This document shows positions 1 to 64,000 of a stretch of DNA of 64,000 bases, in pieces. The position numbers and the translations under genes are program-made. Position 1 is the first letter of the stretch; the number at the start of each line of letters is the position of its first letter. Source of the DNA: Halichondria panicea (taxonomy: Eukaryota > Porifera > Demospongiae > Suberitida > Halichondriidae); contig NC_087388.1 of assembly GCF_963675165.1 (NCBI RefSeq), positions 4,035,047-4,099,046 on the forward strand, written 5' to 3'. The notes beneath the pieces are model-generated. The model was not told the DNA's origin. It saw only the letters and a list, made by a program, of their open reading frames with translations, and made no database searches.

Positions 1-1381
1 AGGTTTTGCGATTTAGTTTTGCGAATTGATCAACACTCGCAAAGTTCGCATATGTTTGTAAGGCCACTCCAAATGAGACTGTAGTTTTTCGTCAGAGACT
101 CTAGTAAATTATAAGCGGATGTGAGCAGTTATTAATTACTATGAATATCATTATAAATTGATAACGTCATCAATGAATTTAATTAAGTAGCCACAAAAAT
201 TCAGCCAACCATGTGCTTGGAGGCAACAAAGAACAAGAAAAAAGTTATTTCAATAGATAATTAGAGAAATAATGGCCATAATGACTATCAATGAGGTAAC
301 TAAAGCAAGAAGCGCGAGTTTGACGGGAAACTACAGTCTCATTTGGAGTGGCCTAATACGAAAAAGGTAAAATGAGCTAAGACAAAAGAACACCTATACA
401 GTGCATCCAGTCTAGAGAGTAGAATACAAAAATTGGTGAGTAGTTGTACTTAGATGTATCTCAAGATTGGAACATTTCTAAGAAATTGTGCTGATACCAT
501 TGTATAGGTAAAAGAATAAGCTACAACATGATTCAAAAATATTTCCCCAAAAGTTGTTGTAGTGGGAAATAATTTTAGGAGATAATGGGGGTGATCGTAA
601 AAAAATGTACGTAACATCAATTATTTCTGGAACTAAAGTATTTTTTAGAAAAATTTTTCTTATCAAAAGTTAGACAATTTATTCAAGCTTACTCCATGTA
701 ATTTTTAGACCTTAGCCGTGAGATTTTCTTCAAATCTCTCCCTAACCGAAACGGCACTAAAAACTAGCAATTTTGAGCACTGCGGAGGATGTGTAGATAT
801 TTAAGTAACATCAAATCTTTCATAAGATAGCCAAACTATCTATAGATGTTGTGACAAAGTTCCAAACCTTAGCCGGAAACTGTTGGCCTTTTCTCTCCCT
901 AACCGATTACTCACTATAACAATTGGGTACTGTTTTATTAATCGCCACAAACCCACCACCTTATGTTGTCATGGAAACAATTTTGGATATGTTGTAGCTT
1001 ATTCATTCGCCTACACAATGGTATCAGCAGATTTTCTTAGAAATGTTCCAATCATAAGATATTTACATTTAAGTACAACTACTCACACATTTTTGGTATT
1101 CTACTCTTTAGACTGGATGCACTGTATATATATATATATAAATGATTATTCAAGTGACTATTCTATAGTTGTTAAAGAATGAAACTTCTTGCAAAGCCGT
1201 GAGCCAGTGACTTATTGTGGGATCTAGTGCATGTATCATGAGTCATTAAACTTGATGCAATCAGTTGTGTCTGAGATCATGGGGTATGTAGACTCGATTC
1301 CAGTATAGAGGTATTTTAATACACTGGAAACTTCATCCAACATTGCTGTATACACACTCCATATTTGCGAACAAGTTTCAG
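1..1381. other. Gene-free repeat-bearing flank
   Basis: I see no convincing gene here. Open frames are short, overlap on both strands and show no family motif. The first 60 bases, rich in TTTTGCGA/GAATTGATCAAC, resemble in inverse orientation the segments near 11340-11400 and 15360-15420, so this is probably an end of a dispersed repeat. A stretch near 320-350 repeats in inverse orientation a stretch at 70-90 (both around CTCATTTGGAGTGGCC), which suggests a small foldback element at about 60-350. A second foldback-like pair of segments sits around 430-520 and 1000-1090. Confidence 0.4.
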
Positions 1382-1510
1382 AATCAGCCCTAGCCTCGAT
1401 CCCAGGCCGATCCGTCTCCAATTGAACGCTAGGTCGCCTCCTCGGTCTGGTATTGATTGTATCTGGGCGTGTATCTGGGCGCGGCCGGGCATGTGCTGTG
1501 GTTGCTGTGG

Positions 1511-1551
1511 TTGCTCAGGTATTCGCTCAAAAAGAGCGAATACCTGAGCAA
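1511..1551. repeat. Perfect 18-bp hairpin
   Basis: Two perfectly complementary 18-nt arms (TTGCTCAGGTATTCGCTC and its reverse complement) are separated by a five-A loop. It lies just inside the left TIR of the 2-kb element, ahead of the GGGCGAGCGAAGCGAG palindrome-rich segment. Short hairpins are a hallmark of Helitron ends, and the downstream debris is Helitron-like, so it could mark a captured Helitron terminus. That is inference. Confidence 0.6.
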
Positions 1552-1739
1552 GGTGGAGCGAATAGAAACACTAATTGGGGCGAGCGAAGCGAGTCCCTTA
1601 TAGTTAGTCATGCACATGGTCCGTGGTATGTATGTATGTATGTATGTCCACCGTGGACCGGCAGGCCGGCATGGACCGGCATACGATATTTGTTTTTCTA
1701 ACTCGTGATCCTTTACCAATTTCTACGTGAGTCAATAAC

Positions 1740-2260
1740 TTTAGCTCGATAAAGATATGAATAGCGACAAAACTAGCGATAAGGAGGAACAGCTAAAAAG
1801 AGGGAACTTGCTAGACCCAGAGAAAGATACAGGGCACACAGGAGCAGCAGGAAGTGAAGGTAACTGACTCAAACGGTTCTGCAGGTGTTTGCCTAACATA
1901 AATAAATGTTGTGTAGAAAGTGCACAAGCCAGCAGAAAGTGGCCAAATGTTCATTACACTTACAGAGACTCCAGAGGCCACACAGGCACGCTTGAAGCAA
2001 TTAATACATGCAGGCATAGGCATACAGAGTGAATCCCGACATGCCTCTATTCGAACAATCTACTGTTCAATCCAAGATGCTGTTTATATCTGCAGTCATG
2101 CCAATAATGTCCATCTATCGATTACCACTTGGACAATATGAATACGCAGGCCATGTCATCAACCTGCCACAAAATGTGGTGTCATTTGCACAATATCTTT
2201 CAGCAGAGTTGCATGGATGCGTCGCTTGCCCCATGGCGCTTGCGTCACCCTAGTAGTGTA
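1740..2260 (+). pseudogene. Helitron-like ORF remnant
   Basis: The plus strand encodes, in different frames, fragments of a Helitron-type replicase N-terminal region. At about 1950-2000 one frame reads TETPEATQARLKQ, a unit of the SETPEQ.QARL-type repeat I associate with the N-terminal part of such proteins. At 2059-2205 another frame reads SAVMPIMSIYRLPLGQ then AGHVINLPQNVVSFAQ, which resembles the conserved (I/V)MPIMS.YRL..GQ..Y.GHVIN.PQ block preceding the Helitron helicase-like domain (DUF6570-type). The two parts are out of frame with each other and no helicase follows, so this is a decayed fragment. The upstream noncoding stretch 1570-1735 recurs inverted at 23490-23650. Confidence 0.55.
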
Positions 2261-2727
2261 TGTAAGCATATTTACTCCGTAAAATCACCGTTAAATCACA
2301 AAGAACTCCGTGTCATAGGTCTATTCTTTGCAAGTTTAGATTAGGCTTAGCTAGAGTGTGAGGAGCTGTCTTGTGCGAAGGAAGAAGGAGCATCACTCTT
2401 ATGAAAGAACAGACCTAGGTTCTCAAGTTTCTGCAATCAGTTGGCTACCTTTGATTGACTACACAATTTAATACAAGCGCTTGATTAGACCATTGATTGC
2501 CAGATACACTTGTTAGAGTCTATCCTCAGACTCTGGCCATCGATCTCTTGTATACTATGCACAGGGGTGTCCACAAGTGGCTGGGCCTGGGATGTATTGT
2601 CAAGGTGAGCGATATAAATCAATAATACCCTTTCATCATTGGAAATTGTACACTATAGCCTATATAGCCCCAATCCTTGGTATCTGGATTAAGATATGAC
2701 ATTACGGCACTGGAACTGGTGTTGTGT

Positions 2728-2776
2728 TAGCCTCCTTCACCGGCCTTCAAGGAAGTGCGGCCTGGGATCGAGGCTA
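2728..2776. mobile_element. 49-bp minimal MULE-like copy
   Basis: It begins TAGCCTCCTTCACCGGCC and ends GGCCTGGGATCGAGGCTA, with little besides the two ends. The flanks are GTGTTGTGT and GTTTTGTGT, an 8/9 match to a 9-bp target duplication. It is nested inside the 2-kb element. Confidence 0.7.
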
Positions 2777-3415
2777 GTTTTGTGTGGACCATCAATGTGA
2801 GTTAACAAAATGTATAGTGGAATGGTGAATTTAAGTTCATACTAATTTGTATACAGGAGTAAAATGGAACCTTCCCCTCCAACCCCTGTCGTACTCCTCC
2901 TAGCTGATGTGTGTGAACTCATTGAAAGAGGATGCCCCAGTGCCACTCGTATCCTTCCCAAGGGGCCGATCTTATAGAACTACCTGCACTAAAACTACTG
3001 ACGTGGAATGGCTCTTTCAACACTTATGGTTGCTATCCTGACCAGTGACGTCAGGATTCTACAGTTTCTTGATGCACTGTGAACACACAATCTTTGTTAT
3101 GCCACCTGAAGGCTTAGCAGGCATATCCAACGCAGAAGTTTTTCTGGAAGCTCTTGTTTGAGATCTTCGCTTCTAAACATCTGCATTTATTATGGACGCA
3201 GTACTACTCTACAGAGTATTAACTTCTAGTGTCATTATATCATTATATCACTGTATTTTTAGCCAACTGTTGAACTGAAGATTTTACAGTACATAGCATT
3301 ACTCTTGATACTTACCAGTTTCGGTCACGCCCAGATACAATCAATACCAGGCCGAGGAGGCGACTTAGCGTTCAATTGGAGACAGATCGGCCTGGGATCG
3401 AGGCTAAATCAGCCC

Positions 3416-6400
3416 ATGATTCTGTAAAACCCTGTTATCTGATTTTTCCGGACCATTGAATTAGTGCACTCAATACATAGAAATTCCATGCAACCTACAC
3501 ATTGTATAGAGCTACTCTAGGATTGAACAAGATTAGGCAGGCTAACAACTTTTTATTAAACAGTAAAAGTGGACCATGAGTTAGAACACAAAGTGTGATC
3601 AACAGACAGGAAACAATAACGAATAAGATATAAATTCCATGCATACTAACCACAAACACACATTTTGTACATTAACTATACTTGCGGCTAATAACTATAC
3701 AGACAGCTTTCCTATAGAGGTTGCCTAATTGCTCCCTAATTGAAGTGTTATTTATGTAATGCATGCCATGAATTTAAAAACAGCATATTTTAAATTAAGC
3801 TTCCATGTGATAGTATAGGAGGGTAAGTACACATGCACATCTGTCACATGGGCCGAGCGATATACATGCATGGACAAATTATGAAATCTCCCACAGTACA
3901 TGCTTTTACAGATGATCACTTTCACTGTACCTTAAAACCTGTTATTCGAGCACTGACATGTTTCTCCACAGAAAACGAGATTGATGCATGGGGAGGCCTT
4001 CTTAGAGCTAACATTATATATACAGTCACTATAATATAGTCCCTAACAAGCTAGGTATATGGTTAAGAAAACTTGCCGCCTGGTGAAGACTGCACTGCAC
4101 TCTGCACTGGAGGTACCGTAAAGTAATTTAAAGTAAAGGTGCCACAAAATTCTCATTATAGAACGGTGAAAACACATTATCAGCCTCAAGTGCCAGTTTT
4201 TGCAACTGGTCCTATTTAGAGTGTTATACCTGACGGTATAGACTAGCTCACTTATAGCCAGTCCTACATCCAGAATTAAGGGAAGAGACCGGCATGCAGA
4301 ATCTGGTTTCTGGTTCATCTCTACATTATTTTTAATTCATATACATGCATGGATGTTGAGAGATGTACACGAAAATGTATGCATACATGATCTTATAGGA
4401 GAAGGAAGTTATATTGAATAATTATGTGCAACATAATCCACTTGATGGTGCAGGTTATATTCTTCGTCCCTCACCTGATACTTGTACCAACGAACGACAA
4501 CAAGATGATGAAGGAACCCAACAATACTCAACAGTACTCCGATGGAATATTGACTGATAGCACAGTATCGTGAAAAACAAAGATGCGTGGATGCCCAACT
4601 CAGAGCGTAACCGAAACGATTATGGTAACCTGTCATCAGTCCTCTCATATACTGGAGATTGAGCACACACAAACTCAATGGCATTATACCGGTAGATAGA
4701 GTAGAAGGGGATTGGCAACAGAAGTGGTTCATGTGATGTTTTACGTGATGTTTTACAATGAAGTCTAGTCTATGTACACCCAAGCAAGGAGTTACTTCAA
4801 CCTCAAAGAACAGTATACCGTACAGTTATAACACTACATCATCAAGGGTTGTATGTGAACTTCGAGAAAACATGCATGGTTTATACAAGTGGAAACATTT
4901 TCGAATTCAAGGTCTGGAATGTAAAGTGGGTTCGTTAGCAGATATATTGAGCCGTACACACTTATACCAAAAGCAGTGATCCATATGGGGATAAAAGCGA
5001 CAGAATAATCTTTACACATCTTCCACTTGCTCCAGTGTAAAGGGTCCACTGTATCTTGATTTTGCAAGGTATATTCTAGAAGGTATCTTAATTCTCCTCC
5101 CAGTAAGTTAGGGCACTGTGATAGATGGGAGATTTGCGTTTGGCTGCAAACTTAAGAATAATTGTTAAAGATGCTCCTCAGCAAACGCGATGATTTTGGC
5201 TCAATAATCAACCATTTTTCACTGAATATGAATAGTGAGACGAGCACAACACACATGCACAATACTGGAAAAAGACCAGCTATTTGATTGGTTAAAGTAT
5301 ATCAGTGCAATTCGTCAAAATCTCGCACACCATGTTACTCAGCCAAAACCCAAAGAAGAGAGTTATGCAATACTATGCGATGAATATATATAGCTCATAA
5401 TATTCTGTGAATATGCGTCAGGCATTTGATCCAAACCAAACTGAAACACTGTCACCAAACAAGCACCTCCACCAGTGAAGTTTGAGAATGCCAAGAGCTG
5501 CACTGATAATCAGATCAGATGCATGCTTGGCTTTTTTTGATTAATTAATAACTGCCAAGTTTACCAACGTACAAACACTAACCAAGACACTCCCACAAAC
5601 ATCAAAATTGCACCAGCTTGGAAATTTCCGAATCGTGAGTCAGCAAGTCATCAAGATAGAGGGTAGACGTTGACAACGTCTATTGTTTTCCAGCGTCTAT
5701 TGTTTAGCATTGTCCTGTAGTGAGGACCCTCAAACCAGCAAACACACGGACCTCCCCCTATTCGAATCACTCCGTCACATAAGAGTCAATTTACACCTGT
5801 CAGTCTAAAGGTATACTGTGTTGTATAGCTTATAGATTGAATGGTCTTCAATCTATGGTTGTAGTCAACAAACCTGCAGCTGATTACACGCTGGACAAAA
5901 AGAAGTTTGAACCTACTTTCAAGATTACAGTTAGCTACATTTAAATCCATGTATTGTCAATGTGATTACATAATTTATTGTGTTTTATATGCGTTCTCCA
6001 TTGCTATGGTTACACAGTTTAACTTTTACAAAACAAGAACTAACATGCAGTACAATCAGGGTGCGTGTTTAGTTGCAATTTAAAAGAAGGTATCTATTAT
6101 ATAGACAGTAAAAATGTAATGGTCACCGTGGCTGTAATTATATAGAGGTGGCCTAGCTATGTATAGCTGCTGAAACTTTCCCTGGCTATAATTTTGTAGA
6201 TCTAACCTTGTACAATCATTATTAGGGTGCGTGTTTAAGTTGCAAGGGAAAATATCTAGACACGCAGACAGTCACATCCTTGATCAGTGTGTAAGCGTCT
6301 TAGTATAATTGTAGTACCTTTCATTGAATTGCCAAAAGACAAAAGCAACCAAGTTTACTTTCTATGCTGTCATGCTGATTATCGTTCAACACATAGTTAT

Positions 6401-6478
6401 CAATTTTTTATGTATTAGCTTTGTATGGGATATGGGATGCATGTAATGCTACAATAATTATTTAATAAATGCTTTAAA
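3416..6478. other. Long noncoding, repeat-bearing stretch
   Basis: No gene is supported. Open frames are under 125 codons and carry no recognisable domain. Features seen: one end of a dispersed element at about 4690-4790 (TAGATAGAGTAGAAGGGGAT, shared with 10715-10860 and 45889-46424), and a direct repeat around 6057 and 6225 (GGGTGCGTGTTTA followed by GTTGCAA). The remainder is unremarkable AT-rich DNA. The last few hundred bases probably include the 3' UTR of the kinase-Kelch gene. Confidence 0.4.
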
Positions 6479-8620
6479 TTAAGCACTAGCTATTTCACAC
6501 TTTCTCGGTGCACCAAACCCTCCCACCACAATCAGTTCGTTCCCAGGGAGAACAGCAGCGAGGCATAATGATCGAGGTGTTGATATTTGACTAACAACAG
6601 TCCATGATGTCATGTTGAGCTGAATTATGTCCTTAGTGTTATCTCGATTGGAGTCCAGCCCACCCACTGCCAGCAGGTGGCCATTGACGGTAACTAGAAA
6701 AGACCTGCTAACTGGCAAGTGAGCAATTTTCTCCCATATAGCTGAGCTTGGCTGGGACTGAGTTAGTTGTCTTAATAAGCACATGTATACTGAATATTTC
6801 TCTTGATCATCTCTAGCTCGTGGATGTATATATACATAGCCTCCACAGATCGTTGTTGATAGTTCATCGGTTGGCACAGGTAGTGAGCTAGCAATAGACC
6901 ATTGCATGTTAGCAGTGTTTAATATTTCGACAGTAGTTAAACTTTTTGCATAAAAATATCCCCCAGCCACTACAAGTGTGTTGTTAGCGTACACAGTTCC
7001 AGGTACCCTCCGTCTAGTTGGCATGGGAGGGAAGTGTTCAATCCATTTGTTGTTAATATAGCTGTAGAGTTTATTGCTATAGAATTGTGTGTCTGATCTT
7101 CCCCCCACAGTTGTGAGCATGTTATCAGCACTGACAAGAGTGACATGGTTGTTAGGGCAAGGTGGCAACTTGTGCCACTTATTGTTGCTGAACTCATAAA
7201 CAGCTTTATTTTCATTATTAAAGTATGCCTTGTCTGATGATCCATGCCTCATATCATCAGGTGCATCAGGTAGTGACTCTAGTTTCATTGTAGCTTGAGC
7301 TTGTATTTCATCTTGCAGTGCGACTTGATGCATTTGAGTCGATAAATCATAAATCACCTCGTTCTTGCTTGCCAACGTTTGTCTCAATTGAGTCACTTTT
7401 CTGTCTCGTTGATTGATGGCTTGTTGGAGGGCAGCAGTGTTCTCATCACTTGATTGCAACTCTTGGTTGAGTCTCCTCAGCTGTCTCTCCCTCGCTTCAG
7501 CCTCATGTTGAAGGGTTTGAATTTCTTGTGTTGCTTGGCCTAGTCTTGTAGTGAATTGACCATTTTCAATGTCTTTTGTATGCAACTCCTCGTTTTTGTA
7601 CGTGATTGTCTCTTGATTTTCTGTTATAATATCTTGATTTGCTCGTATTTGTTCATCTTTAGTTGCAAGTTGCTCATCTTTCTCTCTGATTATCTGGAGC
7701 AGGTCTTGTTGGGAGCTTTCCTGGTACTTGCCTGTCCGTTTGAGAGCATCCAGTGTTTGGCAAAGCAGTTGGGAAGATGGTCTTTCAACATCTCTGTCTT
7801 TGAGGCAGTGATGCACAATCGGCAGTAGAGGGTGGGTGGGCTCAATCAGGCTGATGTGGGCTTGTCGTCTGTCCTGTTCTGGAATTGGCAACTTCGCTTC
7901 AACTATGTGAATTGGGCTTCGAGGATCAGGAATTTGAACGTTTACAAATCGATCTGTTGGCTTTGGAAACTGTCGAGTTGTGATCTGAACTATAAGCACA
8001 CCAAATGAGAAGTTGTCTAGTTTATCTGTGTACACTGGTGGTTCGTTTAGTGCCTCGGGTGACATGAAGGTTGGTGTTCCCGGGCATGTGGTCATTGTGG
8101 CTAGTCGGCCGGTGATGTTTATGTCTGTGAATTTGGACATTCCGAAATCAGTGACTTTGGCATGGCTGCCAGCAATCAGTAAGACATTGTTGCTGGAAAG
8201 GTCACGATGGATGATCCCATTAGAGTGGAGAAAGGCAAGTGCTTGAGCTATGTCATAGGCGAGGTTGACTTGGATGTGGTAGGGAATGTCTTCAGGTGAT
8301 GACTCCAGGAAGTGTGTCAGGCTCTCGTCCATGAGCTCCATGAGAAGAACTGGTGCATTTGTGTCGGGATCACGATAGGTCCCCAAGTACTGTACAATGT
8401 TGGGGTGGTTGATGCGACTCAGAAATGCGCACTCGGTTTCGAATCTTCTAAAGGGATGTCTATGTTCTTTGCCAGGATCAGGAGTAGTCATTTGGAAGAG
8501 CACTGGATACAGTAGTTTGGCAGCACAGATTAGCTCATCACACTTGGCTTTACACACTGCCCCGTAGGAGCCAGTACCAAGGGTATCAGTCTTGAAGAGT
8601 TGTACATTTCGGAATATATA
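6479..8620 (-). CDS. Protein kinase-coiled coil-Kelch repeat protein (5' exon missing)
   Basis: One long exon. The in-frame sequence begins at 8620, directly after an AG that ends an in-frame TAG, so an upstream exon must supply the start codon. The first ATG inside (8557) would lose the nucleotide loop. The kinase domain occupies roughly the first 290 residues. It has a glycine loop GTGSYGAV, the ATP lysine in CAAKLL, HRDLSSNN (catalytic loop), TDFGMSK (DFG) and MSPEAL (APE position). All key residues are present, so it should be active. The style fits the tyrosine-kinase-like (TKL) group. A charged, Gln-rich coiled coil (about 150 residues) follows, then at least four Kelch-type blades with VGG/VAGG strands (VVAGGYFY, LLAVGGLD, LIVVGGFG), probably a beta-propeller for partner binding. 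Cytosolic signalling is likely. Substrate and partner are unknown. Confidence 0.85.
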   Translation of the reverse strand, partial: YIFRNVQLFKTDTLGTGSYGAVCKAKCDELICAAKLLYPVLFQMTTPDPGKEHRHPFRRFETECAFLSRINHPNIVQYLGTYRDPDTNAPVLLMELMDESLTHFLESSPEDIPYHIQVNLAYDIAQALAFLHSNGIIHRDLSSNNVLLIAGSHAKVTDFGMSKFTDINITGRLATMTTCPGTPTFMSPEALNEPPVYTDKLDNFSFGVLIVQITTRQFPKPTDRFVNVQIPDPRSPIHIVEAKLPIPEQDRRQAHISLIEPTHPLLPIVHHCLKDRDVERPSSQLLCQTLDALKRTGKYQESSQQDLLQIIREKDEQLATKDEQIRANQDIITENQETITYKNEELHTKDIENGQFTTRLGQATQEIQTLQHEAEARERQLRRLNQELQSSDENTAALQQAINQRDRKVTQLRQTLASKNEVIYDLSTQMHQVALQDEIQAQATMKLESLPDAPDDMRHGSSDKAYFNNENKAVYEFSNNKWHKLPPCPNNHVTLVSADNMLTTVGGRSDTQFYSNKLYSYINNKWIEHFPPMPTRRRVPGTVYANNTLVVAGGYFYAKSLTTVEILNTANMQWSIASSLPVPTDELSTTICGGYVYIHPRARDDQEKYSVYMCLLRQLTQSQPSSAIWEKIAHLPVSRSFLVTVNGHLLAVGGLDSNRDNTKDIIQLNMTSWTVVSQISTPRSLCLAAVLPGNELIVVGGFGAPRKCEIASA

Positions 8621-8727
8621 CTATTCTTCAGTTATCTTAGCTAAAAGGGTTGAATGGTTTTTGTTTGTTTGTTGGGGTGTAAGATATTTGCCATGTATCG
8701 ATTCGTATGATGACATCACAGGTATTA

Positions 8728-8883
8728 TACCGTATAGCGAGTAATTTTCGTGTGTAAAATATTCGTGGTTTTTATGGTAGCGACCTTGCCTACCTTTACC
8801 TGCAGTCCAAGCAGCAACCACGAAAATATTATGCACGAAATGTCTCAATATTTTATCCCCCAAAAATTACCCGCTATACGGTA
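8728..8883. mobile_element. MITE, TACCGTATAGC family
   Basis: A 156-bp foldback with ends TACCGTATAGCGAGTAATTT and AAATTACCCGCTATACGGTA, preceded and followed by matching internal arms (AATATTCGTGG / CCACGAAAATATT). The family recurs at 35011-35606, 36383-36591 and 42901-43123. The terminal TA is compatible with a Tc1/mariner TA target duplication. It sits just upstream of the kinase exon, probably in its first intron. Confidence 0.75.
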
Positions 8884-9421
8884 GTTACAACAACTGTTGT
8901 TGTAACTATAAATACCTGTGATGTCATAATTATGTTTTATTTTCGTTAGTCAACATGCACTAACAAAAATAAAACAAACATAATTTATGTTATTGTTGAA
9001 AAAAGTATTACATGTGTGTAGAGTGGAGCTAATTAATTCAACAGGCTACCGGTACCAATACTGATATATCGGAAAGCACCGATTTTCACAAAGTGTGCTC
9101 GCTTGTTCAGTATTGTACAAATTGACTGCTTTAACTGCAAGGCAGGGGCTAATAGAATCTTTACTACTTCCCCTTCATTCTCATGATGCGTTGGACGTAA
9201 CTGGTCTCTTCCTATACAGAACTTATAGAAGGCTCTAGCAAGATTTCAACCCCCTAACGTAGACTACGTACTGTGTTTCACAAATCATGTAGTGTACTGC
9301 AGCAGAGATTTTGTGAATGGATATACACATACTTGTACCATTATGTGCTCTGACACTGAGGAATATCCATTGAAACTTTCAGGATACTCCAGGGTACAAA
9401 TCCCTGGTACTCTCTATATTG
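8884..9421. other. Unassigned DNA upstream of the kinase exon
   Basis: The missing 5' exon of the kinase-Kelch gene should lie here or further right, but I found no exon with matching phase and splice signals that I can defend. An A/T-rich inverted motif (TGTTTTATTTTCGTTAGT near 8933 and its reverse near 8960) forms a short hairpin. Confidence 0.3.
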
Positions 9422-9854
9422 CAGATCTCCGAGATCTTTTCCCTATTATGAAGGTTTGAATGAATTTCAGTACTCGTGAACTGACGTATCACAGACACGG
9501 GATTTTCTGCACACAGTTTTCCAATGTTGATCTTTTTGTCGAGGGGAATGCCGTTGTGACCTATATTGTCTAGTGCATTCTCGTGGATGCGATTCATTAT
9601 CAAGTTGCGATACACTACCTGCTATTCAAAATAATTAAGTTGTGAAGACTGACTTGTTGGCGGTTCTTTGTTTAACCGTGCCCGTTCAGTTAACAGAGCT
9701 TCCGCGCGTGGTTAATTGTGGAGGTAGGTGGAGGTACATGACCCTTCTCGGCCACCATAGTAATCTATTTTTTCTGCCAAACCACACAAAATGTCACGTA
9801 ACCATTGACAACCTGGCAGCCAGTATACCATCTAGCTAGCAATCTGTGTTAAAC

Positions 9855-10444
9855 TAGCCTCGATCCCAGCCCCTCTCACTAGAGGGCCTGGTAACCACTG
9901 TTTGCGCGTGGGTGGATTCAATAGTAAATTTGTTAGTAAAACTCTTTGTAATTTATCAATTAACCTTTTGTACTATGGTCACCCACATGGTTGATTAGTG
10001 TCAAGAGAGAAATCGCCATCACAACTCTAGGCTCATACGAGGAGCACTGATCTTACTGAGATGGCATCAAACAAGTGTCTGGAAGCAAGTAGATTTGCCA
10101 GAGCCGGTCGGTACTGACAGAAAAACGCCTACCACTCTACCACAGTACAAAAGAAGACAAAATCTGACTTTTCAACACTGGAGAGAGCTTGAGCAAGAGC
10201 AGAACAGAAGTAGAAGCCATCACAACAAAACTAGTCACTAGTCTAGGTCGTAAATGTTGGAAGTAGCTGTGTTATTTTGCTGTGATTTGTGCAATGACAT
10301 CATTATAAAATATACAATATAGAGTCTACTAACTAATTTACTAAGATATCTCGATCCCCAAGAATCTTGGGGCAACTGACGCATGTGCAGACAATGTATA
10401 CCAGGCCGTCTTTCTCAACTGAGAGCGGCCTGGAATCGAGGCTA
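9855..10444. mobile_element. 590-bp MULE-like element, 9-bp TSD
   Basis: Ends are TAGCCTCGATCCC and GGAATCGAGGCTA, with a subterminal inverted pair (CCTGGTAACCACTGTTTGCG on the left, its imperfect inverse near 10380-10415 on the right). It is flanked by a perfect 9-bp duplication, GTGTTAAAC (9846-9854, 10445-10453). The matching place in unit B (about 14590-14620) lacks it, so it inserted after the duplication or was lost cleanly from B. No transposase is visible, so it is non-autonomous. Confidence 0.85.
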
Positions 10445-10714
10445 GTGTTAAACGATATATTGAGGTGGCCGTACTTCAATAGCCAGAGTCTGTAAAATGT
10501 TAGATAGTTGGTGCAAGGCATACTGTTCGCTATAACAAAGGAGTCCGCTAGTTATAAGGGGTTCTACTATAGTGCTATAACTTCAATACAAGGCCGCTAA
10601 TAGTGCTAAGGCCACCTTCGAAGGTAAGCCACCATCACACTGTTGAGCTATAAGCCTCCTAAAACAGGGTGTTTTTTGGCACTATTCACCCTCATAGATC
10701 CCAGGCCGTACAAG

Positions 10715-10860
10715 CATAGATAGAGTAGAAGGGGATTGGCAACGGAAGTGGTTCACGTGATATTTTACAATGAAGTCTATGTAGAGCTCAGAAACAATCC
10801 GTGTTTCGCTTTCTACCCCGGGTAAGTTTACCGGGAAACTTATTGAGTCTAATCATGGCT
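10715..10860. mobile_element. Truncated element, CATAGATAGAGTAG family
   Basis: One end, CATAGATAGAGTAGAAGGGG, followed by the GAAGTGGTTCACGTGAT block, matches the left part of the complete element at 45889-46424 and a fragment near 4690. The second end is missing. The segment is absent from the equivalent position in unit B (about 14886). Confidence 0.55.
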
Positions 10861-11340
10861 AATGCATGCGTAAATCCCAAATACCAGTGCATCCAACCAG
10901 TCAGTCACTTATATGTTCATAAGTTCCTGATTATCTAAATGTACTGTCAGTCATGCTATTAGGAAGTCAAGAAACGTTTATGATGTGCAGGCCGATGTAC
11001 ATGCAGTACACTCATGGCCACATCGATATACCGGCCAGTTGCAGGGCTATAGATGTTTACTGGACAAAAATTTCCCTTGAAATGCGGCCACTGTACTGGC
11101 TGCCCTAAACTATACGTTTATTACGGCCGGATATGACATTTGGGTGTGTTTGGTAGATAACATTTGGAGAGCATAATGAGAACTGCAAAATTAGCCATTA
11201 GATTCGAGGTATAGGGTGACCGGTCGGTTTTTAGCCGCGGCTATTTTCTGAAATGCGGCCACCTCACTGTTCCGGCCAACCTGGACTGTCCCAAGGGTGG
11301 CCGGATCAACGAGAGCTTCTCCATTACTTTTATTACTATA

Positions 11341-11540
11341 CTATAAACATATACGAACTTTATGAGCGTTGATCAATTCGTAAAAATCGCAAAACCTCAT
11401 TAGTAACGGACACGATCCCTTGCCAGAACGCAATAGCAAAGGGTTATTTTTTCTGCTGATTTGGCTCATTTGCAAATATTTTTCAGCAAAATATTCTAGT
11501 ATTGACAAAAAAGTAACATTAACCTGAGATGTAAGTATGA
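11341..11540. repeat. Dispersed repeat with TTTTGCGA/TACTAGAATATTTTGC arms
   Basis: The block holding GATCCCTTGCCAGAACGCAA and CTGCTGATTTGGCTCATTTG recurs at 15361-15545 (unit B) and, inverted and diverged, at 27333-27521, where both TACCGTATTACT ends are preserved. This looks like a decayed member of that inverted-repeat element family. Confidence 0.5.
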
Positions 11541-12119
11541 CCCTGTACACTACTAACATGCAGGTCCTGCATGGGAGTTGGCTTCAAATTATACATAGTG
11601 CATTTTGCAAAAATTTACTCATGTATATAGGCATGCGTACGCACATGTACATGTATATACAGGATTATGCACACGTGCATTTACCCGCGCATTTACACAC
11701 ACTCACACACACGTCAAAAACAAACACATGCAAAGAAACATGTGCGTATAAATCAAAGACTGCATGCAAAATGGTCCATGCATGGAGAGTTTAGTTTCAA
11801 TCCGTACCTGAGCTCTTGGCCGTTTTATTGTGTGTGCATGGTTGCTCTTCGGAGGTACATGGTCGTTAATCATATGGAGGTTCCGTATATGCATGCATGC
11901 ATGCTAATTGACAAAACACATGCAAGAAGATGACATCACAATAATTACACAATAACCATGCATAATCACTCAGAACACTACAAATACAATGTTCAAGTAT
12001 ATACAATTTGTATGACACTCTCAGACTCTATATATGGCAGCATAATTATAACTATAGCTAATTATTGTTTTTTACTTAGATCTACCCAAATTGCATCATT
12101 CTGCAATGGTTCATGCATG

Positions 12120-12482
12120 TTCTTTGATTTTCACTTTCCAATGACAGTGTGGAAATATCCAGAGCTGACTCCGAAGATCCCATCTATAGTAGCTTCACAC
12201 TGCATCACTTTTGTTGACGCCCCACAAGTACACTGTAAAAAATGATTGAAAAAAAGTGCGGTGGACACACTAAAACCGTCGCATATAGCACGCTTTTTTG
12301 AAAAAGTATGCTATATGCGACGGTTTTAGTGTGCTCACCGCACTTTTTTTTACAGTGTAGGCCACGCCTGCCGAAATGTGCTTCAGGTTTCCTCCAACTG
12401 ATAAGCAACAAGCACTCGAGGTGTACACCACAAGCATAAACAAAGCTAGTAGGGTAAATTTGAATGCCATGGCTTTCTCCAA
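12120..12482 (-). pseudogene. Tectonin gene remnant
   Basis: This is the unit A counterpart of the intact tectonin gene at 16156-16899. It keeps the first ~42 codons (signal peptide and the start of repeat 1, ending near HISAGVAY) and the last ~25 codons (ATIDGIFGVSSGYFHT region). About 500 bp of central repeats are gone, and a 128-bp MITE (12231-12358) interrupts what remains and shifts the frame to an early stop. A residual 70-codon frame (12270-12482) would encode a signal peptide plus MITE-derived residues. A functional product is unlikely. Loss rather than gain is inferred because unit B is complete and fits the lectin family. Confidence 0.85.
12231..12358. mobile_element. 128-bp foldback MITE with TA duplication
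   Basis: Near-perfect hairpin. The ends CACTGTAAAAAA and TTTTTTTACAGTG enclose complementary arms containing AAAACCGTCGCATATAGCA. It is flanked by TA on both sides (12229-12230, 12359-12360). Unit B shows the unoccupied site (CACAAGTAGGCC), so both the insertion and its TA target are directly demonstrated. A TA target points to a Tc1/mariner-type mobiliser. Confidence 0.9.
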
Positions 12483-13335
12483 TCAGAAAAATTGAATGAA
12501 TCGCACTCTTATATTAATTCATTCTGCTCCTCTTCTTTTATTAAAAGTGTATGAGCCTGTTGGGTTCCATGCAGCAGTGGAATGGAACTGAATATATGAT
12601 ATGTCATTGATGACTGCATGTATGTATGCTGTTGAGGAAGTTAAGTGACAGTGCATGTGTTGACATTGATAATTGTAGTGTTTTGTCTGTGCATGTGAAT
12701 CTACAATTTATGACTGGATAAATTCATGTTTATGACGTTGTCACGGATTGATGTATACGGCTCTCTAGCCTCTCTCCCACTTTTCGATTTTTGGTGCTTC
12801 CCCCCGGCCAATCTTATAGAAATTGTTCACATTAAAACTGATTGTGTTTTTGTCGTTATCCCCAAGCCAGGCCTTATAATTATATAGAGCTACAGGGGAA
12901 GGGGAGAATAATACTTACAACTTAAAAAAAATAGCCTTAGACAAATTCAGTACATGTATTATTATACCAGAGAATTTACTATGAGTGCATTGTCTCACTC
13001 TGATTCTGAATCGTGGTCTAATTCTGAATATGCGTACCGGTGACTGAACTTGTGTATTCCCAAATACATCCAAGACTTACCTGCAGTCAGTCACAGTACG
13101 GCAGCAGGCAGTGAATGCTTATGTTCATAACTCCCTGATTATCTAAAGTGGTGAAAAATTTACTGTATTAGGAAGTGTATCATGATGTGTCGGCCGGTGT
13201 AGTTTCAAGCATAATTATAGACATAATAAGCAGTAAATCGGTTGAACTTCTATATAGTGAATTTCTTGCTAGTATAGAGTGCATGCCAGTCAGTAGAGTG
13301 GTTATTTACAAAGTCATATATAGTTACTTAAATGC

Positions 13336-13398
13336 TAGCCTCAATTCGATCCAGGCCGCATTAAAATACGTATTTTAATCGGCCTGGAATCAGGGCTA
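13336..13398. mobile_element. 63-bp MULE-like copy, 9-bp TSD
   Basis: Begins TAGCCTCAATTCGATCCAGG, ends GGAATCAGGGCTA, with a central palindrome around TACGTA. It is flanked by a perfect 9-bp CTTAAATGC repeat (13327-13335, 13399-13407). A copy with a damaged right end is in unit B at 18512-18568, so insertion preceded the tandem duplication. Confidence 0.8.
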
Positions 13399-13963
13399 CT
13401 TAAATGCACGCAGTCTCACAACAAGATCCTTTCTATAGACTTTACTGCTCTGTTTAGTAAAGTTTAACAGATTTTGTTGCCCAATGAGTGGGCAGATCAA
13501 AGCAACCCAGTACTCCGTTGCATCAATATATACCATATAGCAACCATAATTATATTGCACTGCAATAGCATATAATGCAGTGCAATATATGGCATGTTGC
13601 ACTGTGTGTAAATGAAATTGACTTATGTCCCACCCAATACTTCAACTGGTATGTTTTATAGGCTCCTTCCCTTATGCACTAGCTGTGGGAAGCAAAACTA
13701 ATATGGAATTCCGCAAAACGAATGAAGAATTCACTCAACTCTATAATAGGGAAAAACTTTACCAATTAGAAGAGTTTGACGCCATTGGGCAACAAGTTAG
13801 TTATTGCAGGCGCCCTCGTGCAACATGCCAAATATTGCACTCGTGCTGGGCAATAACTAATACGTACAATGCTTTTGATTAATTCCAGTACAAATGTAGT
13901 TCGGTACAAATGTATTTCGCTGGCATTAAACGTAATTTAAGGAGATCAGTATATGGTATGGAC

Positions 13964-14018
13964 TAGCCTCCTTCACCGGCCACTTCCCTGAGTGAAGTGC
14001 GGCCTGAGGTCGAGGCTA
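13964..14018. mobile_element. 55-bp MULE-like copy, 9-bp TSD
   Basis: Begins TAGCCTCCTTCACCGGCC, ends GAGGTCGAGGCTA, and is flanked by a perfect 9-bp GGTATGGAC (13955-13963, 14019-14027). The same insertion is present in unit B at 19119-19173. Confidence 0.85.
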
Positions 14019-16155
14019 GGTATGGACTAGCTAGTTATCGATCAATCATAAAGATATATGGGAGTGTGATGTAGTTTCAAGAAGGCCTGTACTATTGTTG
14101 AGATGCTTTCATGGGTACACAATGTTTAATTTTACCATAAAGACAGATCTCCGAGATCTTTTCCCTATTATGAAGGTTTGAATGAATTTCAGTACTCGTG
14201 AACTGACGTATCACAGACACAGGATATTTTCCGTGCACAGTTTCCTATGTCGATCTTTTTGTCGAGGGGAATGCCGTTGTGACCTATATTGTCTAGTGCA
14301 TTCTCGTGGATGCAATTCATTATCAAATTGCGATACACTACCTGCTATTCAAAATAATTGATCTTTGAAGTTGTGAAAAACTGACTTGTTGGTGGTTCTT
14401 TGTTTAACCGTGCCCGTTAAGTTAACAGAGCTTCCGCGCGTGATTAATTGTGGCGATAGGTAGAGGTGCATGACCCTTCTCGGCCACCGTAGTAATCTAT
14501 TTTTCTGCCAAACCACACAAAATGTCATATCCGGCCGTAATAAACGTAACCATTGACAACCTGGCAGCCAGTATACCATCTAGCTAGCAATCTGTGTCAA
14601 ACCAATTAAATGGCCGATATATTGAGGTGGCCGTACTTCAATAGCCAGAGTCTGTAAAATGTTAGATAGTTGGTGCAAGGCATACTGTTCGCTTATAACA
14701 AAGGAGTCCACTAGTTATAAGGGCTTCTACTATAGTGCTATAACTTCAATACAAGGCCGCTAATGGTGCTAAGGCCACCTTCGAAGGTAAGCCGCCGTCA
14801 CACTGTTGAGCTATAAGCCTCCTAAAACAGCCAGATTTTGGGTGTTTTTTGGCACTATTCACTCTCATAGATCCCAGGCCGTACAAGGAGGCTTGGTCTG
14901 AATACGTGCTAAATCCCAAATACCGGTGCATCCAACCAGTCAGTCACTTACGTTCATAACTTCCTGATTATCTTAAGTGGTGAAAAATGTACTGTCGGTC
15001 ATGCTATTAGGAAGCCAAGAAATTAAACGGTTTATGATGTGCAGGCCGATGTACATGCAGTACACTCATGGCCACATCGATATACCGGCCAGTTGCAGGG
15101 CTATAAATGTTTACTGGACAAAAATTGCCCTGAAATGTGGCCACTGTACTGGCTGCCCTAAACTATACGTTTATTACGGACATTTGGGTGTGTTTGGCAG
15201 ATAACATTTGGAGAGATTAGCCATTAGATTCGAGGTATAGGGTGACCGGTCGGTTTTTAGCCGCGGCTATTTTCTGAAATGCGGCCACCTCACTGTTCCG
15301 GCCAACCTGGACTGTCCCAAGGGTGGCCGGATCAACGAGAGCTTCTCCATTACTTTTGTTACTATACTATAAACATATGCGAGCGTTGATCAATTCGTAA
15401 AAATCGAAAAACCTCATTAGTAATGGACACAATCCCTTGCCAGAACGCAATAGCAAAGGGTTATTTTTCTGCTGATTTGGCTCATTTGCAAATATTTTTC
15501 AGCAAAATATTCTAGTATTGACAAAAAAGTAACATTAACCTGAGGTGTAAGTATGACCCTGTACACTACTAACATGCAGATCCTGCATGGGAGTTGGCTT
15601 AAAATTATACATAGTGCATTTTGCAAAAATGTACTCATGTATATAGGCATGCGTACGCACATGTACATGTAATGTATATACAGGATTATGCACACGTGCA
15701 TTTACCCGCGCATTTACACACACTCACACACACTCACACACACGTCAAAAACATTGCCGGCAAAGAAACATGTGCATATAAATCAAAGACTGCATACAAA
15801 ATGGTCCATGCATGGAGAGTTTAGTTTCAATCCGTACCTGAGTTCTTGGCCGTTTTATCGTGTGTGCATGGTTGCTCTTCGGAGGTACATGGTCGTTAAT
15901 CATATGGAGATTCCGTATATGCATGCATGCTAATTGACAAAACACATGCAAGAAGATGACATCACAATAATTACACAATAACCATGCATAATCACTCAGA
16001 ACACTACAAATACAATGTTCAAGTATATACAATTTGTATGACTCTCATACTCTATATTATGGCAGCATAATTATAACTATAGCTAATTATTGTTTTTTAC
16101 TTAGATCTACCCAAATTGCATCATTCTGCAATGGTTCATGCATGTTCTTTGATTT

Positions 16156-16899
16156 TCACTTTCCAATGACAGTGTGGAAATATCCAGAGCTGACTCCGAA
16201 GATCCCATCTATAGTAGCTTCACATTGCTCCACTTTTTTCCCAGGCATCTTCTCAAATTCTCCTTGAACACATGGCTTTGGGCATCGGAAAATCTCATTG
16301 TTGGTGCTCACTCCAAATATGTCATTCGTTCCTGAAGCAGTCACGTATTTTAGCTTCTGACCAGGAATATGTCTCCAGCCACCAGCTGTTCCGTCCACTC
16401 GCATAGAGAACACATCGTTGTTCTTATTGACACCGTACACATATTTATGACCACCATCAATTTGCTTGAGCTTCCCGCCAACGCGAATCCATTTTCCAAG
16501 GCATGGTTTTCTGCACTTAAAGATATCATCGTTCTTAGTCACTCCCCAGATGTAACCATTTCCGGATGCCGATACGTGCTTTAGGCTACCACTGATACGT
16601 CGCCAACCACCAGTTCCATCTGCAGCCATCTTGAAGATTTGATTTGCTTTATTCACTCCCCACACTTCGTCATCTCCAACATCAATCTGCATGAGACTTC
16701 CACCAACTTTCACCCAATTTTTGCAGGGTCGTTCACATCGGGAAATTTGATCGTTTTTGTTGACGCCCCACAAGTAGGCCACGCCTGCTGAAATGTGCTT
16801 CAGGTTTCCTCCAACTGATAAGCAACAAGCACTCGAGGTGTACACCACAAGCATAAACAAAGCTAGTAGGGAAAATTTGAATGCCATGGCTTTCTCCAA
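16156..16899 (-). CDS. Secreted tectonin-repeat lectin
   Basis: Intronless 247-residue protein. An N-terminal signal peptide (hydrophobic FSLLALFMLVVYTSSACC) predicts secretion. The rest is built from about six tectonin repeats of ~35 residues, each with a GG(N/S)L(K/M).I..G...V(W/Y/F)GV..N..I(F/S) pattern (for example YLWGVNKNDQIS, YIWGVTKNDDIF, DIFGVSTNNEIF). This matches the six-bladed beta-propeller of tachylectin-1 and fish-egg lectin. Those proteins bind LPS or bacterial surface sugars, so innate recognition or egg/matrix binding is the likely role. Pairs of cysteines (RCERPC, KCRKPC, RCPKPC) recur in alternate repeats. A TATA-like TTAATATAAG lies about 30 bp upstream of the ATG in both tandem units, which would leave a very short 5' UTR. 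A second ATG four codons in is also possible as the start. Confidence 0.92.
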   Translation of the reverse strand: MEKAMAFKFSLLALFMLVVYTSSACCLSVGGNLKHISAGVAYLWGVNKNDQISRCERPCKNWVKVGGSLMQIDVGDDEVWGVNKANQIFKMAADGTGGWRRISGSLKHVSASGNGYIWGVTKNDDIFKCRKPCLGKWIRVGGKLKQIDGGHKYVYGVNKNNDVFSMRVDGTAGGWRHIPGQKLKYVTASGTNDIFGVSTNNEIFRCPKPCVQGEFEKMPGKKVEQCEATIDGIFGVSSGYFHTVIGK

Positions 16900-17292
16900 C
16901 CAGAAAAATTGAATGAATCACACTCTTATATTAATTCATTCTGCTCCTCTTCTTTTATTAAAAAGTGTATGAGCCTGTTGGGTTCCATGCAGCAGTGGAA
17001 TGGAACTGAATATAATATGACATGTCATTGATGACTGTATGTATGCTGTTGAGGAAGTTAAGTGACAGTGCATGTGTTGACATTAAGTTGATAATCGTAG
17101 TGTTTTGTCTGTGCGTGTGAATCTACAATTTATGACTGGATAAATTCATGTTTATGACGTTGTCAGGATTGATGTATACGGACGGCTCTCTAGCCTCTCT
17201 CCCGCTTTTTGATTTTTGGTGCTTCCCCCCGGGCCAATCTTATAGCAATTAAAATTGTGTTTTTGTCGTTATCCCCAAGCCAGGCTTTGTTA

Positions 17293-17431
17293 TAGTTGTG
17301 ACACATGCACGAGTCCCACATGGGATATATTGGCTCAGTAGTGACTTAGGCCCCAGGGCCGCAGGCCTCGAGGGCAAGTGCACTACTGAGCCAATATATC
17401 CAATGTGCGCACGAGTGAGCTGTGTAACAAC
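17293..17431. mobile_element. Foldback element inserted in unit B
   Basis: Inverted arms of about 50 bp: AGTTGTGACACATGCACGAG followed by GGATATATTGGCTCAGTAGTG-type sequence on the left, and the inverse (CACTACTGAGCCAATATATCC ... CTGTGTAACAACT) on the right, around a GC-rich loop with AGGCCTCGAGG. It lies inside a ~440-bp segment (about 17285-17735) that is absent from unit A. Confidence 0.65.
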
Positions 17432-18178
17432 TGATTTGTTGCATTCCTTTCCGTGTATATACACATCACTCGTTTTATAGGACAACTAGTTTCAACTACT
17501 TGTGGTGGCTGTGGAACGCATGAAAAACGTTTTTTGCCTACCACTGAATCTGTTTAACAGTGTTATACTATAAAAGGGACCGTTTCAGGTTACTGGGTGG
17601 AGGGTGGGCTTTAGGTCACTTCAGCCATACTATGCCAGTATCTAGATAGTGGCACAGTTCAAGGCTTGACCTGTGCCATATGGCAGATATTGGCACAGTG
17701 TTTCCTTTGATCTGCCCACTCAAAATGCAACAAAATTATATAGAGCTACAGCGTACAGGGGAAGGGGAGAATAGTACTTACAACTTTAAAAAAATAGCCT
17801 TAGACAAATTCAGTACATGTATTATTATACCAGAGAATTTACTATGAGTGCATTGTCTCACTCCGATTCTGAATCGTGGTCTAATTCTGAATATGCGTAC
17901 CGGTGACTGAACTTGTGTATTCTCAAATACATCCAAAGACTTACCTGCAGTCAGTCACAGTACGGCAGCAGGCAGTGAATGCTTATGTTCATAACTCCCT
18001 GATTATCTAAAGTGGTGAAAAATTTACTGTATTAGGAAGTGTATCATGATGTGTCGGCCGGTGTAGTTTCAAGCATAATTACAGACATAATAAGCAGTAA
18101 ATCGGTTGAACCTCTATATAGTGAATTTCTTGCTAGTATAGAGTGCATGCCAGTCAGTAGAGTGGTTATTTACAAAGT

Positions 18179-18485
18179 TGTAGTAATGTGCATAGTGTTT
18201 ACTTTTAGTTGTGTTAATTAACTCATTTCCTGTGGTTAACTTTACTTCCTGTATTGTACTTTTCTGTTATTGTGGTTTCTGTTCGTTAGTAGGTTCTTTC
18301 TGTATAGTTGTTCTTTGTTCCCTTTGTGCCTAGCTATAGGGGCCCGCTCCAGGCGGCTCTTTGTGTATGGGAGCCTCTGCTCCACTGCCTTTTGTCTTGT
18401 ACATACTTATACCTTTGTTCTTGTGCATTTTATCAGTTGTTGATTTCACTAAACTCAAATGTCTGCATGAATCTGCGACATAACA
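18179..18485. mobile_element. Solo LTR with 5-bp target duplication
   Basis: A 307-bp sequence starting TGTAGTAATG and ending GACATAACA, flanked by AAAGT on both sides (18174-18178 and 18486-18490). Unit A has the exact empty site (TTACAAAGTCATATATAG near 13310). TG...CA termini plus a 5-bp duplication are the signature of an LTR retrotransposon reduced to a solo LTR by recombination. No internal coding region is present. The superfamily cannot be decided from the LTR alone. Confidence 0.85.
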
Positions 18486-18511
18486 AAAGTCATATATAGT
18501 TACTTAAATGC

Positions 18512-18568
18512 TAGCCTTGATTCGATCCAGGCCGCATTAAAATACGTATTTTAATCGGCCTGGAATCA
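18512..18568. mobile_element. MULE-like copy, right end damaged
   Basis: Unit B counterpart of the 63-bp element at 13336-13398. The left end (TAGCCTTGATTCGATCCAGG) and central TACGTA palindrome are kept. The last bases and the right 9-bp duplication are deleted. Confidence 0.7.
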
Positions 18569-19118
18569 ATGCATGCAGTCTCACAACAAGATCCTTTCTA
18601 TAGACTTTTACTGCTCTGTTTAGTAAAGTTTAACAGATTTTGTTGCCCAATGAGTGGGCAGATCAAAGCAACCCAGTACTCCGTTGCATCACTATATACC
18701 ATAGCAACCATATATCGCACTGTAATAATAATTATAGCATATAATGCAGTGCAATATATGGCATGTTGCACTGTGTGTAAATGAAATTGACTTATGTCCC
18801 ACCCAATACTTCATGGTATGTTTTATAGGCTCCTTCCCTATGCACTAGCTATGGGAAGCAAAACTAATATGGAATTCCGCAAAACAAATGAAGAATTCCC
18901 TCAACTCTATATAGGGAAAAACTTTACCAATCAGAAGAGTTTGACACCATTGGGCAACAAGTTAGTTATTGCAGGCGCCCTCGTGCAACATGCCAAATAT
19001 TGCACTCGTGCTGGGCAATAACTAATACGTACAGTGCTTTTGATTACTTCCAGTGCATATACAAATGTATTTCGCTGGCATTAAACGTAATTTAAGGAGA
19101 TCAGTATATGGTATGGAC

Positions 19119-19173
19119 TAGCCTCTTTCACCGGTCACTTCCCTGAGTGAAGTGCGGCCTGGGGTCGAGGCTA
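19119..19173. mobile_element. 55-bp MULE-like copy, 9-bp TSD (unit B)
   Basis: Same insertion as 13964-14018, with flanking GGTATGGAC repeats and a few substitutions. It was present before the tandem duplication. Confidence 0.8.
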
Positions 19174-19344
19174 GGTATGGACTAGCTAGTTATCGATCAA
19201 TCATAAAGATATATGGGAGTGTGATGTAGTTTCAAGAAGGCCTGTACTATTGTTGAGACGTTTTCATGAGTCTATACACAATGTTTAATTTTACCATAAA
19301 GACAGTAAAAAACCTGTAAAGCTACATTCATTTTCTAGCTCTTT

Positions 19345-19588
19345 TAGTGAGAACCCGCTGGACCTCACACTAAAAGAGAAATTTTACAGTTATATGGCAC
19401 TGTGTTACATACGTCTACACTGTTTTCAAGTACGACAGACTGTCAGAGACCAACAGCACCAGTATAATTATAGCCGGCTACATTTCTCTTTTAGTGTGCA
19501 TTACCACACTGCCACAGAGACCAACAGCACCAGTAACTGTGAGAAAATTAAGCTACATTTCTCTTGTAGTGTGAGGTCCGCTGGTTCA
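19345..19588. mobile_element. Foldback element with CGCTGGACCTCACACT arms
   Basis: The left arm, GCTGGACCTCACACTAAAAG (about 19351-19378), is repeated inverted on the right as CTTGTAGTGTGAGGTCCGC (about 19563-19586). Between them, a segment with AGAGACCAACAGCACCAGTA and TTTCTCTT(T/G)TAGTGTG is tandemly repeated twice. Probably a compound non-autonomous element. Confidence 0.5.
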
Positions 19589-21872
19589 CGTATTCATGCA
19601 TATCATGTTCATCAGTAAAGAATCTGAACATTAATAATATAATAGCTATACATGTAAATAATGTATTATCAGTAAGTAAGCTCCGTGGAAAACCAATACA
19701 CGTACCATAAATTATGACGTTGCACTCCCAGTTTCTGCATGCATGAGCTATACATCTTCATCTATATATAGCTCGTGATTGATCCATAGCAATTTTAAAT
19801 TAATGTTCACTGACAAATGCCAGAGGAAAACATTGTGCAATGGAAGTAAACAAAGGATTAGCTAAAATCTATTATTCAACAGGACTGAATGATTGTCTAT
19901 AAATGATCTTCTTGAGACTGCATGCATGTAGACTAAGTAATTATATAATAGCTAGATCTATATACTGTACTATAGCTAGCAATTCAACAGTCAATCAATC
20001 AATAAGATTTACCCAACAGGAATGGGTAGCAAAATAGGCCCACTAGCCTCTCTGAGTCAGTGCCCTAGTAATAATTAATGGTAATCAACTAACTGATTGT
20101 GTATAAAGGTAACGTCCAAGAGTAACTTTAAACATGTTATATTTAACTCTTGCCTGCATGCCTCTCTACACAGGAGTGCTTGATTGTGCGATTGTGCGAC
20201 CTATAGTTCTTGTGAAGAGGAATGTCTCGTAAGTAGTTATTAAAGCCGATGCAGTCTAGATGGTTCATTATATATTGTAGGTCTGGGCAGCATGTCAGTA
20301 GTAGGCTCCGATAAATTATGCTCAGATAATTTTAGCATAATAAAGTATAGGCATCGATGTTCATTTTTGCATGGTAAAGATCATTATGCAATAACCACGT
20401 TCTCATGGCAAAAAATTGCTGAAGGTGAATATTATGGATCACTTCAAATCAGCAAGATAACAATAATGATCTTGTTTCAGTTGTGTGCTGTATTTATTAT
20501 GTCGTCTATAATCAGTATGTCACATGGAATAATCAGATTTTTTTATGAGAATAATAGGCACATTTTTCAAGAATTAAGGGTAAAAAAAGCATAATTTATC
20601 AGGGCTTAGGACTCAGTAGTCTACGACAATCCTCCAGGATAGTGATTGTCGGCAATCATCGTACGATTTGCTACAGCATGTAATTTCCATTTTGCTTCTA
20701 TCTATGATCGGGCTGCTCGCTTGAACTTAGTATAGTGTTCATCTTAGTTTGGAGTGACCATGCACACATGCAGGGGCTGAATACTCAAGGGTTGGTCTGA
20801 CCAAGGCTGAAAACGCTCTTGCTTTTGCTATTTTGGATGAGTGCATGGTGGAGGTTTCTTCTTTGGAGATTCAGGATCTTGGTGGCTTTTACTACTGTAT
20901 GATGGTTTTTGATAATTCTTCAGTTTGCTGTTGATTAGCTGTCCAATTTACTTAAATACAGTGACCCATTCAAGATTCGTATTGTTGATTCTGTAACTGA
21001 ATGTTGGGGTCAGTTTCTTAGTAGTAATGTACATGGCTTTGCACTTGCTGACATTGAAAGTTATAATAGCTATCGGACCATTGGGCGATTGTTGATAGAT
21101 CATCCTGCATGCAAGGTTTGGCTGTCATTGATGCATGGCTCCCAATGTCTCTGAACAGAACATAATCATCAGCAAATGGTGATGATCAATGCATATAATT
21201 ATACTCTCATTAATATACACAATTAATGCATGCACATAATTATGGCTGCCCTATATAGTAGTAATAATACTGTTATCCTCAGTGACCAATTAAGGCAGCG
21301 CACAGAATGTAGCTAGTAATTTTTTAAGCTTATATAATTATTGTAAACAGAGAGTACAGTGTGGTATATAACACAAAGAGCAATATTTTACACAGCCAAG
21401 AGTAGAATCGATTGACACAGCAAATGCATTCATATAATTCTGTCATCTCCCAAATGATGGTACCATTTGAAAGGTCTCTTTCTCCTCGCTTGATTGTTCG
21501 ATTACTGCATGAGTGCATTCTTCTTTGCTGGGCTACTGATATTTCTGAGCAAGTATATAAATAATGTATAGGAAGGGGATGAACTCAAAGCTAGATATCA
21601 AGTTCGAGTTTACAATTAAAAGCATATTATACGTAGTTGCAACAAGCAGTACTTATAATTATAGCCATGAGCATGAGAAAACACTAGACCGTAACCCAAT
21701 TTATCGTAATAATTATTCTGTATAACAGTGTGATAAAAATTGTTTATAATTATGTGTGACATCATTAAAAATGATAATTATATAATATAGCTATAATTTA
21801 TCAATCATGTTTCAATACATTCATGACTCTAAGGGTATATACATCGATTATCTAAAGATCTACAGTGTCATG
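19589..21872. other. No confident gene; possible degraded exons
   Basis: Mostly AT-rich noncoding DNA with many TAATTATA motifs. A 100-codon open frame on the plus strand (20292-20594) has a hydrophobic middle (ILFQLCAVFIMSSIISM) but no family signature, so I do not call it. Two consecutive open segments at about 20774-20934 and 20936-21154 are described separately. Confidence 0.35.
20774..20934 (+). pseudogene. Possible immunoglobulin-domain fragment
   Basis: After an AG acceptor-like site, an open stretch without ATG reads through ALAFAILDECMVEVSSLEIQ and then DLGGFYYC. This resembles the end of a V-type Ig domain (L.I...D.G.YYC) but the conserved Asp-x-Gly is shifted and no first half of the domain is visible. 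A second open stretch (about 20936-21154, containing SDPFKIRIVDSV) follows after a stop. Either exon remnants or chance. No flanking exons were found. Confidence 0.25.
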
Positions 21873-23562
21873 TTAACGTTCTTTAGCATAAGTTAGTAAT
21901 CGCTGATGAGCTCCTATCAAAGCTGCACTAGCTGCTTGATCAACCATTACTTGGGGAAGCCATCCCTGTATGATTGTATGATAACGAGGCATATTAAAAT
22001 TCAATTTTTAATTAGAATCATGAAGAACAAAGGTAAACGTGCACTTTAGAAGCTTGGTCTCTACACATACGATAACCTCAAGGTTTGTACTGAACAGAAT
22101 TTTTCATTCGATGCTTATCCTGTAACAGCGTAGGAAGATGGAATTTGTAGGTCATACTCTTAGAGAGATATTACTTACTGCATGGGAAAAGCCATGCAGT
22201 CTGATTGATATAATTATGAGTCTAACACTAACTGTTTTTCTTAATACTTCACACAAATCCAACAAGTGATATAATTATTATATTATAGCTACTGCGCATG
22301 CTCAAACTCTTTCTTCTGGATGGGGGTATTTTTGAGTCAATATACCCTGTGCAAGAAGTTTGTAGCAAAAGAAGGCGGGGTGAGCCTATTTTTGCGAGGT
22401 GCATGCAGACCACATACCTTCATTGATGAGTTGTAAACCCAAACAAAATGGCAACTGTCCTCACTTATAGGAGTTACCACAAAACCACATGGACCATTTT
22501 CACCTCTGCATGTGCATGTGTAACAAAACAATATGTAAAAGTAATAATTATAACTGGATCAATGTTGTGCAACCCTCTAACAAGCTTAATAGTATAGTAG
22601 CCACATGCATCCCCGGTACCCCACACCATGCAAGTGCTGACACCACAACCAGCTAATAATAATATAGCATAATATACTAGGAGCATGCAGAGCATGTGCG
22701 AGCGAGCAATTTGTGTTTGTTGTACAGTGCATGCATGATGTGGTAGTTTATTTATCGAATGAAATGAAATTAGTAACAGTGATTGTGTAACAGTGAATAT
22801 AAACAGAGTATAGTCTGATGCAGTGGATTAGATACGACTTCCTTGTGCCAGCTGTATACCCGTGACAATTATTCTGAGTGGTGTAGGGTTGTTGTGGTCT
22901 TTGACTGTGGTGTAACATTAAGATTCAAGGTGAAATATATGTATGAGTGAAAGTTCAGCATGAAAGAGCTGGCTATACAAACTAACATGAGGAGCAAGGT
23001 TAGGAGCAAGGAGATATTATCACTTCTTGCTGGGCCCAAATTACAAGATAGTATACTATACTGTGAACAATCCTTGCCGGGTAAGTAAGTTACTCTGACC
23101 TGTTGTAAGCGTGTCTGTGTGGCTTCAGAAGTTTCCATCTGAGCTGGTCTGACCTGCCGTAGTGCTGTATTGTCTAAAGGTGCTTGTGCAACTTCAGAAG
23201 TCTCCATCTGAGCTGCTCTGACCTGTCGTAGTGACTGGTCTCAATCTCTGTTTTGTCCTGTTGAGCTAGCAGGTTTATTATCACAAAAACACAAGACTTG
23301 GAAGTGAAACATGGCAAGTAAGCTGCTGTGACCTCCTGCAGGCGTGCCTGCATGTGTAATCTTAGGCTCAGAAGGTCCCCATCTGAGTTGCTCTGACCTG
23401 CTGTAGGCGTGCTTGTAGCCTCAAGAGTCTCTGTGTCTTGTCTGAGCCTTCGTTCCTGAGCTCTTGTGCCCATGCACAGCTTTCACGTAAAAGTTGGTAA
23501 AGGGTCACGAGTACAAAAAAAACAAATATCGTGCCGGTTCATGACACACACACACACACACA

Positions 23563-23606
<44 letters not shown>

Positions 23607-26600
23607 AAATTGCAACGTTCATCACTAGGAAGGGACTCGCTTCGCTCGCCCTAATAATGTGTATTATGCAAAGTTAGGGTATTATAATAATAATACTTTA
23701 GACTATACTTATGTGTGTAGGCCTGTGCCAAATATTCCGGAATAACTTTTGTAGGCAGTCTTTTTTACAATTTGAATAATAGGTACTGTGAAAATAGTTT
23801 GATGATAGTAGCTCAGAACACACCTACATTCACATGGCAGTATACTATTTGTTAGTCCAATCAATGTTGAAAAGTGACTTGAGCCCATTTTTTGGTGCTT
23901 TTTATTATAATGACCAGGGGGAAAAGGGGGGGGGGGGGCAATTGAAGGAAACATTTTTACTAAAAAAAGGTCAACTGTTTTTTTCAAGCCCAATCAGTGT
24001 AGCTTTCTGGTTATGAGTTGATTGATGACTTTTTATATATATCACATACATGCATAGTAGCAGGAGATAGCAGAAATGCATGAAGTCATCTTGCATGCTC
24101 TTCAGCTTCAAAAGTCTACAACATAGATCGTCTGCTATTTTGCATGCTATGCAATAATTAATTGTAGGCATATCCTGTGACATTGTTGCTCTAAGCCACA
24201 CCCACTTCGTTGAAAGTTGCAAAGAATGAGCTAGAGTATACACATATCTTATTTGAGCTAATCTACTGCATGCATGGTCTTCTATAGCAAGAAAGGGGGG
24301 GGGGGGGGGGCACATGCCCCTTGTGCCATGCACTGGATCCGCCATTGATGACCATGCATAACATTATTATGGGGAATGATCATGAATTAGGAATAATCGT
24401 GAATCTATAAAAAGCAACGATTAGATTGATTAGAAAACAGTTTTTTGTCGCCTTTAAAGATTGCCTACAAGTTTCATATAAGTACCCTATTATTTTTCAG
24501 CCACTGCATGTCTCATTAGAAGTTAAAGCAGTCCAAATGAGAGTGTCTAGTTAGCTCAAGCAGCTCACAGGGTAATAGTAAGAATAGTCGGTGCATGTAT
24601 AGTACTTTAGGTTTTACTTGTGTGTATACCGACAATTCATAAGGCATTCCAAATATTGGAGCCGGTTCATATAATTATAGCACACATTTGAGGGAAAAAC
24701 AATTATTAACATAGAGTATATATATAGAGGTTACGGGTTTTACGGGATTGCGTTTATACATGTATAATAAAGGAGCGCATTTATCGTTAATTGGATCACC
24801 ATAACCAAATACATTATTATTAACTCACCTGACTTTCCCTTTTTCCTCGGGCTTCAAATCTGTGACGATTGACTGGCTTGCTAAGTAATATGCACCCTTA
24901 GTGAATGCTGCTTTCCTCGCCGAAACAAAATCTCTGTTAATAACGGTAAGCAAAAGGACAGTCGCACACTTTGCTTACTAAGATAATACTTGACAAAATT
25001 TAACACATTTTTTCTGGAAACTGATGACCTAGGTAATGATTATGAGTGCAATTTGCAGGCATGCATAATACATATACAAAATTCCAATATGTACATAGTT
25101 TACACTATATAATATGCATGTACACAATACTCCCACCTTGCAGCAATGGGTCCCAGGGCATTACTGATGGTGCAGATTATATCAGTTGCATTATCCACAC
25201 GATACACAATCTGTCAGAACAGAAAATAAAATGCCAGTGTTTGACCTTCATAAAGTTTGTCATATACTGTATACTGAAATTTAAAGTTTCATATACCATT
25301 GGATTCCTTGTTAAAAAGCGCTTCTATCTATAATTATGCTGTAAAGCTGGAAAGCTCCAACCAGCTAAAAGTTAGCATTTTCCATGTAGAAGTCCCAGGC
25401 ATACTTGTCCACCACATAAAGCATAAATGAAGCCATAATTAACCACTAAGAAGCCTCCTATAGAAACTTTTACTTGCACTGCATTTATCCTTGAGCAGCT
25501 GTAGCAGTCTACACACACACAAACACAAACTATATACCTCGCTTGCGGATGCTAATCGAGACATAATGAATGACAAGCAGTGCTACGCGTATATAGCTCC
25601 ACTTGTTCCTCCTAGCAGTGAGCCCCACCCTTTTTTCTCTGTATTTTCCGCACCCATGCTTGTCAACCAGTGTCTAGCTTTGTTTTGGCTGTGTAGTGAA
25701 CTGTGGTCTGTGGTTTGTAGCACTGCCTGTATCAGGAACTGCACAATCAGATGTGCCGTTTCTGGGAAGTGTTGCTAACATAACTAGAGCACTAAAGTGC
25801 AAACCCTCGGCTGGTGACATGATTATAAAGAAACCAGAAGAGTGATGTAATGCAGTGTATGTAGTGATGTAGTGATGTATGACTGAGCTGTCTAGCACAG
25901 TAACTCAGGAGCAATAAAACTAAACCAGACTGGAAACATTGAGAACAGAGTTTTAGCGGTATATATATGAGGCATGCACATGCAGTGGACTAGGTCCTGA
26001 GTCTAGGATCACAGCAAAGAAGCCTGGAGTCTCATGCAGAGAAGTATGGCTCCTGGAGTAGGATCCTAGAGTCAGCTAACAGAGCAACAAACAAGTCACA
26101 ATTCTATAGCTTTCTATTGTAGTGACTCTTTTCCAGACACACACACACATACATGACACAATGCACACACACACAGACACACACTACCGTATACCTCGCT
26201 TGCGCATGCACACCGAGGCATAATAAATTAGTACTACGTACTATCAAGTGATAATGACGCAGGAGCAGGCAAATGCGCAGTTCAACACTTTAAATTTACT
26301 CTTATATCTACTTTTGTTACATTCCAATTAAAACATGTACTGTACGTACCTCATTCCCTCCACACTGCGTGTTCCATTCAGTGGTATTATCTCCAGGATA
26401 CAAGATGGACCAAAGATGCTGTGCTGAAGTCTCAATAAAACTCTGCATGCATGATGTGAGAATTACTCTATGAACAATTAATTAAAGTAGTAAACGTGTG
26501 CAGACAATAATATTTACTTACCTCTAGCTTAAGCACCTTTCTCCCACCAATATGCTTGCTGTAGCACGTAATCTCATTCTAAAAGGATTCAACAATACAT

Positions 26601-29069
26601 TCACATGCAGCAATTAATTTTGATAGCAATGAGTACATAATTATCTTTAACCCTTTTGATGTCAGATGTACTAGTAAATGAAAAATGTTATATACAATGT
26701 GGTAGAAATCAAATCCAAAAATTGTTCATTCATTTTTGGTAAGGTTTCATATTGAATGTGTTCTGGTTGCCTAGCAACCTATATTAAAGTGAAGAGATAT
26801 CTCTAAAGCCGGGCGCGGGCGAGGAGATTCCAGACAAGACATACCATAGAAACTGGATTATTAGCACATGCATGCGCTCTTGGGGTCAATAGCAGAGTTC
26901 TATACGTTTATATTCGAGAATGCGCCTATAATTATAATGCAGTTATTTTTGAGCCCCACTCAGTAACCAGACATTATAATATTATTATATATATTATTTA
27001 CATCATATTATCATATTGACCAAGAACTTGGAATAAAAGGCCGTGTCTCACATTCTCTCAGCATGATCAGACAAGGTAACAGCATGCCCATTTTTACCTC
27101 GAGTGATTCTCATCAATAACCAGTCTTCACAGCCATCCATGCAGAGCTTCAAAATGTTTGCTGAAGACTGTTATCCTATAGCTAGACACTTGCTACACTA
27201 TAATATAGCACACTATTTTAACAAAAGAGAGCTCACAAGGGACTCATAAGTATTATTGGTTTGATCCAAACCGCATATAAAGTTTAGATTTTTCTGACCC
27301 TGCATAGTCATGCAATAGTAAAATTGCACAATACCGTATTACTGGCGTGTGAAAAACCTTTTTGAATGAGCCAAATCAGCAGAAAAGTTGACCCTTTGCG
27401 ATCTAACTATTGTGTTCTGGCAAGGATCGTGTGTATTTACTATACTAATAATTGCAGATTTTATTGTTGCGAATTGCAAATGTTTGCAATTGATGGTTGC
27501 AAAACATTCTAGTAATACGGTACAAGCTATACAGAATGATGACACTCCTAAGTCTCTGGCAGCAAGTACTTGTAACATAATTAGCTAAGAACAGTCCGGT
27601 ATGACATAACTGACTTACAACTTTCTTCACACTCCATCTATCATTGTTTTTCGTTAACTCAATGAGCCCCTTCAAAGCTGACAGAGCAATTCTCCTTACC
27701 ACCTGGTCCTGAATACCAATAAGTTAATGACACGATTAATTATTGATTGTGCATGCCGCATGTCATTATACATGTACACAACTTAAGGTTAGGATATAGT
27801 GTTCGCCCACGCAAGAAAGTGGGCGTTCCCGCTCAGCATCTGTACAGCAATTTTGGTAACGCTAGCTACAAAACTTCTGCGTCAGTTTTCTACCTTCTTA
27901 GCTGATGATCATGTCCTATTTAAGCATGATCTAATTAAACAAGGTGTGGGGCAGGGCCAGATGTAAAACTATCATAGAGAATCAAGACTCTGCAGCTGCA
28001 GCGCTCACTTTACTATTTATTTTTGGTTCATTTTTGCGTATTGATAGTACAAAAGAGCAGATACGACAGAACAAGTATTACAATAAAGCAATATCTAAGC
28101 ATCTGGCTCTAAGTAAGGTAAGTATAGATCTTGTCATAGAGCTCTTGCATGTCACTCCATGGCCTCTGTATAGTTCTAGAAAACTGACGCCAAAATAAGC
28201 GAGTGTCCACCACAGATCTCTGATGGCTATTCTGTACTCTTCATGTACTAGAAAAAGGAAAGACAGACAGTTTTAGCTTGAATATGAACATTATCATTGC
28301 CTGTATATTGATACAAACTCTTTATTAACTTACAATGGCCATGAAATAAATAAAAACATTATCTCATGAATAATTAATGAGCAAACACTATATCCTAACC
28401 TTAACATTGAAGCATACTGTACGAGACAGTATAAATGTCCAACCAAATGCACTTACTTTAGCACACATTTGAATTGAATGTCATTGCTAAAATTAATGCT
28501 ATTGCATCCACGTCCAGTAATGCCATCAATATATTGGTCAAGTGTATGCATCTATAGCTATTGCTATAATTACAGACTGAGAGATATCGAAGCCAAAACA
28601 CACAGTCACTCAGAAGGTCAAACCAAATCCACGTGTAATTAATAAGACAATTAACTTTAGAGTTTGAATTTTATTGCTATTGCATGCTACATGAGCTAGT
28701 AGATTTATATATAACGTATATAGCAGGTATATCCATTCGATGGTATAAAACTTTCACAGGATGACTGTTAGAAAGATTTTCGCGAAGTTAATGTTCGCGG
28801 AATACCATGCATGCAGGTTTCTGCAGCATGCATGTATATTAAATGTGTGGGTATAAATGTTCGCGGTATATGCGAAAACCACAAACATTTATACCCTCAA
28901 AATATACCTGCTATATAATACTACATTGATAAGAATCACATCAGGGAACTCGTATTATGCTCACCAGGTTTGTTGAACAATCATCGATGTTACAGTCAGA
29001 GCTGTTTTCATCACTCAAGGCTACCTCTTCTTCAGAGATCATAAAGTCTTTCAGTGATTCATTCATCAT
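21873..29069 (-). CDS. START-domain lipid-transfer protein (STARD3-like, START only)
   Basis: Eight exons: 29069-28965, 27708-27619, 26578-26522, 26442-26350, 25210-25137, 24933-24829, 22505-22418 and 21965-21873. All have GT-AG junctions and the phases join, giving about 234 residues. Exon 1 encodes a short acidic leader beginning MMNESLKDF (ISEEEVALSDENSSD). The rest is one START domain: EWNTQC, YRVDNATDI, RDFVSARKAAF, ENGPCGFVV, CHFVWVYNSSM, GWLPQVMVDQA. START folds bind a sterol, phospholipid or ceramide in a hydrophobic tunnel. Without the MENTAL membrane anchor this protein should be soluble. Exons 3-7 have exactly the sizes (57, 93, 74, 105, 88 nt) of those in the STARD3 homologue at 30743-41145, so the two are tandem duplicates. 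A TATAAAAG box lies at 29094-29101, very near the ATG. Confidence 0.85.
22283..22403. mobile_element. Remnant of the 43314-44049 element family
   Basis: The segment from CTACTGCGCATGCTCAA to the terminal TTTTTGCGAGG matches the right end of the 736-bp element at 43314-44049 (shared GTGCAAGAA.TT.GAAGCAAAAGA core). The left end is not present. It ends only about 14 bp from the splice donor of the START-only gene's seventh exon. Confidence 0.6.
22990..23660 (-). pseudogene. Second Helitron-like remnant with TETxEATQxRL repeats
   Basis: On the minus strand, from about 23473 down to 23020, broken frames encode tandem units such as METSEATQTRLQQVR, METSEVAQAP and TETLEATSTP separated by VTYLP/AAYLP blocks. 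These are the same type of degenerate repeat as in the 1740-2260 remnant. The preceding noncoding leader (23490-23650, with GGACTCGCTTCGCTCGCCC and AACAAATATCGTGCCGG) is the inverted match of 1570-1735. So both loci derive from one Helitron-like family. No replicase or helicase motifs are visible, and stops and frameshifts break it. Confidence 0.5.
23543..23603. repeat. (CA)n microsatellite
   Basis: About 30 CA dinucleotides with one TA interruption, embedded in the leader of the Helitron-like remnant. The counterpart leader at 1570-1735 has instead a (TATG)n run near 1625-1648. Confidence 0.95.
27333..27521. mobile_element. MITE, TACCGTATTACT ends
   Basis: Inverted ends TACCGTATTACTGG (left) and CTAGTAATACGGTA (right) surround a GAACACAATAG/GGCAAGGATCGTG core shared with 11341-11540 and 15361-15545. 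It lies in the second intron of the START-only gene. Confidence 0.65.
27783..28404. mobile_element. 622-bp element with TTAA-flanked TIRs
   Basis: Left end TTAAGGTTAGGATATAGTGTT, right end AACACTATATCCTAACCTTAA: a perfect 20-bp inverted repeat whose outermost four bases are TTAA. If TTAA is the duplicated target this fits the piggyBac superfamily. If it is part of the TIR, another class is possible. An 84-codon plus-strand frame inside (27944-28198) has no recognisable transposase motif. The element sits in intron 1 of the START-only gene. Confidence 0.7.
28720..28918. mobile_element. MITE, TATAGCAGGTATAT ends
   Basis: Imperfect foldback. TATAGCAGGTATAT on the left is matched by ATATACCTGCTATAT on the right, with internal GGTATAAATGTTCGCGG/AACATTTATACC arms. 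A diverged relative of the TACCGTATAGC family. It lies in intron 1 of the START-only gene. Confidence 0.55.
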
Positions 29070-29109
29070 GTATAGTTGTTGCTGCATTTATAGCTTTTAT
29101 AACTGTGTG

Positions 29110-30742
29110 TTATATTGGGTGGGATATATATCTGCGTTAATCAGTCCATGCATACATATTATGTAGATCTCTATAGACATAGATATAACCGTGAATCTAA
29201 CCGTATTCTCACTTAGTTTACATGTTGTAGCTATAAAATGTATGCGTTATATAGGACACACTTTACCCTAGCTTTATAGCTGTATCCTTGCATTAATTGC
29301 TAAACATTAATTTTAATAAAAAAACTGTGAATCTATACTAAGAGCAGCAGAGAGTGTTGTGAGAAGGTACCAATTCTTTTTTAACTTTAAACTTTGGAGT
29401 ACTTGCATGCATGTATGCTTGAATGTGTTGACAGAGAAAACATTACCGCAATAGTTTGCTAAGTAATCTGTATTTAATTGGAGAGAACATTTTAATTGAA
29501 CAAACTCATAAGTGGGTGTGAAATGAGTTGTAGTAAATAATTATAACGGCAAGAGTATTAACAGTTTTTGTAGACAAGAAAAGGACTGTACATGTCTACT
29601 TTCAATAATTATAGGAAAGTCGAAGTAATGGCAATGGTCTCACTATAATTATTACTTCTCCTCGTCTAATAATAATCAATCACTAAACATAAGACTGCAT
29701 GTAAAACTCAAACTATTATTAGTGAAAACAACGAAATGTATTAAAAGCCTAATTATATGATTGCATGGTTGTTAGTGATCATTTGCTCCCTAACAGTCTA
29801 GTGGGGTACGTTAAAAACAGTTTATATACATGAACAATTATAAATTATAAACACCCCTATACTCCATTCAGCTGTACTGTACGTCCGTTAGTCATGCATG
29901 CACATGGGCAAACACTATAGACAGTCACACGTCTAGGCAAACTTAGTCTACATCATGCATGCAGTACGTAGATTAACGTAATTCATGGTGTGGTAACTAT
30001 CCATACTGTGTTACTGATCTATGTATAATTATAGATCAACATGAACAGCATGCAGTAGATTATGTGTATAGACGTATCTACTGAATCTACCACACGTTTT
30101 GGAGATGATTCTTCGATTGCTGGATTGTTTCACTTGTTTCAGGTGCTAATAGAGATCTGTATAGAGATATCCCACTCGGCAATCTGCACTTAGTAGTATA
30201 GATAGGTAAAGATCGATCCATCAGCAGTCAAAAATTAAGGAGAGAGCTGCCTTTTATTTTTATATTGGGAACCATTTCATGTTAGATTTCTCATGCATGC
30301 ATATCGAATTGAACTTGGTGGAATTATCTCGGCCTGAACACATATAATTTTATAGCATGAGTGGCCATAATTTTAAAGTTTGACATGTGCATGTGACGTC
30401 AATGTTTATGGTCCGCTTATCTGAGGAATAGCGTGGGCAATTTGAAAGTAATAGGCAATAATGTCTTGAGCATAATCCTTCAGACCCTGCATGCCTATAC
30501 TTTACAATTGAAACAACAAAATTTAATGCATGAACAAAAATGAGCACACAGTAATAATTATGTGAAAAAGGTGATGGTGAACTTATACACTATTGTGTAA
30601 CTGAACAAAAAAATAACACACCTTCAGGTGTTCTCAACACAAAATGTCTACATGACTTGTATACATGTAAAAAAAAAAACACGCGTCTTTGCAGAGAAAG
30701 GGTAATGCAGTCCTTGGCAAAAGAGAGAGACTACAAAACCAG
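29110..30742. other. Intergenic region between the two START genes
   Basis: No coding potential found. Rich in TAATTATA and ATGCATGC motifs. It should contain the promoter of the START-only gene (right-to-left) and the 3' UTR of the STARD3 homologue. Confidence 0.4.
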
Positions 30743-31524
30743 CTAGGTCCGATTTCGATTGTTCCTTTGTTCTCGTGCATAGATTAGTAGCTGTTGAAAG
30801 GCACCAATGAGAGCGGTGGATACCGTCTGGTCCACTACAGCCTGGGGGAGCCAGCCCTGGGGAGGGGGAGGGGGAAGGTGAGAGAGAAGCTGATAAGAGA
30901 GTATTTCGATTGAAGGAGTTTACATTCTGTAAGTGAACCTCTCTATACAAAAAAATGCATGAAAATCCAATTCACTCGCTAGTCACTAGTGTGAGATAAT
31001 ATTTTTTAGGCTGTATAATAATAACGGATGTATTACAGTCTAAGGTCACCCTAAGGCCATGCAAAGTCAATTTGTAGTTCCTAGGCCCCTCGTGCTTGGA
31101 TTTTGGCAGCTTTCTAATATCACGTGACCTCAAATTAGAGGCACTAAAAGAAAAGGATGAATTTGTATGGTTTGTTTGTCATGAATATAATTACGACTCA
31201 AATTAATTATGCACTTCCGGTTATTGAAGAAGTTGGGGGTATTTTCAATTAAAATTCTACGAAATCATTATCCTTAATATTTATCATTGTCTCAATCCGT
31301 TTGCTATTTTAGAATAATAGCCTGAGAAACTACAAATTGACTTTGTGTGACCTAAAGAAGGGCCACCTGTTATAATTACAACGGCTGTGTAACCGCACAA
31401 CAAAGGTGTTCCATACATGCACATACCTTTAGATTAGAGTTGTAGATCCATATGAACTGACACCTGCTGGAGTTGATAGGAATGACTATGTAGCCATTGG
31501 GCCCACAATCTCCTCTGTGAATGT

Positions 31525-31608
<84 letters not shown>

Positions 31609-31816
31609 AGAATGGTATATAGGGGGTGGGATCAGGCTTTCCGACAACAAATTACTGACTCAGTTTAAAATTAGAAACAGCTCAACGTTTTTTAAATGCT
31701 ATCCGATCTTACATGTAGTAACACTGTACCTACATGTAGGTCATAGGAAGCTCTTTAGTATTAGTTAACAGAAACAAAAAAAGAGCATGTACGTGTGTGT
31801 GTGTGTGTGCGCATGC

Positions 31817-31852
<36 letters not shown>

Positions 31853-31884
31853 ATGCGTGCGTGTGTGTGTGTGTGTGCGCATGC

Positions 31885-31930
<46 letters not shown>

Positions 31931-34900
31931 ATGCGTGCGTGCGTGTGTGTGTGTGTGTGTGTGTGTGGAGAAGGCAGAATTTGAAGGTAGTGTACTGCAT
32001 ATCACATGCACAAAAATTGCAGTTGCAGATATCTTAGGGATCTATGTAAATGAACCAATGTATTTACAACAGCTAACGATGGACCTCACCTAACTTTCCC
32101 ACTCTGCTCCGGCTTGAGATCAGTGACAACACTCTTACTGCACGAGTAGTAAGCCCCATCCCGGAAGGCTATCCTCCGGGCAGACACAAAGTCCCTGAAA
32201 AAGTTAAGTTACTATGTAAAATGTACCCCAGTGGGTTTTCTAACTACATGTATCAAAGCTACTATAATTATACTGTAAGTTTCTGCCACCTCGAAGAGAG
32301 TGGGCCGTAGAGACTGTGTACCATTGCGCTAGAAATAATTTATATGCAATTTTAAGGCTGCTACGAAAACGTTATGCGATCAATCAATTTATTTACTCGA
32401 TTAAACGCCGCAATTTCAATGGAGATTGAACAGGCCTCCAATAAAGGCCGATAATTATGTGATATGATAGGTACTCATATAAATAGCAATTAGTTTGCAT
32501 TGCGCATATATTTCTAGCATTACGGTATCACCGAATTAATGCATAAAATGCTAATCAAGTTAAAGGAGAAACCAGGTTGCATGGTAGACTGAAATTTTAT
32601 GTGTATATACATTACATGTGTATATACATTACATGTACATATCATCTTATGTGCTTGCTCACCTTGATGACACAGGGCCCATGGCAGCAGACACAGTGTA
32701 CACAATATCTGTGGCCTGGTCCACTCGATGCACTGTCTGCAGGGGAAGGAGCAAACACAACACAACATGAAACGGTACAAGCAAAACTGCATACAGTTTG
32801 AGCCTATAAACAATACTGCACAGACATAATCAGTTCTAACCGTAATAAGGTACAGCTAGGTTAAAATTAATGCTGCCACATACATGTATGAGTGGCCATA
32901 TAAAGCAAAAGTAGAGTTTTACAGTTCACATAATTATACATGTAGCCCCCAGGAAGCTCTGTAAATGATGTACATGTACTCCGTGCTCAAGCAAATGAGA
33001 GTTCCATACAAGATGGTACAGAAAGATCACCCACCTCGTTAATAACACAGGACTGGTTCCATTCGTAGGTGCTGTCTCCAGGGTATAGGATGCTCCACAG
33101 TCGCTGGGCAGACACCTCAACTACACCCTGAGAGAAACGATTATTCTAAGAACCGTATGCTTGACACTAGTAACAATTCATCAATAGGAAGATTAGCATT
33201 TGCGTACTCGCAATATATGCATCTATAAAATTAATTATAATTATAGCCTTTGTTATTGTTCTATTCTTAAAGCTAGATGTACGTGTACATGCAGTATAAT
33301 ATAGGAATGCATGTAAATATTATTTGTACATCTAGTGTGTATAATTATGGATAATGCTGCAAGTACATGTGCATAATGTATCATTCATCATTGAGATATT
33401 AAGTGGAGGTATATTTTACAGACATACACTTACATCTAACTTGAGCACTTTCCGTCCATTAATTGTCTTTGTGTAACACTTAATGTTGCTCTGTAAGATG
33501 AACAGAACATTGAATACCGGGTAACCATACCAGCCAGTGTATAGTATTAGGAGTGCATGAATAAGAGTATCCGACTCCCACGCACTTCTATATACAAGGT
33601 GTTTTTTTGTGAGTGCAATCATACTACGTATTCACACACTCCTGATAGTATCAACTACATGTTGTACACAACCAAAGTCTTAGCTGGGAGATAGCCCAAA
33701 CGCAAAAAATGCAGCCACATTTACCTTCAAACACACAAGTACATCATGCTAGCCCTTCCACTGACACATGCTTACCACAGTCCTATCTAGATTCCAGCCG
33801 TCATTGTTCCTGGTCATCTCTGTCACCCCTTCCAGAGCAATCACTGACTCACGATGGATAACCTGGTCCTGGGGGGGGGGGGTACTAACATTGCAGCGGT
33901 GCTCACAAGTATCCATAAGTTTAACCTTTCAAATACACGGCAGACCCTTGAAGAGTGTTACCTACATACTTAGAGGCTGGCTTAGAAAATTAAAAAGGAA
34001 CGGGAACTTTTTATTGCTGATGGGTACTGTACATAATAGTCAGAGGTTGGCTTAGAAAATTAACAAAGGTATGTTACATAGTCAAGAGAAGTTGGTAACA
34101 CCAAAAAAACAAGACCGTAAGACATTTGCTCTACCTCAGGAGATAGGTTTCTCTCGTACTCTGGGCTGACTTCCTCACTGAAGAACGCCGGCTCCTCACT
34201 TATGGGGGGCAATTCATCCTCTATCGTACGCTCTACCATCACAGGGGACCCTAGGGTACACAAATTAATTAAAACATTAAGACAACAAATTTGAGCGTAT
34301 ACACATAGAAAACTCCGGCTTAAGAGCTATGTACATGTACATACATGCAAGAGATGTTGCACAGAGTGAGATACATAAACTGGTCTTATTCACTCTCATT
34401 CACTCTCGCAATATTATATGGGAAGACAAATTCAAGATCCAAAGTAGAGTCTATAGAGATCCAGTAGACAATGCGATTCGAGCCATGTAGCAGCTCAAGT
34501 AACTTTCAGCTAGCACTAATACACATTATAAACTTTCACGTACCTATAAACAACTAGACATGTGTCGTAGAGAAACTAAACAATTCCATACCGTAGATGG
34601 ACATTTTATCTCATGTAAAGTGTTAGCTAGCTGGCTGATTTGTAGAAATTTTGCTATGGCAGATTATTATTGAAACATTTTCTTAGACACATTTAATTTT
34701 CACAATGGGCATTAATAACCAAATTAGACCGGCTTTGGGAAAACCAAAATTGTATAGATAATACAGGCATTCAAATTGCTAATGACAGCTGCTGCTTGTT
34801 ATTTATTATCAGTATATATAATTTCACATTCAGATGAAGATACCGTATAGCTGGCGGGTACATTTCGAGAGTACAATCTTTCGCGGAAAAGAAAAGATTT

Positions 34901-37900
34901 AGACTAGCCAGCCTTTTGGTTCACGCATGCATTGCATGCGATCATAATAATATTCGTGGGTATAAATTTCGCAGTACATGCTTAATCAGGGGAAAAAGCG
35001 AATGCTTATATATCGTATAGAGGGTAATTTTCGTGGGCAAAATATTCGTGGTTTTCGTGGTTGAAGGTTATGACCACGAATATTTTACCCACAAATGAAG
35101 CACAGGGTTTTGCATGAAATAGAGGGTGTAGAACGTTCCTTATGTGGATATCTAATCTTTACACATTGTGGTGTCATAAACACATTGTGGGGAAATGCCA
35201 AGTCTGCTTAGGAAGCAAAATTCAAAAACAAAATGGCTTTTTCTTGTGAAAAAAGCTGTATTATTTGGGATATAAGATGGAGAATAGTGCATCAGACAGA
35301 GCTGATTGGACTGTCTTATCAAAGTGTTGCTGAGAATCTTCAAGTTGATCCATCAACTGTTTGTAGAATAGTGCATTGTTGACATGCTGACTAAGATCTA
35401 CAACTTTATGGTTGACCACAGATAACCTTATAAGGAACGCCCACCGCAAAACGCTTTTTGGGGATATTGCAAAGATTCTGCAAAACCCTGTACCTTGCTT
35501 ATCTTTAGCAGTGCAAGCTCTAACCACGAAAATATTACCCACAAAATGTCTCAATATTGCTGAACCACAAATATTTTGTCCCCCTAAAATTACCCGCTAT
35601 ACGGTACCCTCAAAATACCCGTTATACGGTACAAACAAACACCCATGGCAAGTGTATGCACAACTACTTTTTATACTCCCAGGAATCTCATCAAGACAAG
35701 CTCACCTCGAGAAGATCCAATTGGTGTCCTGAAGTCGAGGGAGACAGCACTAACTGACCTCCGGTGCATGGGAGACGGAGATATCGGGCTGCAAATAAGC
35801 ATCTGAATGGCCTTACTGTACTTACACATTATCGTTACTGTAGTTTGGGGCTCATACATGCGTACATTGACATGTAGCTGATTCACATCATTGTGTACAT
35901 GTACACAAAAAGAAAATATGCCTTAGAGCTCTATCATGATTATTATGGGGGTTAATTACACCAAGAATAAGTACTTGAGAGGCCAATTAAAGCACACCTC
36001 ACACATACTCACAGAGGGGTGGGGTGCTCCGGTAGGGGTGGAGTCTCGGGGTGGTTAACTATGACATAAGCCCTGGGCCAGATCCACGCCTTGACACTCC
36101 ACCACGAAGGAATGTACAGTCTGGCTTTCTCAGCGGGTAGGTACTGTAAAGAGAGGCAATTAGTTACATCTATATAAGGTGTATAGTATGCAGTGCTGAA
36201 TCAACGTAAATGTGGTATTAAACTATGTACACGTACATGTATACAGAGAAGTCATGCAGTTATCAAAAATGAGTAGAAACTGGATTAATAGCTAGGGTAA
36301 GCACTATAGGGTCAAAAGCAGTGCTAGAGCCTGGATAGAGCAGTCATACACACACACAAACAAACACAATGACACTACCATCTACCGTATGGCGGGTAAG
36401 TTCTGGGGGAGAAAATATTTGTGGTTGAGCAATATGTAGTCAGTTCGTGGATCTGACAGATCTTGTTTCTTGGTTGTATGCTGCTTGCACTGCAGTAAAG
36501 GTGTCGCTTCATTCGTGGGTAAAATAACTATCCGTGCTCAGAAAATCAACCACGAACAATTTTCCACCTGGAAAGTACCCGCTATACAGTACTTTACCAT
36601 GTGCACACCCAGATGTACGTATCAATAAGCAAATATACGATTGTTGCTTTCAAATTATACGTACCTTAAACTCAAAGAAGAAAGCCACGAACCAGGGAAT
36701 GACAAAGGAGACAAACACGAGAAGAATAAGGGACACCAGGTACATAGCATCCTTCGTGTTGACCGTATTCTTCAGCAGCTGTAAACAGAAAATCAATGGC
36801 AACGGGAATCTACAATTTTTGTATATTATTATAAACACACGTCTTTTTCCAGGGATACAGAACAATGGATGTTTACTGTATTTATGATAGTACACGTACC
36901 GTATATGCTTGATCAGAGGCCGCGGCTACTAAATACATGTTTCATTTTTCTAGCAAAGGAGGCTACAAATCGAGAGAGGCCACTGTTTGAGAGAGGAATT
37001 TATTAGGCCTACTGCACTCCAGCAAATTCAACTTGCATTCAGGTTGATTCAAAAGTTGTTTTCACCTGCACAAACTCGAACTCTGCTATCAGAAAGTCTT
37101 TCAAAAGCACTAACAAGCTGCTACCTAAACATGTACATGTAGCTCCTACCGTAGATACCAGTATCAATATGGCTGCCACGTGCAGAGATAGTTCATTGAG
37201 GCTACTATTACTGCGGCTTCTATTGCACTGAAGATGGGCATTTGAGGGGCTACACTATTTGAGCGCAACCTTTATACAAGAGCGGCCTCTGATCAAGCAT
37301 ATACAGTATTGGGTACATGTACACGCACATGGATACAATGCTGTGCATATAATTTTTTTCTTAAACATGGGGTCTTATTTTTAACTAAGTCAGACGGTCG
37401 TTTGTTAAAACCTAGCGTTCAATCGATCTAAGAAATGGCCACAAAAGATCATCAGACTTAAAATACACACAAGCTCATTAACAATGAATACAAATGTAGT
37501 TTCAATTGATCATGCAATAATGAATCACTTTAACATCACATGGTTGGAACTGAGAAACCACAGAGGAGTATATAGCCATTCCCGTGATGATAAGGCTTAC
37601 AAAGTAGGTCTTGACAGGAATGTAGCAAGCTGAGGCAACAGTCGTAAACTGGAGAGAAAAAAACATCACTATTATTGCTAGTACATGTACATGCAGCGAG
37701 ATTGAGCGAGCGAAATTTTGCCAGAATAGTAATACGTACAATGCATATAATCATACATTAATTTTGTAGAGTATAGAGGTACCAAAAGTTCTTAGAAACT
37801 ATGCACTTACATGCACATGTAGAGGTGCATGTACACTTCTATTGAAAGCAACCACCAACCATACAAGTAAACCATGGTGGTGAGTTAGGGACTAGCCGGG

Positions 37901-40900
37901 CCATAACTAGTATGACATAAAAAGTATTTTGTTAATCCCTGAAAACTAACACTAACGAGTGGTGCAAGCTGATGCCTCTCAACATGTTTCGCTTTCGTTC
38001 ACAAAGTATTACAGTGTTATAGAAGAGGTAATTAGTTTGCTTTGTATATTGTTATTTGTATGCAATTTTTAACAAAGAACGCACACAGTCATTGTAACAG
38101 TGGAAAACAGAAGACTATCTGATGGCTTGATGAATGATCTTCAAGGATATAGAAGCATGTGTGAGTGATGTCACACAGGTGCAGATCCCATGAAGGAACC
38201 TCCGGACACACACAAGGAATCTCCGGAGAATCCTCTGAACTGGCATGCATTTATTAGCTTAGGAAGCACAGGATCCTCCGGACTCTTAGTACTCATACTG
38301 GGATTGTCGGACACTTGTAGGCAACAGTGGACATGTATGGAATGTGTAGATGTACACCGTAAAAGTTTTAATCAATGAAATAGAGTGGATCTGCAATGAG
38401 GTTAGAGTTCACAAGAGCTATTTCTGCAATCCGCTTAGGACGTAGAGAAGAGCTAGCTCTACTTACAAGACAGGCAGTGTACATGCATGCAGCTTTCTGA
38501 CTCTTGAAGCTAACAAACAGCTAGTGCTCATAAGTTGAATAGAAAAGTTTGTGCGAACAGATGATGCTATGAAAGATTCTAAAGAAACTGCAACAGCCTT
38601 CACTGTGAGTAAAATGCCATAACTCGAGAAAGAAGCTTTAGTTTGCAAATGCACGAGATCGTAAAAGCCGATAGAACATTATTGCAACCGTAGCTGGAAT
38701 ACACACACACATACACACACACACACAGAGTCAGAATTACCGTATCCCTCGTTGCAGCTACGGCTCAAGTATACTATAAAGTATTACTTCCAATAATTAC
38801 ATGTATGTCTGGCATCACTCAGTTTAGTACATACATGTACACATTGTATGCCAGACACAACATTTATTAACACATGTGCTATAGTTATATATACGTGTAA
38901 TTGACAGGCAAAATAAACGATAATCCAATGACGTCTTGGCATTTTATATACATTTTATAACACTTAACCTCCCAACAACAAGGAGAGCCTTTCCATAAGG
39001 ACAAAATGGTAGATCTCAAAAGTGTAATTTATTCAGAGGCTCCATTGTACTAGGAGTGACTTACTGCCATGACGATCCTGGTGACCAAGCCCAACAGATT
39101 GTACGTCAGTATGTTGCATACCACACAAAACGTGGAGATTATCTAAGGGCAAAATATACGAAGTATTCGAATTAATTATTGTATAAACTTGAATTTGTAA
39201 CCTGAAAGTAAATTGAAATTAACACATGTACATGTACATGGCAGCAGGATTTAGGTGGCAGGAGATGATTTATGTCTACCAGCACGCGCCCCATGTAGCA
39301 TTGACATAAAATTTATGGTTCTCATAATTATTACTACATGTATGAAATATTTAATACTTAAAATGGTGAAAGGAAAACAAGTTTGAACAGTGGGCCAATC
39401 AACTGATATACATTGTAGGGGCTCGTTTATGTATTAACAAATCCACCAATCAAGATACATGTACGTGCACACAAACCGAAAGAGAAAGAAAGTACCAGGT
39501 TGGATATTATCATCACAAGGTAGACAGCTTCAAACTCACCACCAGGTCAAAGAATCCCTGGTTAATGTCCAGGCTCCAGTAGTTAGGAGGGGTACAGTTT
39601 GGGGCAACATTGTCGAGCATATTTTGCGACAAGTTGGCCTTGCCAGGGGGGATACAACCTTTAACTGTACCAATTTTATAAGCACCCTGTGTGTGTGACA
39701 ATAGAGTAATACAGTAATACTTAAAAAATTATACAATGACATGCACATGCTAGAAATTTATGGGGAAATGTATGTACACATGGGTCTGATTTGTGGTCAC
39801 CCTTGGGCATTCAACGGTGGGTCTTTCCTACATTGTAACACACATAGCCACAGGTGCAAACATGGTGCAAACATGGGCACTTTCGGGCCTATTAACGAGG
39901 ATGCATTATAGAGAGTGATCTGCTGATACCAGACACCGATTAGGCTAAAAATTGAGTTAATTAGTCACATGCAACAAGTCACCCAATTGACAGGATTCAC
40001 TCTACAAGTATTACAGTAGCATCGCACAAGCTATTTAATTCCAGGTAACTGGACCTTAAGTGCAATGCAGCTGTGACACCACATGGTAAGAGCATAGATC
40101 TACATAATGGATGGCCATTTGTAGGGACATGAAGGCACACACATTGTAGCTACAAGAGTACACGTACTACAGACAAATCAGCTCTCTGGGATCAAGGTAT
40201 CACATACTCATTACATTAGCTCTCTGGGATCAAGGTATCACACACTCTAGCAGTTCATTACATCAGCTCCCTGGGATCAAGGTATCACATACTCTAGCAG
40301 TTCATTACACCAGGATCAAGGTATCACATACTCTAGCAGTTCATTACACCAGGATCAAGGTATCACACACTCTAGCAGTTCATTACATAGCTCCCTGGGA
40401 TCAAGGTATCACACACTCTAGCAGTTCATTACATCAACAACAACTTCAGATGAGACTTGTTTCGTACCGCTAGTAATGCAATAGTATGAAAAAACAATCC
40501 TTCTTCTACCATTTTTCTACGACTACGAAAATAAAAATGGTCCTGTAATGCTTTTGATGAAGGCTACATGTAGCTCTAAACCACGGACTTCAATTGAGTT
40601 GGTACAAGAGAATTTACCATTGACTACTATAAATACATGCACACACTACATACACAACATACGTTCAAAACGAAGCAGATGATGGACATAAAGACGACGA
40701 TTCCCCAGTCGAACCCCAACAAAATGAGCAGGGGCAAGCGATACCTCTTCTCATTCACTGTCTTCCGCTGTGTAGATACGGTTGTACTCATAGAGCCATA
40801 TCGACTTGTCCGAGACTGGTTATCAGGCAATTGATCATCTACAAGTATGGTCGTATGGGGAAAACCGTTAGCAACCCCTCCTTGATACGGTGGTTCATAC

Positions 40901-41145
40901 GCTGGTAAAAGTGGTGCTATGGAACTGACTTCAGGCTCTTCGTCTTCAGCCTGTGCTTGTAGAAGTCTCTGTCTAGCTACTTCCAAGTCTTCATCTGTCA
41001 TAGAGCCTCTTGTAGAGCCATTGTAACTCGAGTCTTGAGCACTTGCAGTATGATAGTTGGTGCTTGACATGCTGTCTTCGGGCTGTACGCTACCAGTAAA
41101 GGATCTCAGAGGGCGATATCTGTTGTCTACTGACAGTTGGGACAT
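30743..41145 (-). CDS. STARD3: STARD3/MLN64 homologue (MENTAL + START)
   Basis: Fifteen exons: 41145-40663, 39686-39540, 39142-39065, 37648-~37550, 36778-36665, 36143-36013, 35788-35706, 34250-34135, 33868-33776, 33490-33434, 33127-33035, 32736-32663, 32194-32090, 31514-31427, 30856-30743; about 625 residues. A long Ser/acidic N-terminus precedes a MENTAL domain of four membrane segments ([73 protein letters not shown]) closing with [14 protein letters not shown], matching the WFLDFKVLPQEAEE signature of human STARD3. A START domain follows ([60 protein letters not shown]). STARD3 anchors in late endosomes and moves cholesterol at ER contacts. The linker [13 protein letters not shown] resembles a phospho-FFAT motif for VAP binding. 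Oddities: a Cys-containing loop after the first membrane segment (exon 2), and no clean GT donor at the expected phase-0 end of exon 4. Confidence 0.9.
31528..31604. repeat. (GT)n microsatellite beside a splice acceptor
   Basis: Nearly 40 uninterrupted GT units (CA on the gene strand) end about 14 bp upstream of exon 14 of the STARD3 homologue, so the run replaces the usual polypyrimidine tract with CA repeats. Confidence 0.95.
31793..31967. repeat. Compound GT / GCGCATGCGTGC repeat
   Basis: GT runs are interrupted four times by a GTGCGCATGCGTGCGT block, giving a higher-order alternating purine-pyrimidine array of ~175 bp with strong Z-DNA potential, in intron 13 of the STARD3 homologue. Apparent open frames on both strands here (poly Cys-Val or His-Thr) are repeat artefacts. 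Confidence 0.95.
35011..35606. mobile_element. 596-bp element with transposase HTH remnant
   Basis: Ends TATCGTATAGAGGGTAATTT and AAATTACCCGCTATACGGTA identify the TACCGTATAGC family. A second right end follows at 35631. Inside, plus strand 35254-35391, an open stretch reads [20 protein letters not shown] then [14 protein letters not shown]. This is a helix-turn-helix of the type at the N-terminus of IS630/Tc1/mariner transposases, ending at a stop. So this is an internally deleted copy of the family's autonomous element. It lies in intron 7-8 of the STARD3 homologue. Confidence 0.7.
36383..36591. mobile_element. MITE, TACCGTATAGC family
   Basis: Ends TACCGTATGGCGGGTAAGTT and GAAAGTACCCGCTATACAGTA, with internal ATATTTGTGGTTGA / TCAACCACGAAC arms. 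It lies in intron 5 of the STARD3 homologue. Confidence 0.7.
36897..37308. mobile_element. 412-bp TIR element, TACCGTATATGCTTGATC ends
   Basis: Inverted ends of about 27 bp: TACCGTATATGCTTGATCAG on the left, CTGATCAAGCATATACAGTA on the right, each continuing into GAGGCCGC/GCGGCCTC. The terminal TA could be a target duplication. It lies in intron 4 of the STARD3 homologue and has no coding capacity. Confidence 0.75.
40178..40437. repeat. Minisatellite in STARD3 intron 1
   Basis: Five to six tandem, partly deleted copies of a unit built from CTCCCTGGGATCAAGGTATC and ACACACTCTAGCAGTTCATT. Some copies lack the CTCCCTGG start, giving shorter units. Confidence 0.85.
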
Positions 41146-41572
41146 TATTCACGGCACAATATATCGGAATTAAACTCCGACCTCATTGTCATATCTTAGA
41201 TTATGATTCTGATTGGAAAGGTCAACGCTTTCAATATTCATTGAAAGGCCACGTGACGATGATTGCTGTTTTTATCAAAAAGGGGTGGATCTGCAGAGAA
41301 GTCAAAGAGAGGTATGACAGTAGTCTCGATTAGGTTGAGGCGAGTATTCGAGACTAGTATGACTGGGTTGACCTAATGCTTTCCTGCAGCATAACAAGTT
41401 GCATACAATTTTGTCCTTCGTTACTTTAGGTACCCTTCATGAGGTACCCTTTCATTACGTATGGGTCCTATTATAATTATAATATTAACCCGGCCTTTTT
41501 ATATACTGACCAAACAGTGCAACTGCTAAGTTCATAAATCTATTGATCTATAATGATATACAAGTCTATGAA
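41146..41572. promoter_or_regulatory. Intergenic gap upstream of the STARD3 homologue
   Basis: 427 bp between the STARD3 start codon and the stop of the minus-strand GST gene. It must hold the STARD3 promoter and the GST 3' UTR. A CCACGTGAC (E-box CACGTG) occurs at 41250-41258. No clear TATA box was seen. Confidence 0.3.
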
Positions 41573-44485
41573 TCAGTTTTGGATTTTGTCTCTGTTGTGT
41601 GGTTCATCATAGTCAGTGTCTGGTCCGATGGGAACTATCCCGCTTGGATTGATGCTATGACTCCTCTGGGCGGGGAAAAAACGAGAATTATGAACACTTC
41701 TATTTTAGACGTTATAGGTATATAATTATATATTATATGGACTCGGACAAAAGCAAGTGCTACAAGGCTCAACACATCGATCTATAAATACAGTTATCAT
41801 TCTCATCAAACCGGCCGGTGATATAATTATGATAGTAGGTTTTCACAGGCCATAAATTATATACTTACACGTACATGCTGCTCCAGAAGAATCGTAAGCT
41901 ATCATAGTTTTATTGCATGCAAATAGCATATAGCAAGACTTCAGCAGGAATGTCTATTGTGCCACTCACATAGTAGTGCTGATCAATGTGAGTCCTGTTG
42001 ACTGTAGGTTTAATGGCTGGGTGCTGATAGAGCTCACGCACGTAGCCCCAGAGATTGGGATAGTCCACTATCTTCTTCTTGTTGCACTGCACAATTGAAG
42101 AAGAACGATGTGCATCTGCATCTTAGTACAATGTAAGCACGCACTAGATACTTACATAGTGAAACTATTCAAGCAGCTCTACTTCATCTACATTTTGCTT
42201 ATCAATTCGCTAGTTTTTGGTGATATGTATTTAGTGCACACATAAAAGAATTTCTATCAATGCACAAGTAAATTGGACAACATTTTTATAAAGCCTATAG
42301 AAAGGACAAAATGGCTGCTTTCAAAGTGACAGGTCTAGGAATGACAGGTACTTTCTTGCTTACCTTAAAGTGTACATGGTAGACGGAGTCGAATCTAATG
42401 AGAGTAGTGAAGAGTCTAACATCAGCCTCAGTGAGAGTGTTTCCAGTGAGATAGCGGTGTGTAGAGAGAATGCCCTCAACACGATCCAGACCCTCAAACA
42501 CCTCCCTCACAGCCACGTCATAGGCAGCCTGGGTCCCGGCAAAACCAGAACGGTATACTCCATTGTTGATCTGACTGCAGGTATTAGATAGAACAATGTA
42601 GCAGTAGCAAGACAGCTAATTTTTATAGTGCTCAGTAGCCAAAGTCTGCTTTGCAGTCTATAAGTATCGCTATAGATCTAGCTCACGTACGGATATATCC
42701 ACTCGTTTCGATCCTCAATATCTTTTTTGAGGTGTTCGGGGTACAAGTCCAGTGAGCGTTGCTCATCAGTCTCACAGAATTCATTGAACTCAGAGTTAAG
42801 CATGCGGATAATTTCAGAGCTCTCATTATTCACAATTGTCTTTTTCTCCTTATCCCACAGAACAGGCACAGTAAAACGACCCTAGAGCAAAAAATAATAG
42901 TACCGTATAGCAGGAAATTTTGTGGGTGCAAAGTTTCGCTATTTGGCTCCTGAGCCCTCAGCAGAAATGTTCGTGGATTCTAATATTCGCGTTTCAATGC
43001 TAGGAAACCACACTCACCAATAGCTTGCATGGCGGTGCATGGGAGTTTAAATTTTGTGTTAACTGCTCTGTCCTTGAAAAACGCAAAATTTTGCATCTCA
43101 CCAAAATGTTCTGCTATACGGTATCACTAATGAAAGAATGTTCATTGGCTAAAACATGCATGCTATTAGCCTCGTCACTACGCTGTTTTTCTTTAGGTTG
43201 ATAAATATGAGTGGGAAAAAGCTATTTTTTGGGTGAATTCCAATGTCTAATAAAACTAAGCGTATACGTATGGGTCCATAAAATGTTCCTTTTGAACACC
43301 CACACATTTTCACTACCGTACCCTCGCGAAAATACGCCCACCCTTTTCTGCAAGAAGTCTAGGCTTATTAGGGGACTGGGCGTTTAATCGCGAACGGCTA
43401 GTTTTCATTCGAATATACGCCCACCCGCGGCCTTAAATCGAGGTTTACACTTTGCTCTATGCCAATTCTTTATTAATTTATTGTATTTTCATTTTAATAC
43501 ATAGTATGAACATTTTATTGACAACAACAATGTTATAAACTAATGCATGAGTATGATTAAAGCATGACAAGAGAAGAAGTGGACTCTGACTCTATTCGTT
43601 GCTTGTTGATGTTAGATGTAGCAGAAATTTCTCGAAGGATGGTAGGTCATACTCCTACAGAGCAGCTATCAGGTACTTTGTTTCAGAAAACCAAGGCAAG
43701 GTAACCTGCAAAATTAGCCTGTGTGATAACTTTCTTGGACTTTGTGTTTCCTTTCTCAGCATATAGGACTACTTGTTCCCCGCATATACATCTTCAGGGG
43801 CAAACAGATCCATACAGAGAAAGTTATAATGTCTGATCTTGGTCCAGCAAGGAGTATAGTCTTACTAGCTACTACATAAAACTTCCTTTCTTCACTAGTA
43901 AACATGTGGCATTCAGCTACTGCGCATGCTCAACTTCTTATTCTAGGTGGGCTTATAATCGAGTGAAAATACCCTCGTGCAAGAACTTCGAAGCAAAAGA
44001 GGGGATGGGTGTTTATTCAAGATGGGCTTATTTTCGCGAGGGTACGGTATTGCTAAAATCACCACATACATACTGAATCTCACCTGATAATCTTTGTCGG
44101 CTTTAAAGTACACCTCTCTGATGTATGTGCAGTCATTCACAGTATCTGCAGTAGCATCCGGTACAGAGGTGTCAAACTTCCATCCCTTCTCGCCCATGAA
44201 ATGGTCCACAACGTTTACAGAAATCACTTTGTCTAGGCCCTTCAGTCGTCTCACGATTAGAGTCCTGTGCGCCCAGGGGCAAGCTAGCGAGACGTACAAG
44301 TGGTATCGACCAGCTGCAGATGGGAATCCACTGCTACCATCTTCGGTTATCCAGTTTCGGAAGCTGGAGGCTTTCCTCACAAATTCGCCCTTGTTGGTTG
44401 CAGATGACATATTCATGAGCTTGATGACACAATTTCTGATCCTGAAATATCTAGGCCACTTGTGTAACAGAGTGACAAACAACAT
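41573..44485 (-). CDS. Xi-class glutathione transferase (glutathionyl-hydroquinone reductase)
   Basis: Five exons: 44485-44084, 42881-42691, 42574-42364, 42086-41970, 41665-41573, all GT-AG with joining phases. Domain order fits the Xi/ECM4/YqjG family: [13 protein letters not shown], then the catalytic ACPWAHR motif (Cys forms the mixed disulphide with glutathione), [20 protein letters not shown], the helical C-domain ([29 protein letters not shown]), and the closing [15 protein letters not shown]. The enzyme reduces glutathionyl-hydroquinones, so a redox/detoxification role is expected. The last exon is short, set apart by ~300 bp, and easily missed. The first 23 residues (basic, with RYFRIRN) could be a mitochondrial presequence, or translation may begin at MNMSSATN (44416); an AG in that leader could instead be a splice acceptor. 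Intron 1 carries two transposon remnants. Confidence 0.88.
42901..43123. mobile_element. MITE, TACCGTATAGC family
   Basis: Ends TACCGTATAGCAGGAAATTT and AATGTTCTGCTATACGGTA, with inner AAAGTTTCGC-type arms. It lies in intron 1 of the minus-strand GST, only 20 bp from exon 2. Confidence 0.7.
43314..44049. mobile_element. 736-bp TIR element, TACCGTACCCTCGCGAAAAT ends
   Basis: Left end TACCGTACCCTCGCGAAAAT and right end TTTTCGCGAGGGTACGGTA form a ~20-bp near-perfect TIR, with further inverted ACGCCCACCC/GGGTGTTTATTC-type arms. No transposase is visible. A fragment of its right end is at 22283-22403. It lies in intron 1 of the minus-strand GST, ending 35 bp from exon 1. Confidence 0.8.
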
Positions 44486-45040
44486 AAACAGTCCAAGGTA
44501 CGGTAGATCAAGCTTTTTACGCTTTGAGTACTGTCACCTGTGGACCTGGTTATAGCAGAGGCCAGCTTGCAGCAAAACTAACAAACTAACTGTTCACCTC
44601 ATGTACACACTATTTTACATACACTGTTCTTTGTTTATTATACTATTATTTACTTGCTTCCACCATAAAGGTGTTGTTTACTCCCAAAAAAAAAAAAAAA
44701 AAAAAATCCCTTCAGGCCAGGGCAAGCTAGATCTAGTGAGTATTTATAAGTTCCAGCATGCAGTGAGGTATACGGTCTTCTACACTCAGCAATTTAATAT
44801 GAGTAACTGTTTGTGACCTTAGTTATCAGCTCCAGCACGTAGATCTATAGCCTTTACACTCAGCAAGTCATGTCTAGCTTTAGCATGCATTATAAATTAA
44901 TGAGTTGTGACGTCAGTCATCAGCTCCTGCGGTTGGATCATGATTACTGTGGATAGACCTCCCACAGCTAGACTAGCTGGCTACTAAGACTTCTGCAGAG
45001 CAGAGAATCAATCAAATCACACCATTAAATTAAACATCAG
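44486..45040. promoter_or_regulatory. Shared divergent promoter of the GST pair
   Basis: 555 bp separate the two start codons. An A18 run lies at about 44688-44706. Two diverged direct repeats of 65-85 bp (about 44769-44833 and 44846-44927) each run from ACACTCAGCAA to GTGAC.T.AGT.ATCAGCTCC. They contain TGCTGAGTG (a Maf/MARE-like half site on the minus strand), and the second contains the perfect CRE palindrome TGACGTCA (44908-44915). Such elements are used by CNC-bZIP/Maf and CREB/ATF factors on animal detoxification genes, so stress control of one or both GSTs is inferred. Confidence 0.45.
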
Positions 45041-47499
45041 ATGGCAGCCAGCAAGGCAGTAACCCCTATCAAAGGAGAATTCTTGAGGGGTACATCCAGC
45101 TTTCGAAACTGGATCACTAAGGATGGCAGCAGTGGATTCAAAGCCGAGAGTGGTCGATACCACCTCTATGTAGCCAATAACTGCCCATGGGCCCACCGCA
45201 CCAAAGTGACCAGACGATACAAAGGCCTGGAGAAAATCATCTCTATGGATACAGCTGATCGGTGGAGAGACGTTGAGAAAGGATGGAGGTTTGATCCATC
45301 TGTGCCTGGAACAACTGCAGACACAGTGAATGGATGCACCTACCTCAGGGATATCTATTTCCTGGCAGATCCTAACTACTCGGTATGAAAACATGGGTAT
45401 TAAGACATGTAGATCTATGTATAATCATAGTGCACCTTTCCGAAATAATTATATGCATTGGAAGTTATCTTTAGTAGTGCATTTAAAAGTGTAACTGTGG
45501 CGGACGTGCAGTGTTGGTGTACGTCTGTCACAAGGTTTCTGCCAAAACCGATACTTTTTACAAACACTGTTTTTCTTGCTGTATATATAGGGTCATTTTT
45601 CTGTGCCTGTTCTGTGGGATAAGGAGAAGAAGACAATTGTGAACAATGAGAGCTCTGAAATTATCCGCATGCTTAACTCTGAGTTCAATGAATTCTGTGA
45701 GACTGATGGGCAACGCTCATTGGACTTGTACCCCGAACACCTCAGGAAAGATATTGATGATCTCAATGAGTGGATATATCCGTACGTGAGCTAACAAGAT
45801 TCATTTTGTAGGCAGCTTGTTCGGTTCTTTATCTGGCCTATAACGCTAAAATGCATTTGTTCACTACTGTGTCACCATTGTATTTGACCATAGATATAGA
45901 GTAGAGAGGGATTGGAAACGGAAGTGATTCACGTGATGTTTTACAATGAAGTGTACATAGTGGCTCTGGGACCACCCGTGTATCTCTTCATAACTCCCGC
46001 AAAAGCCCGGGAAGTTTATTGTGTCCAATGCATACATCTCAGAGCTACCCCCATTGCTGAATCACATGCCCCCTGATAGTAGGTATCAATTGGAAATGAA
46101 GAAATATAATTTCGATTGTCGTGATGTAGCTAGAGGTACACAGAGCGCTTTTTCATGCTTGTGTTAATCCTATAGTACCTTTGATATAGCTAAGGCTGTG
46201 TAACTAAATACTGTCCTGTGTCCCAAATGGCCTCAAGTATTAGAGAAAGTTGATGTTTAGCAGCAGAACTGCTCGTGGACTCCTTACAGAGAGCAAAACA
46301 ATTCTCATGAATTATTCATGTTTAGCCCTCGTGTTAAAAAGTAAGCCTCGATTAAAACCGCGGAGATACACGGATGGTACTTCGAGGGTACTTCCATTTC
46401 CAATCCCTCTCTACTCTATCTATGATTTGACTAAGTGTGTAATCACATCACTATGACATTCTACAATGTATATTTATACTCCCTTATCATATCCATGGAC
46501 GTCTGCAGTCAGATCAACAATGGAGTATACCGTGCTGGTTTTGCCGGGACCCAGGCTGCCTATGATGTGGCTGTGAGGGAGGTGTTTGAGGGTCTGGATC
46601 GTGTTGAGGGCATTCTCTCTACACACCGCTATCTCACTGGAAACACTCTCACTGAGGCCGATGTTAGACTCTTCACTACCCTTGTTAGATTCGATTTCGC
46701 CTATCACACAAAGTTTAAGGTATACTAATAAAGACACTATAGTAAATCTTAAGCAGTACCCACTACATAGATTGAAAGATCGAAGCAATAGTTTATGTAT
46801 ACAGTACTGTATAATGGTGGGTGTTTTAATTCGACGATTTGGCGGATTTTTCCGAAGATTGCCATATTTAAAACTAAGTTTTCCAGTGGACACAACTTAA
46901 CTGTAGTAGCCGATACGCCAAATTAAAAACTGCCAAGTTGGTTCAAATACCTCATTCACCAAATAATTTATAATACTTCCAGTTATACCGGTATACTTGT
47001 TAGGTTAATTGCTTCTTCCTAGCACATGTCACTTTGTGTTGGTAAAAAAACACAGCATGCAGTAATTAACAATTAATTCTAGAGCTACGTACATAGGTGC
47101 TATGACTATAATTATATTATATGTCTTGACTGCACAGTGCAACAAGAAGAGAATTATTGACTATCCCAGCATGTGGGGGTATCTTCGTGACTTGTTCCAG
47201 ACAACCGGATTTGGTGATACTACTAACTTTGAGCATTTCACCCAAGGATACTACGTAAGTTAATTAGGTGACGTTATACTTACAGGTGTATACTGTAAGG
47301 GCTTAGCATGACAATGCTACTGCATACCTGTACCAGTATCACAAAGCAAGTCATTATTATTAATATAAGTATTGGTTACCCTTGGGTTCATAATTATCAA
47401 GTTGTTCTCTTTGTGCAGCGAAATCGTGATGGAGAAACTATTGTTCCAATTGGTCCAGATATTGACTTCTATCAACCTCATGGCAGACAGTCAATCTAA
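45041..47499 (+). CDS. Xi-class glutathione transferase (glutathionyl-hydroquinone reductase), divergent paralogue
   Basis: Five exons: 45041-45382, 45591-45781, 46509-46719, 47138-47254, 47419-47499. Exons 2, 3 and 4 are the same lengths (191, 211, 117 nt) and phases as in the minus-strand neighbour. Key motifs: FRNWITKDGSSGF, NCPWAHRTKV with the catalytic Cys, [63 protein letters not shown]. The start ATG begins MAASKAVTPIKGEF, and no targeting leader is evident, so it is probably cytosolic. Exons 1, 4 and 5 differ considerably from the neighbour while exons 2 and most of 3 are almost identical in DNA. Intron 2 holds a complete 536-bp transposon. The gene converges on the giant SecA-like gene, 250 bp away. 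Confidence 0.9.
45889..46424. mobile_element. 536-bp TIR element with ATTTGAC duplication
   Basis: Ends CATAGATATAGAGTAGAGAG and CTCTCTACTCTATCTATG extend as a ~35-bp inverted repeat (GGGATTGGAAACGGAAGT inward). It is flanked by ATTTGAC on both sides (45882-45888, 46425-46431), a 7-bp target duplication. Partial relatives are at 4690 and 10715. It lies in intron 2 of the plus-strand GST and has no transposase. Confidence 0.8.
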
Positions 47500-47751
47500 A
47501 GGACACAATCGCAGAATAACGAACTGATTGCAATTGTCAGAGAGACTGCTTAATATTATAGTTATCATATGAGTCGTTACCATACAGATACATTATAATT
47601 GTATCAGGAAGTCAAAACACAGTTTTGTCACAAAAACGAGTGCATCGATCACGATGCTGTCATAATAAATTATACAAGTTTCTAATGTACATTTAGCTGT
47701 TCACGAATTACACAATATCGCAACTAAAATTTAAACAAAATAATAATGAAA

Positions 47752-50700
47752 TCAAGTGTTACTATGTGTTATATACCATGCAGAAGATGGGTGTGCTCTG
47801 GTGTGCGGTCTCGAGCCTGAAGGGGGAATTTGTTTAGCTTTCTTAATCCCTGTTGAGCCTACATCCTCATTCATTCTGATATTTTCTAGAATTTTTCTTT
47901 TTCCATCTCGTACCTGGTAGTACGTGGCCGTGTACGAGGTAATGCGATCAATACCAGATCTATTACTTAATGTGGCCTTAAAAGTGACATCAAACTTACC
48001 CTGTATACCTCCCTTACATATGCCTTTTCTGTTTCTTTCCTGATGCCACTCCTTTTTGTTGTATTCGGAGGTAGAGGGAATAGCATTCCCATAATAACAT
48101 GGATCACAACATTTAGGGGAGAAAAACCTGCCCCCTGCATTGACACCAGCATTTGCAGGTGCTACATGGAATGTCTCCAACTTCTTTTCGCTCCGCATAC
48201 CATATATTGGGCCGGTTCTAGCTCGTTCATTTGTAAATTCCATCCCTGTAATTGTACCCCTAAATAACACGACTCGTCCAGCCTCATTATAGACTGTCTC
48301 ATTCTTCACCTGTATTCCATTGCGTTGTTTATATTGTCTATAGAGTATATTGTCTTCCTGATATTCGTCGTAAGTTTCTGGTAACATATCATGAGCCTTT
48401 TTTCTGGATCTTTTCTTAACACCTTGACCAGCAGAATTGCCAGGATTTTCCCCCCCAGGATTTCCCCCCAGTAGGCGAACACGTTGATCAGCAGAATTGC
48501 CAGGATTTCCCCCAGTACGATGGCTCTGGTGAGGCGCTGCCTGTTGGCCATTTTCATTGCTACCAATAGAACCATGTGAACTTGTCACTGGTTGAGCTGG
48601 GGCTTGCATCATGACAGTTTGGTGGTTTGAGGGGTCACAAATACTTTCTTTAAATGTATCTCTTTGTTTTTGATGGTCTTTGAGGATTTCATCTTCTTCT
48701 GCAGGAAGAGGCTGTTGTTGGGAAAGTGTAGCTGGTACAGTCACATCTGCTAGCTCCGGGCGAATATTGTTTTGACTAAGGTTTTTCACAACTTGAGATG
48801 GAGACTTACCAAATGTCTTTTTTACACACTTTGAGACAGCCTTCTTTGAAGCCTTTCCAACTGTTTTGACACCTTTTTTGACAACTTTTTCGACACCTTT
48901 ATTCAGTGTAGATTGCAATTTCTTTTCTATTGGCTCTATATAGGCTCGTTCAATATCAGCTAATTCACTTTCAATTAAACTTTCTCTGGCAGGCAATACG
49001 TTCCGATCAGTGGTGTTTAAAGGCTCCGGACAATCTTGCAATACAGTAGGCGTATTATTTCTACCAACCAGGTGATTGGGCCTTCCACTGCCACTCCGAG
49101 AGCCTTTCTGTCTTTCACTGTTAGAGTGCCTTCTTTGGCCAGAGTGCTCAGCAGTGTCTTGGGTTTTATTGGATTTGCAATCTAGTACTTTAACCACAGC
49201 TGACACTAGGTGACCCACTTTCACAACTTTTTTCACTGCGGAGTATATTATTTTTGCTATTCGAACAGCTTTTGCAGCATTTCCGGCCACTTTGGCCCAT
49301 TTGGAGTTAGATCTGCTTAAGTTAGCAGCTAGTGTATCAAAGCTGTTACTCAAGCAAGTGCTTATTTCGGATACAATCCGATCAACATGATCTGGTAAAA
49401 GTTGTTGTAGAGCTTTTACTAAATGCTTTTGGATATCTTGACACTTTTCATGGAAAGCATCATCAGTATCGGCTACATCGTACAATCTGGTTACCCGTTT
49501 GTGTAATTCATCTCTCATCTTTGATAATATGTTCTTCTGAATGAATTCCACAACACCAGCAACTATTTGCTGTTGTGCTTCAGCCAAAACTATGTCTGAA
49601 ATTATTCCTGTCACAGCACTCACAGCAAACTGGCCAGCAGCTTTAGCCATGACTTTACCAAATGCTGCCAGTGTAGAAGGTGAGCCAAGTTTAGCAGCTG
49701 TACTGCCACCAGATGCCAAAAAACCAATGCCAGCAGTTGCTACAGTGATGGCAATGCTAATAGCTTTCTGTATTGCCCAGTCTTTCCAACTAAATGTCCC
49801 AGTTAGGCCTGCCATAGTAGCGTACATCATGTCATTTATTCCTTCGGCAATCAGTCCAGCCCCTATTGAAGCACCTACTCCGGCTGTGAATACGACTAGA
49901 GCTGCCCCAGCTATGACTTGAGCAAGACCAATCATGGCGCATGCAAAAGCGTTCCAATCCCAGCACCATCCTTTGTCAGCTTGTTCCACTGTTAAAAAGT
50001 TATCCATATGCCATGTGGTGAAGAACTCTAGTGCTTGAGGAATTTCATCAGGGCGAGGATCAAGTTCACTGAAATCAACAAAACTAACTTTCATGTCTCG
50101 TTCAAATTTACAGACTTCACCTTGTAAGCCTTGCAGGACGTTTAGGATGAAACTAGTCTGTGCCTCGGTGTATTCTTTACCTAATGCTTTCTCTGCCAGT
50201 GACCTCAATTCTTCATCCTTGATGCCATATTTGGTTGTAACAGCCAGTTGGCCAGACTTTAAGATTCCATATTCCTGAAGAAACACATGAATTTTTTTCG
50301 CTTCCAGTGATTTCTTCCCATAAGGTAGCATGTGTTCGTAGAGATAACGACTTTCATTCTCACAGCAGTGCTTTAACACTTCTGCCAAGAATGCACGTAA
50401 CTTAAGGTGACCACCATCCCTGGAGATTTCAATATCTTTATAGACACCCAGTTCTAGAGTAAGTATACACTCGCAAGCTGTTTCAATGAGTAAACCTCTC
50501 CTAGTTTCAACAACAAGGCAGTTATCCTTCAAGTGTGAAATTAGATTTATGTATTCCTGTTTCTGCAGGGTGGGATCATGAGATGGTAGTACGATTTGAC
50601 AATCAGTTTCCTGAGATTTGAACTGATTTACAAACTTTTTCCAGTTCTCGTTGTGTTCATCACTAGTCAGTTTTGCCTCTACTTGTTTAACTTCGATAAC

Positions 50701-53700
50701 TACAACCTCTTCAGTCTGCCCCATTAGCGGGCTAAGAACACTCCAAAGATCTTCACTGCTGAAAATAAACTTTGAGATATCACTTTCGATGATACTGGTA
50801 CTTGTGGGGACAAGACTCATTAAATGGTCTGCAATGTGAGGATCAACCTCTTTGTTAAGAAGATGCTTTAGTTTATCCCCTTTTTTCCAGCACTTCCTTA
50901 CTTTATGGTGGTATATAAATCCGTGTGCAACCAACTTGCCATAGATTTCCCCTGACTGCTTTTCAGTTATATTCTCACTAGTTAAAGTAGATTCTTTAAC
51001 AAATGAAGACTCATCAACAGTGCCTCCCAACAGTGTCTCAATGATGTTTAAGTGCAATCCAATAACTTTGATCTTTTCTTCTGTTTGCTGTAAATAACGG
51101 TTTTCACTGCAGTCAACATGTTGGCTAACATCAAGAAGATCGGATAACAAGCGACCGATTTCTCCATTAGACATCCAACTTCTACGCAACTCATTCAGAT
51201 GAGATCGTGCAATTTTCAAAAAGTGGCAAACCCTTTTTTTATTTTCAACTGTTGCTTTATGGTTAAGTTTAACGAAGCAATAGCAAGCTGCCATTGCAGG
51301 AAGTCCTGTTATATCACCTTTAAGTATCGCTCTTTCAAAACAGGTTTGAGCAGCTGAGTACATTTCCTTTTTATTGTTCTTGAAAGATCTCTTTTCAGGC
51401 TTTTGGATCTCTTTGAGAAAAGCTTGGCCTAGTTGGATGTAGTCTTCTGGTATTGTGAAAAATGGTGAGTCAGAAGCTGTTGAAGGAACTGACAGCTCTT
51501 CATAACGAAACTCTTTGTTAAAGAGATCTTGAACTTGCTGTCTTTTGTCTTGGGTATCTGCAGCTTGAATTTGTGTGCGCATTGAGTCTAACCAATAAGC
51601 CCAGCGATCAGTTACGATTGTAATACAAGCTCTTTTGCACTCTTCAAGCTTCATAATCGCAATATTAAACAATTTAGCACTGCTAACGTTTACAGCTGAA
51701 GCAAATGCTTTTCTATATTCCTGGAATAGTAAGTACATTTTCTCTTCGAGATCAAGTTTGGGCAAGCCTTCACTTAACAGTACACCAAGTCGATCAGTCT
51801 CTGCTTGGTCTCTTTTGATCTTCTCCATTTCTACTATTACTTCAGTTGCAGTTTCAAGAGAGCCAAAAGTTTCAATTTCATCTTGATACTCTCTGTAATC
51901 AATTGGAACAACTAAACAGCCACTTCCAGCTTGTCCGGCACGAGCAGCTCTCCCAAATGCTTGCTCTTCTATTCTTGTATTCTCGGGCAGGAAACTTAGT
52001 ATCACATGCAAACCTTTAGGAACTTGTTCTTCTTTGATAATGATGTCTGTTCCACGTCCTCCCTTATTAGTGGCCAATACAACTTGTCCAGGTTGAGCAC
52101 CACCTTGTTTGAATACATTTTCAATATCATCGCCATCGCGGGCATAATCGATGATATGCTCTTCAGCAACTACAGCATGAGTTAGTAGGTAGTTTTTCAA
52201 CAGCTGTAGCTGACGAATGTTCTCACAAATGACCAATATAGGTTGGCTTGCAGTCTTAGAAGATATCTCGGTTTGTATTTGTTTAAACCACTCTTCCTCA
52301 TTTGAGGCACAATGAGACTTGGCTTGTGAGTATCTCTTGACTCGGTTAGTTGGAAGCTCCACTGTTCTGATTGTGTAAACAGTTTCAAGCAACCTACGTG
52401 ATGAAACAGAACCAAGGGTGCCGGTCAGACCATAGAGTTGCTCGTTATATTTTTTGAAGAACCTCTTGTTTGAGATGAAAACAGCTTTTAGACTCTCAGT
52501 TGAAAGAGGGAGCCGATACTTGAGCTCAAGAAACTGTGACAAACCGTTACTCCATTTCATATTGTACTGCTCAGTGCCTGTTTGTTTATCGATGGGGAAA
52601 ATGTGCCTGCTATCAGATTGCTCTTCTCGTTTGTGATCGAGGATAAATTGATCGTTTGCGTCCATAAGCCGGGCTTGGTATGCACTTCGAACCCACGCTT
52701 TCATTTTGTGCCGACAGAATCCCTTCAAGTACTCGGGGACAGAGATTGTTTCGTTCTCAATCAAAGCAATTAAATGATCTGCTAGCTCATTCAAGATTGT
52801 TTCAAAGGAAGTATCTCTGTTCTCACTTTGTGGGTTAAGGTTTAGAATCGAACACCAAATTGTTACGAAGAGAGATTCTAAGTGTTTCAAAGCTGGGCTC
52901 TCGTGAGACAGATACAGCATGTGCCGACCTTTATCAAGGAACATGCTATCAACTTCATCTACGAGCAGACAATTTCTTTCGGAATTCAAATAGCGAGCAC
53001 TGAAGTTCGTACCACCTGGATTGTTTTCTTCAGTTAGAACATCCCTTTGGAATGAACCAACCTCACCATACACTATGTGTGAATTGTAAGCCTGTTGATT
53101 GGTGTCATCATCCTCTCCACAGTTAACAGCTGCCACAAGTCCAAGAATATCGAAGAATTTCTCGCACTTATCTCTTCCATCTTTAGCCAGATCTCTATTG
53201 CTCGACACAACATCAACCTTACAACCAAGCAAGGCTTTAGCAGCTGCAAGCATTCCAACAATCAGTGTCTTCCCTTCCCCTGTCTTAACCTGTTGAAGGA
53301 GGCCTTTGTTGCTTGTTTGCAAAAAGAGCAAAAGAGACACAATTTGTGTGTTGTAGGGTACTTGTATTGAAGTTGTCGATGTAGCTAACATCCAAGCTAG
53401 TACTATGTGTACAACAAACTGCACGCGGTGTTTCTTAAGCCATTCATCTTTCTCATCAACAGAAATACATTTCTGAAGCGTTTTAAAAAAATCTCTCAGT
53501 TGTTGCTTACTAGGCAAGGGTTGCTTAGAACAATGTTCAATACAGTCAATGGTTTCCACTGCTTCTCCTTTGAATTGCTCTAGCTCACGAGGGCTGATGG
53601 CAAAATCACCACTTTTCATTTGATATTCAATGAGGTCGATTATCTCACTAACTCTATGTGGCTTACTACTTCGCTTGTTACTTTCTATTTCCCTCAGCGC

Positions 53701-56700
53701 AGGTAACCAATCAAGATAGTCACAATCTACGATGATAGAGCTAATCTCCTGCAGAGTAACTCTCTTGTAATACAAATCTTCAAATAAAGTCATCAAAAAC
53801 CCGTTATCTTTAGCACCACTGCTGATATACTTGCTTCTCATAGTGTACAAGAGAGACATAAGTTCTAAGTGAGGTATACCAGCTTCAAGCCGAACTCGAT
53901 TCATCAAGTACATTGTTTTTTGTTTATCAGCTTTTGTGATGTCAGCCCAGTGATCAATATATTGCTTGAAATGTATCACCGCTAGTTCTTTCTCCCAAAG
54001 TGGCATTGAAGTATTACATAACGAAGTGGAGACTTCCGAACACACTTCAACAAAAGGTAGCCATTCTATAATAGTGATAAGCTGAGCAAGGGTAAGTATA
54101 CCAACTGTCGAGTTTGGATCAGCTTTATGATACTGATCATTTGTGAAGACATTGTATAGAATTTGCAAAAGCTTGGTATCAATACACATCAACTTGTCGT
54201 GAAGGTAAATGCAGTTTGACTTAAAATGATCAGTGCAGACTCGTACAAAGTTGAATGCAAGCAAGTTTGAGAGCCATTGGCCGCTGGGAACTTGCCGTAG
54301 AATAGAGACTACTGGCAATAGATCTGGAGTAACTTTAATAACTTGGATGATGGTAAGCAAGTTTGACAGTAGATCAGTACAATCACTTTGATTTGTCAAT
54401 GGCAAATTTTCTAAGAGCTCAGCTTGCAACAATTTTGTGAGCACAGCACCTATTAAAAGCAAATCATGGATGGTCTCCCAGGCATATTGTTGGAACGCTG
54501 TTTCTGATTTGCTTACTAAGCATGAGCAAAAGGCATGCAGGACTAACTCTCTCCGTGAGTCGTGTCTGAAGAATTTGTCAGAGAGAATTACTTGAAAGAA
54601 TTCAATAATTTCGTGCAGCCTTTTACTAACCCATGAGAGTAGGATTATTGAGACGTGTGAGTAAAACTCAGGAGAATACAGTATATTCTCCAGACATGAT
54701 TCGTTTGAAAGACTGCAATTGACAACACATTCAATTTTCAAAAATTCTTCATGTAGATCTTCTATTGAACGAATCATGCTCATTAGTGTATAAAGATTTT
54801 GTTCATCTTCTTCCATATCTTTTATCACTTCCAGGAACACTTCAATTCTGTGGTATTTAGTGAAGTTTGGGATTCTATTTAACAATTGTTCTGTTTCAGA
54901 GCTAAGTGGTTTGTTTAAGTTTGGACTTTTCTCGATAATGATTTTTAATCCTTCCGATATATTGCTATACATTTGAAACCGAGGGTGAGCACTCTCAAAC
55001 GTTAAGTAATTGTTGACATTTTCAGACTCACGAAGGTATGCAAATGCTGAACAAAGGCACTTTGCAGTGTGAACTGAGAAATTATCCACCTTCAAAACAT
55101 TCTCCCAAAGTTGCAAGTAAGTGTCATCTATGTTCACATGACCCTTGTGTTTCCTCTTTCTACCCTCAATCAGCAGAAACTGTAAGTACGATTCCATTCC
55201 CAACAAATAGACATCTTCAACAACTATGCTTTCACAGGCTGGCAACAAAATCTCCTCTAATAGTTGTTTCATCATCTGAAAACATTGCAGGTCACAAGGA
55301 AGTGAGTTAACACACTCTTTAACAAACTGTTGACGAATCAATCTCACTAGCTTTGGCACATCTTTGTCATAAAGGACAGTGGGAGAATCTTGTATGGCAG
55401 CTTTGAGTGCTGTGTTAAGCTGAGAAGTTGGCAATGACGCTTGATATAGCTGATCATACTTATTCAGTAGGTTAGAAACCAATAGAAGATTTTTAATAGG
55501 ATTCTCGTTTGTATTGGTTACCAGTGGTAGCGAGTAGGTAAACTCAGTATCCACTATAGATTCACATTTTTCAATATTGTACACAATAGCTGGCTTTGAG
55601 GGGTGCTTGATAACGCAAGCAGCAACAGAAGATTGTATCTGTGAGATATCATCTTCAGTAAGTTCAAGAACTTCAAGTGTTTTCACTATTTCTAGAGCTT
55701 TGTCCCTACATAAACATTGAATTATAACGACTTTGTCCTTTAAGTGTTCATCCATTAATTTATTTTTGACATCTTCTATACAAATCTGTTCACACAAGCA
55801 TGTTCGTAAATCGATACATTCAATGCATACATTCGCGCTATGTTCATCTACTAGAACTTGGCCACAAAAGTCAACTTTAAAGTGGGTGTGAAACTCGTTT
55901 TCATATCCAAGTCTTCCAAGAAGACAAGCAGCTTCTTCCTGGTTCAAAATTATTTGCTCTCCTTCTTTCTCAAGTAATTCTGTCATATTTCTTCTGAGAG
56001 CATTTGCAATGGTGTCATCAGACACCTCTCTGTATTGTAACGAATGTGGCTGATTGATTGACAATGTACAGGACTCCCACTGACCACTGCTTGGGTAGAG
56101 AACTAACGTGTGGCAATCGATATTATCCTCCTCATTAGGTTCCTGTGTTTGGAAAACAACCTTGTGTTGTGGTGGAAGTCTCTCGAGTACAACATGAACT
56201 TTTCGTTCTGTTTGAATACTTAAATCAGGGTAGATCCACTTTACTAAAGTACTCAGGCAAGAAGACGGCTCAAATCGATCGCTAAGTGACAGCTTATGAA
56301 GTAGAAACTGCTTGCACATTTCTGTTCTCTCCAGATTGTACAACAAAGAAAAATATTCAAGGTTCGTTGAAGTACAAACCAATTCTTTGATGTCTAGTAA
56401 CTTTTGCATTAACTGTAACTGTGAAACACCTTGCTTGAGTGTACAGGACAATTCTACCAATACTTCACTGGTAGCGATTGCTCTACCTTTTTCGTCAGAG
56501 ATTGTTTGCAGTCGCTTTTGAATACACAACACCCAATACTTTAGAAGAGGTGATGGCTGTGAGAGGGGGTAGTGACCTAGTACCCTGAAAACGTTTCTGA
56601 AATTGTCTGCTCTTGTTCGGATGGAATCTGTTGTGCATGTGCTTCGCTCCTTTTTCAGCTGCACGCAGAAAAGCTCCAAGTTCAAAACAGACATTGAAAC

Positions 56701-59700
56701 ATCCATCTGTAAGAGTGAATGATCACACTTTTCAATGTCATCGGGACAAGTTTGGTCTATAATACTTCTGAGGATCTGTAAAAAGCTCTTGACTGTCGTG
56801 TTCAAGGAGTAATTTCCCTGTGACGTTTTATCAATAAGAGATACAATTTTTTCTAGAGCTGTTATGTTCAAACCGTCTTCATTTACTCGCTGAAAAAAGT
56901 CATTAATATTGGTATCGGCTTCAAAGGAGTGGAAATAGCGTTGTAGAGCATTAAACAACCAAGACAAAAGATTGAGAATTTCATCTGGAAACTTTGATAC
57001 AATCCTTTTTGAGCTGGTGGCACACACAGACATTGCTGCTGTCAGTGTAGGTGCACTAGGAAATGCCTGAAATGCTGCATAAGCATCTTCAAACCGAACA
57101 CCAGGTACTGAAATCTGTGACTGTAAATCAGGCACTTGTATGCCAGTGGTGCTCTGGAAATATTGAGCTAGATTTACAAACATTGTGCTGATTATAGTAT
57201 ACACGGGAGAGGGCATAGTTTTTAATTTAGCTAACAAATCAGTGAATGCCTTTTGATTGTGCTGACAGTTGATTGGTAATGGGTGGATTTTTTCGATTAG
57301 AGATTGACTCGCTGCCACACAAGGTACCTTCTCAGAACCCTCTCTAATTTGCTTATCATCACAAAGCATTCGAAGTATGTCGCAAACCTGTACATAGAAT
57401 GCCCTAAGCCCATCCACTACTGTTTCTGAGCTAAGATGCTCAATGTAGCTATCATGTGATTCGGTGAAGCGTTTTAGGTGATATAAATGAATACTTGACA
57501 ACAGTTTGAAGAATTTCTTGGAGGATGGGATTTTGTTGAAATTATCGATGGCTTGTTTCACCTTCAATGATGCTGCATTGCAGAATGGCCTTGTGCTAAT
57601 CCAAGAAGCATCCAAAGGCAAAATGAGTAGATTTTCGCCAAGTAAGATTTTTTGGATGGTACTAAGTTCGTCACAAGATGTAGCCGTGATAACATCGTTA
57701 ACACATTGAGCATAGAACTTCTGAACATACTGAAATTGTTGAGTTTGATAATACTTTCCACCAACCACCAAATACGTCTTTCTGATTGCAATTAACAGTT
57801 TCAGTTTCCAAATACAGCATAGTTGTTCTTTGCAGCATGGAACAGACTTAGGTCCATAGTTGGTTCGTATCCAAGTCGCCATTTGAGAGTAGAGCATATT
57901 ATCACGTGGAATTGCTTGAATTTGGTTATTTTCAACCTCAACATCGTTCAATAAGGCCAGTAGTGACTTATCGTGGATTGATCGTCCTGAATAAGAGCCA
58001 ACATGGTAATACTGATATCGGTCACTACCTTGTTTGAGAATACGAAAGTAATCAGTAGCTTTGTGTGTTCTCATCAAGCTGGGGGGTCCATTTGAAATGA
58101 AAATTTCTCTTTCTGATATTTTCAACATTATCTCGTTTACAACAATGTCACTGCTGTCGCCAGACAAAAGTACCTCCACAGATAGGAGGCTTAAATACTT
58201 TCCTGCACAGGTCTTTAGTGAAGACAGATCAAGAATCGCTTTTGGGCTGTCCGTTTTTGCACCAAGATAACCCAATGTTTTATAGTGGCTTCTTTCCTCC
58301 ACATCTTTCATTAGTTGAGCTCGTTCTCGTCGCCTTTCTGTTGTAGTTTGCTGTTGCATACTCCTCTGTAGAGATGCAGATTGACTGTGAATGCGAGTGA
58401 TCCAAGCTTCACTGTTATTTCTTATCATCTCACTGTGTTTTATGACGGTGAAATTTTCTTCCACGGGTTCTCCGATTTTTTTTGCGAATGCACTCATGAA
58501 ACTGGCATGAGATTTAGCATTCCAATGTTGCAGAGATTGTCGACACTGTTCCTGCATAGAATGGAAGCAAGCACACTTATCAATCGCTTTGTTTTCGTTA
58601 GCTACAGCGTGATTCACTTTAACTTGACATTTTCTCCCGTCTTTATTCTTCCCTCTCCCACTACTACTAAAATCAGGGTGACTTCCAGCCTTCTCTGCAT
58701 ATGGTAGTGAAGTTCCATCCTCCTCGTAACATGCTCCAGACCCACGAAGTTTCGGAATAGCGGAGTGTGTTAATTCTCCCACGATAGTTGTTGTTTTCCT
58801 GCAATCTTTTCCGCTGAAGAAATTCCCCCACGTACCCCAGAAACCAGCATGTTTTGCATACGCTCCGTTGTCTTTGCCATGTCTTGTATGCTTTCCACCT
58901 TTACCCGACAGGCCTGGAATGCCTGACATTCCATCTTCGATTTTCTCTCGACTTTCTTGACAATTTTCATTGTTTTCAAGATCAATTAATTGAATTTTAC
59001 CGCTGATTCCTGATTTTCCAGGAGCTCCACCCATTCCAGCATCACCCCCTTGGCCTCCGTTTTCACCAAACGTTCCATAGTTAATAATAACTCTAGATTT
59101 ACAGGAATAATAGCCCCAGCCACTTTCAAATTTGGGATCATACCCGTCACGTCCTTCAGAGGAGGGGGACCAACCAGTTCCGCCATTGCCTCCATTTTGA
59201 CCATTCTCCCCTCGACTTCCATTGGCGGAAAGATTCCAATCATCGCGGCATAAGCTGCCACTAACCAACAAGATGTGACCACCAGGGTTTCCATAGCGAC
59301 CATTGTTCCCATCAATACCTGGCTTTCCGTCGTGGTTACTGTACTGGTTACCAGCCTCCCCAGATAAGGCAGTGTCTGGGAAATCATTATCTAATATAGA
59401 CAGTCCATCAGTGTTGATACTGACGCCATCCTTGTCTGTGGAAGAAGTTTTCGGTGAAATACAAGCAAAACTAATCCCTGGAAGTGTTATGTTGGCATCA
59501 GCATATACGACTGAGTCAGCAAAAAATCTAAGATGATCTCCTGGTTTTAGTCCCATTGAGTTTTTTTCCAGCCATTCTTTAAGGGATGCATTTGCTCCTG
59601 CAAAACTTCCAGCTACAAATTTCACGTTGAAGATTCGATAGTCATCCTCATGCTCATAAGAAGTAGTGTAGCGCTGTAGCATGGGCGAAAGCAGCGCACA

Positions 59701-60618
59701 TAAATGGTTTAGATACTCTTGCAAGTATGAATAGTGGCTTTTGTTTGAGTTAAGACACTCGTCCACTTGTATTCTAGTATCTAGTGAGATCAATTCTGGA
59801 TCGATGAATGACACTATTGTTCGGTATAATGAAATCTGTGATTGGTAAAGCTGATTTTTCTCACTTGTGTATTTGCTTGACTCTCCGTTACACTTTTTGT
59901 ATTGTTTATTGAGATCTTGTATCCGTTCGATAAAATCTTCAATTTTTTGCTGTTGGTTTTCTTCCAGTTGCTTTTGAAGGAAGCTATATGAAATTGTAGC
60001 TTGGTGTACATCTGTTTCGATTTGCTCCAACACTTCCATCACTCTGACACGAGAATCAATGAGATACAAGCAGAATGCTGTTACGCAATCAATGACCACC
60101 CTGTGAAAATCATCTGTGTCAAATATATCCTTCTTTTCCTTGAATAATTCTGATAAAGATCTGAGGAATTGACCGACAAGTTCTTTTGGAGAAGATTCAA
60201 AGTGTGCCGAGAAAAAGTCTAGAAATGTTTGCTCACTCGAACATTTCCCAATAATTTCAAAGTCATCTAGCAAGATAACCCGCATAGCTGTATCATCACC
60301 ATCTTCTTTGCTTTCAATATCGTCTTGGGATTGATTCAGATTACCAAAAAGTTGATTCTCAGACAAATGCCCATATCGATACTCCAAGAGCTGGTGAAAC
60401 AGATCACGGAATTCTAAGAGTGGACCATCTGCTGCAATTCCTTTGTCCAAGTTGAACACATCAATATCATCACCAGAGTCTCCAATAATCAAATCATCAG
60501 GTCTCAAAAAATGAAAGCGATCATTATAAGAAGTACTAGGTGACAAAACAGGTGGTTGCTTTGGAGATGATGGAAGCTTTGTGTTATACCCAGCCAAGCA
60601 AGTTTCCAGGAAAATTAC
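47752..60618 (-). CDS. Giant protein with SecA-like DEAD ATPase core
   Basis: One uninterrupted exon of ~4,290 codons. Numbering from the first listed codon (60597): coiled coil ~185-260; a collagen-like Gly-rich module ~415-560 (GKPGIDGNNG, GDAGMGGAPGKSG); a long helical region ~600-2400 without recognised domains; a SecA-type motor ~2420-2900 with VKTGEGKT (Walker A, ~2437), LLVDEVDSM (Walker B/DEVD, ~2546), GLTGTLG, PTNRVKR, ATNKGGRGTDI (~2846) and FGRAARAGQAGSG (~2885). These match SecA motifs GEGKT, DEVDS, GMTGT, ATNMAGRGTDI and GRSGRQGD. Then come more helical sequence, a hydrophobic Gly/Ala-rich segment ~3549-3640 (GLAQVIAGAALVVFTAGVGA, FSWKDWAIQKAISIAITVAT), a basic linker with GGNPG repeats ~4030, and a Cys/Tyr-containing C-terminal domain I cannot assign. 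No ATG starts the exon: an in-frame TAG ending in a splice-like AG precedes codon GTA at 60618, so a 5' exon is needed. ATPase activity is likely. Protein translocation is not implied. Confidence 0.85.
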   Translation of the reverse strand, partial: VIFLETCLAGYNTKLPSSPKQPPVLSPSTSYNDRFHFLRPDDLIIGDSGDDIDVFNLDKGIAADGPLLEFRDLFHQLLEYRYGHLSENQLFGNLNQSQDDIESKEDGDDTAMRVILLDDFEIIGKCSSEQTFLDFFSAHFESSPKELVGQFLRSLSELFKEKKDIFDTDDFHRVVIDCVTAFCLYLIDSRVRVMEVLEQIETDVHQATISYSFLQKQLEENQQQKIEDFIERIQDLNKQYKKCNGESSKYTSEKNQLYQSQISLYRTIVSFIDPELISLDTRIQVDECLNSNKSHYSYLQEYLNHLCALLSPMLQRYTTSYEHEDDYRIFNVKFVAGSFAGANASLKEWLEKNSMGLKPGDHLRFFADSVVYADANITLPGISFACISPKTSSTDKDGVSINTDGLSILDNDFPDTALSGEAGNQYSNHDGKPGIDGNNGRYGNPGGHILLVSGSLCRDDWNLSANGSRGENGQNGGNGGTGWSPSSEGRDGYDPKFESGWGYYSCKSRVIINYGTFGENGGQGGDAGMGGAPGKSGISGKIQLIDLENNENCQESREKIEDGMSGIPGLSGKGGKHTRHGKDNGAYAKHAGFWGTWGNFFSGKDCRKTTTIVGELTHSAIPKLRGSGACYEEDGTSLPYAEKAGSHPDFSSSGRGKNKDGRKCQVKVNHAVANENKAIDKCACFHSMQEQCRQSLQHWNAKSHASFMSAFAKKIGEPVEENFTVIKHSEMIRNNSEAWITRIHSQSASLQRSMQQQTTTERRRERAQLMKDVEERSHYKTLGYLGAKTDSPKAILDLSSLKTCAGKYLSLLSVEVLLSGDSSDIVVNEIMLKISEREIFISNGPPSLMRTHKATDYFRILKQGSDRYQYYHVGSYSGRSIHDKSLLALLNDVEVENNQIQAIPRDNMLYSQMATWIRTNYGPKSVPCCKEQLCCIWKLKLLIAIRKTYLVVGGKYYQTQQFQYVQKFYAQCVNDVITATSCDELSTIQKILLGENLLILPLDASWISTRPFCNAASLKVKQAIDNFNKIPSSKKFFKLLSSIHLYHLKRFTESHDSYIEHLSSETVVDGLRAFYVQVCDILRMLCDDKQIREGSEKVPCVAASQSLIEKIHPLPINCQHNQKAFTDLLAKLKTMPSPVYTIISTMFVNLAQYFQSTTGIQVPDLQSQISVPGVRFEDAYAAFQAFPSAPTLTAAMSVCATSSKRIVSKFPDEILNLLSWLFNALQRYFHSFEADTNINDFFQRVNEDGLNITALEKIVSLIDKTSQGNYSLNTTVKSFLQILRSIIDQTCPDDIEKCDHSLLQMDVSMSVLNLELFCVQLKKERSTCTTDSIRTRADNFRNVFRVLGHYPLSQPSPLLKYWVLCIQKRLQTISDEKGRAIATSEVLVELSCTLKQGVSQLQLMQKLLDIKELVCTSTNLEYFSLLYNLERTEMCKQFLLHKLSLSDRFEPSSCLSTLVKWIYPDLSIQTERKVHVVLERLPPQHKVVFQTQEPNEEDNIDCHTLVLYPSSGQWESCTLSINQPHSLQYREVSDDTIANALRRNMTELLEKEGEQIILNQEEAACLLGRLGYENEFHTHFKVDFCGQVLVDEHSANVCIECIDLRTCLCEQICIEDVKNKLMDEHLKDKVVIIQCLCRDKALEIVKTLEVLELTEDDISQIQSSVAACVIKHPSKPAIVYNIEKCESIVDTEFTYSLPLVTNTNENPIKNLLLVSNLLNKYDQLYQASLPTSQLNTALKAAIQDSPTVLYDKDVPKLVRLIRQQFVKECVNSLPCDLQCFQMMKQLLEEILLPACESIVVEDVYLLGMESYLQFLLIEGRKRKHKGHVNIDDTYLQLWENVLKVDNFSVHTAKCLCSAFAYLRESENVNNYLTFESAHPRFQMYSNISEGLKIIIEKSPNLNKPLSSETEQLLNRIPNFTKYHRIEVFLEVIKDMEEDEQNLYTLMSMIRSIEDLHEEFLKIECVVNCSLSNESCLENILYSPEFYSHVSIILLSWVSKRLHEIIEFFQVILSDKFFRHDSRRELVLHAFCSCLVSKSETAFQQYAWETIHDLLLIGAVLTKLLQAELLENLPLTNQSDCTDLLSNLLTIIQVIKVTPDLLPVVSILRQVPSGQWLSNLLAFNFVRVCTDHFKSNCIYLHDKLMCIDTKLLQILYNVFTNDQYHKADPNSTVGILTLAQLITIIEWLPFVEVCSEVSTSLCNTSMPLWEKELAVIHFKQYIDHWADITKADKQKTMYLMNRVRLEAGIPHLELMSLLYTMRSKYISSGAKDNGFLMTLFEDLYYKRVTLQEISSIIVDCDYLDWLPALREIESNKRSSKPHRVSEIIDLIEYQMKSGDFAISPRELEQFKGEAVETIDCIEHCSKQPLPSKQQLRDFFKTLQKCISVDEKDEWLKKHRVQFVVHIVLAWMLATSTTSIQVPYNTQIVSLLLFLQTSNKGLLQQVKTGEGKTLIVGMLAAAKALLGCKVDVVSSNRDLAKDGRDKCEKFFDILGLVAAVNCGEDDDTNQQAYNSHIVYGEVGSFQRDVLTEENNPGGTNFSARYLNSERNCLLVDEVDSMFLDKGRHMLYLSHESPALKHLESLFVTIWCSILNLNPQSENRDTSFETILNELADHLIALIENETISVPEYLKGFCRHKMKAWVRSAYQARLMDANDQFILDHKREEQSDSRHIFPIDKQTGTEQYNMKWSNGLSQFLELKYRLPLSTESLKAVFISNKRFFKKYNEQLYGLTGTLGSVSSRRLLETVYTIRTVELPTNRVKRYSQAKSHCASNEEEWFKQIQTEISSKTASQPILVICENIRQLQLLKNYLLTHAVVAEEHIIDYARDGDDIENVFKQGGAQPGQVVLATNKGGRGTDIIIKEEQVPKGLHVILSFLPENTRIEEQAFGRAARAGQAGSGCLVVPIDYREYQDEIETFGSLETATEVIVEMEKIKRDQAETDRLGVLLSEGLPKLDLEEKMYLLFQEYRKAFASAVNVSSAKLFNIAIMKLEECKRACITIVTDRWAYWLDSMRTQIQAADTQDKRQQVQDLFNKEFRYEELSVPSTASDSPFFTIPEDYIQLGQAFLKEIQKPEKRSFKNNKKEMYSAAQTCFERAILKGDITGLPAMAACYCFVKLNHKATVENKKRVCHFLKIARSHLNELRRSWMSNGEIGRLLSDLLDVSQHVDCSENRYLQQTEEKIKVIGLHLNIIETLLGGTVDESSFVKESTLTSENITEKQSGEIYGKLVAHGFIYHHKVRKCWKKGDKLKHLLNKEVDPHIADHLMSLVPTSTSIIESDISKFIFSSEDLWSVLSPLMGQTEEVVVIEVKQVEAKLTSDEHNENWKKFVNQFKSQETDCQIVLPSHDPTLQKQEYINLISHLKDNCLVVETRRGLLIETACECILTLELGVYKDIEISRDGGHLKLRAFLAEVLKHCCENESRYLYEHMLPYGKKSLEAKKIHVFLQEYGILKSGQLAVTTKYGIKDEELRSLAEKALGKEYTEAQTSFILNVLQGLQGEVCKFERDMKVSFVDFSELDPRPDEIPQALEFFTTWHMDNFLTVEQADKGWCWDWNAFACAMIGLAQVIAGAALVVFTAGVGASIGAGLIAEGINDMMYATMAGLTGTFSWKDWAIQKAISIAITVATAGIGFLASGGSTAAKLGSPSTLAAFGKVMAKAAGQFAVSAVTGIISDIVLAEAQQQIVAGVVEFIQKNILSKMRDELHKRVTRLYDVADTDDAFHEKCQDIQKHLVKALQQLLPDHVDRIVSEISTCLSNSFDTLAANLSRSNSKWAKVAGNAAKAVRIAKIIYSAVKKVVKVGHLVSAVVKVLDCKSNKTQDTAEHSGQRRHSNSERQKGSRSGSGRPNHLVGRNNTPTVLQDCPEPLNTTDRNVLPARESLIESELADIERAYIEPIEKKLQSTLNKGVEKVVKKGVKTVGKASKKAVSKCVKKTFGKSPSQVVKNLSQNNIRPELADVTVPATLSQQQPLPAEEDEILKDHQKQRDTFKESICDPSNHQTVMMQAPAQPVTSSHGSIGSNENGQQAAPHQSHRTGGNPGNSADQRVRLLGGNPGGENPGNSAGQGVKKRSRKKAHDMLPETYDEYQEDNILYRQYKQRNGIQVKNETVYNEAGRVVLFRGTITGMEFTNERARTGPIYGMRSEKKLETFHVAPANAGVNAGGRFFSPKCCDPCYYGNAIPSTSEYNKKEWHQERNRKGICKGGIQGKFDVTFKATLSNRSGIDRITSYTATYYQVRDGKRKILENIRMNEDVGSTGIKKAKQIPPSGSRPHTRAHPSSAWYITHSNT

Positions 60619-63600
60619 CTATAAACAAATACATGAAACTATAATTGTTACTAATAAAATCAACCAGTACGTAGCACATGAATCATTACGTAGGAAAAAA
60701 TATTTGCAATATGCACGTAGGATTGGCCACTGAAGCACCAAAAAGTGTGAAAACAAGTAAGCAGGAGAGAGGTCAATCCGTCCCAACATCATTCACATAC
60801 ACATTTTCTACCACAGGCCATTGTGCATGACATATAAACAGTCGAATGTTTACAACGGAAATGTAATTGAAACTTTTCTCTCTCATGCACGACATGCATG
60901 CGCTAAAGCAATACATCATAGAAACTAGGCGACGCCTCAACTAACAATGCAACGAGTATAATTATGCCTGGTGTTTGAACTGCATGGTAGAAGAATATAT
61001 CTGATAAATTTAAGTGCATGCATGCATGGACTAATTCGCATAATTATATAATCTAGACTGTTCATGAAGTTGTGAGGGGGATTGTATAGAAGCGTTGTGT
61101 ATAATTGTGTCACCAGGAGCTTAGAAGCTTTCAAAGGCAGTTTTTTGGGTGTTGTATTATCGTTTGGTCTATCTATAGTACCTTCTACAAGGAGAGGCTG
61201 TGACTACAGTACACATGCATATTATTTATTCCCTCATTTATTAAGTAGCTGGGCATTGTAAAATCAAGCCACTTGGCTTTAGGTTGGTCAGTAATATTTA
61301 TTTTTATCTTTAGTAAGCAGGTTTTGATATCAGAATGTTGTGTACCCATTTAGAAGGTTATAATAAGCACGGTATATAATCAATGTCTCTTTGTATTCAT
61401 TGTTCATTGTATCGGCACAGTATTTTAGGACAGTACATCTCCATCATGATTCTGACTCTATATACTGGAATACTGAAACTATACAGACAGAACTCCTCTC
61501 AAGAAGTTGTCTGCTTTTTACTGCTTGCGGGGGCTCACTAACTATATATTGCTGCTACCTTGTTGTGACAGTTCCCCTATATATCCATTGCTAATACATG
61601 TATGTAGCTCAGTAGCTAGTTTATAACCTAGCTAGAAAGAAACATGGGCTGGAGGAAATAAAGGAAGCGTTGACCGAAACGCGAATCGTCAATGCTTTTT
61701 ACATTGCATTTCCAATCCCCATAAGCTCCCTTCTTATATCTATAATAATGGTCACAGTCACATCCATCTCATAAGTGGCCACGAGGTATTGTGACACTGC
61801 TGTGCACGCGAGGTCATTTTTAGCGATGGAATTGTAAGTCGAGCCTGAGAGGTATTTGCCTCATGAAAGCAATCTGAGCAAGCCAAATGCCATGTTGTAG
61901 TCAACCGGGTGCAGAATGTTCTGGAGATGACTGTATTTGGTCAGTCAGACAAAATGCGATGCAAATGACAATAATTATGGATCTCAGTAGCCTTTCCCTG
62001 CAAAGATATATAACAGTTTGAAGATGAGTGAAATACGTGAAACATTGCTACACCAATCCTGGCCTAATTACAACCACTAGTTGTAATAATAATTATAATA
62101 TACAATATATGACATTCGTGTATAACAGTATGGTTATAAGTTGAATTGTATACAATTATCATATTTACAGCTTGAAGTTGCGTAGTTGTTCATGGGTATT
62201 ACACTCAAACTTTTTTCATCAAAGCTATGAAACAATACTGTAAAAGACTATAATAATTCTTTGTATATTAATGCATGATGTGACTCAACAAACCTTTTTC
62301 CGTAGTACTTGCTCCTCATATTCAGGTAGAGATGGATCTGGACTTGAACCTAGACCTGAATCCTGTTGGAGTTCTGCTTTTCTCCATTGAGTCAGTTTTA
62401 TCTGTATAATTATAGGATGCAAACTTGGCTCATCAATCTGGTTATAGGTTCAAGCTGGTTTCGATGCTGTAATTCCTATATAGTTTGAAGATACTTGAAA
62501 GAGCTCTTTTCTAATTAATAACTCCAGTATCACTAGAAAAAAAAGCCAAAATTTTGTTTGCCAAGTGAATCTTTGCCTATAAATTATAAGTACAGCTAAC
62601 TGATACATAATTATATACTGCATGGGTTCAATCGTAGAGTATTATACAGCACATGGTAGAGCAATTTTTTTGTCTGTATTATGGTTCATGGTGCATGCTC
62701 AGTCAGCAATGATCTCTACCCATCCCTACTTATATCAGAGCTGTATAATATATATGGCCGCTGCAATGGTTGCCTCATAAAACAGTTATCATTCGGCTTT
62801 CCCTGTTTGCTTGTTTCCATGCATTTTGGTGCTTTCTAGGCCTGCATGGCCAATCCTAAAAACTTTTATATCGCAAATGTGTTTGGTCTAGAATCATACA
62901 CAGACCTGAGGCACATGGGGGCCACTGGTTATAGTATAGTCAGTCAGTCATGTGTTACGTTTGTTTGTTTGTTTGTTAGTAAATCTGCTCACCTGCATGC
63001 TAAAGTGCTGCGTTTACAGCACGGATAGCCTCAGGCTCAACATAAGTTAGTTGTGGCAGATCAGTTTTCACATAAAAGCTTTGTTGTCGAATAAAAACGA
63101 GCAAAAACTATAATAAGACTTATTTTAGACAGATCACTAATTGCATTCCATTGTACAGCCACCATCTTGCACACTAGCCTTGTCCCCAGGCTGATTTGAA
63201 GTGTTGTTACTTGGAAGCTTGCTGGCTATAATTATAGAGCCATACCTACTAGTAGATGTGTGCGGCTTTTATTCGAGGTACTTTCTTACACATGCGCACC
63301 ACATGAAACCATGCATGCATATGGAGCTGTGAATTGGTTTACATGAATGTGAAGACTCCATGCAGGCTTCTTTGCTGACTCTATTGTATCAGTGCATGCA
63401 ATGCATGGCCTATATAAGCACGGTAATTATACCGTTTCAAAGCTACCACAGCTTAATTTGTGTATAGGTGTACACCAGTAAAAAAAGAATTTCGCCTTCT
63501 GTTAGTTCCCTGTGGCCGTTAATAATTATCATCATGATACATGATGGTTAACGACCACCTCCAATCAGCAACCATAATATTATAATAATTATGCCATAAA

Positions 63601-64000
63601 ACGACCCAAAACTACATAACTGCAACCTCTCAGGTCTCTCTACTCCGTATAACGAGCAGCTTTCTAGTCCCCAATACCTTTAGCAATGGAAAATAACCTC
63701 GCAGAACAAACAGCCACACCCAGAATTAGCAGAAATTATTAATTGTTGAGATAGCAGTATTTTGTATACAATCATGAAAATTTAGCTGCAGCTAACTTGT
63801 CCCTGTACAGCCTTTAAAGCTTGTATAAGCTAGAGAAGCAGTTATAGCAAGGCTCCAGGATTTATTTGCAGCAGAATTGACTCATAAAGCATAATTATAC
63901 ATGTGATTAAACCTCTCAACCGAGACCGTCTCTCTATAACGACCAAAATATGTCCATTTTATGGAGGTTCCACTGTAGATCTACACTATACAGAATTTAC
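60619..64000. other. Mostly noncoding DNA upstream of the giant gene
   Basis: Apart from the candidate exons around 62294-62401 and 63018-63107, no gene is supported. Open frames are 60-67 codons without motifs. Many ATGCATGC and TAATTATA runs occur. A segment at about 61640-61735 (CGAAACGCGAATCGTCAATG followed by CATTTCCAATCCCC) resembles one end of the GGGATTGGAAA... element family seen at 45889-46424. Confidence 0.35.
62294..62401 (-). CDS. Candidate upstream exon of the giant gene
   Basis: A 108-nt open block between a TTATACAG acceptor and a GTTTGTTG donor encodes 36 residues, including LTQWRKAELQQDSGLGSSPD and LPEYEEQVLRKK. Both ends are phase 0, and the giant exon at 60618 also begins in phase 0, so the two join in frame. 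A weaker 90-nt block further upstream (63107-63018, containing DLPQLTYVEPEAIRA, donor GTAAAC) would also join in phase 0. No ATG-bearing first exon was found, so it may lie beyond the window. The block could instead belong to a different minus-strand gene. Confidence 0.4.

Follow-up and report, generated by a model that had tools for sequence, protein, structure and literature searches.

Giant animal proteins that join a SecA-type core to a putative membrane hairpin and a rapidly changing C-terminal tip

Introduction

SecA is generally described as a protein of bacteria and plastids. Passages of one report place the phage WO SecA domains closer to those of invertebrates than to those of bacteria (PMC5062602), and this closeness to invertebrates is mentioned also in part of a second report (PMC9203015). 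SecA-like modules are noted among the effectors of Amoebophilus in a section of PMC3482391, and giant actinobacterial toxins are described, in passages of PMC8195603, as holding a SecA-like ATPase domain inside a multidomain toxin. A full-text literature search that included few subscription papers returned no description of such a family in sponges or of a SecA-hairpin layout, and the word SecA is absent from the main text of a survey of prokaryotic genes in Amphimedon (PMC4784904).

Here, we analyze a window of 64 kb (the whole stretch of DNA examined; G000:C12:4035047-4099046) from a 131-Mb genome assembled in 39 contigs, in which a first-pass annotation had pointed to a giant coding frame with a SecA-like motor. 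The window carries one member of an animal nuclear gene family. Its giant products start with a conserved N-terminal module, contain a SecA-type core followed by a hydrophobic hairpin module, and end in a tip that changes fast.

Results

The frame occupies positions 47752-60618 on the minus strand and runs from stop to stop over 4,288 codons (P0001), which confirms the giant frame first proposed. When 64-kb sequences were simulated 40 times from the dinucleotide frequencies of the window, the longest stop-free run was 174 codons. GC content is 0.403 in the frame and 0.395 in the remaining window. The frame start coincides exactly with the junction TTTGTTTATAG/GTA, where TTTGTTTATAG (60619..60629, minus strand) is a putative splice acceptor, and the paralogue C12c reads ATATTATAG/GTA at the corresponding position. 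Extended DNA similarity to this paralogue stops 6 bases upstream of the frame, with short blocks only beyond that point, and the earliest in-frame ATG is residue 112 of the stop-to-stop frame. Because a putative acceptor stands at the frame opening, no ATG precedes residue 112 and the similarity ends close to that opening, P0001 is likely a very large exon, with at least one exon upstream that would hold the start codon. The earlier description of a single-exon gene encoding 4,281 residues from a TTG start is therefore not supported. Six relatives (P0008, P0010, P0013, P0018, P0020 and P0021) have a Q two residues ahead of a conserved FLE/K-x-CL, and by eye this Q may be the product of a CAG acceptor. 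Upstream of the frame, some 89 bases are conserved as a block, in which no clear coding exon was recognized. The neighboring genes had been characterized as short-exoned, which does not apply to all of them: window positions 6479-8557 contain a kinase-Kelch frame 692 codons long.

Contig C12 (6.76 Mb) bears matches to Wnt, a family with no match in any of 14 control genomes. The genome is probably that of a sponge, a label taken from the first-pass annotation; Wnt matches at three places and three nuclear-receptor matches are compatible with it without proving it, and an innexin match, weak at 27.4 bits (cut-off 25), does not fit it. Because C12 carries Wnt, and Tectonin and NACHT-WD40 genes lie nearby, the locus is an animal nuclear gene, and the bacterial contig context that would have indicated contamination was not found. 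The Tectonin gene lies at window positions 16156-16899, with a second copy, recognized by DNA similarity, at G000:C12:4033581-4034354. Tandem duplications extend over about 9.4-19.3 kb of the window. The NACHT-WD40 (NWD1-like) STAND gene, at G000:C12:4104735-4108883 (L014:2-3883), is convergent with the 3′ end of C12c.

Within the protein, a conserved N-terminal module (residues ~67-760; 58339..60420, minus strand) can be aligned, at about 21-28%, to giants of rotifer and environmental origin. Its Gly-rich stretch (residues ~420-605; 58804..59361, minus strand) had been called collagen-like, a label we drop, as Pfam returned no collagen match at E ≤ 1 and the longest perfect G-x-y run is 6 triplets.

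The SecA-like translocase core spans residues ~2380-3046 (51481..53481, minus strand), with limits taken from an AlphaFold model and its superposition on 6itc_A. Its ATPase signatures are intact, as first proposed: the Pfam families SecA_DEAD (PF07517; 52414..53511; 103.2 bits, cut-off 24.6, E 2e-29) and P-loop_SecA (PF21090), the second lobe (52030..52305; 35.3 bits, cut-off 27), are both matched above cut-off on the minus strand. The Walker A motif VKTGEGKT (53266..53289) and the Walker B motif DEVD (52948..52959) correspond to GEGK[ST] and DExD patterns present in 126/126 aligned giants. The motif ATNKGGRGTDI (52042..52074) belongs to a TNxxGRGT pattern kept in 122 of the 126, and GRAARAGQ (51931..51954), with both arginines retained, to a GRxxRxG pattern kept in 123; all four motifs lie on the minus strand.

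The core model has a pLDDT of 84.3, and 609 of its residues (model residues 1-667) superpose at 3.9 Å on 6itc_A, a substrate-engaged SecA. Foldseek matches at ranks 1-36 are all SecA. Identity in the structure matches is about 16-26%, and most SecA chain matches run past the helicase lobes. The model also contains a 56-residue helix past the second lobe, and the alignment reaches 6itc_A residue 773. The SecA fold is thus predicted to be kept beyond the helicase lobes, and placement in an unrelated helicase family, which the first-pass annotation had named as a way to overturn its reading, did not occur. The window protein has no Pfam match at E ≤ 1 to the preprotein cross-linking domain (PF01043) or to the helical scaffold and wing; PF01043 is matched below cut-off in P0028, P0122, P0124 and P0125. 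Scores against the NCBIfam SecA models stay under their cut-offs, at best 159.1 versus 862 bits for a subfamily model and 143.6 versus 814 for an equivalog. A viral structure library gave other helicases and giant-virus proteins, none named SecA among the 50 matches listed, and PHROGs gave one unnamed family over the core (E 3e-32) and otherwise chance-level matches.

About 500 residues beyond the core lies a hydrophobic stretch with the pattern W.W.AFAVAMLGLAQ..G...EGI.D...G.FSWKDY..KAIS, part of a module delimited by BLAST, profile, alignment and hydropathy (residues ~3545-3700; 49519..49986, minus strand). Hydropathy peaks at residues 3556-3574 and 3619-3620 suggest a membrane-inserting hairpin. 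Among 129 rows picked by their SecA core, with the window protein counted twice, BLAST found the hairpin in 122, and a 36-row profile added P0076 to give 123/129; by both methods it is absent from P0019, P0039, P0052, P0111 and two fragments. Four relatives added later all have it (4/4). The profile matched 0/4 canonical SecAs, and it matched plasmid genes of Legionella geestiana (8.5e-28) and Megaera (the large gene, 8.7e-24), the latter with a SecA core as well (30%, 2e-70). A database search with the hairpin only, restricted to proteins about 2,360-7,500 residues long, returned PF07517 in 26/26 hits, and every organism-named hit was an animal. The module matched no Pfam family and no solved structure convincingly (best E 0.83). 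As far as sequence comparison goes, it is a companion of the SecA core in a giant SecA-hairpin family, and a module so far undescribed.

A prokaryote genome collection was screened with one hairpin DNA pattern, narrow enough that Wolbachia and plasmid hairpin subtypes would escape it. Of 17 stretches found, one was confirmed and proved a false positive, read as the frame of a LacI-type regulator; a screen of viral contigs gave 48 stretches and 0 confirmed. A lone weak hairpin match (E 7e-6) lies in the present genome at G000:C12:630122-630313 (L035), where no SecA match is listed.

A count of paralogues, suggested by the first-pass annotation, gives at least seven loci in the genome with SecA_DEAD matches. 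Three form one array on C12: besides the window copy, it contains C12c, open over 4,273 codons, and C12a, whose frame is broken into 1,821 and 2,239 codons. A second class, which is deeply separate, comprises the open frames C2 (2,458 codons) and C16 (2,365) together with C1, whose frame is broken (1,739 and 644 codons). The C7 locus is in pieces, which may reflect either introns or decay. C12a (G000:C12:4000686-4012825; L009, L010) consists of two overlapping open pieces with a long lysine run near the end.

C12c shares 81% identity with the window copy, with a dN/dS of 0.41 over 4,188 codons (Nei-Gojobori), in line with the earlier claim of a giant protein under selection. In the SecA core, dN/dS against C12c is 0.13-0.36 (four 150-codon blocks, residues 2401-3000), and in the last two blocks it rises to 0.93 and 0.71, with 46 and 62 gapped columns. 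At residues 1651-1800 of P0001 (55219-55668), dS between the two copies is 0.03 versus 0.28 overall, perhaps through gene conversion. Both copies are present in other database records (P0002, 99.2%; P0003, 99.8%) that are possibly not independent of this assembly. Their similarity to each other is almost limited to the coding frame, with flanks nearly unshared, and so gives no sign of the carriage by a mobile element that had been considered.

These last blocks and the tip comparisons define a fast-evolving C-terminal tip (47860..48420, minus strand), whose high dN/dS may reflect relaxed constraint. The window copy, C12c and P0004 have one tip type in common, which is present at two loci in the genome that contains the window. 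A database search with the P0004 tip found P0004 and P0002 only and missed P0003, which carries the C12c tip, and was therefore non-exhaustive. The window tip matched no recognized family in Pfam, NCBIfam or the PDB, and its model has a pLDDT of 43. A nuclease identity was considered for it, and comparing its profile with that of the nuclease-like P0028 end returned a probability of 0.1%.

Relatives end in different ways. Two nuclease-type domains, T5orf172/MUG113 at the end of P0016 and Endonuclea_NS_2 near the end of P0125, as well as Agro_virD5 near the end of the rotifer protein P0029, are all above cut-off, and Endonuclea_NS_2 is matched below cut-off in P0028. Readings by eye and recall of an ADP-ribosyltransferase in the ends of P0005 and P0009 ('YHGTK') and of an OTU protease in parts of P0118, P0124 and P0125 were set aside, as profiles gave them no support. 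Along the body, P0006 and P0008 share 72-93% identity, which falls to only 40% in the last block, and the end of P0008 matches P0118, of a distant clade, collinearly (31%, 1e-11). Given this collinearity, P0006 may just as well have lost an old shared tip as a swap may have occurred, and the difference may also stem from faulty gene prediction in P0006. Insect, cnidarian and Wolbachia tails are alike over their full length, and many tails of the sponge clade (our working label for relatives P0002-P0021) are short or have no identified domain. Extra domains occur at N-termini too, namely UCH in P0095 and ILEI in P0028 and P0030. The modular C-terminus of the first-pass annotation is upheld by these comparisons; its proposal of effector delivery gains some support from the variable, partly enzymatic tails and stays conditional.

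Homologues, whose absence would have spoken against the gene, exist among animals (rotifers, insects, mussels, a cnidarian and medaka), in Wolbachia, and on Megaera and Legionella plasmids. Two trees were built, of 77 rows and of 56 rows, the second omitting Legionella, which has a long branch, and 20 other rows. In each, full support separates the giants from the four canonical SecAs included. The window copy falls in a 14-row clade (support 100), allied with rotifer and environmental sequences and with no named bacterium among the 14. C12a groups with P0019, and its duplication is therefore old; C2, C1 and C16 form a separate lineage. In both trees, Wolbachia sequences are nested in an arthropod clade, among those of bees and Artemia, and this clade lies far from the one that includes the window copy.

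Individual relatives add detail to this distribution. The Osmia bee protein P0107 is 76% identical to Wolbachia P0081 along the tail, and Artemia P0121 stands beside Wolbachia in the tree; either recent transfer or contamination may account for this closeness. Medaka (Oryzias latipes) P0122, of 2,381 residues, has a SecA core and a hairpin. On the Megaera polyxenophila plasmid (L039), one SecA-like gene, of 15.7 kb, has the hairpin, and the next, of 4.8 kb and also SecA-like, lacks it; a recombinase lies beside them. The 13.8-kb Legionella geestiana plasmid carries an 8.8-kb SecA-hairpin gene (L040:4499-13342) annotated as hypothetical. Searches with the SecA core gave 19 phage records, all below 60% identity, of which the 15 listed (23.7-26.3%) are annotated as SecA or unannotated. 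They also gave 121 plasmid records; of the 10 listed, those from Megaera (34.6%) and Legionella geestiana (28.2%) exceed the others (26.7-27.6%).

The first-pass annotation had considered a bacterial origin by transfer. A direct bacterial origin of the window lineage finds no support, given that the organism-named hairpin hits are all animal and the narrow prokaryote DNA pattern gave one false positive. Since related giants exist in intracellular bacteria, transfer between animals and such bacteria in either direction has likely taken place at some time.

Discussion

An animal keeps, under selection, SecA-fold proteins tied to a hairpin module with no Pfam or structure match. Support for this architecture is good. 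Our tentative interpretation, held with less than even confidence, is that these proteins are membrane-translocation effectors driven by a SecA motor, with variable tips, used in conflict between animals and microbes and of a kind common to animals and intracellular bacteria. The core, judging by its intact motifs and fold, would hydrolyze ATP, and by analogy with the SecA fold could move a polypeptide, most likely the protein's own C-terminal part. The hairpin would sit in the membrane, and the polypeptide would be pushed through or into it. The tip, from its position, its variability and the enzymatic ends of relatives, may be the cargo. The distribution suggests a setting of conflict between the animal and microbes in or on its cells, which appears likely because the core-plus-hairpin layout occurs in intracellular bacteria and the tip changes fastest.

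Several observations argue against delivery. The window tip has no recognized domain and a low-scoring model (pLDDT 43); insect, cnidarian and Wolbachia tails are not polymorphic, and most sponge-clade tails are short or have no identified domain. Variability extends to the N-terminus (UCH, ILEI), beyond the supposed payload end, and Pfam detects neither a cross-linking nor a scaffold domain in the window protein. One rival reading is a resident animal ATPase, whether unfoldase, membrane remodeller or innate immune effector, which would keep the SecA fold, carry no payload and have a tail that is loosely constrained or serves as an adaptor. A body dN/dS below 1, the tail conservation seen across insect, cnidarian and Wolbachia relatives, and the NACHT-WD40 and Tectonin genes in the same cluster agree with this account, but the nuclease-type tips of some relatives and the conservation of the hairpin in 123/129 rows do not, and we consider it somewhat unlikely. 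A bolder version of the delivery reading, that animals encode a self-contained ATP-driven injector with a SecA motor, its own hairpin and exchangeable enzymatic payloads, a eukaryotic counterpart of polymorphic toxins without a separate secretion machine, strikes us as doubtful.

The giants on Megaera and Legionella plasmids, the Wolbachia sequences nested among bee and Artemia, and the proximity of phage WO SecA to invertebrates rather than bacteria, as given in passages of PMC5062602, could instead indicate a selfish or effector gene that spreads laterally between animals and their intracellular bacteria or phages and is kept by its own toxicity. The two closest copies, however, share almost no flanks, and the window copy sits in a supported 14-row clade with no named bacterium, which makes this account quite improbable. 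A nucleic-acid helicase descended from a SecA-like protein is more improbable still, as structure matches continue past the lobes for most SecA chains and Foldseek ranks 1-36 are all SecA. Broken frames at C12a and C1 and the pieces at C7, out of seven loci, might suggest contaminating symbiont DNA or a dead relic; a Wnt gene on the same 6.76-Mb contig, from a family seen in 0/14 control genomes, the splice acceptor, the dN/dS of 0.41 and the presence of both copies in other records (99.2 and 99.8%, possibly not independent of this assembly) leave that explanation scarcely credible.

If the core moves polypeptides, as the effector interpretation supposes, the family would represent an unrecognized animal protein-translocation machine, possibly used against intracellular bacteria or exchanged with them. 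The hairpin module provides a simple marker for finding the family.

Among known systems, the giants resemble the bacterial SecA/SecA2 translocase ATPases in their motor motifs, both lobes and a fold that continues past the lobes. They differ in being about five times longer, at ~16-26% identity in structure matches, with an extra hairpin and a variable tip, and lie far under the SecA equivalog cut-offs, the best score of any model being 159.1 versus 862 bits. Giant actinobacterial toxins, set beside them by description, likewise enclose a SecA-like ATPase within a giant protein. Polymorphic toxins and Amoebophilus-type effectors, compared by description rather than sequence, share a conserved body with a variable, partly enzymatic C-terminus, whereas the window copy is an animal gene with a tip of no known family. 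The SecA-domain proteins of the eukaryotic association module of Wolbachia and phage WO have a counterpart in Wolbachia giants with a SecA core and hairpin, which we infer to be the reported WO proteins. In contrast to the window copy, these belong to an arthropod clade, with a tail conserved with insects.
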